NCBI GenBank assembly: GCA_019057815.1
Contig: JAHLWR010000001.1
Coordinates: 24,001-88,000 of the forward strand
DNA from: Candidatus Heimdallarchaeota archaeon
GTDB taxonomy: Archaea > Asgardarchaeota > Heimdallarchaeia > Heimdallarchaeales > Heimdallarchaeaceae
DNA length: 64,000 bases
Reading direction: 5' to 3'
Shown here: piece by piece, positions 1-64,000 of the stretch
Layout of the letters: every line of letters begins with the position of its first letter
Position numbering within the stretch: position 1 is the stretch's first letter
Translations under genes and position numbers: made by a program
The notes under the pieces: model-generated
Seen by the model: only the letters and a program-made list of their open reading frames with translations
Databases searched by the model: none
Told to the model about the DNA's origin: nothing

Positions 1-856
1 CAAACATACAACCTCCAAAGATAGCGAATTGAGATGTTTTTTCGTATTCTAGAATTTTTTGAATAAAATCAAGAACTAAAGCAGCGATTAGAGTTACTCC
101 AGAAGACAGAACAGAAAAACCTAGTACCCAATAAATGTAATTCTTATTTTTCAGCACAGTTTTAAATTCATCAACTATGTTCCGTTTTATATATTTCACC
201 TTTCTTTCTTTAATAAAAAATAATGCTGGGAGGAAAAAGAAAACTTCCAGAATCGCAACAATCACAGCAAAGACCATTAATGCGATTCCAGCTGTTGTTG
301 TAAGACCTCCCGTCTTTTCGAGATATCCTGCAATAATAAAACCGAATCCAGAACCAATAAGATTCGAAACCAACATTGCTGAATTCTGATAAACTGAAAC
401 AGTTACTCTTTCATCCTCTGTGGTTATTTCTGGCATCCATGAGTGGTAAGGCACATTTAGATAACCATAGAAGACATTGAATAAAGAATTCCAAACCAAC
501 AGCCATATAAAAACTCCCGAACTACTTCCTGAATCTATTTGAATAAAAAGGTGGGGGATAAAAATCATAACAAACGAAAAGGCAAGTAAAGGAGCTCCAG
601 TCCAAATGAAGAATTTTCTTCTTCCAAAATTGGATTCTCTAGGTCGCATCTTATCAGAGATATATCCAAACATGAAGCCTGATAGCGCTATAGCAACTTT
701 GCCTACAGCATTTCCATACCCATTGAGCTTTGGATCTAAATTAAAATGGTTACCATAGATCCAGAAAGTTGCGATTGTTACAATATTCAACATGAGGACA
801 GGACCAAGCTTACAAGCGCCGTAGAATAGCTTCTGTTGTGGAGACAATAGTGGCAT
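1..856 (-). CDS. MFS/GPH-type sugar:cation symporter-like transporter, truncated by window edge
   Basis: Reverse-strand reading from ATG at 856: MPLLSPQQKLFYGACKLGPVLMLNIVTIATFWIYGNHFNL..., multiple TM stretches, 'SDKMRPRESNFGRRKFFIWTGAP' MFS loop; runs off the window start. Confidence 0.8.
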   Translation of the reverse strand, partial: MPLLSPQQKLFYGACKLGPVLMLNIVTIATFWIYGNHFNLDPKLNGYGNAVGKVAIALSGFMFGYISDKMRPRESNFGRRKFFIWTGAPLLAFSFVMIFIPHLFIQIDSGSSSGVFIWLLVWNSLFNVFYGYLNVPYHSWMPEITTEDERVTVSVYQNSAMLVSNLIGSGFGFIIAGYLEKTGGLTTTAGIALMVFAVIVAILEVFFFLPALFFIKERKVKYIKRNIVDEFKTVLKNKNYIYWVLGFSVLSSGVTLIAALVLDFIQKILEYEKTSQFAIFGGCMF

Positions 857-1035
857 AAGATTCACAACCTCTAACTTATGAATGATATGTTTCAAGTTAA
901 TTGTTATATTTAAAATTATTCAATGAATTTAGGTGAAGTTATTTTAAGCTGCACACAATATCTTAGAGAAATCTGGTTTTTGAGAAGAAGATTGAAAAAA
1001 AAATAGTTGAAAGCTTTATGCTTTCAAATAAACTA

Positions 1036-3996
1036 TTATGCGCCTCTTTTGAAAATCTTACCAAGTTTTATTTTCTTAGTTCCAAAGAGATATGCTAATG
1101 TACCAATAACCGCTATGCTAACAACAGGAATTATTACAGCTAAAGGTTGGAAAACTGAAGCGTTTTCATATTCAATAGTAAAGATATCTGATTCAGTGAC
1201 TAAGTCTAAATCATCAGTAGCTACAATTTTGAATGTTAAAATCCCTTCTGCACCAGATACTTTTATATCATAATAGTACTGACCAGTTTCAGTGTCAAGA
1301 GTCATATTAACTATAGTCCATTCTGTGTCATTGTCTAGTTTATAGTATAGTTGCACAAGTGTTAATGAACCATCATCCGTTACAGTAGCATTTATTCTAA
1401 TACTTCTTGCGTCCTCCATGGAATAGGGAGAGGAGTAAGGAGCATCTCCTAGTGTTATTACTGGACCTAGCCCGTTGTTAAAATCTATTAATACAGAACT
1501 TGTATTAGATGATAAACCTGATAAGTCAAATGCACGAACCATGTACTCTAAGGTTCCCGTAGCACTGTTGACTTGAACATAAGCTATATACATGTTCAGC
1601 TCTTGGTCAAACACCATAGGCATGAAACTCCAAGTGTCAGTTTCTGAGAATCTATAGTAAACATCAGCACCTGAAACTCCACCTTCATCAGTAATCTCTG
1701 CTGTAATGGGTATGTAATGGTCCCCATTTAGGTTATATGGAGTATCTAATGCTTCAAGATTTATTGTAGGAGCCAATCCATCAGAATAATAGAAATAATC
1801 TGATGTGTTCATTTCATTCCATAATAAATCAGTTAATGTAATATGGAACTGAACTGTTGTATCATTGTCTGAAGCAGGGATTGTAGCCATGAAACCATAA
1901 CCTAAAGGTATTGTATAATGGGTTAAAGTTAATTCAACACCTGTTATAGATCCAGAGTACAATTCGGAATAATCTTGAATTTCCAACGTAAAGATAGCAT
2001 CTGTGAAATCATCTTCATCTAAACCCAATGCTAATAAATCTACACTGAGGTTGAAAACACTAGTTTGAGGTTCTCTATCGAAGATTAAGAAACGCTCTCC
2101 ATCTTCTGTTACAAGCCAAATACGTATGTCTGTTGGTTTTTCGTGTGTTATATCTACCGATAAAGTGGCAACTGACACACCTCCACCTCTAATCACTTCT
2201 AGGTTTAGGTATGATGTAAGATCATTTTGTATGAAGAATGGAAGCTCATCAATGCTGAATGTATCTTCATAATCAATAAGTTCTGGAGCTTCGTAATCGA
2301 TAGGATTTGCAACAGCATTATCCCATATTAGTCCATCATCATAGCTGTACCAAACAACTGGTTGTTTGAGATCAGTATAATCTGAAGCATTAAAGAGCAC
2401 AGTGACATCTGTAATGTTTGATATAATTGAAGGATAAATGAGAAGATTGTCAATAGTTGGTGCCATTCCATCTGCGTAGTAATAGTATTCTGTTGTATTG
2501 CCAGTGTTACCCAAATAATCAGTTGTTTCAAAGAAATAGGAAACTAAAGCTGTATCAACTGTTGCTGGGATTGTTGCATTAAATTCAATCGGAGAAACAC
2601 TTATTTCGGTATCAGTTGTGTTCAACATTTCGATTTTCACAAAATCGCTTCCAGAGGGTATTGAATAGTATAGATTTACAGATTCAATTCCTAGAGGATC
2701 AGAGAATTCTGCAGTGACAAAAACATCTGAAGTAATTAATGCTACATCCGCATATTCAACTAGGTCAACTCCACCATCTATAGTTATGGTTGTAACTTGA
2801 GGATTCAGACTGTCAATTAGTATTGTCTCTATTCCGGAACTACCTTCTCGACCTTCTTGACTATCGACAATGTCAGAAGCATTAACAACTATGTATAAAA
2901 CAGTTTCAATATTATCAAGATTACTTGTTGGTATTATTCCAGTGTAAAAAGCGGTGTCACCAAAATCTAACGCAAGATCCATCAATACAAAACTCCATTC
3001 AGTTGCCCCGTCAAGCATATAATAAGCTACTACACTACTGTCATCAATAGTGTCTATTCCATCAGAATCCGTTACAGAAACGTTAAGAATGTAATCCTGA
3101 TCTCCTTTGATTGCAAAAGGTAAGTCATTAAGAGTTACTTCTGGTTCCGCGTCCATAAGGAAGGAATATGTATCAGTTATTGTTGATTGATTCAAATCAT
3201 CGAAAGCTATCATATAATAGTTTACCCAGCAAGGAAGATTAGCCGCAGGAATAGTAGCTCCATAAACATTCTGAGAGATTAGGAGATGGTCAAATCTAGG
3301 AGCAGGCGGGGAAACAGATTCCCTATAGGAAATAGCATAAATTCTATATCCTGCAACAAGTTCATTGCTCAGATAGTTTGCAGGATAGGGATCTACTTCA
3401 GACACACTTCCAAATATGCCATCTAGATATCGGAGTTCCCATTCACCAGTCGTATAGTTTTTAGCTTCAATTTTTACATAAACGAGATCGCTAATCCCAC
3501 CGGCTTCAATAGAACAATCTATATCATTCAACAATTCTCCTTCAGCTGCTTCGTAGACAAAGTCTCCAAATCGCCAGTCTGTTTTATCATCTGTTTCAAC
3601 ACCTGTATCTGTAATATATCCAGACCTTTGAAATTCCTCAGTATCTATGATTGAACTACTAGTTTCAAGCATAGAAATATTCTCGAAAACTCCAGGATTT
3701 AGAGTTTCATACTCCCAGTAAAGAGAAGCATTTTGTATCCCATCCTGGTCGCTAATAGCTGTTATAACTTCTGTATCATCAGTACTTTGAGGATATTCAG
3801 GAGAAAGGGAAGGTAATCCGATTAAAGGTCCTTCGCCATTACTCAGTAAAGTGTAGTCATAGAGTAAAGGATTAGAATTAGTCAATTGCCCGTTTACTTC
3901 TGCCATGATGTTAGTATTTGAAAGCATTAGAGACAGCAAAAAGACTGACAAGGATATAAGGGTATATTTTTTTAAACGATTATTTTTTTTAAACAT
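1036..3996 (-). CDS. Large secreted surface protein with repeated Ig/Fn3-like units, a proprotein-convertase P-domain-like module and a C-terminal TM anchor
   Basis: N-terminal signal sequence; recurring '..LYYK/LYWEY/VYYRF..W..' beta modules; 'VSVATLSVDITHEKPTDIRIWLVTEDGERFLIFDRE...FTLEIQDYSELYSGSITGVELTLTHY' resembles P/Homo B domain; TM then basic tail at C-terminus. Confidence 0.75.
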   Translation of the reverse strand: MFKKNNRLKKYTLISLSVFLLSLMLSNTNIMAEVNGQLTNSNPLLYDYTLLSNGEGPLIGLPSLSPEYPQSTDDTEVITAISDQDGIQNASLYWEYETLNPGVFENISMLETSSSIIDTEEFQRSGYITDTGVETDDKTDWRFGDFVYEAAEGELLNDIDCSIEAGGISDLVYVKIEAKNYTTGEWELRYLDGIFGSVSEVDPYPANYLSNELVAGYRIYAISYRESVSPPAPRFDHLLISQNVYGATIPAANLPCWVNYYMIAFDDLNQSTITDTYSFLMDAEPEVTLNDLPFAIKGDQDYILNVSVTDSDGIDTIDDSSVVAYYMLDGATEWSFVLMDLALDFGDTAFYTGIIPTSNLDNIETVLYIVVNASDIVDSQEGREGSSGIETILIDSLNPQVTTITIDGGVDLVEYADVALITSDVFVTAEFSDPLGIESVNLYYSIPSGSDFVKIEMLNTTDTEISVSPIEFNATIPATVDTALVSYFFETTDYLGNTGNTTEYYYYADGMAPTIDNLLIYPSIISNITDVTVLFNASDYTDLKQPVVWYSYDDGLIWDNAVANPIDYEAPELIDYEDTFSIDELPFFIQNDLTSYLNLEVIRGGGVSVATLSVDITHEKPTDIRIWLVTEDGERFLIFDREPQTSVFNLSVDLLALGLDEDDFTDAIFTLEIQDYSELYSGSITGVELTLTHYTIPLGYGFMATIPASDNDTTVQFHITLTDLLWNEMNTSDYFYYSDGLAPTINLEALDTPYNLNGDHYIPITAEITDEGGVSGADVYYRFSETDTWSFMPMVFDQELNMYIAYVQVNSATGTLEYMVRAFDLSGLSSNTSSVLIDFNNGLGPVITLGDAPYSSPYSMEDARSIRINATVTDDGSLTLVQLYYKLDNDTEWTIVNMTLDTETGQYYYDIKVSGAEGILTFKIVATDDLDLVTESDIFTIEYENASVFQPLAVIIPVVSIAVIGTLAYLFGTKKIKLGKIFKRGA

Positions 3997-4152
3997 TTAT
4001 TTCACCCATTTTGAATTATAGTAATTCAATTGTTGAAGTATAATATTGAAATAATAAAAGAATAACTCTCCAAATTTCTAAAGTTCATGCATTAGAAAAT
4101 TAAAGTGATAATATCAGTTATACTTTTAACTATACGGAGAGATAACTAAATA

Positions 4153-5055
4153 GTGAATTTAATGACTGAAGAAGACTTGCAAAAAGCTATAAAATTCCTT
4201 ACTAGTGACACACCAGTCCTTCGCCAGTGGTCGCTCCAACAAATATCGAAACACAAAAATAAACATAGAGCTTTAAATGAAGTCATTAACACTCTCATAA
4301 ATGATGAAGATAAGGATGTACGTAGCTTTTCTGCTGAGATTTTGGGTGATATTGGTGATGTAATAGCTACTACTTCACTAGTTAAGATGTTAGAAGATAA
4401 GAGTTGGGAAGTTAGAGAATCTATATTAATAGCTCTCAGTAAATTACAAGATTCCAAAATCATTACCTATCTTATTACAGCACTAAAGGATGAGCACACA
4501 AAAGTAAGATTTACAGCAGTTAAACAGTTATCAAAAATTAATAATCCAAAAATCATTTCTCCCCTTTTTGACCTCCTTCTTGATGAATCAGATTCTGTAA
4601 GAGAAGAAGCTAAAAAAACTCTGTTAGGTTTTAGTGAAACTATACCTGTCTCTTCAATTACACAATACATACGTCATAGTAGCAAAACTATCAGAGAATT
4701 TTCCATTGATTTCCTTTCTGGACACATAGATGGTGACATAATAGCTATTCTAAACGATTTCATGAATGATTATGTCTGGGAAATAAGACTTGCAGCTTTA
4801 AAGAAATTATCTAAAATAGCTATTGATTTTAAAGAAAAAGATTCAAGACTCATCGATATAGGACTTACTGCTTTATCAGATAAGTATTATAGTGTCAGAT
4901 TTGAAGCGGTTAAGTTTCTAGAAATCCTTAAAGACTCAAAAGCAATTGAACCTTTAATAGAAATAGCAAGAAAGGATGAGGATCATAATGTACAGTTAAA
5001 AGCAACTGAAACGATAACTGCAATTATAAGAGCATTAAGATTAAACGAAATCTAA
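4153..5055 (+). CDS. HEAT-repeat protein
   Basis: Repeated ~30-aa helical units such as DEDKDVRSFSAEILGDIGD, LLDESDSVREEAKKTLLGF, DKYYSVRFEAVKFLEILKDSKAIEPL. Confidence 0.85.
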   Translation: MNLMTEEDLQKAIKFLTSDTPVLRQWSLQQISKHKNKHRALNEVINTLINDEDKDVRSFSAEILGDIGDVIATTSLVKMLEDKSWEVRESILIALSKLQDSKIITYLITALKDEHTKVRFTAVKQLSKINNPKIISPLFDLLLDESDSVREEAKKTLLGFSETIPVSSITQYIRHSSKTIREFSIDFLSGHIDGDIIAILNDFMNDYVWEIRLAALKKLSKIAIDFKEKDSRLIDIGLTALSDKYYSVRFEAVKFLEILKDSKAIEPLIEIARKDEDHNVQLKATETITAIIRALRLNEI

Positions 5056-5288
5056 TCAATTTGCTACAAAACCAATAAAAAAACAAGAAATTTCAGAGTT
5101 TACAAAAGAAAAAAGCATTAGAAATTCTAAGGGAAGAATATCGGGAAAAATGAGGGAAAATTCTTCAACTCTACCTTTTTATTCCAAAAGAAGATTTAAT
5201 GTTTTAAGCGAATAGTTGTTCTATTAATCAAATACATGACAAAATCTTTTAATTCGTAGTTTATAATATGTATAATTAGTGAAAAAGT

Positions 5289-5939
5289 ATGCTACTAGCT
5301 GAAGAAGTGGTTATACTAGCACTTGACGTCAATAAAGGGAAGATACCGTTTTCTAAAACTACATTAGTTGACTATGGTATCTCTGGAGCTATTTTAACAG
5401 AACTTGCTATAATGAATAGAATAGATATAGAAGCAGGAGTAGTCAAAATAGTTGATTCATCTCCTCTAAAAATACCCATTTTAGATAATATTTTGAAACT
5501 AATGAATGAAACTAAAACTGAAAAGTCACTCCAATACTGGCTGAAAAGTTTAATCAGAAGCAGTAAAAGCCTTGAAAAAGAGATTTTCAGAAATTTAGAA
5601 AAAAGTAATTTTTTGATAATAAAAAAGAAAAAATTTTTGGGAATATTTCCAATAATTCGGTATGAAATCACTAATATAGAGAAAAGAAACGAAATCCTAA
5701 GCACATTAAAAGAAATTGTTTTAGAAGGAAAGGAGACTGATGAATGTTCAACTTTTCTTTTAGGTGTAACACGTAATTGTGCACAAATAAAGGATTATTT
5801 CCCAGAGGATAGAAAGGATGACATTGTAAAAAGAATAGACGAATTAGCAAAGAATCAGATTGTGTGTAAAGCAATTCAAGAACTGATCAAAGCACAACAA
5901 CAAGCTTTCATCCTCACAAATGTAACAATGCCATATTAG
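5289..5939 (+). CDS. GPP34/GOLPH3-like domain protein
   Basis: LLAEEVVILALDVNKGKIPF..LVDYGISGAILTELAIMNRIDIE...ILDNILKLMNETKTEKSLQYWLKSL...L..EIFRNLEKSNFL follows the GPP34 pattern over its length. Confidence 0.8.
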   Translation: MLLAEEVVILALDVNKGKIPFSKTTLVDYGISGAILTELAIMNRIDIEAGVVKIVDSSPLKIPILDNILKLMNETKTEKSLQYWLKSLIRSSKSLEKEIFRNLEKSNFLIIKKKKFLGIFPIIRYEITNIEKRNEILSTLKEIVLEGKETDECSTFLLGVTRNCAQIKDYFPEDRKDDIVKRIDELAKNQIVCKAIQELIKAQQQAFILTNVTMPY

Positions 5940-5987
5940 TTAGGTTTGAAATCAGGTAAATCAAATATTTTATTTTCAAAGGTAGAT

Positions 5988-6233
5988 TTATTCATACAAA
6001 GGTTTGAATATTCTCTTAATAGAAGCTAAAAACTTAGAAAATAGACCTTGATCAGTGTTAACAGATGACAGGAGTGCCTGTTCCTCAGTTTTGTGTCTCA
6101 ACTTGTGTTCACCAATACAATGTATATGTATAATCATCTTACACTTATCACATATAACCATATTAGCTCCACAAGTCTTTTTTGATTCTTCAATTGGCCT
6201 TCCACACTGACCGCATCTACCAAAGAAACTCAT
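5988..6233 (-). CDS. Small zinc-finger protein, PHD/C1-like motif
   Basis: CGQCGRPIEESKKTCGANMVICDKCKMIIHIHCIGEH: C-x2-C ... C-x2-C-x4-H-x2-C-x3-H. Confidence 0.6.
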   Translation of the reverse strand: MSFFGRCGQCGRPIEESKKTCGANMVICDKCKMIIHIHCIGEHKLRHKTEEQALLSSVNTDQGLFSKFLASIKRIFKPLYE

Positions 6234-6423
6234 AACAATTTAGAATTTTAAACACTTATTAACGCTTTGCAGTTGTTTATAGTACTCTCCTCAATTAAAA
6301 TTGCGCTATTATCAATCTCACTATTTACCAAAATAATGATTTAATTTAGATAAAACAGTTTTAGAAAAATAAAATATATTGTTTCTTTTATAAAATTGGC
6401 ACATCAATTTCTCAAAACCATTA

Positions 6424-6473
6424 TTGTCGGAAACTGGAGAATTTTTTAGTTTTAGACCCCAGTCCTATTTTCT
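6424..6473. repeat. Dispersed 50-bp intergenic repeat, copy 1
   Basis: ttgtcggaaactggagaattttttagttttagaccccagtcctattttct; 48/50 identical to 18036-18085. Confidence 0.9.
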
Positions 6474-6638
6474 ATCTTTCACCTATTACATTTTTCTTGA
6501 TATCCATATCTCCATTAATAATGATTTTTTGTCTCCGTATCCTCTAAGGAAAGAGAGAGAAAAGTGGGGAGTATATAGGAAAGAAAGTAACAGTAAGTGA
6601 TGATTGTCTACTTCTTCTTCCTTTAAAGAAAGAAATAT

Positions 6639-7601
6639 ATGCTGTTAAAAACAATTTTTTATAGATTAAATTTAAGAGGTTTAATTTTGAACATTGACAG
6701 TAGAAGGCATAAAGTTGAGTATATGTGTAATAAATGCGGGAAATTAAGAGTTATGTTTGCTCTTTATGATTTGAAAACAGAAGATTTAGATTCAAAAGGT
6801 TATGTTGAAATCACAGACATTCATAACTGCGTCGGATCTAAACTCACGCCTATTACACTATATGTTGACGCTTCTTATTCTGTAAGATCTCAGTTTCCTA
6901 TTGAAGTTGAAGAAACTAAAACAACTGAGCCTCTACTAGGATTAGACATCCCCTTACCAAAAAAAGTAAAGATAGGTAATCGAGAAATCGAGAAAATAAA
7001 AGGTTTTAGAGGAAAAAGTATCCGAAGTATTAAAATAAATGATAAACTTCGGCAAACCAACTTCTTTTTAGATGTATCTAACAAAGGATATGAACTATCT
7101 TCGACTTCTAAAATGAGTCTTATTACAGTATCAATGAGGATTAAAAAAAATATAGCAGAAAAAAACGCAAAGAAATGGCTTGAAATAATAGCTTCAACAA
7201 TAGAAACGAGGATTATGTTAGATGAAACGATGCTATCTCACCTTCTTGTTTATTTAGAAGGTAAAATAAAGGAAAAACCAGAAGAAAATGAGAAAATCGA
7301 AGTTGAGTTGTTACTCTCAAATTCACATATAATTTCAAATGAAAGTTTACTGACAAATTTTAAAGAAAACAGGTCAAAAACATTTCCTGATTGGACAAAA
7401 GCAGAGTATTCTTATGCTACCAAAATAATTCAAAACTGTTGTACATCAAAACATAACACCCTTTGGGAAGTCTACGAAACGGTGAAAGATAAACAAACTT
7501 TCGCAGAATTCCTTAGCTTAGTTAGAGAATTAAGAAAACAAGAAGTTATTGAGGTTGAAAAAATGGAATTCTTCACGTTATCAGATCCTCAAACAAAATA
7601 G
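6639..7601 (+). CDS. Hypothetical protein with N-terminal zinc-binding-like motif (CNKCG...HNC)
   Basis: Long ORF with codon-like composition; no recognised family. Confidence 0.6.
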   Translation: MLLKTIFYRLNLRGLILNIDSRRHKVEYMCNKCGKLRVMFALYDLKTEDLDSKGYVEITDIHNCVGSKLTPITLYVDASYSVRSQFPIEVEETKTTEPLLGLDIPLPKKVKIGNREIEKIKGFRGKSIRSIKINDKLRQTNFFLDVSNKGYELSSTSKMSLITVSMRIKKNIAEKNAKKWLEIIASTIETRIMLDETMLSHLLVYLEGKIKEKPEENEKIEVELLLSNSHIISNESLLTNFKENRSKTFPDWTKAEYSYATKIIQNCCTSKHNTLWEVYETVKDKQTFAEFLSLVRELRKQEVIEVEKMEFFTLSDPQTK

Positions 7602-7902
7602 AAAAATTATCTTTTTTCTGTTCTTATTTGTTCTAGCGAAATAAATTAATAAATTATAGAAAATACTATTTCATGCCATGCTACACCAGATGAATCAGCA
7701 TATTGGAAAAAAAGCGTAATATATTAAAAAAGATAGGGTATAGAGATAACAAGAATATCGCATTTTTTCGTTTAATAAAGCCCAAAGTAAGGGTCTCTTT
7801 TCCTTCAACGATATCTTATTAATATGGAAGCATGTAGTTTACATTTAGGTTCAAATTATGTCACCATCACAGGTTTCTTACCTTTTAATTCTGCCTTCTT
7901 CC

Positions 7903-7925
7903 TTTTTTCTCGCTTCAACCCCCTC
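7903..7925. repeat. Pyrimidine-rich intergenic repeat, copy 1 (ttttttctcgcttcaaccccctc)
   Basis: Exact 23-bp match to 16398-16420, followed in both by a second shared TC-rich stretch ending ttcttcttcagtt. Confidence 0.85.
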
Positions 7926-8036
7926 ACTCTTTATCTCTTTATTACATATCTCACTCTCTTCTCTCACTATTTCTTCTTCAGTTTTTTATTTTTAGATTGA
8001 ATAATAACTGTTAAATAGAATTTTTCTTGATATTGA

Positions 8037-8999
8037 GTGATTCAGATGAATTCTGCTCAAGAAGAAATTCAAAAATATCTCTCTACATTCAATAGTTATA
8101 GACTTGAAGCAGAGGAAATAATGATTCAGATTAATAGAAGTAAAGTTATTAAAAGAAGAGCACCAAGTGTTGTTTCACATTTCTTTGATGTTTCTAAAAG
8201 CGCAGTAAAAGACACTATGGATTTATTTTCAACAAAAACTGAAGATCCTTTTAAAAATTGGATATCTTCTTTTAATAGAGAAATTAAGGATTTAGATGAG
8301 TTCCTTTCGCTGTGTGTGATTTTAGATCAAGATTATTCTATCTCTAGAAGGAAACCAAAAACTTACATTTCAAAAGTTCATTCTGTTGAAACTCCAGAAT
8401 ATAAGGTTAAACATGTTCTTGATGGATTAGGAAAACTCCAACTACTTGGAAACAATATTAAGCTTAAGGAAGAGATTTCTTCCCGAGAAATTAAAAAAGT
8501 AAAAGGAAAGAAAACAGAAAAAATAACTCCCGTTAAAGTAGCTAAACAATTGTGGGAAAAAGTCCTAGATAATGATATAGATTTTGCTCTTTCGATAGAC
8601 GAATGTGAATACTTTGAGCGTAAGAGAGAAATGATTCAAACCAAAAAAACAGAAGAGCTCCTTGTCGCAATAACTAATACTTATGGAGGTATTGTAGTAT
8701 ATGGAATTACTGACGAAAAAGTTCCTTTGTTATTAGATAACAATCAAAGAGATGATATACAAAATCAGATAACTAATATTTGTAGAAATAATATTAGACC
8801 TCAAATAACTGCGGAATTCAAGTCTATAATCTTGCATAAAGACAAAGGTTACCTCTTTATATACGTTCCAAAAGATAAAGAAATTCTACACACAACAAAT
8901 AATGATATTTATTTCAAAAGAGTTGGTAGTAATAATGTTCGTATGTCTCCTGATGAGGTAAGAGCTTTTTATGACAAGAAAAGTTTAAAGAACAACTGA
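8037..8999 (+). CDS. Schlafen/AlbA_2 (AAA_4-type) domain protein
   Basis: ECEYFERKRE...KTEELLVAITNTYGGIVVYGITDE...IRPQI...ILHKDKGYLFIYVPKDKEILHTTNNDIYFKRVGSNNVRMSPDEVRAFY. Confidence 0.85.
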   Translation: MIQMNSAQEEIQKYLSTFNSYRLEAEEIMIQINRSKVIKRRAPSVVSHFFDVSKSAVKDTMDLFSTKTEDPFKNWISSFNREIKDLDEFLSLCVILDQDYSISRRKPKTYISKVHSVETPEYKVKHVLDGLGKLQLLGNNIKLKEEISSREIKKVKGKKTEKITPVKVAKQLWEKVLDNDIDFALSIDECEYFERKREMIQTKKTEELLVAITNTYGGIVVYGITDEKVPLLLDNNQRDDIQNQITNICRNNIRPQITAEFKSIILHKDKGYLFIYVPKDKEILHTTNNDIYFKRVGSNNVRMSPDEVRAFYDKKSLKNN

Positions 9000-9043
9000 C
9001 AACATGGAATTTATTAAGTAAGATTTCTATTTAATATTGTCAA

Positions 9044-9220
9044 ATGTACTCATCATCTAGTGATTTATTATATCAAGAAAAGAAAATTAAAGATATTTGG
9101 AGGGAGATTCAAAAAAACAATCTAGACTATGTATCTATGGTAGATGAATCTGAGGCTTTTGATAGAAAAAGACAGTTTCATCCCAGGAACAGTTGTTTTC
9201 ACGATGAGATTAAAGTCTAG
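9044..9220 (+). pseudogene. Truncated paralogue of the 8037-8999 Schlafen/AlbA_2 module
   Basis: Translation MYSSSSDLLYQEKKIKDIWREIQKNNLDYVSMVDESEAFDRKRQF... aligns with VAKQLWEKVLDNDIDFALSIDECEYFERKREM; homology ends near 9180. Confidence 0.7.
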
Positions 9221-9397
9221 ACTGACTGTAGTTAAACCTTCGATATTCAAATCTTCAAGTTCGAATGGAATTGTGTAGCTTTCTGCTCTTATTCCAGAAC
9301 TTAAAAGGAAAAAACCTAAAGCTAATGCAACGAATAGAAAGCAAGCTCTTCTCTTATTGGATAATGTATTCTTTTTCATAAAATTATTCCCAAACAC
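9122..9397 (-). pseudogene. Signal-peptide-bearing small protein whose C-terminus runs antisense into the Schlafen fragment; probably truncated
   Basis: MKKNTLSNKRRACFLFVALALGFFLLSSGIRAES signal peptide; last ~20 residues are antisense of the 9044-9180 paralogue. Confidence 0.5.
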
Positions 9398-9547
9398 TTT
9401 GCATTCTTTTTTAGGTTTTATTTTTGAAGCCTAATAGTTTTGTTAATCTATTATATATTTCAAACTTTTCCTTAACTAGTTCTAAATATGCATTATTGTA
9501 TTGTTAATTAACAAAGCAGTGGGCAAAGTTTATATATCTTTAATTTA

Positions 9548-10099
9548 ATGTTTAAGAGAATAGTAGATACTATTCAGGATGATATTATGGTTCAAAAAAA
9601 GTTCAAACAGCTAAAATCAGTTGGATTGTTACTATTGATTGTTTTGAGTGCTTTTTCGATTATTTTCTTCATTAATCATGCTCAAGCAGCTAGCATACCA
9701 ATGCACATTATTTGGAATAGAATCATTGTCACAGAATCTTATGATTCTGGTAGAGGAGAGTTTAGGATTCAAATTAAATATAATGATGGTCAAAACATGC
9801 GAGCACAAAAATCTTCCACACACAGATGTTATGCCGGAGACTACAATCCTCAAATAACTTTCACTTTAGATGAAGAAGTATTATTGGGTACATTAATCTA
9901 TCTTAGATTGATCGAAGATGATGTCTTTCAGGACGATCAAATAATAAGACCGTATGACGAAAATTCTGGTAGTGGCATAAATAATGGCAACTGGTATTCC
10001 TATTTCTACGTAGGTACTACTTTTGAAGATTATATTTTTGAAATCTATAATTCCCGTGGAGATAGAATTTGGGTAAGATTTATAAACCTTGAAGCTTAA
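9548..10099 (+). CDS. Secreted or membrane-anchored protein, unknown function (start may be 9587)
   Basis: N-terminal signal/TM 'VGLLLLIVLSAFSIIFFINHAQAAS'; TATA-like TTTATATATC upstream. Confidence 0.65.
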   Translation: MFKRIVDTIQDDIMVQKKFKQLKSVGLLLLIVLSAFSIIFFINHAQAASIPMHIIWNRIIVTESYDSGRGEFRIQIKYNDGQNMRAQKSSTHRCYAGDYNPQITFTLDEEVLLGTLIYLRLIEDDVFQDDQIIRPYDENSGSGINNGNWYSYFYVGTTFEDYIFEIYNSRGDRIWVRFINLEA

Positions 10100-10202
10100 T
10101 CAAACTAAAAATTTCAAGTTTTTTTATTTTTTTAATTTCTTTTAAAAAGAAAAAAAACTATTTAATCTATTGTATGAGAAAAGGATAAAAAAAGGTGTAT
10201 AA

Positions 10203-12923
10203 ATGAGTTTATTTCGATTGTTTTTTCTTTTGTATCGCAGATTTTTCAAACTCATATTACCATCAACAATCATAACTTTTATCATTCTTGTTTTAATGGG
10301 AAGCACAACAATAGCAATTACTATCACTTTTAATGCCAATTTTAGAGATGAATTAAATAATTTGTCTGTGAGTTTAAGTACCTCACTCCCTCAGAATAGC
10401 ATGCCGGATATTTCATTAGAGGGGCTATTTGATATTTTATCCTCAATTTCAGCTAATGATGATTCTTTAGGATATGGATTTGTTATTAGTTTTCAATTCA
10501 CGAGTCAGAATGAAACTATGAATATTCCATTCATTGGTTTAAGTGATGATTTGATCGAATTTCTTGGTTTTAATGACCAAGAAATTATTGGTTCTACAGG
10601 ATTTACAAATAAGTCTGTAAACTTGTTTGAACCTTTTCCCACTGATTCAAAAAGCTATAATATAAATATTACCAAAATCGAAGATTTAAGTACTAACAAT
10701 CTTTTTGAATATACTCAATTTATTATAGAAACCAATAATCTTCTTTCACTTAATTATACTACTAAAAGGTTCTCACATTTTCTTTTAGGCAATCTGACAG
10801 TAGTATCTGATTTAGTAAATCATTTTGATATTGATTCTCGTGAATTAGGTGCTTTTTTTCTAGAATTATTAGATAGTGGAGTATATTTAAACCGATTAAA
10901 AATTGATGAGATGGAAAATGAGATTTTTCGAAGAGAGAAAATTATTTTTCAAAGTTTAGTGGAAAAAGGATTCAACCCTGAGTTTATAATTTTCGATTCT
11001 CCTCTTAGAGTTGCTATAAACAACCTTGAAAGGAAAATGAATAAAGAGATAAGTTTAATCCAACTACTAAGCATTCCTAATCTTGTTATTGTTCTAATTC
11101 TTCTATTTACACTTGAAGTCGGAGCTTCAAAATTTATGAAAGCTGAAAGAAAAACACTTAAATCTAGGGGAATTTCTGATAAAAAAATTGTTTTTCTGTT
11201 CTTTGCCCATGAATTAATTTCAGATTTAATTGTTGTTTTTATTTCACAAGCTATTTTTTCATCCATTATATATTTACTAGGTTTACCAAAATCACTTATA
11301 TTTTCATTATTTCAGACATATGTCCTTGTTTATTTTCTGCTAACATTATTCAAATTACTTAGTTTTGCTGATATTAGTAAAGAAGATTCAAGCAAAAAAA
11401 CCAAGAAAAGAGGAAAAAAGCATTTAAGGGGAAGAAAAAAATTTTTTACAAGAAAATACTGGATCTCAGCTTCAATAATCTTCATATTTACAATAGAACT
11501 ATTCATTATTTTTGAACCTCTATTCTGGTTTCCCATTATTAGGGGAGTCATTAAAATAATTATTGATATATTGGCAGTTGCTATAGTTTCATATCTCCTA
11601 CTAACATCTATAATTTCAAATAGTGAATATGAGAAAAAAGAATTACTAAATCTTAAAAACTTACTCTTTCGTTTATATTCAAAAGGTTTAAAGAAAATTA
11701 GAATGCAATGTATTGTTACTCTCAGCCTATATACATTACTTTTTTATTTAGTAGTATTTCAAACAGCTAACCAAACTTTCAGTAATATATACAAGGATAA
11801 AGGTATGATTTGTGATTTTTATCTAGATAATAATGATCAAAGTGGGTTTAACTTTAATGAAGTAAAAAATTTAACAAAATTAATTCCTAAAATTAAGGAA
11901 ATTTGCACACTACAAGGTGGTGCAGGATATGTATTAGGAGAAGAAGAAATTATTCCTACTCAGTTATGGGCAATAAATTCATCCTTCTACTCATCAAATG
12001 ATCTAGGGTGGGAACATTTTATTGGATTTAAATCTAGCGGTTTAAGAAACACTAATTTAGAGGATCTTAGAAGTAAAAAAATTATTATTAATCAACGATT
12101 AGCAGAAAAATCTGGTTTAAGGGTTGGCGATGTTACTTCTCTTGATATAAATTTCCGTACCATATCCGAAGTTGAACTTTTACCACCTATTAGAAATTTA
12201 ACTGTTTTTGGTATTGTAGACACTTTACCTCTTCTCAGAACATTCAGTTCTACAATTCACAATTATGTTTTTATTGATATTTCATTACTTCTTGAAATAT
12301 ACTCTGAGATAGGAGTTGATGCGAAAATATCATCATTTGGAGTAAATTTAGTATTAGATGAGAATAATTCTCAAACTGACAAAAAAGCAGAAATAGATAA
12401 CGTTATAGAATCAATTCTTGGTGAACTAGAGCTGTTGAGAATAAATGTAGGTATTATAACATCTTTTTATGAACTTGCTGAAAATCAAGCAGGAACCTAT
12501 TTTACTGTTTTTGATATAATTTTTGCAGTTATTTTTCTTCCTTTGACTACTGTTATTTTCAGTCGAGCAACAATTAAAACTCTTGCTCCGTCTTTAATCC
12601 AATTGGGAACTCGAGGATATCCAGATAGGAAATTAAGAAAGAGCTATATTACTAAAGTTTATAGTTCCCTAGTGTTTAGTTCACTGATGGGACTTGTTTT
12701 AGGGTTAATAATAGGGCTAATATATGTTCGATCTTTTTTTCCGAGTCTTTTATCAGCTAATAATATTCATTTTTATAGCCAAATATCGTTATTTCTGCTT
12801 ACTATTTTTGTCGGAGGAATAGTATCTTTATTTACTATAATTCCATTTTCTGTGAAACAAATAAAAACTATTGTTAAAAACAAAGAAAGGAAGTTATTTA
12901 AGAATGAAACACATCATAGTTGA
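10203..12923 (+). CDS. ABC exporter permease, FtsX/MacB-like
   Basis: 906 aa, N-terminal TM, large extracytoplasmic domain, C-terminal TM bundle; overlaps the ATPase gene. Confidence 0.8.
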   Translation: MSLFRLFFLLYRRFFKLILPSTIITFIILVLMGSTTIAITITFNANFRDELNNLSVSLSTSLPQNSMPDISLEGLFDILSSISANDDSLGYGFVISFQFTSQNETMNIPFIGLSDDLIEFLGFNDQEIIGSTGFTNKSVNLFEPFPTDSKSYNINITKIEDLSTNNLFEYTQFIIETNNLLSLNYTTKRFSHFLLGNLTVVSDLVNHFDIDSRELGAFFLELLDSGVYLNRLKIDEMENEIFRREKIIFQSLVEKGFNPEFIIFDSPLRVAINNLERKMNKEISLIQLLSIPNLVIVLILLFTLEVGASKFMKAERKTLKSRGISDKKIVFLFFAHELISDLIVVFISQAIFSSIIYLLGLPKSLIFSLFQTYVLVYFLLTLFKLLSFADISKEDSSKKTKKRGKKHLRGRKKFFTRKYWISASIIFIFTIELFIIFEPLFWFPIIRGVIKIIIDILAVAIVSYLLLTSIISNSEYEKKELLNLKNLLFRLYSKGLKKIRMQCIVTLSLYTLLFYLVVFQTANQTFSNIYKDKGMICDFYLDNNDQSGFNFNEVKNLTKLIPKIKEICTLQGGAGYVLGEEEIIPTQLWAINSSFYSSNDLGWEHFIGFKSSGLRNTNLEDLRSKKIIINQRLAEKSGLRVGDVTSLDINFRTISEVELLPPIRNLTVFGIVDTLPLLRTFSSTIHNYVFIDISLLLEIYSEIGVDAKISSFGVNLVLDENNSQTDKKAEIDNVIESILGELELLRINVGIITSFYELAENQAGTYFTVFDIIFAVIFLPLTTVIFSRATIKTLAPSLIQLGTRGYPDRKLRKSYITKVYSSLVFSSLMGLVLGLIIGLIYVRSFFPSLLSANNIHFYSQISLFLLTIFVGGIVSLFTIIPFSVKQIKTIVKNKERKLFKNETHHS

Positions 12924-13569
12924 ATCATTATATAAAATATATAGTGGCATTGTGGAAACTGTAGCTTTAGAAAATATTAATGAAAAGTTTGAAAAAGGAG
13001 AAGTAGTTGCTATTGCAGGCCCTAGTGGGAGTGGAAAGACAAGTTTACTCACTTGCCTTGGGGGTGTTTTACGACCTACTAGTGGTAAAATACTAGTTAA
13101 TGGTGAGGATATTACTAAACTATCCGATGATGAATTAGTAACTTATAGACGCGATAAAGTTGGTTTAATCTATCAAGATTTTAATCTGATCAATCAATTT
13201 ACTATATATGAAAATGTTGCTCTTCCTTTACTTATCGCAAACAAGAAATCAGCATTTATCAAAGAGCGAGTAGATTTATTACTGGAGAGTTTAGATATTA
13301 CTCGATATAAGAAAACATATCCACCCTACCTTTCAGGAGGAGAACAACAACGTGTTGCTATTGCTGTAGCTTTAGCAAATGATCCTCAAATTATTCTCGC
13401 TGACGAACCTACTGGTAATTTGGATCTAGAATCTAGAGAAAGAATTCTTAATCTACTTATTAATAAAACTCGTGAACACCAAAAAACACTCATTATTGCA
13501 ACACATGACCCATTTATTTTAAAAAAAGTCAATCGTATTGTGCAACTTGCTAAAGCTAATGGTGAGTAA
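12904..13569 (+). CDS. ABC transporter ATPase, LolD/MacB type
   Basis: Walker A GPSGSGKTS, signature LSGGEQQRVAIA, Walker B IILADEPTGNLD; ATG at 12904 preferred over ORF start 12871. Confidence 0.93.
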   Translation: MKHIIVESLYKIYSGIVETVALENINEKFEKGEVVAIAGPSGSGKTSLLTCLGGVLRPTSGKILVNGEDITKLSDDELVTYRRDKVGLIYQDFNLINQFTIYENVALPLLIANKKSAFIKERVDLLLESLDITRYKKTYPPYLSGGEQQRVAIAVALANDPQIILADEPTGNLDLESRERILNLLINKTREHQKTLIIATHDPFILKKVNRIVQLAKANGE

Positions 13570-15909
13570 ATGGTAAAAATTGTTTTTCTTTTTTTCAAAA
13601 GAAACCCCAAATTATTTTTGAAAGTTGGTAGCTTATCTTTTTTTTTATTTTTACTCATAAGCTTTTATGCAGTTGGATATGCTAGTTTTGAAAAAATCTC
13701 CGTAAACACAAAAATTGGTGACATAGAGAATGATTTAGAAATTCAAGGTCAGATAACAGATAGCTATACTATAGACAACATCTCTTTGATATACTCTTAC
13801 AATATCAAGTGGATTGATTCCCTGAAAGATTGGAAACAGTATGTTATTTCTGACGGACTAGTTCTTATTATCAAAACATCTTTTAATGAAGACTCATTTA
13901 TAATTGGTTTAGATTTGTCTTCAAATAGTAAAAATACAAAAAGGAGGGATTTAACAAATGAAACTATTGAATTCTTTAATAATCAATTGGATATCTCTAA
14001 CTTTACAAAACAAGATTCATTACCTTTTAATCTGGATATCTTAATAAACTACAATCAATTGAATAATTCACATTTTTCAGAGTTAAATATTGATTCCAAT
14101 AATTGTAATATGGGTTATTTTGTAGATATAAGTACGAAATTAATTTCCTCTTTTAAAATGTATACAAAAATACTGAACAAAATAGAAAGTAATTTTATAG
14201 TTTTTGTTTCTCAAAATGACATTATTTCATTAAATAGATTAGAATCCTATAAGATTGAAATTGAGATAGATCTCTTTAAAGAGTCGTTTCAATCTCTAAT
14301 ACTGTTAATTACTTTTATCTCAATTTTAATATCAACATGGTTAATTGAGTTTTTTTCCAGCTTTTATTATTACCAAATTAAAGAAGCACTAGATAAATTT
14401 CAAAAAAGGGGATTGAATGACAAAAAGCAGAACAAAATAACAAAATTTCTTCCAATAGCTACTGATACAATTAGTTTTATCATATTAGAGATTTTATACT
14501 TGCTTATAAGTATTGTTTTTCATATTAATCTTATTTATGCCTACATATCAGTAGTAATGGGATATTTCTACTTGTTATATAAAAGAATTAAATTAAGTAA
14601 TTTAAATGATGAAAATTCAATAAAAATGGGTATTGTTTCATTTGTGAAATATGTTATTATTCTGTTAATTTTCTCTATTATTCTTATTCTTACAAATAAT
14701 ACTCTTTATGCACTTATTCCTCCTTTGGTTTCTTCATTTTTCTCCACAGGATCGATTATTATTCAGTATTATGTAATAACGATTTTACTTTCTGAATTCT
14801 CTCTTAAACTTAAAAAAAAGGTCAATATCAATAAGTTAACAAATAATATGTTTAAACTAATTGAAAAATCTATAATTTCAGGAAAGCAAAATTTAAAATC
14901 ATGGATTCATATAACAATTCTTGTTATATGGTCTATGTCTATCATTTTTACAAGTATTAACACCTTCACAGCTAATTATAACTTGAATCAAACGATTGAG
15001 TATCCAACAGACATAATTATAGAGGTCGAAGGTGTTTATCTTGCCAATATTTCAAAAATTGAGATACTACCAGAGGTTGAAAATATATTACCCATTTCAC
15101 ATAGCGTTGAACAATATTTTTTTAACTATGATTACTATTTAATGGATTTTTCAAAAGTAAAAATAATGTTTCCAGAATTCGTTAAGCTGTCAAAATTGAA
15201 CGATATCCAAGAAGAATACACTTATATCCACAAGACAATGGCTGAAGAATTAAATTTGAATAATAATGACCTCTTCCCAACAAAATTTGGTAAAAATCAA
15301 ACAAATATTATAGTTAATCAGCCAATTTTTGTAACAAAATATTTTCCATTAATAAAAACAATAGAAGAAAGACCTTTTGTCGTATCAAATTATCGTGCAG
15401 AGTACGAGAATCTGACTATGATAACGAAAATTATGATAAATTTTAATAATTCTTTTGATGAAGAACAAAGCCTTGAAAAAATTAAAAATATTCTTAAAAC
15501 AAATTTCCAAATACAAAAGAAAAATGTTTCTCTAGATTATAATGTACCACTAAATATATGTAAATATTTCTTCTTTGTAATCTCTTTATTTATCTGTTCT
15601 TTGAGTTTTATTCAACTCATCTCACAGCTATCACCTATTTTCAGAAAAATGAATTTACGAGGGTTAAAAAAGAGACATATTTACACTTTACTGCTCAGAC
15701 AATTTAGCTCTTATATTATAACTGCCATTATTATTGGAGTAATTTCAGCTCTCTTCTTCATTTTTGTACAAATGCAAAAAACCATTTATCACATAACTCT
15801 GTTCACCCCGATAAAAATCTATTTTGATTTCTGCTTATTAATGTTAATTTTGGTACCATTATCATACTTTGTTATCCTATATATATTTAACATGTTAAGA
15901 AAGGATTAA
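13570..15909 (+). CDS. ABC exporter permease, FtsX-like
   Basis: 779 aa, multiple TM, starts immediately after ATPase stop. Confidence 0.8.
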   Translation: MVKIVFLFFKRNPKLFLKVGSLSFFLFLLISFYAVGYASFEKISVNTKIGDIENDLEIQGQITDSYTIDNISLIYSYNIKWIDSLKDWKQYVISDGLVLIIKTSFNEDSFIIGLDLSSNSKNTKRRDLTNETIEFFNNQLDISNFTKQDSLPFNLDILINYNQLNNSHFSELNIDSNNCNMGYFVDISTKLISSFKMYTKILNKIESNFIVFVSQNDIISLNRLESYKIEIEIDLFKESFQSLILLITFISILISTWLIEFFSSFYYYQIKEALDKFQKRGLNDKKQNKITKFLPIATDTISFIILEILYLLISIVFHINLIYAYISVVMGYFYLLYKRIKLSNLNDENSIKMGIVSFVKYVIILLIFSIILILTNNTLYALIPPLVSSFFSTGSIIIQYYVITILLSEFSLKLKKKVNINKLTNNMFKLIEKSIISGKQNLKSWIHITILVIWSMSIIFTSINTFTANYNLNQTIEYPTDIIIEVEGVYLANISKIEILPEVENILPISHSVEQYFFNYDYYLMDFSKVKIMFPEFVKLSKLNDIQEEYTYIHKTMAEELNLNNNDLFPTKFGKNQTNIIVNQPIFVTKYFPLIKTIEERPFVVSNYRAEYENLTMITKIMINFNNSFDEEQSLEKIKNILKTNFQIQKKNVSLDYNVPLNICKYFFFVISLFICSLSFIQLISQLSPIFRKMNLRGLKKRHIYTLLLRQFSSYIITAIIIGVISALFFIFVQMQKTIYHITLFTPIKIYFDFCLLMLILVPLSYFVILYIFNMLRKD

Positions 15910-16397
15910 TATAAAACATTGCAAAGAGAGAGTTATTATTATTATTCAACTTTTCACATTTTATCTTTAGGGTGTATTATAGGCATAAAACGTTTACCTC
16001 CAATAACAGTGAATTTTATCACTACTTAATGAAAAGATAGAAAATATTCTCAAAAAATGGCTATTTTGCTAGTAAAACAGTGTTTGCTATTCGAGAAAAG
16101 ACACAACTTGTTATGTTGTACTAACTAGTCTAGCATTAAAAGAAATTGTTTACATTTATTAGAGACTGAATACTTGTATATGTTGATTTCTCAACTTAAT
16201 AATGGAAAAATGATGATTTTAATTTAATATTGACTTAATTCGATTTTTATAAGAAAGAAAACAAAGAAGGAATAGTTGCTATATAATCTATTTTTCGTCT
16301 TTTTTGAGAGAATAGTTTTATGAGTAGCAAAGGAACTACTACTATTAGTAGAGTAAATGTGAAATATAGATAAGTTTCATCAGTTCGGTATTCATTC

Positions 16398-16420
16398 TTT
16401 TTTCTCGCTTCAACCCCCTC
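16398..16420. repeat. Pyrimidine-rich intergenic repeat, copy 2
   Basis: ttttttctcgcttcaaccccctc, exact match to 7903-7925. Confidence 0.85.
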
Positions 16421-16447
16421 TCTTTTCTCTCTTTTTCTTCTTCAGTT

Positions 16448-16481
16448 CATCTAGTGATTTATTAGATTTATTATATCAAGA
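16448..16481. repeat. Remnant of the 5' end of the Schlafen paralogue (catctagtgatttatta...tatcaaga)
   Basis: Shares catctagtgatttatta and ttatatcaaga with 9053-9077, with an extra ~9 bp gatttatta duplication. Confidence 0.65.
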
Positions 16482-16562
16482 GCTTTTTACAACTTTCTTG
16501 AATGCTAATACAGTTGAAATAACATTTATCAGTTTAAATATCCAAATCTTAATATCAAAATA

Positions 16563-16790
16563 ATGGATATTGATAATTTCTCTGATTTTCAATTAGGAAT
16601 AATACAAACAGAAACTGAAAAAGCTTATTTTGCTACTATTATTAGGCTAACAGAAGACCCCGTCTGGATTCCTAAGAGTGTTGTTGAACGTAAGACTATG
16701 AAACTCAAAAAGTGGTTTATCGATCAATTACAAAACGAACTTAAAACCAATAAACAAACAACTTTGGCTGATTATTTTTCTACAAAGTAA
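16563..16790 (+). CDS. Small protein with C-terminal PIP-box (PCNA-interacting) motif
   Basis: 75 aa ending KTNKQTTLADYFSTK; QTTLADYF fits Q-x-x-[ILM]-x-x-[FYW]-[FYW]. Confidence 0.65.
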   Translation: MDIDNFSDFQLGIIQTETEKAYFATIIRLTEDPVWIPKSVVERKTMKLKKWFIDQLQNELKTNKQTTLADYFSTK

Positions 16791-16893
16791 TTTTGTAGGT
16801 TCATCCTCTAATCATCTGAAGATAAACTTGGTAAAAAGATGTGGTATTAACATATCGCATAATGCTATAAACTAGTATTTCTAATTATTATAC

Positions 16894-17172
16894 GTGAGCA
16901 ATTCAAGACTCAACTTTAAAAAGCCATGTGTTCAATGTAGAAATAAAACTATGACATTTTGTAAAACTTGCAGGAGATTCCTTTGTGGTAGATGTAAAAC
17001 AAAGAAACCAATTAGATTTCCTTTAAGTAAAATTCATTTTCCTTCTGGTGTATGTAAAGATTGTAAAGAACTCCTATTAATAAAATACTCATTAAATTTA
17101 GGACTTGATTTTACTTCTTTTCTTTTAAAACTACCTGAAAAAGTAGAAGAGTGGAAAAAGAGGTACCTTTAG
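16894..17172 (+). CDS. Small zinc-finger protein with FYVE-like cysteine spacing
   Basis: CVQC-x7-CKTC-x4-CGRC-x18-CKDC. Confidence 0.6.
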   Translation: MSNSRLNFKKPCVQCRNKTMTFCKTCRRFLCGRCKTKKPIRFPLSKIHFPSGVCKDCKELLLIKYSLNLGLDFTSFLLKLPEKVEEWKKRYL

Positions 17173-17327
17173 ATCTCTCTTCTAACATGAAACACGTCTG
17201 TGAATACACTTTATTGTTGTTTATGCTAACCGTACGAGATCATTTTAATCTACGAAACAAACCAAAATAACAAAAAGAAGATATTTATTCTTCCGATTAT
17301 TCGAACAAAATATCAAGAAGTGGTATA

Positions 17328-17918
17328 ATGGATATTAAAAGAAAAATAAGCAATTTATCACGAGAAATTAGTGTGAAACTTTAAGAAATAGAAGATTTAC
17401 TTGAAACAAGTTACTTAAGTAAATCTTTTATTGACATTCCTAGTGGTCCAATTTCTTACGCAGATACGCATCGTAAGAGATTTTCGTTTCTTAAATGTCC
17501 AAAATTAATAAGTAATGTCTCCTACCACCTTATGTTGAATGACCTTTTTAGTTGGATGTTGCACAAATTTAATTTGTATTCTGTAGTTGAAGAAATGTTA
17601 ATCAAAATCTCAATTGCAAATTATGGTAATATAATTGCTGCTATTGTTACTCCCATTGCCAAACGCTTTATGAAACGCAAAAAACTTGGTTTTAATCAAG
17701 CTTGTAGTATTTTGGTTCAATCTAAGATTATTTCCTCCGATTTAAAAAAAGAACTGAGATGGGTATATGATATAAGATGTAAACAACATGTTGATACACT
17801 CAATCAATGGGAATATGAAGAATATAACTTAAGCCAATATAAGAAAACTGAAGATATTTGGTACAAACTTTTGAATCAAATAAAAACAGCTTCTAATAAT
17901 GGACTTATCCCTGATTAA
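17328..17918 (+). pseudogene. ~196-codon gene interrupted by an in-frame TAA at codon 19 (17382-17384); downstream ORF 17532-17918 still open
   Basis: Same frame from ATG 17328 through 17918: MDIKRKISNLSREISVKL*EIEDLLETSYLSKSFIDIPSGPISYADTHRKRFSFLKCPKLISNVSYHLMLNDLF... Confidence 0.6.
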
Positions 17919-18035
17919 AATAAACTTTCGTTGATCTCTAATTATTTTCCGATATTATAAGTAAAGAAACATAAGCATATTTAATCCTGAAAAATATAGT
18001 TTGTGATTTTTCTTATGTTTTTCTGCGAACTATTT

Positions 18036-18085
18036 TTGTCGGAAACTGGAGAATTTTTGAGTTTTAGACCCCAGTTCTATTTTCT
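18036..18085. repeat. Dispersed 50-bp intergenic repeat, copy 2
   Basis: ttgtcggaaactggagaatttttgagttttagaccccagttctattttct; AACTGG/CCAGTT can pair. Confidence 0.9.
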
Positions 18086-18342
18086 GTGATTCTTTAAATT
18101 ATTTTTTTAACTCATCCCTTCCGTCAGTATTTTCCTTGGTGTTCTTGTCGTCATTATGAACATTTATAGTGAAAAGAAATTTTTCGTTTGAATAGGCTAT
18201 ATGATCTATTCTGATTCTTTCCTTGTTCTTGTTGAGAAAAAAGAGGAAAACTGATTTGTACTAATCCATCCTTTACTTCACCAATGTTTATAATTGATAT
18301 CTACTAACTTATTATGTTAAATTATTAAAAGAAGGACTTCAT

Positions 18343-20607
18343 ATGGACATCAAGGAATTCCTCGATAGACATCTTGGTAAAGAAGAAGTAAAATATTTAG
18401 CAAGATGTCTAGGTTTGAAACTAACTGGTAACAAAACTGAATTACTAGACAGTATAGTTACATGTGAGTATTTTGATAGAGACGATATCCCCAAAATCTT
18501 TCACAGAGACTTCTTAGATATGTTATCGAGAAAATATTCTCAACCTGTATCAGGATTAAAAGATGTGGCATGGAAAAGAATAGTAACTAAATTAAAACTT
18601 GATGGAGGAACATCAGCTTTAGAAGAGAAAATAGCAGAAGAACCTTTTGTAAAAACACAAATCCTAGATGAACCTATAGCTAAAGACAAAACTCTCACTG
18701 TAGAGAATCTAATAGTTGAAGGTGGTTATGAGGAAGCATATAATCAGATTCTTAAATTAGAAAAAAAACCTCTTAAAATTGAAGACAAAATCAAGTGTCA
18801 AATACTCAAAAGCAATGTTTTAAACAAACTAGGAAAATATGAACAATCTTTAGATCTTTCCTTAAATGTTTATGAGCAGAGTAAAAAAATCAACGACTCA
18901 ATATTAACAATGGATGCTGTTCTTAATATGTCCTATTCATTATGGAAAATAGGCAAATTTGATGATTCTTTAGCAATTATTGACAAACATGAAGATTTAG
19001 TGGAAAATCATAAACAGAAAGAACCTCATAAAGCTATAATTCAAAAAGCTACACTCTTAAGAATCAGAGGGGTTAACTTTCACGTTCTTGGAAAATTGAA
19101 TAAAGCTTTTGAATTCTATCAACAGAGTCTTGAACTATGGGAAAAATCTGATAATAAACAAGAAATTAGTTCTACTCTCAATAATCTAGGCGTACTGTGT
19201 AGAGGTAAGGGAGAATTACATAAAGCATTAGAATACTACCAGAGAAGCCTTGCAATATATGAAGAACTTAATAATGAAGATGATATAGCTACTTCATTAA
19301 ACAATATTGCTAATCTTTATCGGAATCAAGGTGATTTAGAAAGAGCCTTAGATTTTTATCGTAAAAGCCAAGCTACATGGGAAAAAATAGGTAATCAATC
19401 AAATATTGCATTATCTTTCTGTAACATAGGTGAGATATTTCTACAACAGGGGAATATAGACAATGCAATTGAATATCTCCAAAAAAGCCTTCGTCTCAGA
19501 GAGAAAGTAGGAAATAAACACGAATTAGTTTTAACTCGCTTTTATCTCATTTCTGCACTCTTAGATAATAGAAGAACTAAAGATGCACAGAAACATCTTA
19601 TCCACATCAAGGAGATTGTAGAAGGTGAAACAGATCCCTTCTTAAGTCAGATAACACGAGTATCTGAAGCTATGATTCTAAAAACAAGTACTCGTATAAG
19701 AAATAAAGCTAAAGCTGAGGAAATTTTTCAAAAAATCATAGAAGAAGACATTGTTGATTATTCAATAACTATTGTAGCTCTTCTTAATTTTGCTGAATTG
19801 CTACTTGACGAGCTAAGAATTACTGGAGACACAGAAGTACTAGCGATGCTTAAATCAATTTCTCTTAATCTTCTGGATGTATCAAAAAGGCATAATTCAT
19901 ATCTATTATTAGCAAAAACATATTGTCTTCAATCTCATTTAGCTTTAATAGATTTAGATCTAAACAGAGCACGAAGTTTGCTTACACAAGCTCAATTTAT
20001 TGCAGATGATAAAGGTATGTGGAGAATGGCAAGAAAGATTTCAAGTGAGCATGATGTTTTATTAAGCCAAACAGACAAATGGGAGGCGCTTGTAGAAAAA
20101 AATGCGCCAATGATTGAAAGGTTGGAACTTGCTCAATTGAGTAATATCATGCTAAGAATGATACAAGATGGGGAACTTACACCACCAAAATTGCTGAATG
20201 AAGAACCTGTTCTCTTACTAATATTAGCAGAAGGTGGCATGCCCTTATTTTTCAAGAACTACCATACAGAAGGACAACTTAATAGTTATCTTATAGGGGG
20301 CTTTTTATCAGCAATCAATGCATTTAGCAAAGAAACATTTTCTGTTGAAGGCTCAATTGAGAGAATAAAACACAATGAATTTACAATGCTCACAAAAAGC
20401 TTCGAACCATTTTTATTCTGTTATATCATGAAAGGACAAACTTATGCAGCCATGCAGAAATTAGAGGGGTTTGTGTATAGCATAACTTCCTCGGTTACAA
20501 TAAGTAATGAACTACTTAAATCAGTAAAAACTTCTAAAACCCTCACTCTTGAGTCATCAAAAGCTATTGAGGATATAGCTGTAAACATATTTCCAAGCAA
20601 AAGGTGA
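18343..20607 (+). CDS. SAP-like N-terminus plus tetratricopeptide-repeat protein
   Basis: 'EEVKYLARCLGLKLTGNKTELLDSIV' SAP-like; TPR units 'SSTLNNLGVLCRGKGELHKALEYYQRSLAIYEEL', 'ATSLNNIANLYRNQGDLERALDFYRKSQATWEKI'. Confidence 0.88.
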   Translation: MDIKEFLDRHLGKEEVKYLARCLGLKLTGNKTELLDSIVTCEYFDRDDIPKIFHRDFLDMLSRKYSQPVSGLKDVAWKRIVTKLKLDGGTSALEEKIAEEPFVKTQILDEPIAKDKTLTVENLIVEGGYEEAYNQILKLEKKPLKIEDKIKCQILKSNVLNKLGKYEQSLDLSLNVYEQSKKINDSILTMDAVLNMSYSLWKIGKFDDSLAIIDKHEDLVENHKQKEPHKAIIQKATLLRIRGVNFHVLGKLNKAFEFYQQSLELWEKSDNKQEISSTLNNLGVLCRGKGELHKALEYYQRSLAIYEELNNEDDIATSLNNIANLYRNQGDLERALDFYRKSQATWEKIGNQSNIALSFCNIGEIFLQQGNIDNAIEYLQKSLRLREKVGNKHELVLTRFYLISALLDNRRTKDAQKHLIHIKEIVEGETDPFLSQITRVSEAMILKTSTRIRNKAKAEEIFQKIIEEDIVDYSITIVALLNFAELLLDELRITGDTEVLAMLKSISLNLLDVSKRHNSYLLLAKTYCLQSHLALIDLDLNRARSLLTQAQFIADDKGMWRMARKISSEHDVLLSQTDKWEALVEKNAPMIERLELAQLSNIMLRMIQDGELTPPKLLNEEPVLLLILAEGGMPLFFKNYHTEGQLNSYLIGGFLSAINAFSKETFSVEGSIERIKHNEFTMLTKSFEPFLFCYIMKGQTYAAMQKLEGFVYSITSSVTISNELLKSVKTSKTLTLESSKAIEDIAVNIFPSKR

Positions 20608-20727
20608 AATATTTCTACATAAGGGGTTATTATACCAGTAATTGCAAATGGTTAGAAGTTAATTAACCATTCTCATTTTGAGAATCTTAAAACACTTTAA
20701 AATATCTGAATCAAATTCCAAGTTAGA

Positions 20728-21603
20728 ATGAATAAAAAGAAGATTTTACAATTTTTAGAAATTGCATTTCTTATACTGACTATAATCGGCTCGCTAGTTT
20801 TCAGTTTCACTTCAATATCTATTGGAATTCGAAACACATCTCTGAATGTAAGAGAAGGAGATATTCTACGTTTGATAATCCACGCATATGAATTTGATTA
20901 CACCAACACAGGAAATGTGTCACTCTATGATATAGTTGCAGGTATATTTTTGTATCCCTTTGAACTTGAATCTAAACAAGAAATTACTACTGAGGAAACT
21001 GAGAGCTCATCAGGAGAAAATGAAACAACGTATAACGATATAGATTATCCTATGCATAGTGATCGAGATATACCATTATTTGAAGGAAATCTTACTACAA
21101 ATCTAGTAATAACATTTGAAGTAATTGAAAAAATAGATGAAGACCATGCCATTTTACAAATTAAGGAAACTGGAGAAAATTTCACTTTGTGGTTATCTGA
21201 AACTTATAGAGCTCACAATCCATTTGCTTCCCCAAAAATGTATATTGGACTTGTAATAAGAGAAAAAACTAATCTAACACAGAGTTATGTTCATTGGAAT
21301 CCTATAAGCATTTTTTCCAGTAAAACTACAAGAGAAGCTCTCAATTGGATGAGTAGAGAATCAGAGAATATTGCAAATTTTGAAGTTCTTAAACTGTCAA
21401 AGAATCAATTTATGTCACCAACAGGAACAACTTCCGCGGGAGGTAATTATCAGTCTAATACTACCTGGACACTAGTTTCAAATAGTAACAGAATACAGTC
21501 CATTTCTAGTTATTCCCCTACTACTGTAGCTGATGATTTGGTTTGGAGTTTTAGTTATTCTATCGAATTAGAATGGGAATATCCAAAGGAGGGATCTACA
21601 TGA
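20728..21603 (+). CDS. Membrane-anchored secreted protein, unknown
   Basis: N-terminal TM then extracytoplasmic-type sequence; stop overlaps next ATG (ATGA). Confidence 0.65.
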   Translation: MNKKKILQFLEIAFLILTIIGSLVFSFTSISIGIRNTSLNVREGDILRLIIHAYEFDYTNTGNVSLYDIVAGIFLYPFELESKQEITTEETESSSGENETTYNDIDYPMHSDRDIPLFEGNLTTNLVITFEVIEKIDEDHAILQIKETGENFTLWLSETYRAHNPFASPKMYIGLVIREKTNLTQSYVHWNPISIFSSKTTREALNWMSRESENIANFEVLKLSKNQFMSPTGTTSAGGNYQSNTTWTLVSNSNRIQSISSYSPTTVADDLVWSFSYSIELEWEYPKEGST

Positions 21604-21821
21604 AGCCAGAATACGTTTTTTATTCTTTATATTCATTGATTGCAATTGAAATGATCATTGGACTAATTCTGAGGAGGTACATCCTCCTTATTTCTTGTCT
21701 TATACTGTTATTCTTTGCGGTCTCGATGAGGATATTACGTTTGATAGAATTTAAGATGCCAAAAAAGAGAAGCATGCTAATTTTTCCCCATTTTTCCCAT
21801 ATTTCTGTTAGCTTTTTATAG
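21600..21821 (+). CDS. Small two-TM protein; C-terminal tail may derive from the adjacent element
   Basis: MKPEYVFYSLYSLIAIEMIIGLILRRYILLISCLILLFFAVS; start overlaps upstream stop. Confidence 0.5.
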   Translation: MKPEYVFYSLYSLIAIEMIIGLILRRYILLISCLILLFFAVSMRILRLIEFKMPKKRSMLIFPHFSHISVSFL

Positions 21822-22126
21822 GAAAATCTAATAGAAGTACTGTCTTAAGCCAATGGCTAGAGACAAAGTAGAGTCATCTACTTACACCCGGAGCTGGAGT
21901 GAGAGCCTAAGGTTCTCAATAACATAGTCTTCAGTAATGAGTCCCGGAGAGGAGATGAACCCTCTCACCTCCGCTAACACTGTGTGTTGGAGGTGTAATC
22001 CCAGAGCTTGAAGCTCCCCCTACGCTACTGCTTGATGCGATGCGACCTTAAACGTTCTTGGGTTGGGAAGAGTCCTCAAAATTATTCGTCACTACCCTTA
22101 AGTGGGAAAAGTGGGAAAAATAACTC
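21780..22126. other. GC-rich, hairpin-rich non-coding element flanked by imperfect inverted repeats (ncRNA or MITE candidate)
   Basis: Left atttttccccatttttccca (~21780-21800), right gtgggaaaagtgggaaaaat (~22102-22121); internal hairpins gagagcc-taa-ggttctc, cctccgctaacactgtgtgttggagg, gagcttgaagctc; clear local rise in GC. Confidence 0.5.
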
Positions 22127-22609
22127 ATGAATTGGACAGATGTACGAACTCTTCTTTACGAAACCCTTGTTGAACAAAAGATTCTTATTAATGGAAAAAA
22201 AGCGATTAAAGGCGGAGCAGGAGGGAAAATCGTTGATTCCATCCAACATGTTGAGGATAATTATTTCAAGGAAAATAAGGCTTTTATTTCAGAATTAAGA
22301 GATATTGGAATTGATGGAATTTTATGCTTATTTTTCCTTATGCAACAAGAACCAGCTCTAACTGCTGTTAAAATCATCCATAAGATACTGCAAATTCCTG
22401 TAGCTTCAACTTATAGAATTATGCAAAAAAATTTGGATAAGGAACTAGTTACACTTCACTATTTAACGAACAAGCCAGGGAAAGCTTACTATCGTATAAC
22501 CGATGAAGGAACTTCTCTAATAATCCAACTTTACGAGCTATTAGGAGGGAAAATAATCCTTCCCTTCTCTAACTCAAAAGCGCAACAAGGCGTAGATGCG
22601 ACAATTTAA
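22127..22609 (+). CDS. Winged-helix transcriptional regulator-like protein
   Basis: 'EPALTAVKIIHKILQIPVASTYRIMQKNLDKELVTLHYLTNKPGKAYYRITDEGTSLI' wHTH pattern. Confidence 0.7.
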   Translation: MNWTDVRTLLYETLVEQKILINGKKAIKGGAGGKIVDSIQHVEDNYFKENKAFISELRDIGIDGILCLFFLMQQEPALTAVKIIHKILQIPVASTYRIMQKNLDKELVTLHYLTNKPGKAYYRITDEGTSLIIQLYELLGGKIILPFSNSKAQQGVDATI

Positions 22610-22703
22610 TAATAAAATGTAAAAAGAAGTTCTTTCTTTTTCCATCATTTTTCTTTACTCTGATCTTAATGACGAGGAAGTGTCACTTTCTTTTTTTAAT
22701 GAT

Positions 22704-23108
22704 TTATTCATACAATAGCGCTTTTTCTGGACAATATTTCACACACTGTGGTTCGCCTTCACATAAATCACAAGTTATTGCAACATTGTTTACGGGGTGT
22801 ATGTACATGACCCCAAAAGGACAAGCAAGCACACATTCTCTGCAACCTGTGCACTTTCCACTATCTATTTGAACAGCACCAGTTTTTTCAGATTTAGATA
22901 TAGCTCCCTCTGGACATGATTCTACGCATTTATAACAAAATCTACATACATTAGGTACAGCTATACCTTCCTTTTCATTTTTCTTTACTCTAATACGGGA
23001 ATGTGATGGAGCATAAAATCTTTCGTGAAAAAATGAACAACGCAATTCACATATTCTACAACCATTGCATTTTTCTTTTATTACAGATATACGTTTTATT
23101 TGAGTCAT
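22704..23108 (-). CDS. 4Fe-4S ferredoxin-type electron transfer protein paired with AOR
   Basis: CNGCRICELRC, CRFCYKCVESCP, CTGCRECVLACP, CDLCEGEPQCVKYCP cluster motifs. Confidence 0.9.
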   Translation of the reverse strand: MTQIKRISVIKEKCNGCRICELRCSFFHERFYAPSHSRIRVKKNEKEGIAVPNVCRFCYKCVESCPEGAISKSEKTGAVQIDSGKCTGCRECVLACPFGVMYIHPVNNVAITCDLCEGEPQCVKYCPEKALLYE

Positions 23109-23118
23109 TTTTTCACCT

Positions 23119-25038
23119 TCAAATCAAATCAAAGCGTTCTGCCATTTCTAATAATCCTAATTCTTCCAATTTTTCTTTCAAAGGATAACCTGTCTCGGCA
23201 TCCCATTTTCTTAATGCATAATATTCTGGAAGCATTTTATCCAATTCTACTTTTTGACCCTTTGCTGGTCCATCAGGAAGTGGTTCATCTGTAAAACGTT
23301 TGGGTAAATAGTCTTGTTTTTCTCCCATTCCTTCTCTTTGATTGAAAAGCCTCTCAAGATTATATATTCTTTCACCAATCTTAAGCACGTCATCTGCGTC
23401 TATTTTCATCCCAGTTGCATAAGAGATGAATTTGGCCATATCTTCTGGTTTAACTGCGTATGCAGAAAAACATGTGTATTTGCACATTTCTGCTGAATCT
23501 ACTACAGCACCCAAATTTTCATGCCACACAACCATTCTTGCTTTACTTTCCCATGCATAAGGATCTACAGCTTTTTTGGAACCAAACCACTCTATACCCT
23601 TTTCTTCAGGATAACCTAGCAGCTCGAAATTTGGTAAAGCTGTAAGATGATCAGCTCCTCTGTTTGCTGTCGCCCATCCTAAGCCAAAAGCTTTGGCAAT
23701 TCTTACATCATAAGCAGGAGGTTCCATACCTTTAACGTGTAAAGCGTATTCTTCCGAACCTTTGTTAATTTTTTCAGCTACACGTTTCGTTCCCTCCGCT
23801 AGTAAATCTCCTATTCCTTCTCTCTTTGCTATTTTTGTTATGAGTTTAATGACTGCTTCTTCATTACCCCAAACAAGTTCTAATCCATCTGTGTTTTCTT
23901 TTGTTAATACGCCTTTTTCATATGCTTCCATCGCAAAAGCGATTGTATCCCCTAATGATATAGTATCCATACCATATCTGTTGGCAAGTTCATTAGCATA
24001 AATTACTGCATCCAAATTACCTATTCCACATTTTGAACCTAAACAGATAATCGTTTCATATTCAGGGCTCCCACCTTTTGTTCCTTTGTATGGACCTTCT
24101 TTTACTTCAGAATATTTTCCACAATGAATTGGACAAGCAAAACAGCTTTCAGACTTGACTTTATATTTCTCATAAAAGGTTTCAGCTGAAAGACCTTCAT
24201 ACTTGTCAAAGGTACCGAATTGATTATTATTCGTAGCTAAACCTCCACCGATATAGGATAAATCTACTAAGAAAGAGGTTCCATATTCAGATAAACTTGG
24301 ATAAGCAGGATCAGTGTAAATTTTTTCTAAAGTTTCTTCAATTAGTAAGTCAAACTTCGCTGGTTCAGCTACAGTTACAGCTCCGGTGCCTTTAACAGCT
24401 ATAGATTTAAGATTCTTTGAACCCATGACAGCTCCTACTCCAGTCCTAGCCGCTGCTCGTGAAAGATTATTCAGAATAGCTGCGTATCGAACCAAGTTTT
24501 CCCCTGCTTGACCGATAGAGAGAATTTGAATATCATCTATATCGATTTCTTTTCTAAGCATTTCATCTGTTTCCCAAGTATCCTTCCCCCACAAATTAGT
24601 GGCTTCTCGAATTTCAACAATTTCACCTTCTATAAAAATATACACAGGTTTTTCTGCTTTTCCATGAACAAAAATCGCATCATAACCAGCATAGGCTAGC
24701 TCAGGAGCAAAATGTCCTCCAGCATTCGAATAACCAATACAACCGGTTAAAGGGGATTTGGTAGCAATGGTATACCTGTTAGAAGAGGGAGCTAGTGTTC
24801 CAGTAAGGGGACCAGTACTTATAACGAGAATATTATTTGGACTAAAAGGTTCTGTGCCTTTAGGTAAATTATCAAATAGATATTTAATCGCGATACCCCT
24901 CCCACCTAAGTAATTTTCAATAATAGAATGATCTATTGCTTTCTTCTGAATTTCTCCATTAGACAGGTTTACAATTAGAACTTGACCTCTATATCCTTTA
25001 TATTTTGGAATGGTACCTTTCAATGTAAAATAAGTCAC
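23119..25038 (-). CDS. Aldehyde:ferredoxin oxidoreductase (tungsten-dependent AOR family)
   Basis: GGRGIAIKYLFDNLPKGTEPFSPNN..., TGPLTGTLAPSSNRY..., SCFACPIHCGKY, CKYTCFSAYA. Confidence 0.95.
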   Translation of the reverse strand: MTYFTLKGTIPKYKGYRGQVLIVNLSNGEIQKKAIDHSIIENYLGGRGIAIKYLFDNLPKGTEPFSPNNILVISTGPLTGTLAPSSNRYTIATKSPLTGCIGYSNAGGHFAPELAYAGYDAIFVHGKAEKPVYIFIEGEIVEIREATNLWGKDTWETDEMLRKEIDIDDIQILSIGQAGENLVRYAAILNNLSRAAARTGVGAVMGSKNLKSIAVKGTGAVTVAEPAKFDLLIEETLEKIYTDPAYPSLSEYGTSFLVDLSYIGGGLATNNNQFGTFDKYEGLSAETFYEKYKVKSESCFACPIHCGKYSEVKEGPYKGTKGGSPEYETIICLGSKCGIGNLDAVIYANELANRYGMDTISLGDTIAFAMEAYEKGVLTKENTDGLELVWGNEEAVIKLITKIAKREGIGDLLAEGTKRVAEKINKGSEEYALHVKGMEPPAYDVRIAKAFGLGWATANRGADHLTALPNFELLGYPEEKGIEWFGSKKAVDPYAWESKARMVVWHENLGAVVDSAEMCKYTCFSAYAVKPEDMAKFISYATGMKIDADDVLKIGERIYNLERLFNQREGMGEKQDYLPKRFTDEPLPDGPAKGQKVELDKMLPEYYALRKWDAETGYPLKEKLEELGLLEMAERFDLI

Positions 25039-25126
25039 ATCCTTGACTGATATAAATTTTGCTTAGCATCTATTTTATTTCTACATTATTAACTGTATTA
25101 GGTTTTATAATATGAAAAATGGTTAC

Positions 25127-25681
25127 TTATGTTATTCCATACAAACGAATGACAACAATATTTTCAGCTAAGAACGATAAATCTGTTTTTTCAGGATCAT
25201 CCTTTTTCTTATCCCAACCCATTAAAGCTTTTGCAGCCATAGGGTGTTTACTGACATACCAATGAAAGACACCTTTTCTCTCTTCTATGTCGATTATCTC
25301 AGGTTTAACATCATATTTCTTGAAATTAATACGGATTTTTACATCCTCCGGATTAGCTTTTAAGTTCATTAACCAATTCGCTTTATCCCCTCGACCAGCA
25401 AAAATGTGAATTATTCCATTTATTTTGTGATATTCAAGGGGACTTATTCTTATTTGACCTGTTTTTCTTCCTTTTGTGAACAATAACAAAAAGATAAAAC
25501 CTGCACCTAGAAGAGGTAAAAAGCCAACTCTGTAGAATGGGACCGTAAAATATTTGTTTACACACTTCCATTTTTTCAGTGTTTTTTTCTGTTGTTCTTT
25601 GTCAGCTATTAAGAAATTATATTCAGCGGAACCTTTTCTTGGATAAAATGTTGTAGATTTACTAGTATCCTCGGAAGTCAT
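25127..25681 (-). CDS. Deazaflavin (F420)-dependent nitroreductase-like (DUF385) protein
   Basis: LFTKGRKTGQIRISPLEYHKINGIIHIFAGRGDKANWLMNLKANPEDVKI. Confidence 0.85.
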   Translation of the reverse strand: MTSEDTSKSTTFYPRKGSAEYNFLIADKEQQKKTLKKWKCVNKYFTVPFYRVGFLPLLGAGFIFLLLFTKGRKTGQIRISPLEYHKINGIIHIFAGRGDKANWLMNLKANPEDVKIRINFKKYDVKPEIIDIEERKGVFHWYVSKHPMAAKALMGWDKKKDDPEKTDLSFLAENIVVIRLYGIT

Positions 25682-25846
25682 TCAGATCAATAAGAAGCTG
25701 GGAGTTCATATATATTATTTTTATTCTAATAGTAATACTTTTTAAAATACTTTCAATTTAATATCACTATGTGTAGAATTAGTTGATGAAAAGAGGTTTT
25801 AACCCCTCAGCTTTTGCTCACATAGGCTTTAAAGGAGAGTAATAGA

Positions 25847-26326
25847 ATGGGAAAAAACTTAGAAATAGAATCACAAAAAGCAACAAAACAAACTTCTAAT
25901 AAATTAGATTATAAGAAAATTGAAATCATTATTTTGACACTTTGTTCAGCAACTTACTCATTCTTTTTTTTGATTACACTCTTTATAGGATTTGAAAATT
26001 ATATTAATTTCTTTGAGGAACTATTTAAAGCACAAGCCATTTTAGTCATTATTATTCCTGCACTTTTCGCTCTCATTTATACTACACTTACCCTTTACCT
26101 TTCCTATAAAAAAGAGAACTCACAAAAAAGTTTCTCTGTCTTCAATATTGTTGGATTGATAAGCCTTGGTCTATGTTTCATAGTGAGTCCTTTTATTAAT
26201 TATCCAGCTACATCAGGCTTCGCAACATTAATCTATGCTTCTGTTGCTTGTTTAATTTCTATAATTGTTGCTATAGTAGGTGTGTTTATTGTTAAAATAG
26301 TGGAAAAAAAATATAAAAAACATTAG
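25847..26326 (+). CDS. Four-TM membrane protein, unknown
   Basis: Four hydrophobic segments in 159 aa. Confidence 0.65.
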   Translation: MGKNLEIESQKATKQTSNKLDYKKIEIIILTLCSATYSFFFLITLFIGFENYINFFEELFKAQAILVIIIPALFALIYTTLTLYLSYKKENSQKSFSVFNIVGLISLGLCFIVSPFINYPATSGFATLIYASVACLISIIVAIVGVFIVKIVEKKYKKH

Positions 26327-26381
26327 CAATATCAAGCTATGGAAAACCTATGTTTCTAGAGAAAAAATTGCCGTTTGATGT

Positions 26382-27146
26382 TTATTTTTGCGCTTTAATG
26401 AAAAATCTGTGATCATAAAGGTCTAAATAACCTTGTTTTTCTATTATTTCATGAATATACCTTAATTGAGTCTTGTGTTTTTTGATAGAAAAACCGGGAA
26501 CTTCCCATTTTATATTAATTAGGTGATAAACAACTGCACCAACATCAAATATGCGGGTTAATGGATAGTGTTCTTTATATTCCAAAACTATAAATCCTGC
26601 TTTTTCGAGTTCTTTAACAGCAGAAACTGCGTTCCATTCCACACATTCTGGTTTTTCATCACCAAGTATCAACTTCCGTAATAAATCATTATTTCTAGCA
26701 CCTACTTGTTGAGTTATAAAATATCCACCTGATTCTAAGATTCTATAAACTTCTTTAGGTGAATATGATTCATGGCGATTGATAATCAGCTCAAACTCCT
26801 CATCCTTAAATGGTAAATCTTCATCTTTTTCACACTGAAACACTTTTACACCTAAAGGTTCCAATTTTTTTGTAGCTACAGGCAAGTTAGGTTCATATCC
26901 TTCGGTAGCACATGTATGTCTCGGTAAAGGAATTAATTCTGATAAATGCTCTCCTCCACCTGTTCCCATATCAAGGAGAGATTTTGCTTTTCTGATATAA
27001 AGTAATACTATACTTCTGTAGCTCCAAGTCAGGGGAGCTGTTACGTACCTTTCTTTATTATAAGGGAAATTCCAACCTATTATTGATCTTTTTTCTGCTT
27101 CAGACACGTAAAGATCAAATTTCTCGTCACTTGTTAATTCTTTCAT
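26382..27146 (-). CDS. Class I SAM-dependent methyltransferase
   Basis: SLLDMGTGGGEHLSELIPLPRHTCATEGYEPNLPVATKKL...EDLPFKDEEFELIINRHESY. Confidence 0.9.
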   Translation of the reverse strand: MKELTSDEKFDLYVSEAEKRSIIGWNFPYNKERYVTAPLTWSYRSIVLLYIRKAKSLLDMGTGGGEHLSELIPLPRHTCATEGYEPNLPVATKKLEPLGVKVFQCEKDEDLPFKDEEFELIINRHESYSPKEVYRILESGGYFITQQVGARNNDLLRKLILGDEKPECVEWNAVSAVKELEKAGFIVLEYKEHYPLTRIFDVGAVVYHLINIKWEVPGFSIKKHKTQLRYIHEIIEKQGYLDLYDHRFFIKAQK

Positions 27147-27265
27147 CTATGCCACCATAACAAGTGGAAATGCAATTATTATCCTCTGACATTCCACTCA
27201 TCAACAACTATATTAATGATTTCAAGAGATTGTCTTTAAAAATTAAGGTAATATTAGGTGTAAAT

Positions 27266-28141
27266 ATGAAAAAGCAGTTTGTTTTTGTTTTACCAATAAT
27301 TATTTTTTTACTATCTTCAACCTTTAGTACAGTACATGTGTCTGCTGATGATGAATTAGGCATTTTCGCAGAAGAAATGACTAAAGACTCAATGTATTTA
27401 TGGTATTTCACAGAATTAGAATTCTCAGGTCTCTGGGATGGCTATGGGATAATTCTCAATGAAAAAACAGTTAAAGAAGGAAACACTATAGGAGTAAAAG
27501 TACTTACAGGAGCTAATGAAACACAAGTTTATAGAGATAATAGTTCCAAAATCAGCTTTGAAACTGATGAACCTATTTTCGAATATTATTTCGAAGATGA
27601 ACTCCTAACAGATAAGAGTCTTGACGACCTTTTGCATCTTTTTACTGTCAACGTTTCCAGTTTAATTCTCCCAATTATTGCACAAAATGGAACGTCACAA
27701 GAATCATGGTTCCAAGGACCTTATGACTTCTTTCATGAAAATTGGGAGATGGTTAATGAAACAGAACAAGATGACTATTATTATCTTCGATACGAAAATG
27801 ATATGGATTTCATTTTAGAATCATCATTTTTCACTATAACTATGAATGAACATTTAGTTTACAAAACCTATGATAATGGGGTGGTAAACGCAACAGGTGA
27901 TGAACTCATAGATCTTGAGTTAAAGTTTAACGTAACAAGTGGGCGTTTCCATAGTTTTCGTTTCACTTATGATGTTGAAGCAGAAGTAGAAGGAGACCAA
28001 CAATCGGGTAGAGTTGTTATTGAAATTGGAGGAGAATATGAATCATCCTTCTTACCCTTTGAATGGGGCTATGGTATAATAGGTCTAGTAATTGCGGGTT
28101 TTGCTGTAATTGTGATAAGGAAAAGAAAAAGAAACAAGTAA
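27266..28141 (+). CDS. Secreted protein with signal peptide and C-terminal TM anchor
   Basis: MKKQFVFVLPIIIFLLSSTFSTVHVSADD; C-terminal WGYGIIGLVIAGFAVIVIRKRKRNK. Confidence 0.75.
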   Translation: MKKQFVFVLPIIIFLLSSTFSTVHVSADDELGIFAEEMTKDSMYLWYFTELEFSGLWDGYGIILNEKTVKEGNTIGVKVLTGANETQVYRDNSSKISFETDEPIFEYYFEDELLTDKSLDDLLHLFTVNVSSLILPIIAQNGTSQESWFQGPYDFFHENWEMVNETEQDDYYYLRYENDMDFILESSFFTITMNEHLVYKTYDNGVVNATGDELIDLELKFNVTSGRFHSFRFTYDVEAEVEGDQQSGRVVIEIGGEYESSFLPFEWGYGIIGLVIAGFAVIVIRKRKRNK

Positions 28142-28332
28142 TTTACTTGGGTTTAGATATTGAACTAAACCATTTTATTCTACCTACTTGCTTATGGCAT
28201 GAACTTTGTACATTTCTTTGTATATTTAATCCTTTAGAAGTACTTATTATATTGAATCCAAATTACAAAATCCATTTTTGTAAGTAGTGAAGTTTTTTAA
28301 ATAATATACCATTATTATTTTAGTGAATAATC

Positions 28333-28713
28333 ATGGAATTTTATGGAACCGCAGATTGGAAAACAGAAAAACATGTACCAGTTATTGAAGTACCGGAAAC
28401 AATTGAAAAAGGAGCTTTAATTTCTGTTAAAGTATCAGTAGGAAAAGAAATAGCTCACCCAAACACTACAATACATCATATCCGATGGATAAAACTGCTG
28501 TTTTGGCCAGAAGAAGAGAAATATCCTTATGAAATTGGAAAAATAGAATTCAGTTCTCACGGAGAATCTATCAAAGGTGCTGATACAAGTACAGTATATA
28601 CAGAACCTTTTGGTAAATTCCGTTTCAAAACAGAAAAATCTGGAAAACTAATAGCTACAAGCTCATGTAACATCCACGGATTATGGAAATCTGAAAAAGA
28701 AATTAAGGTTTGA
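28333..28713 (+). CDS. Superoxide reductase (neelaredoxin/desulfoferrodoxin class)
   Basis: EKHVPVIEVPE, AHPNTTIHHIRWIKL, ATSSCNIHGLWKSEK metal-ligand motifs. Confidence 0.95.
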   Translation: MEFYGTADWKTEKHVPVIEVPETIEKGALISVKVSVGKEIAHPNTTIHHIRWIKLLFWPEEEKYPYEIGKIEFSSHGESIKGADTSTVYTEPFGKFRFKTEKSGKLIATSSCNIHGLWKSEKEIKV

Positions 28714-28764
28714 AACCTTTAATCCTTCCTTTTTTTCTTTTAGTAAAAATAGAACGTTTTATTT

Positions 28765-30115
28765 ATTCATGAACTACTCCTACCTAAAGGTAGGCGTTTC
28801 TTGATTCATTGAAAAGACTTGTCCACTGATGATTGCCGAAGCAGTAAGAGTGAACAGGGGTCTGTTCTCCACAAGTAAAGAGGTATGTCCCTTACGCCTC
28901 TTCAAAATGTTTATTGAAGCGTTATAGTCACGGTCTAGCTCTAAGCCACAATAAGGACAAGAGTGTGTCCTATCATTTAATGTCTTGGGGACTATCTCTC
29001 CACATCTGGAACATTCTTGAGTAGTGCCTCTAGGAGGAACTTTAACTAGTTCTTTATCAGCGTTTACAGCTTTATAAGCTAAATAGTTGAAGAATATTCC
29101 CCACGAAGCGTCGAGAATGTTACGATGGAGTGTGCGTGACCGCTTGTGTTTCTTATTTCCGTTCTGTGTGAGTCCTTTAATATTCAAGTTTTCCACACAG
29201 ATAATATCATAATTATCTACATAAAAGTTTGAGACTTTATGTAAGAAGTCTTTACGCTGGTCAACAGCTTTAGTGTAGAGTTTAGCCAACTGATATTTGG
29301 CTTTTAACCAATTCTTTGAACCTTGCTTTTTACGACTAAGAGATTTGTGCTTATTTTTAAGTTTCTTTAATTGTCTTTCTATGTTTTTAGGATTCTCTAT
29401 CTCTCGTCCATCCGAATCCACTGCGTAAGAATTTATCCCTACATCTATCCCTACGCTTTTAGAGGTTTTAGGAAGAGATATAGGAGCGTTCTCTACTTGT
29501 ATATTAGCGAACCATCTACCTGTTTGAGAACGTTTGAGTATTATGCCCTTGACTTTGTTTGTACGTATACGATTGTTTAATCCTCTACAATTGATAGTAC
29601 CTATCTTAGAAAAGGTTAGTTTATTTTTGTTTTCATCTATCTTGAATCCACTCTGGTTATAGTTGATAGTCTTGTACCATCCTTTTCCTTTGAAACGTAA
29701 GTGACCGATCTTATGTCCATTCTTCTTTAATTGTGCTAGACTTTTGATATTTGTCCATAGAGTGTAATTGACCATCTGTAAAACTTTAGAATATACCCCT
29801 TTCAATTCAGGCATAGAACTGTTTTTTAGCCCCACGATAAAAGATTGAGTTTTGATTTGTGTGAGTTTTTCTCCCTTCTCTCACGCTTTTTTGCGCTCTT
29901 CTAATAGCTTATTATAGAGTTTTCTGCAAATATCCAACTGTTCAATGAGTGTGGCTTGTTGCTGTTTATTAGGGTACAGTTGCACTTTGTAGGTTAACAT
30001 CAGTTCATTTCCTTATTTCCTTAGTACTTTTTTCACTATAAAAAGACGAGTATATGCTAAAGTGATGTTTCTATCGCATTCATCCCCACCTAAAGTTAGG
30101 GGATTTCTGCTATGC
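28765..30115 (-). mobile_element. IS200/IS605-type solo tnpB element with subterminal hairpins; no tnpA adjacent
   Basis: Ends carry imperfect palindromes CCTACCTTTAGGTAGG (~28780) and CCCCTAACTTTAGGTGGGG (~30085) around tnpB. Confidence 0.75.
28780..30000 (-). pseudogene. tnpB: TnpB RNA-guided nuclease-like gene with an in-frame TGA at codon 40 (29881-29883)
   Basis: MLTYKVQLYPNKQQQATLIEQLDICRKLYNKLLEERKKA*EKGEKLTQIKTQSFIVGLKNSSMPEL...; SVGIDVGINSYAVDSDG, CVENLNIKGL, CSRCGEIVPKTLNDRTHSCPYCGLELDRDYNASINIL. Confidence 0.88.
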
Positions 30116-30122
30116 TCAATAT

Positions 30123-30533
30123 TTAAAAGTCTTCAGCAGTAGCAGATTCTTCTTTTTTCTTCACTACTTCAGCTGCATCTGCTTCTTTTTGTGCTTCCTG
30201 AACTTTTTGCTCTCTTTTGTTTAACTCTTGTTCTTTATCTGCAATTTTTACTTCAAGTTCGCGTATTTTAAGTTCTTTCTCAGCAATTGAAGCTTCTATT
30301 TTCTTAACAGCAACTTCTAGCTTAAAGGCTTTATCTGGTCGCCCTTTTTCTTTTTCTTCTGCAGCTTTCATTAGTTTTTCTTCAATTGACTTGTAATCCT
30401 TGAAACTCTTCTTATGTTGAGATGCGACTTTTTTCCTAAGATCTTGGATGTCTTTAAGAGTGTCATAAATATCCATTTCCAAATCATATTGCTCTTCACG
30501 CAATTCATAATACTTCTTTCCTTCTTCACTCAT
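30123..30533 (-). CDS. Charged coiled-coil protein
   Basis: 136 aa, continuous heptad-like E/K-rich helix. Confidence 0.65.
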   Translation of the reverse strand: MSEEGKKYYELREEQYDLEMDIYDTLKDIQDLRKKVASQHKKSFKDYKSIEEKLMKAAEEKEKGRPDKAFKLEVAVKKIEASIAEKELKIRELEVKIADKEQELNKREQKVQEAQKEADAAEVVKKKEESATAEDF

Positions 30534-30606
30534 TTAGATCACAAATTCTAATGCATATTTGCTATATTAAATCTATTTGTTTGTAGATTATTTAGCTTTT
30601 CAGAAT

Positions 30607-31173
30607 TCAGAAAAGGAAAGTATCACTTAATTCGATAAAAGGAGTAAACAATAGATGTATTTTGTCTCTTAATAGATATAAAATTATAGAACCTATAATT
30701 CCAGCTATTGATCCCCCCAAAATATCCAAGAAATAGTGAGCTTTTATAATTATCCGTCCATAACCTACTAGAATAGCCCAAATAAGGATTATCCAGCCTA
30801 TCTTTGGGAAAAGAAGCATTATCATAGTAGCTGAACAAGCCATTCTACCCGCATGACCACTTGGAAAACTCCAAATATCTAGTTTACTCACATATTTACT
30901 CTGTACTTCTTTGGATGGTCTTTTCCTTCTAATGATTCGTTTAAGTATCTGAATGACCAAACCAACAACAGCTATAGCGGTTATTTGTAACAAATTTTCA
31001 AATCTAGGGAATATTATGTCAAAGATATAACATATTAAACTGAAAGCTAGCCAAGGTAAGAAATCTCCTGATTTTGCAAAAAAACCTGCAAATTTATGAT
31101 TCATGAGGTCTGTATCAACAATACGCTGAGTAAGAGTCTGATCCCATGTTCCTAACTTGCTCAACGTTGACAT
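30607..31173 (-). CDS. PAP2 family phosphatase
   Basis: KRIIRRKRPSKEV, SFPSGHAGRMACSAT, KAHYFLDILGGSIAG motifs. Confidence 0.92.
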   Translation of the reverse strand: MSTLSKLGTWDQTLTQRIVDTDLMNHKFAGFFAKSGDFLPWLAFSLICYIFDIIFPRFENLLQITAIAVVGLVIQILKRIIRRKRPSKEVQSKYVSKLDIWSFPSGHAGRMACSATMIMLLFPKIGWIILIWAILVGYGRIIIKAHYFLDILGGSIAGIIGSIILYLLRDKIHLLFTPFIELSDTFLF

Positions 31174-31371
31174 TGTAAGTAGTAATAAGAATCAAACCCT
31201 AATGAATATAATGTTAGTTGAAATTTACTTAAAGAATAGAAAATTTAGAGAAAAAAGGATTTATGTTCTTTTCTTCACTTTTTCTAATAACAGAAAAGAA
31301 AAATTTAAGAAGTAAGGTAAACGAAAAAAGATTGTAGGAGCAATGAGGGAAACCTTGATGCACCAAAAAGT

Positions 31372-31492
31372 CGGGCCTTAGCTCAGCGGCAAGAGCGGGC
31401 GGCTGTAGAGTAAATCGCACTTGTGAATAGTGATCAAGGTGTCAGTCGCAAAAACCGTCAGGTCCCGCGTTCAAATCGCGGAGGCCCGACCA
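31372..31492 (+). tRNA. tRNA-Tyr(GTA) with 45-nt intron (31409-31453) after position 37 and encoded CCA
   Basis: CGGGCCT/AGGCCCG acceptor with C1:G72, D arm GCTC-GAGC, anticodon loop CTGTAG|A, T arm CCGCG TTCAAAT CGCGG, A discriminator + CCA. Confidence 0.93.
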
Positions 31493-31775
31493 AATATTTC
31501 TAATTTTCTTTTTACTTCCTAAAAAACTATGAAGATAACATAATTCTAATTTTGGTAAATGTTACTATTTTAATAGATTATAATTAAATTAATAATTAGA
31601 ATATAATTTCTGAGTGTAACATTTTGTTAAGAGGTAATAGGATACTGCTGAAGAATATTATCAAAACTATTTCAAAAGTAATCATTCACAATCTTATTGT
31701 CGCATTGTAATAAATCCAAAAAGCGCTAAATTCAAGAAAAAACACTCAAAACATCTAAGGAAGCCAAATCTCAAA

Positions 31776-32534
31776 TTATATTTTTCTACCCACAGCTGTA
31801 AAAATAGGAATAAAAATCATCCTTGTGTTTTTCTTTATCATTTCCTTTTCCGTTCTTATAATTTCAGTAAATTCCTTTTCAGATATTTGTGAAGTTTCTA
31901 ACACTCTCCGCCATTCTTCTTCTATATTTTCAGTTAAGTGTTTCTTACTCCAAGTCTGAGCCACTACAGATACTGAAGTTTCTAAGTTTGCTGACTGGAA
32001 TAAATCCAACAATTGTCTACCCATAAACGGATTTGCACCTTGCTTTTTAAGACTCTCAACATGATACTTACCTAAGCTTAGTTCAGGATTTTCTATCCAT
32101 CCGCCATAATCAGGTTCTGCTAAAGCGATAACATATCCTCCTTTTTTACAAACTCTTACCATTTCATGAAGAACATCACTGGGTTTTGGGAGCCATAAGA
32201 AGAAATAATGGGAGAACACTATATCATAAGAAGCAGGCTTAATTTTCATAGACTTCGCATTTTCTACTAAAAAATCTACATTTTCAACCATAATTTTGGC
32301 TTTTTCAATCATCAATGGATCAGAATCTATTGCAGTAATTTTTGCAGAACATTTTTTTCTAATTTCTTTGGTTACAACTCCAGTGCCACATCCTACTTCT
32401 AGTATTCTCTTTGCGTTTAGCAATCCTATCTGGCGATAGATGTTGTTTCTGAAACCTTTTGTCCATTGAGCTTGACGCTTGAACTGTCTATCAAAAACAT
32501 CATATTCATTGTCTTTAAGATCTTTACTACTCAT
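31776..32534 (-). CDS. Class I SAM-dependent methyltransferase
   Basis: RILEVGCGTGVVTKEIRKKCSAKITAIDSDPLMIEKAK...YDIVFSHYFFLWL. Confidence 0.92.
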   Translation of the reverse strand: MSSKDLKDNEYDVFDRQFKRQAQWTKGFRNNIYRQIGLLNAKRILEVGCGTGVVTKEIRKKCSAKITAIDSDPLMIEKAKIMVENVDFLVENAKSMKIKPASYDIVFSHYFFLWLPKPSDVLHEMVRVCKKGGYVIALAEPDYGGWIENPELSLGKYHVESLKKQGANPFMGRQLLDLFQSANLETSVSVVAQTWSKKHLTENIEEEWRRVLETSQISEKEFTEIIRTEKEMIKKNTRMIFIPIFTAVGRKI

Positions 32535-32571
32535 TTAGTTCACCCAAAAAGAGAGGATGGTGTTTTAGTTT

Positions 32572-33876
32572 CTATGAAAAGGCGTTTTTACATACGTTTC
32601 CAGGGGTTATATAATTGAGAGGACAACCTCCTCCACACAACTCTCGTTCAGGACATTCAGTACATTCTTGAGGAAGATACTTCATGTTACGAAGATGTTT
32701 TGCTAGCTTATGGTTCCAGATTTTCTTCCACCTCGTTGTTAGAATGTTACCTAGGGGTTCGAAGTAACTCTGACATGGGATAACCATTCCATCTGGTTCA
32801 ATAGCCATTGCTATATGAGCAGCTGAACACTGTTTCATTCCCAAGTTCTTCTCTATTGGATTGAAATCACAATATCTTGTTGGAGAGTACCAGAGGAAAC
32901 CCATTTTAAGCTCTTCAGCCTTGTTCATCACAAGATTTAGAGTATCATCCAGTTGTTCGATAGAGAGAGATAAAGCTGGATTTTTCCCACCACCAGATTT
33001 TATTATGGCGTTTGCAGCAAATTTTTCTATTCCAAGTGAAGCTAAAAAGGAAATTGTTTCTTCAACTCCTTCAATATTATGTGGTGTTAAAGTTGTATTT
33101 GTCATAATATAGACAGGTGTTGGTATAACATTCTTTATCCCTTCAACGGTTTCCTTCCAAGCTCCTTCTACTCCCGATAATTTATCATGGGTTTTTTCAT
33201 CATAACTCTCTATTGTTACTTGAAAATGATCAATTCCTGCTGTTACTAGACTTTCAACTAGTTTTTTATCTTTCAGCTTTCTTCCATTAGTGATTATTCC
33301 AGTAACTATCCCTAAATCTTCAGCATGTTCTACTAGCTCTGTTAAATCATCTCGAAGTGTTGGTTCTCCTCCTGTAAAAGTCACATGAGGTATACCTATC
33401 TCCCATAATCTATCTAGAACTCTTTTCCACTCTTCTGTACTTAACTCTTTGATTTCTCTATTAGTTTCAACATAGCATTTTGTGCACTTGTTATTACATC
33501 TGTAAGTTAAAGCTAAATCTACTCGAAGTGGAGCTGAAAAAGGTGCTTCTTGTAAAGGTGAAATATCTTGCGAGAGATCTTGAACTGGGTCTATATCTGG
33601 TTCAGCCATTAACTCTTGTATTGATGTTCTTAGGTCATCCAAATCGTCAATAAGTTGCTGTTCTGTAACTTTGTATTTCTTCTTCAATTCTCTAATTATT
33701 TCATCGTCACCTTTTCCTTCTATTATTCTAGAGACGATTTCCGTTGCTGTCTTATTAAGATAGAAGATTCTTGTAGCATTAATTATAAGAATACCTTCAC
33801 CTTTTTTCTCTTTTCTGAGATGCATTCTACCAAAAGTTTCTGTATCTCGAAAATGATAAATTTTTGTTGACTTCAT
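32572..33876 (-). CDS. Radical SAM/SPASM enzyme with N-terminal PqqD-like (RRE) domain
   Basis: CNNKCTKCYVE; TFTGGEPTLRDDL; SPASM C-terminus CSAAHIAMAIEPDGMVIPCQSYFE...CTECPERELCGGGCPLNY...C; PqqD-like N-terminus; ATG at 33876 overlaps upstream stop. Confidence 0.93.
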   Translation of the reverse strand: MKSTKIYHFRDTETFGRMHLRKEKKGEGILIINATRIFYLNKTATEIVSRIIEGKGDDEIIRELKKKYKVTEQQLIDDLDDLRTSIQELMAEPDIDPVQDLSQDISPLQEAPFSAPLRVDLALTYRCNNKCTKCYVETNREIKELSTEEWKRVLDRLWEIGIPHVTFTGGEPTLRDDLTELVEHAEDLGIVTGIITNGRKLKDKKLVESLVTAGIDHFQVTIESYDEKTHDKLSGVEGAWKETVEGIKNVIPTPVYIMTNTTLTPHNIEGVEETISFLASLGIEKFAANAIIKSGGGKNPALSLSIEQLDDTLNLVMNKAEELKMGFLWYSPTRYCDFNPIEKNLGMKQCSAAHIAMAIEPDGMVIPCQSYFEPLGNILTTRWKKIWNHKLAKHLRNMKYLPQECTECPERELCGGGCPLNYITPGNVCKNAFS

Positions 33877-35651
33877 TATCTTCCACCTCCGGCACACGCG
33901 CATGCACAAGCGCAAGCACAAGCACATCCTCCTCCACCGCCACCTGACCGTCCTCCAGATGTTCTTGTTGGCGCTGGCCTTGTTACTCTCTGAATTGATC
34001 GATGTAGTGACCTAGGTTTTCGAATTAATCCCGAACTAAAACTTGACACAGGGGCTATTGGTCTGATATTTCCATGGGGTTTAATTCTTCTAAATAACCT
34101 TGTGCTTGTTGGTATATAGCTAGTATTTCCTGAATAGTAGTAATAATTTACAATGTACCAGTTAGGATAGTAATAACTGCCATAATACCGATCGAAATTT
34201 TCTTCATAACCTTCGTCTACCATTACCCATAAGAACGCATCTTTCAGTTCTGGTTTAGACTTACTTAAATCTTGCCAAGATTTTTCTACAATATCTTCAT
34301 AATAATTTTTTGTTCTTCTAAGCGAGAATCCTTTCATTTTTTTGGATACATTTTTAATATGTGCCAGCAATGCTGCTTCCAGTTCCTTTTGATGTACAGG
34401 TTCGGTTGCTATACTTCCTGACATTTCTCCTTTACTAATTTTCACCGTTTCTTTATTTCTTCGTTCAATCCCTTTGATTATTTGCGTTTGACTAATGGTC
34501 ATTGTTTTTACTTTCTTGTTAACTTGTAACCTAAATGGAGATTTTTGTTTGATTGAAATATAACCCTTTTCCATCATTTCAAATAGAATAAGAGTTGCTA
34601 CTTGAGCCAACGGTCTCTCCATTACAATAGCTGCTTCTGAAGGAGTAAGGTTTTCTCTTACTCCACCTCCAAGGGAGTTAATTGATGGAGGAAGATATTT
34701 TCTAGCTTTTCTTCTTTTATTCCATAAAGAGAAAATGACTATAAAAATTATTATTGCACCAAGTGCAATTACGTACCTTTTTTCATATAATGTTAGTTTC
34801 CAAAATACTGAATGTACTTTTACATATGTATCAGGAAAAGCTATTCCAACAAAATATCCTTCATCAGGATATCCATCTATCAGGCTAAACTCTATATATG
34901 ACCCTAATGTAGTGAAATCATATACATTGAAATCACCAGAAGTTGTAAGTCTTTCTTCAACAACAGATAAGTCAATATATTCCCCAGGAAGAAAGATTCG
35001 TACAGTTCGATTTGTTGTTCCGCTCGTAAAAGAAGAGCTAAACCATGTTTGATCAAATAATAGAGATGCATATCCTTCATTCTCATCTGGAAAAATCATT
35101 GCAGGATTATGACAATATACTACTAAAACAGCTGTATGTTCAGGTAAAATAGCGTGCTCTTCTAGATATATTTCAGGACCGATTTCAATATATGTACTCT
35201 TTTGAATGTTAAATATTTCAATGCCATCTATCCATGCACGAACTGAATTTATCTTATAGTTATGATTGGGAATACCAATATCCACTATGTCGATTGGATC
35301 CGCTCCAACTAGATTCTTGAAGACAATTGTGTAGTAAATATCTATGGAACCATCTTTTAAAACAGTAATATTAGTAGTCATTGTAGGGACTTCAAAATTG
35401 TATGATTGAACAGTTGATTCATTGCTTTCAGGAATTGTAATTTCAGCAACAGCTGAACTACAAAGTAAAATTCCTATAACTAAAAGAACAAAACTTAGTG
35501 AAACTACTTTTGGAAACCTTATTTTAGACACCTTTCTTACATTTATCTTACTGCTTTTTAAATTTTCTAGCAACGTCCATCTTCTGTACTTCACTTGATT
35601 ATCTATTATATCAATAGCGAAAACAAGATTTGTTCTAATGTTAGAGTACAT
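33876..35651 (-). CDS. DUF2207-like membrane protein with C-terminal GGGGGG(Cys-Ala)6GGGR tail
   Basis: Signal/TM N-terminus, beta-rich extracytoplasmic domain, TM, 'NLTPSEAAIVMERPLAQVATLILFEMMEKGYISIKQ' wHTH-like segment, then ...TSGGRSGGGGGGCACACACACACAGGGR. Confidence 0.85.
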   Translation of the reverse strand: MYSNIRTNLVFAIDIIDNQVKYRRWTLLENLKSSKINVRKVSKIRFPKVVSLSFVLLVIGILLCSSAVAEITIPESNESTVQSYNFEVPTMTTNITVLKDGSIDIYYTIVFKNLVGADPIDIVDIGIPNHNYKINSVRAWIDGIEIFNIQKSTYIEIGPEIYLEEHAILPEHTAVLVVYCHNPAMIFPDENEGYASLLFDQTWFSSSFTSGTTNRTVRIFLPGEYIDLSVVEERLTTSGDFNVYDFTTLGSYIEFSLIDGYPDEGYFVGIAFPDTYVKVHSVFWKLTLYEKRYVIALGAIIIFIVIFSLWNKRRKARKYLPPSINSLGGGVRENLTPSEAAIVMERPLAQVATLILFEMMEKGYISIKQKSPFRLQVNKKVKTMTISQTQIIKGIERRNKETVKISKGEMSGSIATEPVHQKELEAALLAHIKNVSKKMKGFSLRRTKNYYEDIVEKSWQDLSKSKPELKDAFLWVMVDEGYEENFDRYYGSYYYPNWYIVNYYYYSGNTSYIPTSTRLFRRIKPHGNIRPIAPVSSFSSGLIRKPRSLHRSIQRVTRPAPTRTSGGRSGGGGGGCACACACACACAGGGR

Positions 35652-35696
35652 ATCATTAATAGAGTTTTACTCAAAAACCTAATCAAGAGATAAATA

Positions 35697-36617
35697 CTAA
35701 ATTTTTGTTTTAATTGTCCTTTCTCCTTTAATCATCTTACTTTTTCTTTTTTGCTTTGGTTTAGGTTTAGGTTTTATACCGAAAACTATCCGTTCTTTTG
35801 ATTTATCTATTGTAATAGTTACTTTTAGACCGCTTTTTTTTGTTCTTTTATCCCATTTGTATTTCAGAAGGTCTAAATATTCATCCTCAGTCATTTTGTT
35901 GAAATCAGAAATCTGTTCTAACGCTTTTAAATCTTTAAACCTATCAAAAATGATTTCATATTCATTATCCTTTTTCATTATTACTCCCTTCCAACCAGTT
36001 ACATTTGATCCTATTACTGCTATATATGCTGCTATTTTGAAGGAACCTTCTAGAAAACCAAATAACTGATCTACTTTCTCATTGAACTCATCAGAATCAT
36101 CAAAAAACGCCTTAGCTTTCTGTTTTCCTTGTTCTTTCTTGATTTTAGTATAAATTTTATTAATTGTTTTTATCTTCTCATAATTTTGAAGATGTTCTTT
36201 CATGTTTATATCTAAACGAGGAATTTCAGTTCTTTTTCTTTGTGTTTCTTCATAAATTGGGATAGTCATTGTATTTATACTTTCAATAACAAGCCTTTGA
36301 GCTTCTCCTTTTGGTTGAACCAATGTCCATGTAATATCACTTGTTTCCGTTGGAGAAATACGCGTTGATGAATGCATGCGTATTTTTCCGTTTCGAAGTT
36401 TTTTAACAAATCTGGGATAAACTCTAAATCTAGTAGTGCTTTGTTTAAAATTAGAAATCAACATACTCAAGTATGCTAGAATAACGCCCATTATCCCCTC
36501 ACCTCCAACTATTTCCTCTAGAGCCCAAGTTTTGTTATTATTAATTACTGATTCTAAATTAATTAGAAGATAATTAATCATTTCTTGTTCTTCTTCATTT
36601 ACATTTACATATTGCAT
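35697..36617 (-). CDS. Hypothetical protein, basic C-terminus (KPKPKPKQKRKSK)
   Basis: 306 aa ORF, 45 bp upstream of the DUF2207-like gene on the same strand. Confidence 0.6.
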   Translation of the reverse strand: MQYVNVNEEEQEMINYLLINLESVINNNKTWALEEIVGGEGIMGVILAYLSMLISNFKQSTTRFRVYPRFVKKLRNGKIRMHSSTRISPTETSDITWTLVQPKGEAQRLVIESINTMTIPIYEETQRKRTEIPRLDINMKEHLQNYEKIKTINKIYTKIKKEQGKQKAKAFFDDSDEFNEKVDQLFGFLEGSFKIAAYIAVIGSNVTGWKGVIMKKDNEYEIIFDRFKDLKALEQISDFNKMTEDEYLDLLKYKWDKRTKKSGLKVTITIDKSKERIVFGIKPKPKPKQKRKSKMIKGERTIKTKI

Positions 36618-36715
36618 CCAACCACTACCTTTCGATACTACTTAACTATATTATGCTTAATTATTTTTGCTGATGTTGATTTTGAGAAAAAAATCAACCC
36701 ATATATCGTATTTAA

Positions 36716-37432
36716 TCAATAGAAAAGATGTTCTTTTTCCTTCTTCTCTTTTCTTATCCTTATTCTTCTTCGTCTCTTATTGTTCCCTTTATCCTCTTTT
36801 TTAGGTTTTCTAGGAGGAACGAATGTTAATTTCTTATTGAACTGATTTGATATCTCTTCCAGTTTGCTATAAATCAAAAACTTCATTTTAGTACTTCTTT
36901 CCATCTCGTAAATCATTGATAGTTTCCCTAGCGTTTCTTCATCAGCATAAAAAGGTAAAATACTCAAAGCCATTTGTCTTGTAAATAAAGCTGAATCATT
37001 GGTTAAAACTGAATACAGAAGTGAAATTATCTTATTCTTATCACACTTTTTTCGTTCATGCAAATGCTTTAAAGCTATAGAACGCAAAATGTCAATTTTA
37101 TCTTTCTCTACAGCAAGCTCTAGAATTTCTTCAACTTTCGAAGAATCATATGTTGACATAGCTTCAATAATCGCTAATCTAACTGAATGTTCCTTTTCAA
37201 AAAGGTATAATTCAGCTAATTTGTCTGCAATCTCTTCGCCTTTATTTTTATTCAATGCAAGAATTGCTTGTATCCTGATTTTTTCATAAAGGTCATTTTT
37301 CGCTAAGTTTAGAAGAAAATTTTTAACTTCTTCTTTTTCAGAATAATTACCAAAATCTAGAATAATTGTTAGTTTTTCTCTATCAGTTGATTTCTTGAAT
37401 TTCTCGAATTTAGTACCCAAATCACTATTCAT
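36716..37432 (-). CDS. HEAT-repeat protein with basic tail
   Basis: LYFLEKEHSVRLAIIEAMSTYDSSKVEEILELA-type repeats; RRRRIRIRKEKKEKE tail. Confidence 0.75.
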   Translation of the reverse strand: MNSDLGTKFEKFKKSTDREKLTIILDFGNYSEKEEVKNFLLNLAKNDLYEKIRIQAILALNKNKGEEIADKLAELYLFEKEHSVRLAIIEAMSTYDSSKVEEILELAVEKDKIDILRSIALKHLHERKKCDKNKIISLLYSVLTNDSALFTRQMALSILPFYADEETLGKLSMIYEMERSTKMKFLIYSKLEEISNQFNKKLTFVPPRKPKKEDKGNNKRRRRIRIRKEKKEKEHLFY

Positions 37433-37531
37433 TGTTAAAAAATCTTCTTCTTTGTTTTTAAATGATGTGAATTTGAATACTTCTAAAAGAAAATTCGGGG
37501 GTTTATATATCCAAAGTTGGATATAGAAATA

Positions 37532-38107
37532 ATGTCGTTTTTTAGTTCTACTCGTACGGAAAACAGAGCTACAGATGGTTTTGCAGTCGTGTTTTTCAAT
37601 GATATGGGATTTGAGCTTTTTGCTACAAACATAACAGATTCAAAATTAATTACAAATTTAATCCATTATCCTGCATTAATGGGAATGCTTCAAAATCAAA
37701 AACCAGAAGGGTTAGCAACGACAAAAATACAGAAAAATCTCTTTCTCTTTGCGTATGTGATTTTTACAAAAAATCTTGAAGCTAAGGATCCTAGATTGCA
37801 TCAGAGTACAATGACAGTCATTAATTTCCTCGTAAGCCGTGAGAGTTACCAACATTTAATGGTACGTTTTGATGAATTTGAAGGTTTTTTAGAAAATTAT
37901 TTTTATCCAATTGCTTTCATCGAGGATTTATATGCATTAGATTTCACAAAAATTATCCCACAGTTTTTAGATCAGCAAAACAAGAAACAAGAGCTTGTTC
38001 TTAAAAACGTTCATGAAAACGTTCATGAAAACGTTCATGAAAGTCGAGAATATTCTCTTGCTTTGGAATTTAAACGATGGTTAAAAAAAGTGAAATTCAA
38101 CTCATGA
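37532..38107 (+). CDS. Hypothetical protein containing a (NVHE)3 repeat
   Basis: ATG 37532 downstream of TTTATATAT promoter-like box; no recognised family. Confidence 0.65.
   Translation: MSFFSSTRTENRATDGFAVVFFNDMGFELFATNITDSKLITNLIHYPALMGMLQNQKPEGLATTKIQKNLFLFAYVIFTKNLEAKDPRLHQSTMTVINFLVSRESYQHLMVRFDEFEGFLENYFYPIAFIEDLYALDFTKIIPQFLDQQNKKQELVLKNVHENVHENVHESREYSLALEFKRWLKKVKFNS
38004..38039 (+). repeat. In-frame tandem repeat, 3 x 12 bp (aaaacgttcatg)
   Basis: Direct reading of three exact copies encoding NVHENVHENVHES. Confidence 0.95.
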
Positions 38108-38192
38108 GCAAATTATCCTAATGATTTCTTTCAAATCGTTTTATTCAATAATCTTTTAATGGTTGCTTAAGCTTGATACTTAGTGGTCGTCA

Positions 38193-39107
38193 ATGCTAGA
38201 GATTCGATTTCATGGCAGAGGAGGTACGGGGACTGTATTAGCTTCAAGAGCTTATGCCAAGGCTGTTTTTTATGCAGGAAGACATGCTATAACCTTTCCA
38301 TCATTTGGTCCAGAGAGAAGAGGAGCTCCTGTTCTTGCTTTCGCTAGAATTGACAACAAGAAAATTTACAAGAGAACACAGATTTACGAACCAGATGTTG
38401 TTGTATGTCTTGATGATGCAATTATGGAACTAATTGATATAGCTCAAGGATTAAAAATAGGAGGGAAGGGTGTGCTAAATTCTCCAAATAAACCAGAAGA
38501 AATTAAACTTTCCAAATCTATTGAGGTAGGTGTTGTTGACGCTACAAAAATAGCTAAAGAAGTTTTAGAAAGCACTATCACTAATAGTGCAACTCTAGGT
38601 GCATTAATAAGAACAATTGATAGTATATCCTTCAAACATTTAGAAAAAGGGATTTTATCTGTTTTTGGTGAAAGACTTGGGGAGAAACTTGCAAAGAAGA
38701 ATGTCGAGGCTGCTAGAATAGCATTTGAGGAGACTATCTTTGGAACAACACTAAGTGGGAGAAATTATTCTCAGGAAAAACGTTGGTTACCAACAGTTGA
38801 TGAACTACCGATTGGAACAATTTTATCTAAATCAGAAGTTAATTCAGGACAATTAATTGGTCCGGGATCTGCTATTACTCGCAAAACTGGGACATGGAAT
38901 CACAAAAAAGCAAAAATCAATCAAGAAAAGTGTACTAAATGCTTAATATGTGTTTTTCATTGTCCTGAAGGAACTATTCACCGAGAAGGAGATATTATCA
39001 AAATAGATCATACCTATTGCAAAGCTTGTGGTATATGTGTTGAAGAATGTCCAGAAAATGCAATTTCTATGGTTGAAATAAAAGATTTCTCAGAGATTAC
39101 ATCTTAA
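38193..39107 (+). CDS. 2-oxoacid:ferredoxin oxidoreductase gamma-delta fusion (PorG-PorD type)
   Basis: EIRFHGRGGTGTVLASRAYAKAVFYAGRHAITFPSFGPERRGAPV gamma; C-terminal CTKCLICVFHCP / CKACGICVEECP ferredoxin domain. Confidence 0.93.
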   Translation: MLEIRFHGRGGTGTVLASRAYAKAVFYAGRHAITFPSFGPERRGAPVLAFARIDNKKIYKRTQIYEPDVVVCLDDAIMELIDIAQGLKIGGKGVLNSPNKPEEIKLSKSIEVGVVDATKIAKEVLESTITNSATLGALIRTIDSISFKHLEKGILSVFGERLGEKLAKKNVEAARIAFEETIFGTTLSGRNYSQEKRWLPTVDELPIGTILSKSEVNSGQLIGPGSAITRKTGTWNHKKAKINQEKCTKCLICVFHCPEGTIHREGDIIKIDHTYCKACGICVEECPENAISMVEIKDFSEITS

Positions 39108-39138
39108 GAAAAGAGCGATAGTTAGAATATTGAATAAA

Positions 39139-40008
39139 TCATTTGTATTTATCTAAATCCTCAGCCTTATCATCTAAACGTTTTAAAGAGCTGTGAAGAC
39201 TAAAGAAATCTTCTTCTTTATCACGATTTGAGGATTCCTCTCCATTATCTTCCTCGTATTCAAATGATTCATCATATTCATCAAATTCTTCTTCTCCTTC
39301 TGATATTATTTCCATTTCACCCTCTAAAAATGAAGAATCAAATTCAACGAGCTTATCAGAATGTAGGTTGTCTCCAACTATCTTTTCTAATTCTTTAAGT
39401 GCTAAAATTGAAGCATCTATATCAATGTCATAAGTATTGCAATAAGATAGAATAGCTAATACTGGTTGTTGAAATGCTGTACCTTCCGTTAGCAAGAAAT
39501 TTAGAGGACCCTTGATGGTTTGTTGATCTTTGAATGTTCTTTGTGTTCCATACAATTCTGTGTACAGTGGAGTTGGAATTAGACTAGTCCATTCTTCATC
39601 TGTTGTTTTTCTAATATCTTCTCTTAAACCTCCGATGACAATATAGCGCTTAGCTTTCCAAGACAATATTTCTTCAGACAACCACTTCCAAAACGCGTCA
39701 GGAAGTGCATTATAACCTACAACAGGGACAGGTAAACGAGACGCAACAAGTACAATTTTATTTTTATTTTTTGTTGAGTTAACATCTAGTGTATATATTG
39801 TAATAGGGGTTTCTAAATTACCTTGATGATACCAACTTATTGAACCCCAAAATCCGATTGAAGTCACAGGTAAGGTTTCGATAAGATGGTTTAAAACTAC
39901 ATTACCTACAGAACCATAACCTGAGAATCCAAGAATTACAGTAGTTTCTTTATCAATATAATCTGTATTAATACTGAACTGATTAAGGAATTGAATTGTG
40001 CTTTTCAT
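39139..40008 (-). CDS. PAC2 family protein with acidic C-terminal tail
   Basis: ETTVILGFSGYGSVGNVVLNHLIETL...VVGYNALPDAFWKWL...KRYIVIGGL...GPLNFLLTEG. Confidence 0.85.
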   Translation of the reverse strand: MKSTIQFLNQFSINTDYIDKETTVILGFSGYGSVGNVVLNHLIETLPVTSIGFWGSISWYHQGNLETPITIYTLDVNSTKNKNKIVLVASRLPVPVVGYNALPDAFWKWLSEEILSWKAKRYIVIGGLREDIRKTTDEEWTSLIPTPLYTELYGTQRTFKDQQTIKGPLNFLLTEGTAFQQPVLAILSYCNTYDIDIDASILALKELEKIVGDNLHSDKLVEFDSSFLEGEMEIISEGEEEFDEYDESFEYEEDNGEESSNRDKEEDFFSLHSSLKRLDDKAEDLDKYK

Positions 40009-40067
40009 CTTCTGAAAGCCAAGAATATTACTTGGTTAAAAAATTGGTGATTAGAGCATTTTTTGTG

Positions 40068-41564
40068 TTATTGACTCTTTTTTAATCTTCTAACTTTGCT
40101 CTTTTTAATGAATTCTTCTTCAGGTGGCCACAAGAATGTTGATACAGTGGTTAGAAGGATTAGAGCTACTGTGGGAACCATAAGAGCTATTAACTGTGTT
40201 TCGATTTTCCATCCATCTATGAGAAAAGCTACTAGTAGTGCTATACCACCTAAAACAATTCCAACAATTTCACTTATTGCCGTAATAATTTGTTGAACAC
40301 TCATAGTAGATCCGTGTCTTTCTTCCTTAAATCCTATTGAGCTACTATCACCTAATCTTCCACTTATTGATGGAGCATAAGCTGAAGACATTATAATTGA
40401 AGTAGCGAGAATTACAGCAATAAGTGGATTATCGAATATTTTCTCAGGTTGATTCATATCTAGGTATCCCAGGAAGTAAGCTATAACCATTGATACAGTC
40501 ATCCCTATAATTCCAACGACACCTATAGTTAGTGTTTTTTTTCGTCCTATTTTATCAGCAACATATCCCCATAACGCCATTGGTAAACCCATAATTAAGG
40601 TGATTATAATAGTTAAATAGGCTGCAGTATCTGGTCCTGTATCAACAGCTAAGATAATAAAACCCCAATTGTTCAAAATACCGATAATAGAAGCAGTACC
40701 TAAAAGAGGTAAAATTATTCCACGCCTTTCCTTGCTAACCATTATTTTCCAAGAAGCTTTAAATTCTTCTTTAAATCTAAATCCCTCTTTTCTTTTCACA
40801 GCAGGTTTTGTTTTATCTACCAGTTTGTAGACAATAACAGCACTCATAACTAGACAAAAAGCAAATAGAAGGTAAACATAGATTAAATTATATTCCCTAG
40901 TAGGACTCCAATCACCAGAATCTACTGGAGGAGTTTTACCTACAATGACTGTATATAACACTCCAGCTAGAACTACACCTAAAGCCCTTCCTGCAAAGAT
41001 AGCAGTGTTATAAAGACCCATTCTACGAGCTCTTGTTTCATAGACAGAATATCGGGAAATATATGCAAAAGATGAATTAATTTTACACGCTGCAACAACT
41101 CCATGAAGCAGATGGAACAAACTCATCCCAAAAAGGAGTAAACCACAAGCTAATGGAGCTAAACCTATGATACCCTCCCAATTGAGAGCACAGATTCCAT
41201 AGCCTATCAATATCAATCCACCAGCTGAAGTTCCAAAAAGAATCCACTTTTTAGTATCATCCTCATCTGCTCTAAAACCGAAGTAACCCGATGCTAGAAT
41301 AAGACCTATCGAATAGGTTATCTCAACAACAATTACAGCGATATAAAAGAGTGTTCCGCGTAATCCTAAGTGGTGATAAATGAAGATAGGCATAAGAACT
41401 GTTGTACTTCCAAATGCTATGCGTAGAAAGAAAGTAGAGATTATAATTCCATAGATAGATCGATTTGGGTGGGGAATGTTGAATTTATCTCCTTTCATGG
41501 TTGAAAGAGAAGGGGAGGATGGGCTATTAATTTGTTCAGTAGTGTCAGAGCTCATGGAGTTCAA
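40068..41564 (-). CDS. Major facilitator superfamily transporter
   Basis: 12-TM pattern; LPMALWGYVADKIGRKKTLTIGVVG. Confidence 0.88.
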   Translation of the reverse strand: MNSMSSDTTEQINSPSSPSLSTMKGDKFNIPHPNRSIYGIIISTFFLRIAFGSTTVLMPIFIYHHLGLRGTLFYIAVIVVEITYSIGLILASGYFGFRADEDDTKKWILFGTSAGGLILIGYGICALNWEGIIGLAPLACGLLLFGMSLFHLLHGVVAACKINSSFAYISRYSVYETRARRMGLYNTAIFAGRALGVVLAGVLYTVIVGKTPPVDSGDWSPTREYNLIYVYLLFAFCLVMSAVIVYKLVDKTKPAVKRKEGFRFKEEFKASWKIMVSKERRGIILPLLGTASIIGILNNWGFIILAVDTGPDTAAYLTIIITLIMGLPMALWGYVADKIGRKKTLTIGVVGIIGMTVSMVIAYFLGYLDMNQPEKIFDNPLIAVILATSIIMSSAYAPSISGRLGDSSSIGFKEERHGSTMSVQQIITAISEIVGIVLGGIALLVAFLIDGWKIETQLIALMVPTVALILLTTVSTFLWPPEEEFIKKSKVRRLKKSQ

Positions 41565-41835
41565 TCCTTAAAGTTTAAAAAGAATAGGAGACGAGAGTTA
41601 TAAAAACTTGTGCCATGTTGTCTTCAGAGAAAAAATGCATAAGAGAAGGGAACACACTCAAAGGAAAAAGAAAAAAAGGAAAAGATAACAGCTTAAACAC
41701 GAAGATTTCAACTATTATACAAAGAAGAAAAGATTCACATATTACACACACAAGCAAAAAGTATTTAAGAAAGGCACAAAGTATTTAATATTGTATATTC
41801 ATAATAATTTAGCAATAGAATAAAAAAGTGATTTT

Positions 41836-42261
41836 ATGAGCGAAAAAGGGTCAGTTACAATTGCACAAATGGTTAGATTAGAAGAGGAAAAGCCTATATC
41901 GTTACCAGAAGAGTTCTTATCAGCTCTTAAACCCGATGGGAAGACTTACGCAGTTTTGATCTTAGCACCTAATACTCGAATTATCAGGATTATTCCTACA
42001 AGTACAAATGAGGTTGCTAAAATCAATATAAATATTGGTAAACTCTCTCCAGACTTCTTGCGTAAAATGGGATCTATTTTCATCCGACTAGGAATTAAAA
42101 CGCTCTATAGCACTGGGCTTTGTTTCACTCAAAGTGCCTGTGTCTACGAAGGATATATAGATTCTGAGGAACTTAACGAAGTCAGTATAGACGAAATTAG
42201 GGAAGAACTTGAACGTATAGAGGGTGTCTCATCGGTCGAAGTTGAGACCCTTACTGCCTAA
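41836..42261 (+). CDS. Small ACT-like regulatory domain protein
   Basis: 'TYAVLILAPNTRIIRIIPTSTNEVAKININIGKLSPDFLRKMGSIFIRLGIKTLYSTGLCF' beta-alpha pattern; overlaps downstream wHTH gene. Confidence 0.5.
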   Translation: MSEKGSVTIAQMVRLEEEKPISLPEEFLSALKPDGKTYAVLILAPNTRIIRIIPTSTNEVAKININIGKLSPDFLRKMGSIFIRLGIKTLYSTGLCFTQSACVYEGYIDSEELNEVSIDEIREELERIEGVSSVEVETLTA

Positions 42262-43000
42262 TAGGAGCGACCCTTCTGTGGTTCGTCAAAGGAAGAAAAA
42301 AGAGAAACGTCTGACTCTACTTCTTCATCCTTTACGACGAGAGATATACCGACTTGTCTGCGAGACTCCTGGACTTTATTTTTTTGAATTATCTAATATT
42401 TTGACAGCACCTCATGGTACTGTCAATTGGCATTTACGTAAATTAGAAGAAGCTAGTTTAATTAATACTATCAAGTTTGGTGGGAAAAGAGTTTACTATT
42501 CTAAAGCTCTACGTTCAGAGGAAGTAGAGAAAGCTTTCGTTGTTCTCAAGCATGCAACAGCAAGAAAGATTTTTGCTTATATATTGAATAACGATGGATG
42601 TCATCAAACACAGATTGCTCGAGCTTTGGGTGTCCATCACGATACAGTCAGGCATCATGTTGAACGCATGAAAACAGCTAATCTTGTGTCTATTTTTAAA
42701 GATGGACGTAAGACATGTTACTCTTTAGATGATGTGGGGTTGAAGCTCCAAGAAGAGAGTATTAATACAATCTCTAACAGCTATGTTGTAGCTTTGATGG
42801 ACATCTTAGAAGATAATTGTCTTCACCCGGAGATAGAAGAAGTTACTAAAGAGAGTCTAACAATACGTATAGAATGTCCAGGTAAAGAGGACGCTACTTT
42901 CACCATTTCCTTATCACAATGGGAGTTCGATGAGGTATTGGATGAATCTTGGAACGGAGATATTGTTGATTCGAATAAAGTTGTACTAGAGGAAACATAA
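42224..43000 (+). CDS. Transcriptional regulator with two ArsR-like winged-helix domains (start uncertain)
   Basis: LLLHPLRREIYRLVCETPGLYFFELSNILTAPHGTVNWHLRKLEEASLI...; KIFAYILNNDGCHQTQIARALGVHHDTVRHHVERMKTANLV. Confidence 0.88.
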   Translation: MSHRSKLRPLLPNRSDPSVVRQRKKKEKRLTLLLHPLRREIYRLVCETPGLYFFELSNILTAPHGTVNWHLRKLEEASLINTIKFGGKRVYYSKALRSEEVEKAFVVLKHATARKIFAYILNNDGCHQTQIARALGVHHDTVRHHVERMKTANLVSIFKDGRKTCYSLDDVGLKLQEESINTISNSYVVALMDILEDNCLHPEIEEVTKESLTIRIECPGKEDATFTISLSQWEFDEVLDESWNGDIVDSNKVVLEET

Positions 43001-43111
43001 TCTTACACTACTTCGATTTTTAGAATGGTGTTCTTAAGAGAAATCTACTAATGGTAAAAAAAAAGGTTTTTAAGAGCTTTTGTCCCCATCCTTAATAATG
43101 GTGTTTTATCT

Positions 43112-44131
43112 ATGAGTTCAAAAGGGAGTACGTCCAAATCGAAAAAGCTTTCTACAGCAAAAAAAGTTAGTATCAAAACCATATCAAAACAACTTGTTGA
43201 TATACAAAAACAGATTAGTCAAGTAATCGTAGGGCAAAAAGAGGTTATTGAAGCCATGATTACTGCGGTATTAGCAGATTCTCACGCTCTTTTAGAAGGT
43301 GTGCCAGGTGTTGCTAAAACGCTGATGGTGCGTTCATTAGCGAAATCTATTTCTTGTGATTTTAAAAGAATACAATTCACACCAGATCTGATGCCTTCTG
43401 ATGTCACTGGAATCATGGCATATAGACCAGAAACAGGAGAATTTTACTTTAAACAGGGACCTGTTTTTACAAACATTCTGCTATCTGATGAGATTAACCG
43501 TGCACCTCCCAAAACACAGGCAGCAATGCTAGAAGCAATGCAAGAAAAACAGGTCACAATTGAAAAACGAACTGATAAGCTACCAGAACCCTTTCTAACT
43601 TTCGCAACACAGAACCCTATAGAACAAGAAGGAACTTATCCTTTACCTGAAGCTCAAATAGATCGTTTTGCTGTAAAGATTCTAGTTACATACCCTAATG
43701 AGAAGGATGAAGCTGAAATTGTAATGCGTTTCACTGGAGAACACGATTCATATGCAAAATTGGAGGAAATAAAACCAGTTCTCTCTGCTAAAGAAGTGAT
43801 AGAAATTCAGAAATTTGTTCGTAAAGAAGTAACAATCTCTGATGAACTAGTTAAATATATTATTCGCATTGTCAGTTTGACACGAGAAAGTGAAGAAGTG
43901 GAGATAGGCGCAAGCCCTAGAGCAAGCCTTTGGTTAACAATAGAAGCTAAAGCTTCTGCTGTAATAAATGGTAGAAAATATGTTAATCCAATCGACATAC
44001 AAAAAGTTGCTAAAAATGTTCTGCGTCATCGTATTATAATTAAACCTGAATACGAATTCGATGGAACAACTTCTGAGATTATAATTGATCGCATACTTAA
44101 ACACACTCCAGTTCCAAATATTAAAGCATAA
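43112..44131 (+). CDS. MoxR-family AAA+ ATPase
   Basis: VIVGQKEVIEAMITAVLADSHALLEGVPGVAKT; LLSDEINRAPPKTQAAMLEAMQEKQVTI; FATQNPIEQEGTYPLPEAQIDRF. Confidence 0.96.
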   Translation: MSSKGSTSKSKKLSTAKKVSIKTISKQLVDIQKQISQVIVGQKEVIEAMITAVLADSHALLEGVPGVAKTLMVRSLAKSISCDFKRIQFTPDLMPSDVTGIMAYRPETGEFYFKQGPVFTNILLSDEINRAPPKTQAAMLEAMQEKQVTIEKRTDKLPEPFLTFATQNPIEQEGTYPLPEAQIDRFAVKILVTYPNEKDEAEIVMRFTGEHDSYAKLEEIKPVLSAKEVIEIQKFVRKEVTISDELVKYIIRIVSLTRESEEVEIGASPRASLWLTIEAKASAVINGRKYVNPIDIQKVAKNVLRHRIIIKPEYEFDGTTSEIIIDRILKHTPVPNIKA

Positions 44132-44143
44132 AGTGAAAAATAT

Positions 44144-46333
44144 ATGAAACTATCAAAAAAAACTGTGATTCTTACATTTTTTTGTATAGAATTAGCAAGT
44201 TTATTGGTAGTAAGTTGTTTTCTAGTTAACAACAATGATTTTTCTGACACTACAGAAGTTAATGCTCAAGAAGGCAATTTGACTGTTGAAGTGTCTCGCT
44301 ATCAAAAATATTTCAAAAACGACACTTTCTTAACAAATGGTTATCTCTATTGGGCAGAACTTGCAGGTGGAGAACTTTCTCTTTATGGAAATACTTCAGA
44401 TATGTTCTCGTACTCTTTCTGGGACGCTATTGGAAACTATTCTGAAGGTGAAAATTTCTACTTGGAGTCTGATAGGATTGTTGTCCATGTTAGAACTACA
44501 GAATTATATTATCAAATTCGTGGAAATTACTATCCAGACTATTTCCAAGACACAAACTTTGTAGTAATTTTTGACACATTCTGGGCTCAATTTAGCTATA
44601 TAAGCCCTGAAGGTGAAAGTGTTTACGCTCCAATAACCTATTACAACAAACAAATACTTCCGGAAGGGGCAGGGATTGTAAGTTATGCTCCTACAGATGG
44701 AGCAACTATCATAAGAGAGGGAAATGCCTTTGGTGTAGTATGGAATTATGTAGAAAGGGCTATGGATCCTTTTCATAAACCACTAACATATGAAATCACC
44801 TACAATTTCGACCCAATTTACCTCCAATTTACAGAACAAATGTATCAAAATCAGCAGCAACAACAAGAAATAGAGCAGAATAATAGTTTATTGAATTTAT
44901 TACAAACATATTTCAGAATAATTGCTTTCTTTGCAATAGCACTTAGCATTATAGCAGCACTTTTGGGTTATTTAAGGGCAAAAATGAAATTCAAGTCGCA
45001 ATTAAATAAAGCTAAAAATATGCCTAAGCGAATGCTGAAGGATATAGAAGGAGAAACAGAACCAGGTAGAAGAATCTCATCATTATTTAATGTTTTCATT
45101 TTGATTCTAATAATTTCCACTGTAATTCCTCAGACTGATAACTCATCAGCTCCTAGTATTGATATAGCTTACAATGAACAATTAGTTGAGTTAATGGGTT
45201 GCTCACTAATAGAAGAAACCTCTAGAAACATAAATTATCAAACAATTATAGATTTAGGGAAAGATGGTATTGCATATGAAACGGTAATTATGTCTATGCC
45301 GTACTCTGTCACGAATTATAGTATATGGGTTGATACAACTAATGTTATATCATTCAAAGCGTATAATAGTTTAGGCACGCCTGTTTCCTTCCAAGAATTT
45401 TCTGACCGATATCTGATTAATAATGTTCAAGGCTATATAGAATACGAAATTATCAAACCTTATGTTTATTATAATAACAGCGATATTCTTGTCTATCTCG
45501 ATTATTTCTGGCTATATTTTGTTGACCCTGATTTAGATCCAGAGCAAAGTAGTGATAATTATTCGAATGCTGACATTACTTTCACAGTAATCATACCAGA
45601 AGGAGCCATATTATACAGTGCCTCCCCTGAAAATTATTTGACCCTATCTGTTACTCCAGAAGGAAGAAAAAAAGTTACTTTTACTCACTATAATAGAGAA
45701 ATAGATCCCTATCATGATCCCTTCTCAACCCAAGTTACGTTCTCATTTTTCAACGTTATAGAAGCAATTGAGAATCAATCAGCAAGATTTGAACATTGGA
45801 GAGTGGAGACAGACTTAACTCAACAACAAGTAACCTCATTAACGCGTAATTTATTTTTCATAAGCTTGTTGGGGATAATAGCTCCTATTCTAGCTTTTCT
45901 CCTAACTTATTTCATCATGCGAACTAGGATGCTCAAGAAAATCCAAGAGGAAGAGCAGAAGTATGAGTTATTAATTTCAGTCGAAGAAAGTCAATTGATT
46001 GCACTTATAAAAGCTCAAGAAATAGATCTTACTAAGGAACCATGGAAAGCGATGTTAGGAGGGTATTGGGAACTTTTATCGTATTTAAGCCGCTTTACAC
46101 CGATTAACTTGATGGCTGCAAAAGAGGATTTACACGAAAAGACAATCAGAAAATACATTCCCTCATTCTTAATTAATGAAACTCTTGAACATCTCTCAGT
46201 TGGTCAAGGGATATCCAATAGTTGGTTAAAGGGAGAACAGTTGATATACAACCGACAGCAATCTCGTGATTACCTTGAAACAGTTAGTAAACTAACAGAA
46301 AAATTGGAAAAATGGAGGAAGGAAAAACCATGA
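44144..46333 (+). CDS. Membrane protein with two related extracytoplasmic domains and C-terminal cytoplasmic region
   Basis: TM segments; repeated 'DPFHKPLTYEITYNFDPI' / 'DPYHDPFSTQVTFSFFNVI'. Confidence 0.75.
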   Translation: MKLSKKTVILTFFCIELASLLVVSCFLVNNNDFSDTTEVNAQEGNLTVEVSRYQKYFKNDTFLTNGYLYWAELAGGELSLYGNTSDMFSYSFWDAIGNYSEGENFYLESDRIVVHVRTTELYYQIRGNYYPDYFQDTNFVVIFDTFWAQFSYISPEGESVYAPITYYNKQILPEGAGIVSYAPTDGATIIREGNAFGVVWNYVERAMDPFHKPLTYEITYNFDPIYLQFTEQMYQNQQQQQEIEQNNSLLNLLQTYFRIIAFFAIALSIIAALLGYLRAKMKFKSQLNKAKNMPKRMLKDIEGETEPGRRISSLFNVFILILIISTVIPQTDNSSAPSIDIAYNEQLVELMGCSLIEETSRNINYQTIIDLGKDGIAYETVIMSMPYSVTNYSIWVDTTNVISFKAYNSLGTPVSFQEFSDRYLINNVQGYIEYEIIKPYVYYNNSDILVYLDYFWLYFVDPDLDPEQSSDNYSNADITFTVIIPEGAILYSASPENYLTLSVTPEGRKKVTFTHYNREIDPYHDPFSTQVTFSFFNVIEAIENQSARFEHWRVETDLTQQQVTSLTRNLFFISLLGIIAPILAFLLTYFIMRTRMLKKIQEEEQKYELLISVEESQLIALIKAQEIDLTKEPWKAMLGGYWELLSYLSRFTPINLMAAKEDLHEKTIRKYIPSFLINETLEHLSVGQGISNSWLKGEQLIYNRQQSRDYLETVSKLTEKLEKWRKEKP

Positions 46334-47007
46334 AATTTTCAAAATTAATTATATCACTATTTGTATTAACCACTACTCTATCAACGTTATCAATACCTAT
46401 AGGAGTCTTAGGGGAAGAAACGGGTTATACTTCTCCACTTAATTTCTTTCAAATAGGAGGAGACACAAATTTCACAGCTTATGTGGTAGCACCTCTTTCT
46501 TGGGAACTCAATAAACCAGTTAACCTAACACTCTACATTAACGTTACAGTTTTGCCAGAGGGTTCAAACATGACAATAGTTAGTTTATCTTATAGTTACA
46601 ACTTACCTAACAGCCCCTATCCGATTTATCAAACACCCTCAACTCCAAATGAAATGATAACTGAAGCTAATCAACAAGTTGTTGATAGAAAAATTCTTCG
46701 TGCACCCTCTGATGTGGAAGAGTTCAATATAACAATAAAAATCATAGCTAATAGCTCTTCCTCCCCCGAAAATCAAGAATTTGAAATGGAATTTCCTGGT
46801 GATCTTCCATATATAGAAGTTGAAGATACGTCTGCAAATCCTATCATAAACCTACCAGGATTCCCTGAATCTAGAACATTTTGGAGATGGATTTTGATCT
46901 TTTTCGTAGCTATGATAATTATGACTTTACCGGCTTCATATGTTGCTTTCATGAAGATTCAGCAGAATTTGAAAAGTAGGAAGAAGAAAGGAGCGAAGAA
47001 AAAATGA
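46330..47007 (+). CDS. Secreted protein with signal peptide and C-terminal TM
   Basis: MKFSKLIISLFVLTTTLSTLSIPIGVLGEE; C-terminal TM and basic tail; ATGA overlap with upstream gene. Confidence 0.75.
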   Translation: MKFSKLIISLFVLTTTLSTLSIPIGVLGEETGYTSPLNFFQIGGDTNFTAYVVAPLSWELNKPVNLTLYINVTVLPEGSNMTIVSLSYSYNLPNSPYPIYQTPSTPNEMITEANQQVVDRKILRAPSDVEEFNITIKIIANSSSSPENQEFEMEFPGDLPYIEVEDTSANPIINLPGFPESRTFWRWILIFFVAMIIMTLPASYVAFMKIQQNLKSRKKKGAKKK

Positions 47008-48596
47008 GTGAGAAAGAAACAACTTCACCTTTAGAAAGAGGAACAAGAAAAATGGATGTTCTTATGCGTGCATTTGGTATGAGGACTAGAATCTTTAAGG
47101 GTTCATCTCGTTCTATTGTTAAAGGCACAAGGAAAATTTATCCCTATGAGCTAAATGCAACTGTTATTGAAACAGCAAGAGGTGTAGGTATTCGTATCCA
47201 ACTAGAAAAACTATGGTACACCTTTCTCAAGTTCATACCATTCTTACTACTAATAATTATATCACTTTTATCTTATTTTGTTCCTAGTATAGGAGACAAC
47301 ATTGCTAGTGTAACAGGAGTAAATCCCTTCAAACTAGTTTTAGGTTCAGAACCGGGTTTTATTGGATTATGGATTATACTCCCTATATTAGGTCTGATTT
47401 TTATTGGAGTTGAAATATTAGAAAGAATTATTCGAGCTAGATATATTCAAGACAGAATGCCAAGATTCCTTAGTGGTGCAGAGTGGGAAATAGCAGAACC
47501 TCCAATAGTTTTAGACACAGTATCTACTTCAAGTAATTTATTGTGGTTCATGTATGTAGTAATGATTTTAATTTTCGCGCCTTTATCCTTTTCAGATTGG
47601 GTTTACACAAAATTCCTAGAAGTATACAAGGTTGAATCATCAGCTATTTTCAACACAACAACCTTGATTTCTATTCTAGATATAGCTATTCTATCAGGAA
47701 TGATGTTCGCTATCCTTTACATGAATTATGAGAAATTTAGAGGAAGTTTAGACAGAAAACAGTTTAGATATGATGTAAGGGTGGAAAGCCAAGTAAGACA
47801 AATGATACAAATAGCTACTGGTACCACAATTCTGGCAACTTTTGAATTGGTTCTATTTTATTTCATGTTTTGGAATAATATTACTGTAATCCAAGTAATC
47901 ATTTTTTACGTTCTAACAGTTGCTGCAAGTGTTTTAGGAACGTGGCTTTTCTGGCAAAAAGAAAATTACATCTTCATTGCACTATCTATTTGGTTCTTCT
48001 TGAGTGATGTAGTAATGATTTTCCTCAATGCTAATGACCCTTCATATTCATGGATGATAATTTGTCATCTATTTCTAATTCTATTCATAGTTGGGATATC
48101 ATTAAACAGATATTTTGAAGGTTACCTCGCTAAAAAAGGAATGTATGAACCTAGCTGGATCTTCAACCCATTCCCATTTTTTGCCTTTGTTATACTCTTA
48201 AAGAAGAAGAAGGTAAGAATTACAAAAAGTGTTGATAAAGAACTTGAGGAGATTAGAGATGAGGAAATGGTAACACGAGTTCGAGAGAGAGAACCTTTAA
48301 CCATAGATATAGATAAGATAAAGAAGAAGGGTAAGGGAGCTGATAAAATTATCCAATATTATCAAAAAATTCTTTCACGAATAGTTACTGGGGAGTTTAG
48401 TATTTTATCTATTACCACATTAAATTCTCAAATCTTGGAGTTTTTACGAGAAAAGAAAGAGTTAGTACCTCAAACTAAGGAGCTATTCATTGTAATAGAC
48501 AAATTATTGTGGGAAGACAATTACAAATTACAAAATGGAAGTAAGTATGTAAAAATCGCGGAACAAATGTATGAAATCGTCATTAAGATGAGGTGA
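47004..48596 (+). CDS. Polytopic membrane protein, unknown
   Basis: 530 aa, several TM segments; overlaps neighbours by ATGA-type junctions. Confidence 0.75.
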   Translation: MSEKETTSPLERGTRKMDVLMRAFGMRTRIFKGSSRSIVKGTRKIYPYELNATVIETARGVGIRIQLEKLWYTFLKFIPFLLLIIISLLSYFVPSIGDNIASVTGVNPFKLVLGSEPGFIGLWIILPILGLIFIGVEILERIIRARYIQDRMPRFLSGAEWEIAEPPIVLDTVSTSSNLLWFMYVVMILIFAPLSFSDWVYTKFLEVYKVESSAIFNTTTLISILDIAILSGMMFAILYMNYEKFRGSLDRKQFRYDVRVESQVRQMIQIATGTTILATFELVLFYFMFWNNITVIQVIIFYVLTVAASVLGTWLFWQKENYIFIALSIWFFLSDVVMIFLNANDPSYSWMIICHLFLILFIVGISLNRYFEGYLAKKGMYEPSWIFNPFPFFAFVILLKKKKVRITKSVDKELEEIRDEEMVTRVREREPLTIDIDKIKKKGKGADKIIQYYQKILSRIVTGEFSILSITTLNSQILEFLREKKELVPQTKELFIVIDKLLWEDNYKLQNGSKYVKIAEQMYEIVIKMR

Positions 48597-49543
48597 ATAG
48601 TATGTCACTCTCCCGAGAAGAAAGGACAATTAAAGCGCAAGATGATAAGCCCAGAATTCCATTAAGGAAATTGAAGAGACTTGAGATTCTTGCGAAACAA
48701 AGAACGACTAGTTTCCTACAAGGTCATAGAAGATCAGTATTCCGCGGTCCTGGTACTGAATACTCAGATTTACGAGAATATATAGCGGGAGACGATTTAC
48801 GTTATGTTGATTGGAATGCCTCTTCTCGCGTTCCTTTAAAGCTAATTGTAAGAAATTACGAGCAGGAGAGAAATACTAACGTTGTTTTGATGATGGATAC
48901 AAGCCATTCAATGTTACTCGGAGATCCCATCCCAAGAATAAAACTTTCCGTAGAAGCCACTGCTACATTAGCTTACACCATTCTGGATAATAGAGACAAT
49001 TTCGGTTGGGTGTCATTCTCAAACAAGATTCACAAATTTATACATCCTAAAAGCGGTAAAAAACATCTTTACCATGTTTTTAATGAAATGTTTAAAATAG
49101 CACCATTCGGTCGAACAATAATTGGAGAAACCATCCGTGAAGTTTCTTTAGCACTTAAAAGAAGATCAATTATAGTAGTTTTAACAGATTTGCATGGTGA
49201 TCTTTCAGGAGCTATTGATGGTTTTAGGGTTGCAAAGGTAAAAAAACACGAAGTTAAGATTATTCATGTTCATGATCCTGAAGAGTTTCTCTTCCCAAAA
49301 CAACCTCGACAAGTTAAGTTTCAAGATCCTGAAACAGGAGAAATGCATGCTATCAATCTTAGTAATCTTCTAGAACGTGGAAAATACATGTTTGAAGTTG
49401 GAAAACAGATTCGGGAAATCAATGACTTTAAACGAAAAATTAGGGGATTAAATATTGATGTTATTGATGCACCTACAACTGTTCTTTCTGAAAAACTTCT
49501 CCTGGCATATTTTGGATCAAAAAGAAGGGGGTTGAGAACATGA
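48593..49543 (+). CDS. DUF58 (vWA-like) protein
   Basis: GPGTEYSDLREYIAGDDLRYVDWNASSRVPLKLIVRNYEQERNTNVVLMMDTSHSM. Confidence 0.95.
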   Translation: MNSMSLSREERTIKAQDDKPRIPLRKLKRLEILAKQRTTSFLQGHRRSVFRGPGTEYSDLREYIAGDDLRYVDWNASSRVPLKLIVRNYEQERNTNVVLMMDTSHSMLLGDPIPRIKLSVEATATLAYTILDNRDNFGWVSFSNKIHKFIHPKSGKKHLYHVFNEMFKIAPFGRTIIGETIREVSLALKRRSIIVVLTDLHGDLSGAIDGFRVAKVKKHEVKIIHVHDPEEFLFPKQPRQVKFQDPETGEMHAINLSNLLERGKYMFEVGKQIREINDFKRKIRGLNIDVIDAPTTVLSEKLLLAYFGSKRRGLRT

Positions 49544-51417
49544 AAAAAACGCATTTTCACTTAATTATAGTATTAATTTTAATTATATTTAGTACTGAAG
49601 GTTTAGCCTTCATAGAAAATGAAACAATTGTTATAGCAGGAAGTAGTAGTTCAGGAGATCTCCCTCCTCCAGATGGGGGATCAGGGGGAGATACCAGTGG
49701 TGGAGGTGCGGCAGGAGGATTATATATGAATTACAGAATTCCACTTGTTTTTAAAACTGGATCTTATGCCCCTACTTTCATATCAATTACATCGTTTCAA
49801 GATGGGCTCCCAATCATATTTGGGTATGAATCTGCATTATTTCCGGAGAATTCAGTTGTTTTAAATGTAACAGAACCTCTTATTATTAACGCGACAGCAG
49901 AACCAGAACTAACAAATGGATCTCTAATACAATCTTATGGACCACTTCAAATAACGGTTTACCATGTTGCGGAATCAGACGAGAAAGATGATAGCTTCTC
50001 ATATTCTCCTTTAGTAATGTCGATGTGGGGAAGAAGATATCAATCACCATTTGACAATGCAAAAGTAATGTTAGTTGCAGGTTTTAATAATACAAATATT
50101 GAGATTAGATATTCTAATGGAACTATATCGTATGAAACAATCCCTTTTGTTGGGGAAGTAATCGAACTAGATGTAACAAATGGGACAATTATTGAAGCTA
50201 ATGGACCAGTAGGAGCAACATTTTATTTTCTCACTCAAGATAGGGGTTCATACGCTTTTACCTCTATTCCTCAATTTCTGTGGGGAAAAGAGTATATGCT
50301 TTCACCTCAACCATTTATAGGTAATCTTTCTTTAGATGATAATTCAACTGAAATAGTATTTACAACCATGGGAGAGGGGAACCTCTCCACGTTAACCATA
50401 TCAAATCTTGGTAGTTTTGATCGCCTTGATGTACCATATAATAGCACAGCTAGCTTAAAAACTAACATTTTAAGAGAAAATGAGCACTATTATGATATTC
50501 TAGGTTTTTCTCTTGAAACAGGTTTAGAAGCCAACTTTTCAATCACCATATTGTATAATTATACAGTTAACAGCGTGATTCATGTATCGGCAATGCAATA
50601 TGTTGCATTAGAAAAAATGAAATGGGCAGAAATTTTCTATGCTACACAGAATTTCCAAAATGATTATTTAAGCTCAGTAGCCTTAGAAGACAGCGATCCG
50701 GTAATAGCATTCTGGGTAAACACAACACATATTGGAATAAGTAATCAATTTTCTGTTAATAAGGGGGACTACTTCAACTTAACATACTTTGGATTATATG
50801 GTTTCGCAGGAAATGGAACATTTTTTGCTTCACAGACAACTCCACCTCCTGAAACTAATTATTGGAATAGTTCAGCAAATATACTCTATCCAATGAATCT
50901 AATGTCTTTGAAAAACACTTCAACATTTTTTCCTTCTTGGTATAGATTCCCTAATGTAAATATAAAAGAAGTCCTTATCTTTCCTGAGGAACCTACAGAA
51001 CTTAGAAAACTAAAGCTAGATATTGTAGTTCAAAATAACGGATCTATTCCTTGTGCACCGTTTCATGTAACAGTATTTGTAAATGAATCATTGAAAATTC
51101 ACACTCTGTTGGAAGGTTTGGATATTAACCAATCGGTGTCAGTCGACTATGAGGAATTTCAATGGTTTGGGAGAAAAGTGCTAAATGTGTCAATTTATGT
51201 CGATTCTTTGAGCCAAATTTTTGAATTAGAAGAATTCGATAACGGTTTTGAGTTAATGATTGAAATAACGCGTAATTGGAATATAATTTATATCGGTGTT
51301 ACTATAGGTGTAATAGTATTTAGCTACTTAGTCTATAGGATAGTAAGAGCACTTTTGAAGAGGAGTAAGAAGCGAAAAAGAAGATTTGATATTATTGTCA
51401 GCGATGTAGAAATTTAA
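49540..51417 (+). CDS. Large secreted, membrane-anchored protein
   Basis: Signal peptide, Gly-rich linker, beta-rich ectodomain, CARDB-like segment 'LRKLKLDIVVQNNGSIPCAPFHVTVFVNE', C-terminal TM. Confidence 0.75.
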   Translation: MKKTHFHLIIVLILIIFSTEGLAFIENETIVIAGSSSSGDLPPPDGGSGGDTSGGGAAGGLYMNYRIPLVFKTGSYAPTFISITSFQDGLPIIFGYESALFPENSVVLNVTEPLIINATAEPELTNGSLIQSYGPLQITVYHVAESDEKDDSFSYSPLVMSMWGRRYQSPFDNAKVMLVAGFNNTNIEIRYSNGTISYETIPFVGEVIELDVTNGTIIEANGPVGATFYFLTQDRGSYAFTSIPQFLWGKEYMLSPQPFIGNLSLDDNSTEIVFTTMGEGNLSTLTISNLGSFDRLDVPYNSTASLKTNILRENEHYYDILGFSLETGLEANFSITILYNYTVNSVIHVSAMQYVALEKMKWAEIFYATQNFQNDYLSSVALEDSDPVIAFWVNTTHIGISNQFSVNKGDYFNLTYFGLYGFAGNGTFFASQTTPPPETNYWNSSANILYPMNLMSLKNTSTFFPSWYRFPNVNIKEVLIFPEEPTELRKLKLDIVVQNNGSIPCAPFHVTVFVNESLKIHTLLEGLDINQSVSVDYEEFQWFGRKVLNVSIYVDSLSQIFELEEFDNGFELMIEITRNWNIIYIGVTIGVIVFSYLVYRIVRALLKRSKKRKRRFDIIVSDVEI

Positions 51418-51434
51418 AATGTGAGGGGTAGTGA

Positions 51435-53615
51435 ATGAAAGACGCTATCGATACTAGTAGAAAAGGTAAAAAACAGAATAAAAAACAGAAGGAAGAAGAG
51501 ACCTTCGCACCTTTAAGTGTTATCCTAGCTAGAGACCTAATCTTCATGGATTGGACAATCAATTTTGGTTCACAGATATTAGGTATCATTGTTGGAGCTC
51601 TAATAGGATTTATGTTTGGTACTAATTTATTCGACTTATTCTCACAAACTAAAGAAGTTCCTGCTTCAGCTTATCTTGTATATTACTTTGGAATTGCCTT
51701 AAGTGTTGTAGGTCTCACTCTTTATTATATTCAAAAGATGGGAGTAAGATTGAATTCTCCAAAAAAGATTTCATCAAATTGGTTGAATATAATAAAAATC
51801 TCGTTTTTTGGGTTAGCTTTTGTTTTTGGTGTATCATATTTGTACAAAGATTACATTGTCCCTGCTGCATACAAAATTTCAGGAATAGACATACCTATAA
51901 ATGGAGATTCTGGTGACAATGGAAGTACAGGAATTGACATTCAAACTACTAACCAGTACATACTTCTACTCTTCGCTGTTATATTAACAACTGCGGTGAC
52001 AGCACTCCTCTATGCAGGATTAATGTATTCTATGAATCGTAAAATTGATACATTAATTGGTATTGCAATCATAGCTCCAGCAATTTTGTTAACATTCACC
52101 ATGCTGAATAATTCGATACGAGAAAATCTTCTAGAAGGGAGATTTCTAATATTTTTGACGGATTTTGCATATTTTCTTGTTATTTCTATTGTTACGATCC
52201 TAGTCTATCATATGAGTAGACGCATAGAGCTCACTCTTATCGTATTGTTCTTAGGGTACACTTTTGGTTATGGAGGATCTACTAATATAGTAGATCAGAT
52301 CATTGCTCTTAAATGGGGATTTCCTAACTTCTCTGACAACGTTACCACAACTGCTGATACTCTCACTCGTTCATTGCAAATTTTACAATATACAGGTCTA
52401 TTTGGAATGGTGGCTTTTCCTGTCATATTCTATAAGGACACAATACGATTCGGAAAAAATGTTTGGAAAACTATAAAGATACAAGGTTTACACATTCTAG
52501 CTTTTTTAGTAGTTGTTTTGACCATTGACGTATTGATGACTTGGTTAATGACAAGTATAGGCAATATTTTTATTACTCTAATAATTTTCATAGGGCTCAT
52601 TTGGATAGTTAATTCTATAATATCTAAAAGATATGGTAAGAAAAGCTATACTGGTATGCTTGCTACAATGACCAAAGCAACAATTCAGATGAGTGGGGCA
52701 ATGATTCCACCACTTGAAGCACAGTTTAAACTTCTAGAAGGAAAAGCTAGAAGAAGAACCATTACACTTCTGATCACTGGAACTGTCATTCCTGTTACAA
52801 TATATTTTGTAGTTATGTATATTACTACAGCAATTACTTCGCTTACACCTGTAAGTACAGCAATTTTCATGTACACAGTTGTTCCACTTTCGATAGCTGC
52901 TATTGCTTTTGCCATAACGTTCTTCTTTGTTAAAGATCCTCTTATTAAGGGAAAATTTTCCTATCCTATTAAAGCGGTATCAGTTATTGGAGGGATAGTT
53001 TATTTTATATTTGCATGCGACCAATTGATTTTCAACAACGTTGGATATTATCCCCTCTTTGTTCTATTTTACCCACTATTAGTTTATATCCCAATAAGAT
53101 CCAAGAAAAAAGTGGGAAGTTTACTTCTATCCATACCGGGAGAAAACAGAAAAAAAGCACTTCGAGAATTGCTAATAAGAAAAGATATGGAGATTATAAA
53201 ACTGGAAGATCATTTTTACAGCGCCCCTCCAATTATTAAAGTTTGGCTAGCCCTCATTCTGTCAAAACGGGGAGATAGAGAAAAAACAATTGAAAACCTA
53301 TCTGTAATGCTTAAAAGTGGTTTTCCACTAGAGAGAGCTACTTCAGCATTATGTTTACTTTATCTCAAACATCAACAAAGTGAAGAAAAATTAGTTAAAT
53401 TACTGGAAAATGACGTGGATCCAAGTGTAAGAAAAGCAATTGCATATGGTCTTAGATATCCAGATAATTTATCAGAAGAAATGTTTAAACGAATAATCGA
53501 TTCACAACATTATGAGGATGATGCAAGAGTGCAAGAAGTCCTAAAAAAAACCATTGTTTTATTGGATGAACATTTTGATAAGGCAGAAGAAGAAATATAT
53601 CTGGAAGAGATATAG
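51435..53615 (+). CDS. Polytopic membrane protein with C-terminal HEAT-like repeats
   Basis: Many TM segments, then 'DREKTIENLSVMLKSGFPLERATSALCLLYLKHQQSEEKLVKLLENDVDPSVRKAIAYGL'. Confidence 0.75.
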   Translation: MKDAIDTSRKGKKQNKKQKEEETFAPLSVILARDLIFMDWTINFGSQILGIIVGALIGFMFGTNLFDLFSQTKEVPASAYLVYYFGIALSVVGLTLYYIQKMGVRLNSPKKISSNWLNIIKISFFGLAFVFGVSYLYKDYIVPAAYKISGIDIPINGDSGDNGSTGIDIQTTNQYILLLFAVILTTAVTALLYAGLMYSMNRKIDTLIGIAIIAPAILLTFTMLNNSIRENLLEGRFLIFLTDFAYFLVISIVTILVYHMSRRIELTLIVLFLGYTFGYGGSTNIVDQIIALKWGFPNFSDNVTTTADTLTRSLQILQYTGLFGMVAFPVIFYKDTIRFGKNVWKTIKIQGLHILAFLVVVLTIDVLMTWLMTSIGNIFITLIIFIGLIWIVNSIISKRYGKKSYTGMLATMTKATIQMSGAMIPPLEAQFKLLEGKARRRTITLLITGTVIPVTIYFVVMYITTAITSLTPVSTAIFMYTVVPLSIAAIAFAITFFFVKDPLIKGKFSYPIKAVSVIGGIVYFIFACDQLIFNNVGYYPLFVLFYPLLVYIPIRSKKKVGSLLLSIPGENRKKALRELLIRKDMEIIKLEDHFYSAPPIIKVWLALILSKRGDREKTIENLSVMLKSGFPLERATSALCLLYLKHQQSEEKLVKLLENDVDPSVRKAIAYGLRYPDNLSEEMFKRIIDSQHYEDDARVQEVLKKTIVLLDEHFDKAEEEIYLEEI

Positions 53616-53673
53616 TTAAAGGCTTTATCATAGGGCAAAAAGATCTTAGTTAAAAGTAAATAGATAATAGGAG

Positions 53674-54369
53674 TTATTTAAGGATGATTCTAGCATCTAC
53701 AGGGAAGATACCTTGTTCATTGGCTATAATCGGGTTTATGTCCATTTCCGCAATGTAATCTCTATATTCCCATGCCAGTTTAGAAAGTATCACCATTTGT
53801 TCTGCTAATTTTTCTCTGTCAACTTTTACCATACCTCTAAAACCATTTAATAAATTCTGTGTTTTTATTTCTTCTATTGCACTAAGTGCTTGTTCTTTTG
53901 TACATGGACACATTCGAAAAACCACATCACGCAAAACCTCTACAAAAACTCCACCTGGTCCTATCAAAATCACAGGTCCAAATGTTTCATCTATCTGGCT
54001 TCCTATTATCAGTTCTATCCCCTTTTTGACCATCTTTTCAACTAGTATTCCTTCAATTTCTTTATTAGCAAATCGTTGCATATAATCTCTATACACACCT
54101 CTTACCTTTTCTTCTGTATCAAGTCCAATTACAACTGCACCTTCCTCTGTTTTATGTAAAATATGAGGACTCATAAGTTTCATTGCCACGTTTCCTTCGA
54201 AATCATGAAAGGCTTTAACAGCTTCTTCCTCACTTTTTACTAAACACGAGGGAGGTAAAACTAAACCTAATATCTTCAGAATATCCTTTGCTTCATGCTC
54301 TAATAATGCGTTTCTACCAGATTTTTTGACGTTCTCAAATATGTTTATCACTTCACTCATAATCTTCAC
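53674..54369 (-). CDS. acdB: Acetate--CoA ligase (ADP-forming) beta subunit
   Basis: ATP-grasp: ALLEHEAKDILKILGLVLPPSCLVKSEEEAVKA...VAMKLMSPHILHKTEEGAVVIGL...IGSQIDETFGPVILIGPGGVFVEVLRDVVFR. Confidence 0.93.
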   Translation of the reverse strand: MKIMSEVINIFENVKKSGRNALLEHEAKDILKILGLVLPPSCLVKSEEEAVKAFHDFEGNVAMKLMSPHILHKTEEGAVVIGLDTEEKVRGVYRDYMQRFANKEIEGILVEKMVKKGIELIIGSQIDETFGPVILIGPGGVFVEVLRDVVFRMCPCTKEQALSAIEEIKTQNLLNGFRGMVKVDREKLAEQMVILSKLAWEYRDYIAEMDINPIIANEQGIFPVDARIILK

Positions 54370-55800
54370 CTATTGTTTTTTCAAGGGGGATTCATTTACA
54401 TTGTAGCGTTTTAAGAATTTTGCATATTGTGTCAACAATCCCACAGCACGAACAGCTCTACCTGGGCTATCAAAACAGGGAACATCTTCCTGAAGTAATT
54501 TCTCTGTTCCCCAAATTGCTTCGTTGCCCCCTACAAGAGCTGTTAGAAAGGGTTTATCTTTTCTTTTTGAAAGCTCTTTAGTGATTTGTATATATTCCTC
54601 TATATTCAGATTTGGTATGCAAGGAAGGCAAAGATTAACAACACTATCGACGTTAGGATCGCTATATACTGCTTCTAGAGCTATACGATAGTCTTCAGCT
54701 GTTGCACTCCCGGTAATATCAATTGGGTTTTCTGTAGCATAAAAAACTGGGAAGGATTCATCTAGCTTCTTTTGTGTTTCTTCAGAGAACTTTGCTAGTT
54801 TTAAATTACAGTCAGAAACCATATCTGAAGCCATAACTCCAGCACCACCCCCATCTGTAACGATAGCTACTCTATCACCAGCTGGTAAAGGTTGTGTTCC
54901 AAAAGCCAATACGCAATCTTCAAGTTCACCCCATGTAGTAACTCTAATAAATCCTGCTTCAGTGAGAAGATCATCCACTACAGCATCATTTGAGGAAAGA
55001 GCTGCAGTATGAGATGCTCCAGCTTTAGCCCCTGTTTCCGTTCTATTGGCTTTAATTCCCATGATTGGTTTCTTTAACGAAATTTCTCTGACTTTTTCAA
55101 TGAATTTTCTACCATTCTTGAAATCTTCAAGATAAACTAATATCACTTTTGTTTCTTCATCACTACCCAAATAATCAATGCAATCTGCTTCATTAATATC
55201 TGATGCATTACCATAACTTATGAACTTCGATACCCAATTTCCACTACCAAGACGATATAACTGATCAATAAAAGCTGCACCAAAAGCTCCACTCTGGGTA
55301 AAGATCGATACTTTCCCAGATTTTGGTCTTTTAAGTTTTGATTCAGGTAGGAACATTGTATCATAACCAAGTTTAGGAGCATATAATCCTAAACAATTGG
55401 GACCAATAACGTTAATTCTATATTCATTCATTATTTCAAGCATTTTTTCTTGAATCTTTTGCCCCTCAACTCCTATCTCAGAAAAGCCACCAGTTGTGAT
55501 AATTACTTCTCTTATTGCTTTCTTACCACATTCTTCAAGAGCTTTGGGAGCATATTTTGCAGGAACAATAATAATGGCAACATCTACAGTACCTTCAATA
55601 TCTAAGATTGATTTGTACAAAGGATACTTCTTGCCAGCAAGCTCATGTTCCCCTCCTTTAGGGTTCACAAGATAGAGCTTTCCTGGAAACTTTTTCGCAA
55701 AATTCTCTGCAACAACGCCTCCTGGTTTAAGAGGATTAGTAGAAGCGCCAATAACACAGAAACTTGTTGCATCAAAAAAATTCTTGAGTTTATTAGACAT
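54370..55800 (-). CDS. acdA: Acetate--CoA ligase (ADP-forming) alpha subunit
   Basis: FFDATSFCVIGASTNPLKPGGVV...NPKGGEHELAGKKYPLYKSI...NVIGPNCLGLY...SQSGAFGAAF...KANRTETGAKAGASHTAAL; start ATG 55800. Confidence 0.94.
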   Translation of the reverse strand: MSNKLKNFFDATSFCVIGASTNPLKPGGVVAENFAKKFPGKLYLVNPKGGEHELAGKKYPLYKSILDIEGTVDVAIIIVPAKYAPKALEECGKKAIREVIITTGGFSEIGVEGQKIQEKMLEIMNEYRINVIGPNCLGLYAPKLGYDTMFLPESKLKRPKSGKVSIFTQSGAFGAAFIDQLYRLGSGNWVSKFISYGNASDINEADCIDYLGSDEETKVILVYLEDFKNGRKFIEKVREISLKKPIMGIKANRTETGAKAGASHTAALSSNDAVVDDLLTEAGFIRVTTWGELEDCVLAFGTQPLPAGDRVAIVTDGGGAGVMASDMVSDCNLKLAKFSEETQKKLDESFPVFYATENPIDITGSATAEDYRIALEAVYSDPNVDSVVNLCLPCIPNLNIEEYIQITKELSKRKDKPFLTALVGGNEAIWGTEKLLQEDVPCFDSPGRAVRAVGLLTQYAKFLKRYNVNESPLKKQ

Positions 55801-55960
55801 GTTTCTCATTCTGTTCTTTAAATATCTGATTAAAAATATTGTTTTTAGCACATAAATATCATTAAATGTCACGAAAAACGTATTTAAGCACTTATTTAAA
55901 GCTTTAAGCTTTTTTGAGAATTTGAAAAGAGATATAAAGGTGTTATAACCGTAAATAAAT

Positions 55961-56572
55961 ATGGGTCGTAATAGATTTCTATCTAATTTGGTCGCGTTGA
56001 TTGTAAGTTTAGCAATCACCTATCCAATTGTGCATTTTATCGACAATGTTACACGTGGAGGGACTATAAGTGTAAATGCGGGTGCGTTTCTATTCGGTGG
56101 TTTTATACTGGGATTAATTGCCTATAAAAACGATGGAATAAAGATAGCTGCAATTATTTCAATAACGATTTTCATATTAGCTACTATTGTTGGTGTAATG
56201 ATGATAGTAGCTGGAGGAGGAACTATAGGAGATTTCTCACAAGACGTTGTCGAACAAATATTTGGACCAATTTTGGGTTTGACGTTTATCATAATTGGAA
56301 TAATACTCATCGTAGGTTTTGCTATTGCAGCAGGATTGTTCATAGTAGCTTCAGCAATAGGATCAGCTATTGGTAATAGTATTTGGAGAGACAAAGAAAA
56401 GGAACTTGAAGCTAGAGGAGCATATAGTCCAGATGCTTATCAGCCAGCTCAGCAACCTTATCAACAACCCTACCAACAACCACAACAAGCAAGAGTCAAA
56501 CTATGTCAATATTGCGGAACTGAAGTTCCTAGTTCGGATAGTTTCTGTATAAATTGTGGAGCAAAGATTTAA
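55961..56572 (+). CDS. Membrane protein with C-terminal zinc ribbon
   Basis: Four TM segments; PYQQPYQQPQQ linker; LCQYCGTEVPSSDSFCINCGAKI. Confidence 0.8.
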   Translation: MGRNRFLSNLVALIVSLAITYPIVHFIDNVTRGGTISVNAGAFLFGGFILGLIAYKNDGIKIAAIISITIFILATIVGVMMIVAGGGTIGDFSQDVVEQIFGPILGLTFIIIGIILIVGFAIAAGLFIVASAIGSAIGNSIWRDKEKELEARGAYSPDAYQPAQQPYQQPYQQPQQARVKLCQYCGTEVPSSDSFCINCGAKI

Positions 56573-56678
56573 TTCTTTCTCTTTTTCATTATTATTTATG
56601 TTTTTTGAGCCAAAATCACATCTAGATACTATAACATGAAAGACAACTTTTTGTATTTCATTAACATCTACACTCTTA

Positions 56679-57848
56679 ATGACAGATGATACTCCAGTTT
56701 TTTGGTCAGCTCCTTATCAAAAAGAGATATGTGCTAAAATCGTAGAAGTTAATGAAACTGAACTGAGATTCGATCGAGCATTATTTTATCCCGGTGGTGG
56801 AGGTCAACCACACGATTTAGGAACCATGAGCTATCAAGAGTATACACTACCTATCATTGAGGTTTATACAATAGAAGGAGAAATTTGGCATAAAATTGAT
56901 AAGAAAGAGACAATAGATTTTCAAGTCGATGAAGATGTTAAACTAGAACTAAATTGGAATCGTCGATACAATCTGATGAGAAGCCACACAGCTCAGCATT
57001 TATTGTCCTATTACATCAGAGAAATGCATGAATGTGAAACAATCAAAGCTAATTTTGATGAAGGGAAAATAGAAATCGAAACATCAAAAAAACTAAATCT
57101 TAATGATGTGATTAGAGTTCTCGAAGAATCCAATCATCGATTAGAAGAAAATGCTGATGTAATATCGATTATTGTTAATCAGGAAGCTTTCCAGGAAGAG
57201 TATAAGAGGAAAATTAGGGGAAAAACATCTGACGAAAAAAAAGTTAGAATGATACAATTAGGTGATTTTGACCTAGTGTGCTGTGGAGGAACACATGTTA
57301 ATAAAATGGCTGAAGTGAGAGGAATTTTTCTCGAAACAGTGAAAAACAGGGTCATAAAACTCTACACTGGTGGGAAAGGGATTAATTACACTAATAGACA
57401 AAGAGCAAATCTTCATGCGCTTGAAGAAATAACAGAGAAAAAAGATTCAAAACTAATTGAGCTTGTTAATAATAAATTGAAAGAAAATAAAAACCTAGAG
57501 GAAGGAAATATACTCCTTTTGAAATTACTTTTTCAAAAAATTCACACTTGGTCAGAAAAAATACAGAATTATTCTGTGATACTTTTGGATATCCCCACTC
57601 TTGACAGAATAACAGTTCAAGCAGCATTAAAGGAAGTGAGGGAAAAGATATTTGTTGCGATAATAGGCAAAAATGCTATTCTTTACCTTATTTCTACTAA
57701 CGAACGCATAAAAGCAAATGAGGTAATTGATAAAATAAAAGAGAAAACACGAGCTAAAGGCGGAGGTAATGAGGGGTTTGCACAGATGTCAGTCAAGGAT
57801 ATAGAAGAACCTTTACAACTAGTTAGGGAAGTAATATCTTCCCTGTGA
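56679..57848 (+). CDS. AlaX-type alanyl-tRNA editing protein (long form)
   Basis: RALFYPGGGGQPHDLGTM, RSHTAQHLLSYYI, DLVCCGGTHVNKMAEVRG, C-terminal DHHA1-like region. Confidence 0.93.
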   Translation: MTDDTPVFWSAPYQKEICAKIVEVNETELRFDRALFYPGGGGQPHDLGTMSYQEYTLPIIEVYTIEGEIWHKIDKKETIDFQVDEDVKLELNWNRRYNLMRSHTAQHLLSYYIREMHECETIKANFDEGKIEIETSKKLNLNDVIRVLEESNHRLEENADVISIIVNQEAFQEEYKRKIRGKTSDEKKVRMIQLGDFDLVCCGGTHVNKMAEVRGIFLETVKNRVIKLYTGGKGINYTNRQRANLHALEEITEKKDSKLIELVNNKLKENKNLEEGNILLLKLLFQKIHTWSEKIQNYSVILLDIPTLDRITVQAALKEVREKIFVAIIGKNAILYLISTNERIKANEVIDKIKEKTRAKGGGNEGFAQMSVKDIEEPLQLVREVISSL

Positions 57849-57855
57849 AGAATTT

Positions 57856-58851
57856 TTAATACCAATCTTTTTTTGATTCTATATATGTATAAGTTAAAGG
57901 ATCATGTTTATCGTTTCTTTTAACCTTCTTCTCGTCAACTAATTTATTAAGATGAGCAGTCATATTAGCTCTGGGAGCTAGAACATTGTAGGGGTGATAC
58001 CACTTAATTCCTTGTGCACTATGTACTCTTTCTATCAAGTCATCGACTGTTAGAAATTTTCGTTCCATCATAGCCATCACTAATTGACTTTCAAATTCTT
58101 TGAATGCTCTAACTACATCTTCGATGTAGGGTTTAACATGACGTCCTTCTTGTACCAGGTCATGAGCAGGACACAAAACGGAAATTTTTGCTTTTAATAA
58201 AAATTCAATGTTCGAGAACCATTGTTTATAAGAAGCTGAATGATCTATCAAGTAACTATGAGGAAGGGAGGGATAAATACTAAGAGCATCTCCAACAAAC
58301 ATTGTTCTCTCTGTAGTGTAGAAGAACATACTATGACCTAGACAATGACTGTCATAGTTTATGATCATTAATTTTCCATCTCCTAAGTCAAATTTGTCTC
58401 CATCTTTGAAAAGGATATCAGGCTTAAAACGCTCTAATTCATCAAAAGGATCTTTTCTTATAGCAAAATATAATCGTTCTTTCTTTGTATATTTAAAGTA
58501 TTTAACTTTTAATACATTCTTAGGATTTTTTGCTACTTCTTCACATTTTTGATTTATTGCTACTTGGGCTTTTGTAAAGATTTTCTTTAAGCGATAGACT
58601 CCAGCCATGGTATCAGGGTGAGGGTGAGTAAGGAAGATATATTTCACATCTTTAGGATTTTTGTTCCTGTTAACCACAGCTTCTTGAAATAAGGTGTCTA
58701 GTGACCCTTTTGTTCCTGTATCAATTATAGCAAGATTGTCTTTACCTACAAGATAGCCTCTTGTCAGTTCTCCACCATCACCTAGTGGTCCATCAACAAC
58801 AGAAATTGTTTCTTTTAAACTTTTAATTGGATCTCCTATCACTTTTATCAC
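57856..58851 (-). CDS. Metallo-beta-lactamase-fold hydrolase
   Basis: NLAIIDTGTKGSLDTLF...YIFLTHPHPDTMAGVYRLKK...NYDSHCLGHSMFFYTTERTMFVGDAL...LCPAHD. Confidence 0.9.
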   Translation of the reverse strand: MIKVIGDPIKSLKETISVVDGPLGDGGELTRGYLVGKDNLAIIDTGTKGSLDTLFQEAVVNRNKNPKDVKYIFLTHPHPDTMAGVYRLKKIFTKAQVAINQKCEEVAKNPKNVLKVKYFKYTKKERLYFAIRKDPFDELERFKPDILFKDGDKFDLGDGKLMIINYDSHCLGHSMFFYTTERTMFVGDALSIYPSLPHSYLIDHSASYKQWFSNIEFLLKAKISVLCPAHDLVQEGRHVKPYIEDVVRAFKEFESQLVMAMMERKFLTVDDLIERVHSAQGIKWYHPYNVLAPRANMTAHLNKLVDEKKVKRNDKHDPLTYTYIESKKDWY

Positions 58852-58858
58852 TTCTTGA

Positions 58859-59686
58859 CTATTTAGCTTCAGATAATATTACCTTTACTACTTGACTAAC
58901 TTTTTTCATTCTATCGATTTCTTTAGACTTCTCAACTTTAGATTTTTGATAGGCTTTTTCACCTAGTTCTCCAGTTTGTGATTGAACATATAAAATTTCT
59001 AAGTTTCTCTGAAGTTGTTTCATTTTTCTTTCTAAAGCATCAAAAGTCTTTTTCATCTTAGTAAGTTCTATATTCAACTTCATATTAAAGCTTTCAAGAT
59101 TTTTCTTGTACTTAACCTCCATCTCATCGTAAGTCCCTCGGCTTATAGCTTTATCACCTTTTAAAGCTTGAAGACGTTTATACTTTTGACGCTCATTATT
59201 TCGATCTTCAATGATTTGTTCGATGGGTAATATAGCACTGAAATCTTCAAATTCAGCTTCAGTTTTTGTTATTTCACCTATTTCAGATGATAACGTTTTT
59301 ACTTTCGGTTTAGCTTCGCTAGCAGGGATGAGCTTATTTTTCACCCTATCTAGGAGTTTTGAGACTTCATCTTCAAGTTCTCGCTTTCTTTTTAGAAGAG
59401 AATTGTATTGTTCTCGTTTAACAACAGTTTCTGCGATTCTCTCAACTAGTTCATCATCACTTAGCTCTTTCTTCTCTACCTCTTCTTCTATCTCAATAGG
59501 TTCTTCAACTTCGTAAATTACACCGGTAGGAGATGTCTCGTCTTTCTTAACGCTCTCAACAACTTCACTAATCTCAACTTGTTTAGATTCTACTGGTCGG
59601 ATTATTTTAGCGCCACATTTACGACAAAAATTCCAATGGTCTTCGGTGGGGTTACGGCAGAATGGACATTCACTCATATTTATCAC
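58859..59686 (-). CDS. N-terminal zinc-ribbon, coiled-coil protein
   Basis: CPFCRNPTEDHWNFCRKCGAKI followed by long charged helices. Confidence 0.75.
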   Translation of the reverse strand: MINMSECPFCRNPTEDHWNFCRKCGAKIIRPVESKQVEISEVVESVKKDETSPTGVIYEVEEPIEIEEEVEKKELSDDELVERIAETVVKREQYNSLLKRKRELEDEVSKLLDRVKNKLIPASEAKPKVKTLSSEIGEITKTEAEFEDFSAILPIEQIIEDRNNERQKYKRLQALKGDKAISRGTYDEMEVKYKKNLESFNMKLNIELTKMKKTFDALERKMKQLQRNLEILYVQSQTGELGEKAYQKSKVEKSKEIDRMKKVSQVVKVILSEAK

Positions 59687-59762
59687 CTAACTATCATATA
59701 ACATTGAGATATATTTAGAGTTATCCTTAAAAAAGATAACCAAAACAAGCAATGTGATATTG

Positions 59763-60326
59763 ATGAAAATTGTTTGTTGCTCCAAAAACCCTGTAAAGAT
59801 TCAGGCCGTTAAAGAAGCGTTTTCTTCTTATTTTGAGACTTTTCAGCTTGAATCTTTGGACATGAAACCTTATTCTTCTGTCTTGTTACAGCCACTTACT
59901 CCTGAGAAGACTCTTGAATCAGCTGTTAACAGAATAATTACGGCACGTAAGTTGGAAAAAGCTGATTTTTTTGTTAGTCTCGAGGGAGGTATGGGGAAGG
60001 ATCAATATGGAGCTTTTCTTACAGCTTATGTTTGTGTTTCTAATGAAGCTAATGCAAGAAAAATATCCGTTTCTGGTGGGTTTCGAATGCCACTTCCGGT
60101 AAAAATCTACCAGAAATTAGAAAATGATAGAAGTCTAGAGCTTGGAGACATAATAGACATAATTACTGGAGAGAGCAATGTAAAGCAACAAGGGGGATCA
60201 GCAGCTGTTTTTACTGATAATCGGATTCACAGAAAAGATGTTTTCAAACAAGCTGTTATTTTTGCTTTAATCCCATTTACAAGTGATAAATACAAAAGTC
60301 TTGAGATTTCTAATAACAATGACTGA
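59763..60326 (+). CDS. Inosine/xanthosine triphosphatase-like NTPase (YjjX/DUF84 family)
   Basis: MKIVCCSKNPVKIQAVKEAF...DFFVSLEGGMGKD...GESNVKQQGGSAAVFTDNRIHRKDVFKQAVIFALIPF. Confidence 0.9.
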   Translation: MKIVCCSKNPVKIQAVKEAFSSYFETFQLESLDMKPYSSVLLQPLTPEKTLESAVNRIITARKLEKADFFVSLEGGMGKDQYGAFLTAYVCVSNEANARKISVSGGFRMPLPVKIYQKLENDRSLELGDIIDIITGESNVKQQGGSAAVFTDNRIHRKDVFKQAVIFALIPFTSDKYKSLEISNNND

Positions 60327-60355
60327 TTCCTCAAATTATCTAATGAAAGAGTTTT

Positions 60356-61192
60356 TTAGAAATACTCTTTCGTATTTAATACATAATAAGCACCAAAGAG
60401 AAATGCAACAATAGCTATCATTATTACGAGAAATGCTTGCCAGATATCCATAAAAGAACTAGCAATTCTTAAAGGGAACGTTTCTACTGCTACTATTGTT
60501 TTAGTAAGATAACTATGAATGTAATAACTCCCAAAAATATACCTAATATTGTCGAATAGCGAAACAAAAAGTCTGTAACCTGATAGTTCATAACCTAGTA
60601 CATAGATTACTGAGAATATAATCGAACGTTTAGATAAAGTTCCAAAAAAGAGAACAACAGCAATGATCAAAAGAACATACAACATCACAGCTACGCAAAG
60701 ATGGCACAAATCAATAAGACCTGTTTTGAAATCAAATTGAGGATCTGCTGCCCCATATAATAGAAAATTAATAATTACAGGAGGTAAAGATAGCAAAAAT
60801 CCAATTGGAACTAATGACATGTATTTTTGCAGGATTATCCATAATCTTGAAACAGGCCTCGTTAACAGATAAACAATTGTATGATTTTTTTGTTCTTCTC
60901 CTAAGGAGATAGAAGTGAATATTGCTACCAGTATGGGAATAAGAACATAAAGATAAATAATATAGATATTATTTATGAAAAAAACAACAGCATCTTCACT
61001 TGACAATGCCCAGTTATTGTGATTTCCAGAAATCCGTTGAAAAACATAAAATAAAGGTATAATGATAGGCACTAATAAAATAACTTCAATAACTATTATA
61101 CGTTTTATTTTTAAATAACTAAAGAAAGAGTTTTTGAATATCTCTAAATTGAAAGCAAGTTTTCCTGAATTAGTACTTTTCCCTTGTCCCAT
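60356..61192 (-). CDS. ABC-2 type transporter permease
   Basis: GEEQKNHTIVYLLTRPVSRLWIILQKYMSLV and six-TM pattern. Confidence 0.88.
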   Translation of the reverse strand: MGQGKSTNSGKLAFNLEIFKNSFFSYLKIKRIIVIEVILLVPIIIPLFYVFQRISGNHNNWALSSEDAVVFFINNIYIIYLYVLIPILVAIFTSISLGEEQKNHTIVYLLTRPVSRLWIILQKYMSLVPIGFLLSLPPVIINFLLYGAADPQFDFKTGLIDLCHLCVAVMLYVLLIIAVVLFFGTLSKRSIIFSVIYVLGYELSGYRLFVSLFDNIRYIFGSYYIHSYLTKTIVAVETFPLRIASSFMDIWQAFLVIMIAIVAFLFGAYYVLNTKEYF

Positions 61193-61196
61193 TTAA

Positions 61197-62132
61197 TCAC
61201 CTTATAAGATACCTAAACACTGAATCAAGATTATCATCAGTTGATGATATATGAAAAACATTTAATTTGTTAGATTCAATTATTTTGGGGAGTTGCCCAT
61301 AGAATTTTGAGGGGTTACTCGTTTTTACATACAAGACTTCCTCTCCATTCTCATCTTTTATGAAACTTATATTTTGAATGTGAGATAGTGATAGCATATG
61401 TTCAGCAAGCTTTCTTACTTTAACCCCTTTAATTTTTACTTCGTGTGGATATTGATAAATAAGTTCTCTTATTTCATGTATTTTCCCCGAAGCAAGTACT
61501 TTCCCTTGGTAAACTAGCAATATTTTAGGAGATATTTTTTCTATTTCATGTAATACATGAGAGGAAACAATTACTGATTTTCCAGCCTTACTCATATCTT
61601 TTATTAAAAACATAAGCTTAATTCTTGTTACTGGGTCAGCTCCCGCTAAAGGTTCATCCATTATCAATAGTTCAGGATCATGTGCAATTGCTTGAGCGAA
61701 TTTCATTCTTTGCTTCATCCCTTTTGAATAACCTCCAATTGCTCTATCTGCGGCTCCTTCCATTTCAACAATCTTAATAGCTTCGTTCGCTAATTTCACT
61801 GATTCTGAGCTTGAAAAACCATATAGTCTGACTAAGGAGGTTACAAAATGCCTACCTGTTTGTCCATAGTAGAAAGCATCATATTCCGGACAATATCCTA
61901 TTCTCTTGTAGAGAAGCAAGTTCTTCCACGGATTTTGTCCAAGAGTAGAAATTTGACCTTTTGAAGGTTTAATTTGACCAATCATAAGTTTCTGAAAAGT
62001 AGTTTTACCTGCTCCATTTGGTCCCAATAATCCAGTAATTCCACTCTGAATGGTTGTATTAACTTGATTAAGACCTACAACTTTTCCATAGAAACGGGAT
62101 AAATCGACAGCCTCTATTATATTTGCACACAT
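61197..62132 (-). CDS. ABC transporter ATPase
   Basis: GPNGAGKTT, GGYSKGMKQRMKFAQAI, LLIMDEPLAGADP. Confidence 0.95.
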   Translation of the reverse strand: MCANIIEAVDLSRFYGKVVGLNQVNTTIQSGITGLLGPNGAGKTTFQKLMIGQIKPSKGQISTLGQNPWKNLLLYKRIGYCPEYDAFYYGQTGRHFVTSLVRLYGFSSSESVKLANEAIKIVEMEGAADRAIGGYSKGMKQRMKFAQAIAHDPELLIMDEPLAGADPVTRIKLMFLIKDMSKAGKSVIVSSHVLHEIEKISPKILLVYQGKVLASGKIHEIRELIYQYPHEVKIKGVKVRKLAEHMLSLSHIQNISFIKDENGEEVLYVKTSNPSKFYGQLPKIIESNKLNVFHISSTDDNLDSVFRYLIR

Positions 62133-62143
62133 ATCATTTTCAC

Positions 62144-63112
62144 CTATTCAGTTAATTCTAGTTTTCTTATTTGTCTAATTAGGATGTAGAGGAAAATCAC
62201 TATCAGAATGACAATAAACAGAAAACATATACCTACACTTATGGGGGAAAGGGTAGCTGCAATTTCTTGGGTACTAGCGAAATAATCGGAGGGAGAAACC
62301 CCAATTAACCACAGTTGAATGACTTTTAGACAAATTGGTAAACTAAATAAATACCAGAAATCTATACCCAAAACATTCCTCATGATTTGAGAAAATAGAG
62401 TCGATAAAGGATTAATTGCTGCTGTTAACATCCCAACATACAATCCACGTTTTGTAATACTTGAGAGAGATAAAACCAATGTCATTATTAAAAAACCATT
62501 AATAAGGCCAGATAATAAAGCTGGGAAGTAAACTGAAACAATATCTAATGCAACTTGACTGAACGATCTTTCCATTAAGATTTCCAGTGTAAAGAAGTAC
62601 AATGTTGTTGGAACCCAAGTAAAAGAAAGAACATAAATGAAAACTGCACCATATTTTCCAATAACATATTCTGCTTTTCTAATAGGCCTAGAAAGATACA
62701 ATGTTATAGAATTGTATTCCCTATCATTAGATATAAGGTTGGATCCTACCCAACCAATTAGAAGAACATCAAAAAAACTAAATTGGGAACCTAACATTGC
62801 TGCAAAGACTCGCAGGAAAGCTGTTTTGCCTGCAAAAATAGGAAGGAAGGTTGGTGACATCATTAACCCAAAAAGAGCATCAAAGGAAAGCATAAATGTT
62901 ATACCAGAAATCCCGAAGGATATTAATTTAAAAATTCCAATAACTAAAATAGCAATTCGCGCAAAAATTAATAATTTTACAACTCTTGAACCAAGTGCTG
63001 TTTTTGCTTCAACTATTGCAATTGTAAGGACCCTATAAATAGTGCCTTTGAATTTCTTTTCCCATTTTCTATACCCTAAAGAGTAAATCTGAGAAGTGCT
63101 TTCACTTTCCAT
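62144..63112 (-). CDS. ABC-2 type transporter permease
   Basis: NDREYNSITLYLSRPIRKAEYVIGKYGAVFIYV, multiple TM. Confidence 0.88.
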   Translation of the reverse strand: MESESTSQIYSLGYRKWEKKFKGTIYRVLTIAIVEAKTALGSRVVKLLIFARIAILVIGIFKLISFGISGITFMLSFDALFGLMMSPTFLPIFAGKTAFLRVFAAMLGSQFSFFDVLLIGWVGSNLISNDREYNSITLYLSRPIRKAEYVIGKYGAVFIYVLSFTWVPTTLYFFTLEILMERSFSQVALDIVSVYFPALLSGLINGFLIMTLVLSLSSITKRGLYVGMLTAAINPLSTLFSQIMRNVLGIDFWYLFSLPICLKVIQLWLIGVSPSDYFASTQEIAATLSPISVGICFLFIVILIVIFLYILIRQIRKLELTE

Positions 63113-63123
63113 TGTTTTCCCTC

Positions 63124-64000
63124 TTATATATCCTGTGATTTCATTAATTCCACAAAGAATTCTTCGAGTGTATAACGTTCTCTTTCTAGAAGCATAAGCT
63201 GAAAATTATTTGCTGCTGCAAGTTTTATTACTTTGGATGGAACATCTGCTTCTCCTTGAATTATCAGTATTTCATCCTTAATTGACACATCCATCATACC
63301 ATTATTAACTAATATTTCATAGAAGGTTTCTGGGTTATTCACCTTAATTTTGTAGAATTCTCTATCTTTGGTTAGGAGATCATTCAAATTGCCATATTTA
63401 ACAAGATGACCTTCTGATAATATTAAAGTGGTTTCACATGTTTCCTCAACATCAGGTAGAATATGAGAGGATAGTAAGATATGTTTACCATTTCGGTTTA
63501 GATCACGTATTAGTTCAAGCATTTCTTCTCTTCCTACTGGATCTAAACCATTAGTAGGCTCGTCTATTAGTAATAAATCGGGATCATGAACAAGAGCTTG
63601 CGCCATCTTTAAACGCTGTATCATACCCGCAGAATATGTTCCAGTCTTTCTGTATCTTTGTTCCTTCAGACCTACATAATCTAAACACTCATGAGCTCGT
63701 TGCATTGCATCTGCTTTTGGCATGCCTACTAAACGACCAAAATATGTACAAACTGATACACCATCCATATCTAGTGGTATGCATTTTGCTTCAGGCATAT
63801 AACCAATTAACTGTCGAATTCTACGCGCATCTTTAGAACTGTTATAGCCCAACACATAGGATTCTCCCTCTGTAATATTCAATAACCCGATTAAACATTT
63901 AATCATAGTGGACTTTCCACTACCATTTGGTCCTAGAATCCCTAAAGTTCCACCATGAAATTCAAAATTTACGGATTCTATACCTTTTATAGGGCCATAG
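63124..64000 (-). CDS. ABC transporter ATPase, 5' end beyond window
   Basis: Reading past the listed ORF start: YGPIKGIESVNFEFHGGTLGILGPNGSGKSTMIKCLIGLLN...; YSAGMIQRLKMAQAL; LLLIDEPTNGLDP. Confidence 0.95.
   Translation of the reverse strand, partial: YGPIKGIESVNFEFHGGTLGILGPNGSGKSTMIKCLIGLLNITEGESYVLGYNSSKDARRIRQLIGYMPEAKCIPLDMDGVSVCTYFGRLVGMPKADAMQRAHECLDYVGLKEQRYRKTGTYSAGMIQRLKMAQALVHDPDLLLIDEPTNGLDPVGREEMLELIRDLNRNGKHILLSSHILPDVEETCETTLILSEGHLVKYGNLNDLLTKDREFYKIKVNNPETFYEILVNNGMMDVSIKDEILIIQGEADVPSKVIKLAAANNFQLMLLERERYTLEEFFVELMKSQDI

Follow-up and report, generated by a model that had tools for sequence, protein, structure and literature searches.

The window analysed here, a stretch of 64,000 nucleotides from Candidatus Heimdallarchaeota archaeon, carries a gene of the GPP34 (GOLPH3) family near its start. 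The gene, its parts and its neighbours are as follows:

4153-5055, plus strand: HEAT-repeat protein, 300 aa, upstream of the GPP34 gene and 234 bp away
5289-5939, plus strand: GPP34 (GOLPH3-family) gene, 216 aa, with a Pfam GPP34 match, a GOLPH3/Vps74 fold match and omega 0.184
5355-5384, plus strand: K23 to S32, aligned with GOLPH3 W81 to R90, half of the PI4P pocket (family alignment)
5565-5576, plus strand: K93 to E96, aligned with GOLPH3 R171 to R174, which complete the pocket (family alignment)
5613-5669, plus strand: predicted beta-hairpin, residues 109-127 (DSSP on the AlphaFold model)
5988-6233, minus strand: zinc-finger-like protein, 81 aa, downstream of and convergent with the GPP34 gene
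6639-7601: 320-aa protein with no family match, next after the 81-aa gene

The open reading frame starts with ATG, and many stops occur in register on the opposite strand. Search with the Pfam model PF05719 (GPP34) gave a match of 108.2 bits (E = 7.5e-31; curated cut-off 29.1) along the full length of the profile, with protein residues 3-202 corresponding to profile positions 1-200 of 201. No NCBIfam model matched the protein. Human GOLPH3 (3kn1) was found at 4.2e-5 when the single sequence was compared with PDB sequences using phmmer, and a profile made from 21 Asgard homologues found GOLPH3 at 4.9e-27 and Vps74 at 8.8e-22. A sequence-only reading of the window had proposed a GPP34 pattern for this frame; the profile search bore it out, as did the fold comparison described below, and membership of the GPP34 family is thus shown by both sequence and fold.

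The host was confirmed as a Heimdall-type Asgard archaeon through its genus-mate, 'Ca. Heimdallarchaeota archaeon 8H_bin2' (G001), which encodes a 94% identical GPP34 protein on contig BPTO01000049.1 (18,837 bases), and the proposal of a GPP34-like protein in an archaeon therefore stands. Positions 1 to approximately 7,880 of the window were colinear with this contig, so the gene is no stray contaminant. Its G+C content (0.304) was the same as that of the neighbouring genes, and it was the only GPP34 gene found by Pfam profile search in its own 3.74-Mb, 48-contig genome. Comparison of the window and 8H_bin2 copies by the Nei-Gojobori method gave an omega of 0.184 at a dS of 0.129; the gene is under purifying selection. 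The protein it encodes is a genuine archaeal GPP34 and belongs to the older, prokaryotic type of the family.

The structure of the protein was predicted with AlphaFold from an alignment of the window protein and homologues from related loci (16 sequences), giving a pLDDT of 88.3 and a pTM of 0.84. The fold of the GPP34 domain was present in the model, as a helical core with a projecting beta-hairpin. Comparison with the PDB using Foldseek returned seven matches at E <= 0.001, all of them to GOLPH3 (9qpq, 3kn1) or Vps74 (2zih, 2zii), with query TM values of 0.69-0.76 and E values of 1.8e-9 to 4.9e-7; the next match was at E 0.11. Against human GOLPH3 and yeast Vps74 (PF05719; 3kn1, 9qpq, 2zih), the whole GPP34 domain was covered and the same fold was seen in both, with query TM 0.76 and 24% identity for GOLPH3, and query TM 0.69-0.73 and 20% identity for Vps74, over approximately 183 columns. 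The hairpin strands span residues 109-116 and 120-127 (DSSP on the model), with the tip FLGIF and a preceding KKKK. In the family alignment, the hydrophobic tip columns 117, 119 and 120 were conserved in Asgard, bacterial and eukaryotic rows. These data show that the window protein retains the hydrophobic beta-hairpin of GOLPH3, which inserts into bilayers and mediates dimerisation in solution (PMC12494035); insertion of the archaeal hairpin into membrane would follow by analogy.

The residues that give GOLPH3 its eukaryotic functions were then compared. The PI4P site of GOLPH3 has been described as W81, R90, R171 and R174 (PMC13408441, PMC4414131), or as R90, R171, N172 and R174 (PMC12494035). 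By alignment, W81, R90, R171 and R174 are replaced in the window protein by K23, S32, K93 and E96, and N172 by S94, so that one residue of four matches, and conservatively (R171 to K93). The same pattern extended beyond this protein. Tryptophan at position 81 was found in none of the 71 prokaryotic rows, arginine or lysine at the R90 column likewise in 0/71, and basic residues at both 171 and 174 in just 4/71; the insert that carries W161 (GOLPH3 columns 161-168) held residues in 0/71. The window protein begins at approximately GOLPH3 residue 60 and hence lacks the disordered N-terminal region, residues 1-58, with its COPI-binding motif. K179 and E183, which touch alpha-COP in GOLPH3, align with R and K. 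On the client-binding face, D247 and D258 appear from the alignment to be missing, reading A and K in a gapped region where the alignment is less sure; D262 lies near an aspartate of the window protein, again in a gapped region with unsure alignment. The PI3/PI4-kinase model PF00454 had no match at E 0.001 in the genome itself or in 38 relatives (39 Heimdall-class genomes). Single losses of this kind could be read as drift, but the losses of pocket, tail and insert, taken together, say that the eukaryotic PI4P and COPI functions are not there. The functional link to GOLPH3 implied by the sequence-only reading accordingly fails, and the comparison shows that eukaryotes added the PI4P pocket, the COPI tail and the insert around W161.

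GPP34 in Asgard archaea is patchy yet diverse. The Pfam model matched in 34 of 231 Asgard genomes at E <= 0.001 (32 of 231 over the cut-off), and the Asgard-derived profile in 37 of 231 genomes, from 14 of 63 genera. In the window's own family a homologue was detectable in 3 of 24 genomes, and Haloferax volcanii, one of the control genomes, had no GPP34 match over the cut-off. Related proteins include two in Lokiarchaeum ossiferum (CP104013) and those of Lokiarchaeota CR_4, Lokiarchaeota Bin_342 and 8H_bin2; outside the genus, Asgard homologues were just 25-30% identical to the window protein. At least two copies were present in several Asgard genomes, arranged in tandem in Lokiarchaeum ossiferum and G135, in contrast with the single copy of the window genome. 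The family was also known from some bacteria, as the earlier reading had said, and matches at E <= 0.001 were obtained in genomes of Cloacimonadota (23/99), Verrucomicrobiota (7/59), Actinomycetota (7/41) and Bacteroidota (2/80), and of one further phylum (4/61). The bacterial proteins have the same domain, similarly without R90 and the eukaryotic insert, but most bacterial groups are acidic whereas Asgard GPP34 proteins are mostly basic. Bacterial plasmids searched with a Lokiarchaeum GPP34 copy gave weak matches only.

Examination of the gene surroundings (98 proteins at 21 Asgard loci) showed mixed neighbours, and a conserved operon or partner for GPP34 was rejected. The order HEAT-repeat, GPP34, zinc-finger and 320-aa gene was common to 8H_bin2 only, with different neighbours at other Asgard loci. 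The 81-aa zinc-finger-like protein (5988-6233, minus strand) had weak PHD and C1 matches, under the cut-offs, and its genus-mate copy was 85% identical (omega 0.365). The commonest neighbours were translation and other GTP-binding domains, small GTPases, ferredoxins and metallo-beta-lactamases, but no single kind was present at a majority of the loci. In a genome of the window's order, a biopterin-dependent aromatic amino acid hydroxylase (PF00351, 1.2e-43; L099:8077-8961, minus strand) adjoined GPP34. Small Ras/Rab-like GTPases lay within two genes of GPP34 at four Asgard loci (L106, L107, L109 and L110), making up 5 of the 98 scanned proteins, two of them at L110. The gene order at L110 resembles that at L109; the two GTPases of L110 have C-terminal zinc ribbons, and at both loci the GTPases are followed by a 407-aa protein resembling a GTPase domain joined to a roadblock-like end. 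Small Ras-like GTPases are abundant in Asgard genomes. This neighbourhood is a lead only, and an association is not claimed: there were about four independent cases at most, none in the window, and 5 of 98 may be no more than the ordinary density of such GTPases.

Phylogenetic relationships were analysed by maximum likelihood (LG+C20+F+G4) in an unrooted tree of 73 sequences, including two eukaryotic ones. Asgard, bacterial and eukaryotic sequences were largely separate. On one side stood 39 bacterial rows (support 87/77), while 28 Asgard rows grouped together (87/94); the GOLPH3/Vps74 pair lay at the base, between Asgard and bacteria, along with another four Asgard rows. AU tests rejected none of the arrangements examined in this tree, namely Asgard monophyly (p = 0.53) and a clade in which the window pair, i.e. 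the window and 8H_bin2 proteins, groups either with eukaryotes (p = 0.30) or with bacteria (p = 0.36); the best trees do not join the window pair to eukaryotes. Five Heimdall rows from the same order (L002, L006, L007, L008 and L009) were not grouped with the window pair. When long branches were removed (55 rows, unrooted), the window pair fell inside an all-Asgard group of 18 rows (98/96). The Lokiarchaeum ossiferum, CR_4 and Bin_342 proteins belong to this group too, and like 8H_bin2 they share the window protein's domain length and its absence of pocket and insert. The bacterial side was again opposite (87/86), Asgard monophyly had an AU p of 0.485, and the eukaryotes were again at the base, 'Asgard + eukaryotes' and 'bacteria + eukaryotes' being indistinguishable. 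These data show long residence of GPP34 in the Asgard lineage. The phylogeny suggested with the sequence-only reading therefore spoke against a recent bacterial transfer, yet it did not join the protein to eukaryotic GOLPH3, and the window protein is not shown to be an ancestor of the Golgi protein.

Across all branches of the family the helical scaffold and the hydrophobic hairpin were kept; the differences lay in the pocket for a specific lipid, in the tail that binds the coat and in the client face. A general peripheral membrane adaptor is the simplest reading, and we would accept about as readily as doubt that the window protein is such an adaptor, of the older prokaryotic type, with a mechanism modelled on GOLPH3. 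The protein would be soluble, probably a dimer formed through the hairpin as in GOLPH3, and would dock by burying the hydrophobic hairpin in the inner face of the cell membrane. Basic residues beside the hairpin (K112-K115, R124) may contact acidic archaeal lipid headgroups, with no specific phosphoinositide recognised. Once docked, it could hold or position membrane proteins by binding their cytosolic tails, much as GOLPH3 does with glycosyltransferases, yet with no coat or Golgi; eukaryotes would have added PI4P recognition and COPI binding to an older docking scaffold of this kind. Docking and client binding are inferred here from GOLPH3. The same clients, or the same client face, need not apply, since the alignment places A and K at the positions of D247 and D258.

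The one experiment found on a prokaryotic homologue bears on this proposal. When Streptomyces (Actinomycetota) lost its GPP34 gene sco4440 along with sco4439, the muropeptides changed and wall-deficient cells were produced (PMC12402492). By analogy with this altered envelope, prokaryotic GPP34 members can presumably act at the cell envelope. For an archaeon the support is in general terms only, since archaea, to our knowledge, have no peptidoglycan. Two observations count against the adaptor reading: the mixed Asgard GPP34 neighbours name no partner, and protein surfaces are not alike across the family, given the mostly basic Asgard and mostly acidic bacterial groups.

Other functions were weighed against that of an adaptor. 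The protein might be a true functional GOLPH3, a PI4P effector that serves an endomembrane or vesicle system of Asgard cells by retaining glycosyltransferases there, and that is ancestral to the eukaryotic protein. The shared fold and hairpin would fit this, as would the unrejected clade of eukaryotes and window pair and the small Ras-like GTPases beside some Asgard GPP34 genes, human GOLPH3 being reported as a RAB1 effector (PMC7425898). The pocket, however, is not conserved (K for W81, S for R90, E for R174), the N-terminal tail is missing, and the 39 genomes yielded no PI3/PI4-kinase match, though other kinds of kinase are possible. No GTPase adjoins the window gene, two pairs of the five GTPase neighbours come from related loci, and the free tree does not join the window protein with eukaryotes; we consider this function extremely unlikely. 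Slightly less remote, and still very improbable, is a soluble regulator or nucleic-acid-binding protein, whose winged helix the helices and basic hairpin would resemble. Sub-significant Foldseek matches (E 0.4-1.4) to winged-helix regulators, PadR and LmrR among them, and the KKKK before the hairpin point this way, but those matches were partial and insignificant, with query TM of approximately 0.2 against 0.76 for GOLPH3, and the hydrophobic FLGIF tip is unlike a DNA-binding wing.

The origin of the gene was considered in the same manner. Recent horizontal transfer from bacteria to this Heimdall lineage would draw on the many bacterial GPP34 genes, some of which match the window protein as closely (25-29%) as its Asgard homologues do, on the scarcity of homologues in its own family, and on the unrejected clade with bacteria. 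Against it stand the supported all-Asgard group, which makes a recent bacterial origin unlikely, the closest bacterial relative in the sets searched, at approximately 29% identity, the gene position common to the genus-mate, and the G+C content matching the neighbours; we give such a transfer hardly any credence. That the gene passed long ago between bacteria and Asgard archaea, one way or the other, and then spread and was lost among Asgard lineages, with eukaryotes later acquiring GOLPH3 from either side, is a serious possibility that falls just short of an even chance. It would suit the patchy Asgard distribution, the presence of GPP34 in several bacterial phyla, the separation of the five same-order rows from the window pair, and the eukaryotic lineages in which GOLPH3 is reported absent. 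The Asgard rows, however, stay largely together (AU p 0.53 and 0.485), which fits one old archaeal presence with many losses, and the tree has no root. This account concerns origin and is compatible with the membrane-adaptor mechanism. Descent of eukaryotic GOLPH3 from Asgard GPP34, an archaeal hairpin-based membrane adaptor gaining PI4P and COPI recognition on the way to the Golgi, we regard as unlikely.

The reported eukaryotic distribution affects what the archaeal gene may mean. No Vps74/GOLPH3 homologue was found in plants (2016 review, PMC5045529), nor was GOLPH3 found in Giardia by an HHpred-based survey (PMC7058353) or in the dinoflagellate Breviolum by a Pfam survey (PMC9909359); in a survey of the yeast genome, VPS74 is listed with the genes common to animals and fungi (PMC3737173). 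Because of the absences reported in plants, Giardia and Breviolum, an ancestral trafficking role of GPP34/GOLPH3 at eukaryogenesis is doubtful; if the last eukaryotic common ancestor had no GOLPH3, little can be learnt about eukaryogenesis from an Asgard homologue. Of the relevance to the origin of membrane trafficking that had been suggested, a real and old archaeal GPP34 remains, while the PI4P and COPI features are missing and no tree ties it to eukaryotes. Since it was eukaryotes that added the pocket, the W161 insert and the COPI tail, prokaryotic GPP34 homologues should not be credited with the role of PI4P effector. What emerges instead is that Loki- and Heimdall-type archaea have an old and diversified family with the GOLPH3 fold. 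Archaeal GPP34/GOLPH3 was unmentioned in the literature searched, including the main text of a 2023 survey of Asgard eukaryotic signature proteins, though automatic Pfam annotation would name such genes; as far as that literature goes, the Asgard branch is old, diverse and undescribed. Lokiarchaeum ossiferum is cultured and has two GPP34 copies, which makes the membrane-docking idea testable.

Several further observations were made in the window. Positions 7885-18698 (approximately 10.8 kb) are absent at this place from the genus-mate contig, which jumps from 7884 to 18699, the endpoint falling inside a TPR gene that starts at 18343. The G+C content of this variable stretch was 0.279, against 0.327 for the window, and it contains:

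8037-8999: SLFN/AlbA_2-domain gene
10203-12923: large membrane protein
12871-13569: ABC ATPase
13570-15909: second membrane protein

A 66-base stretch of the genus-mate, near the colinear match at window position 6404, also matched window positions 18020-18085 (92%); the repeat, at approximately 6408-6473 and at 18020-18085, thus flanks most of the variable stretch. Further along, positions 28780-29835 (minus strand) hold a TnpB-family-like open reading frame with a C-terminal zinc finger, read by eye as CSRCG...CPYCGLELDRDYNASINILKRR, and positions 33876-35651 (minus strand) encode a 591-aa predicted membrane protein with a glycine- and cysteine-rich tail, SGGGGGGCACACACACACAGGGR.
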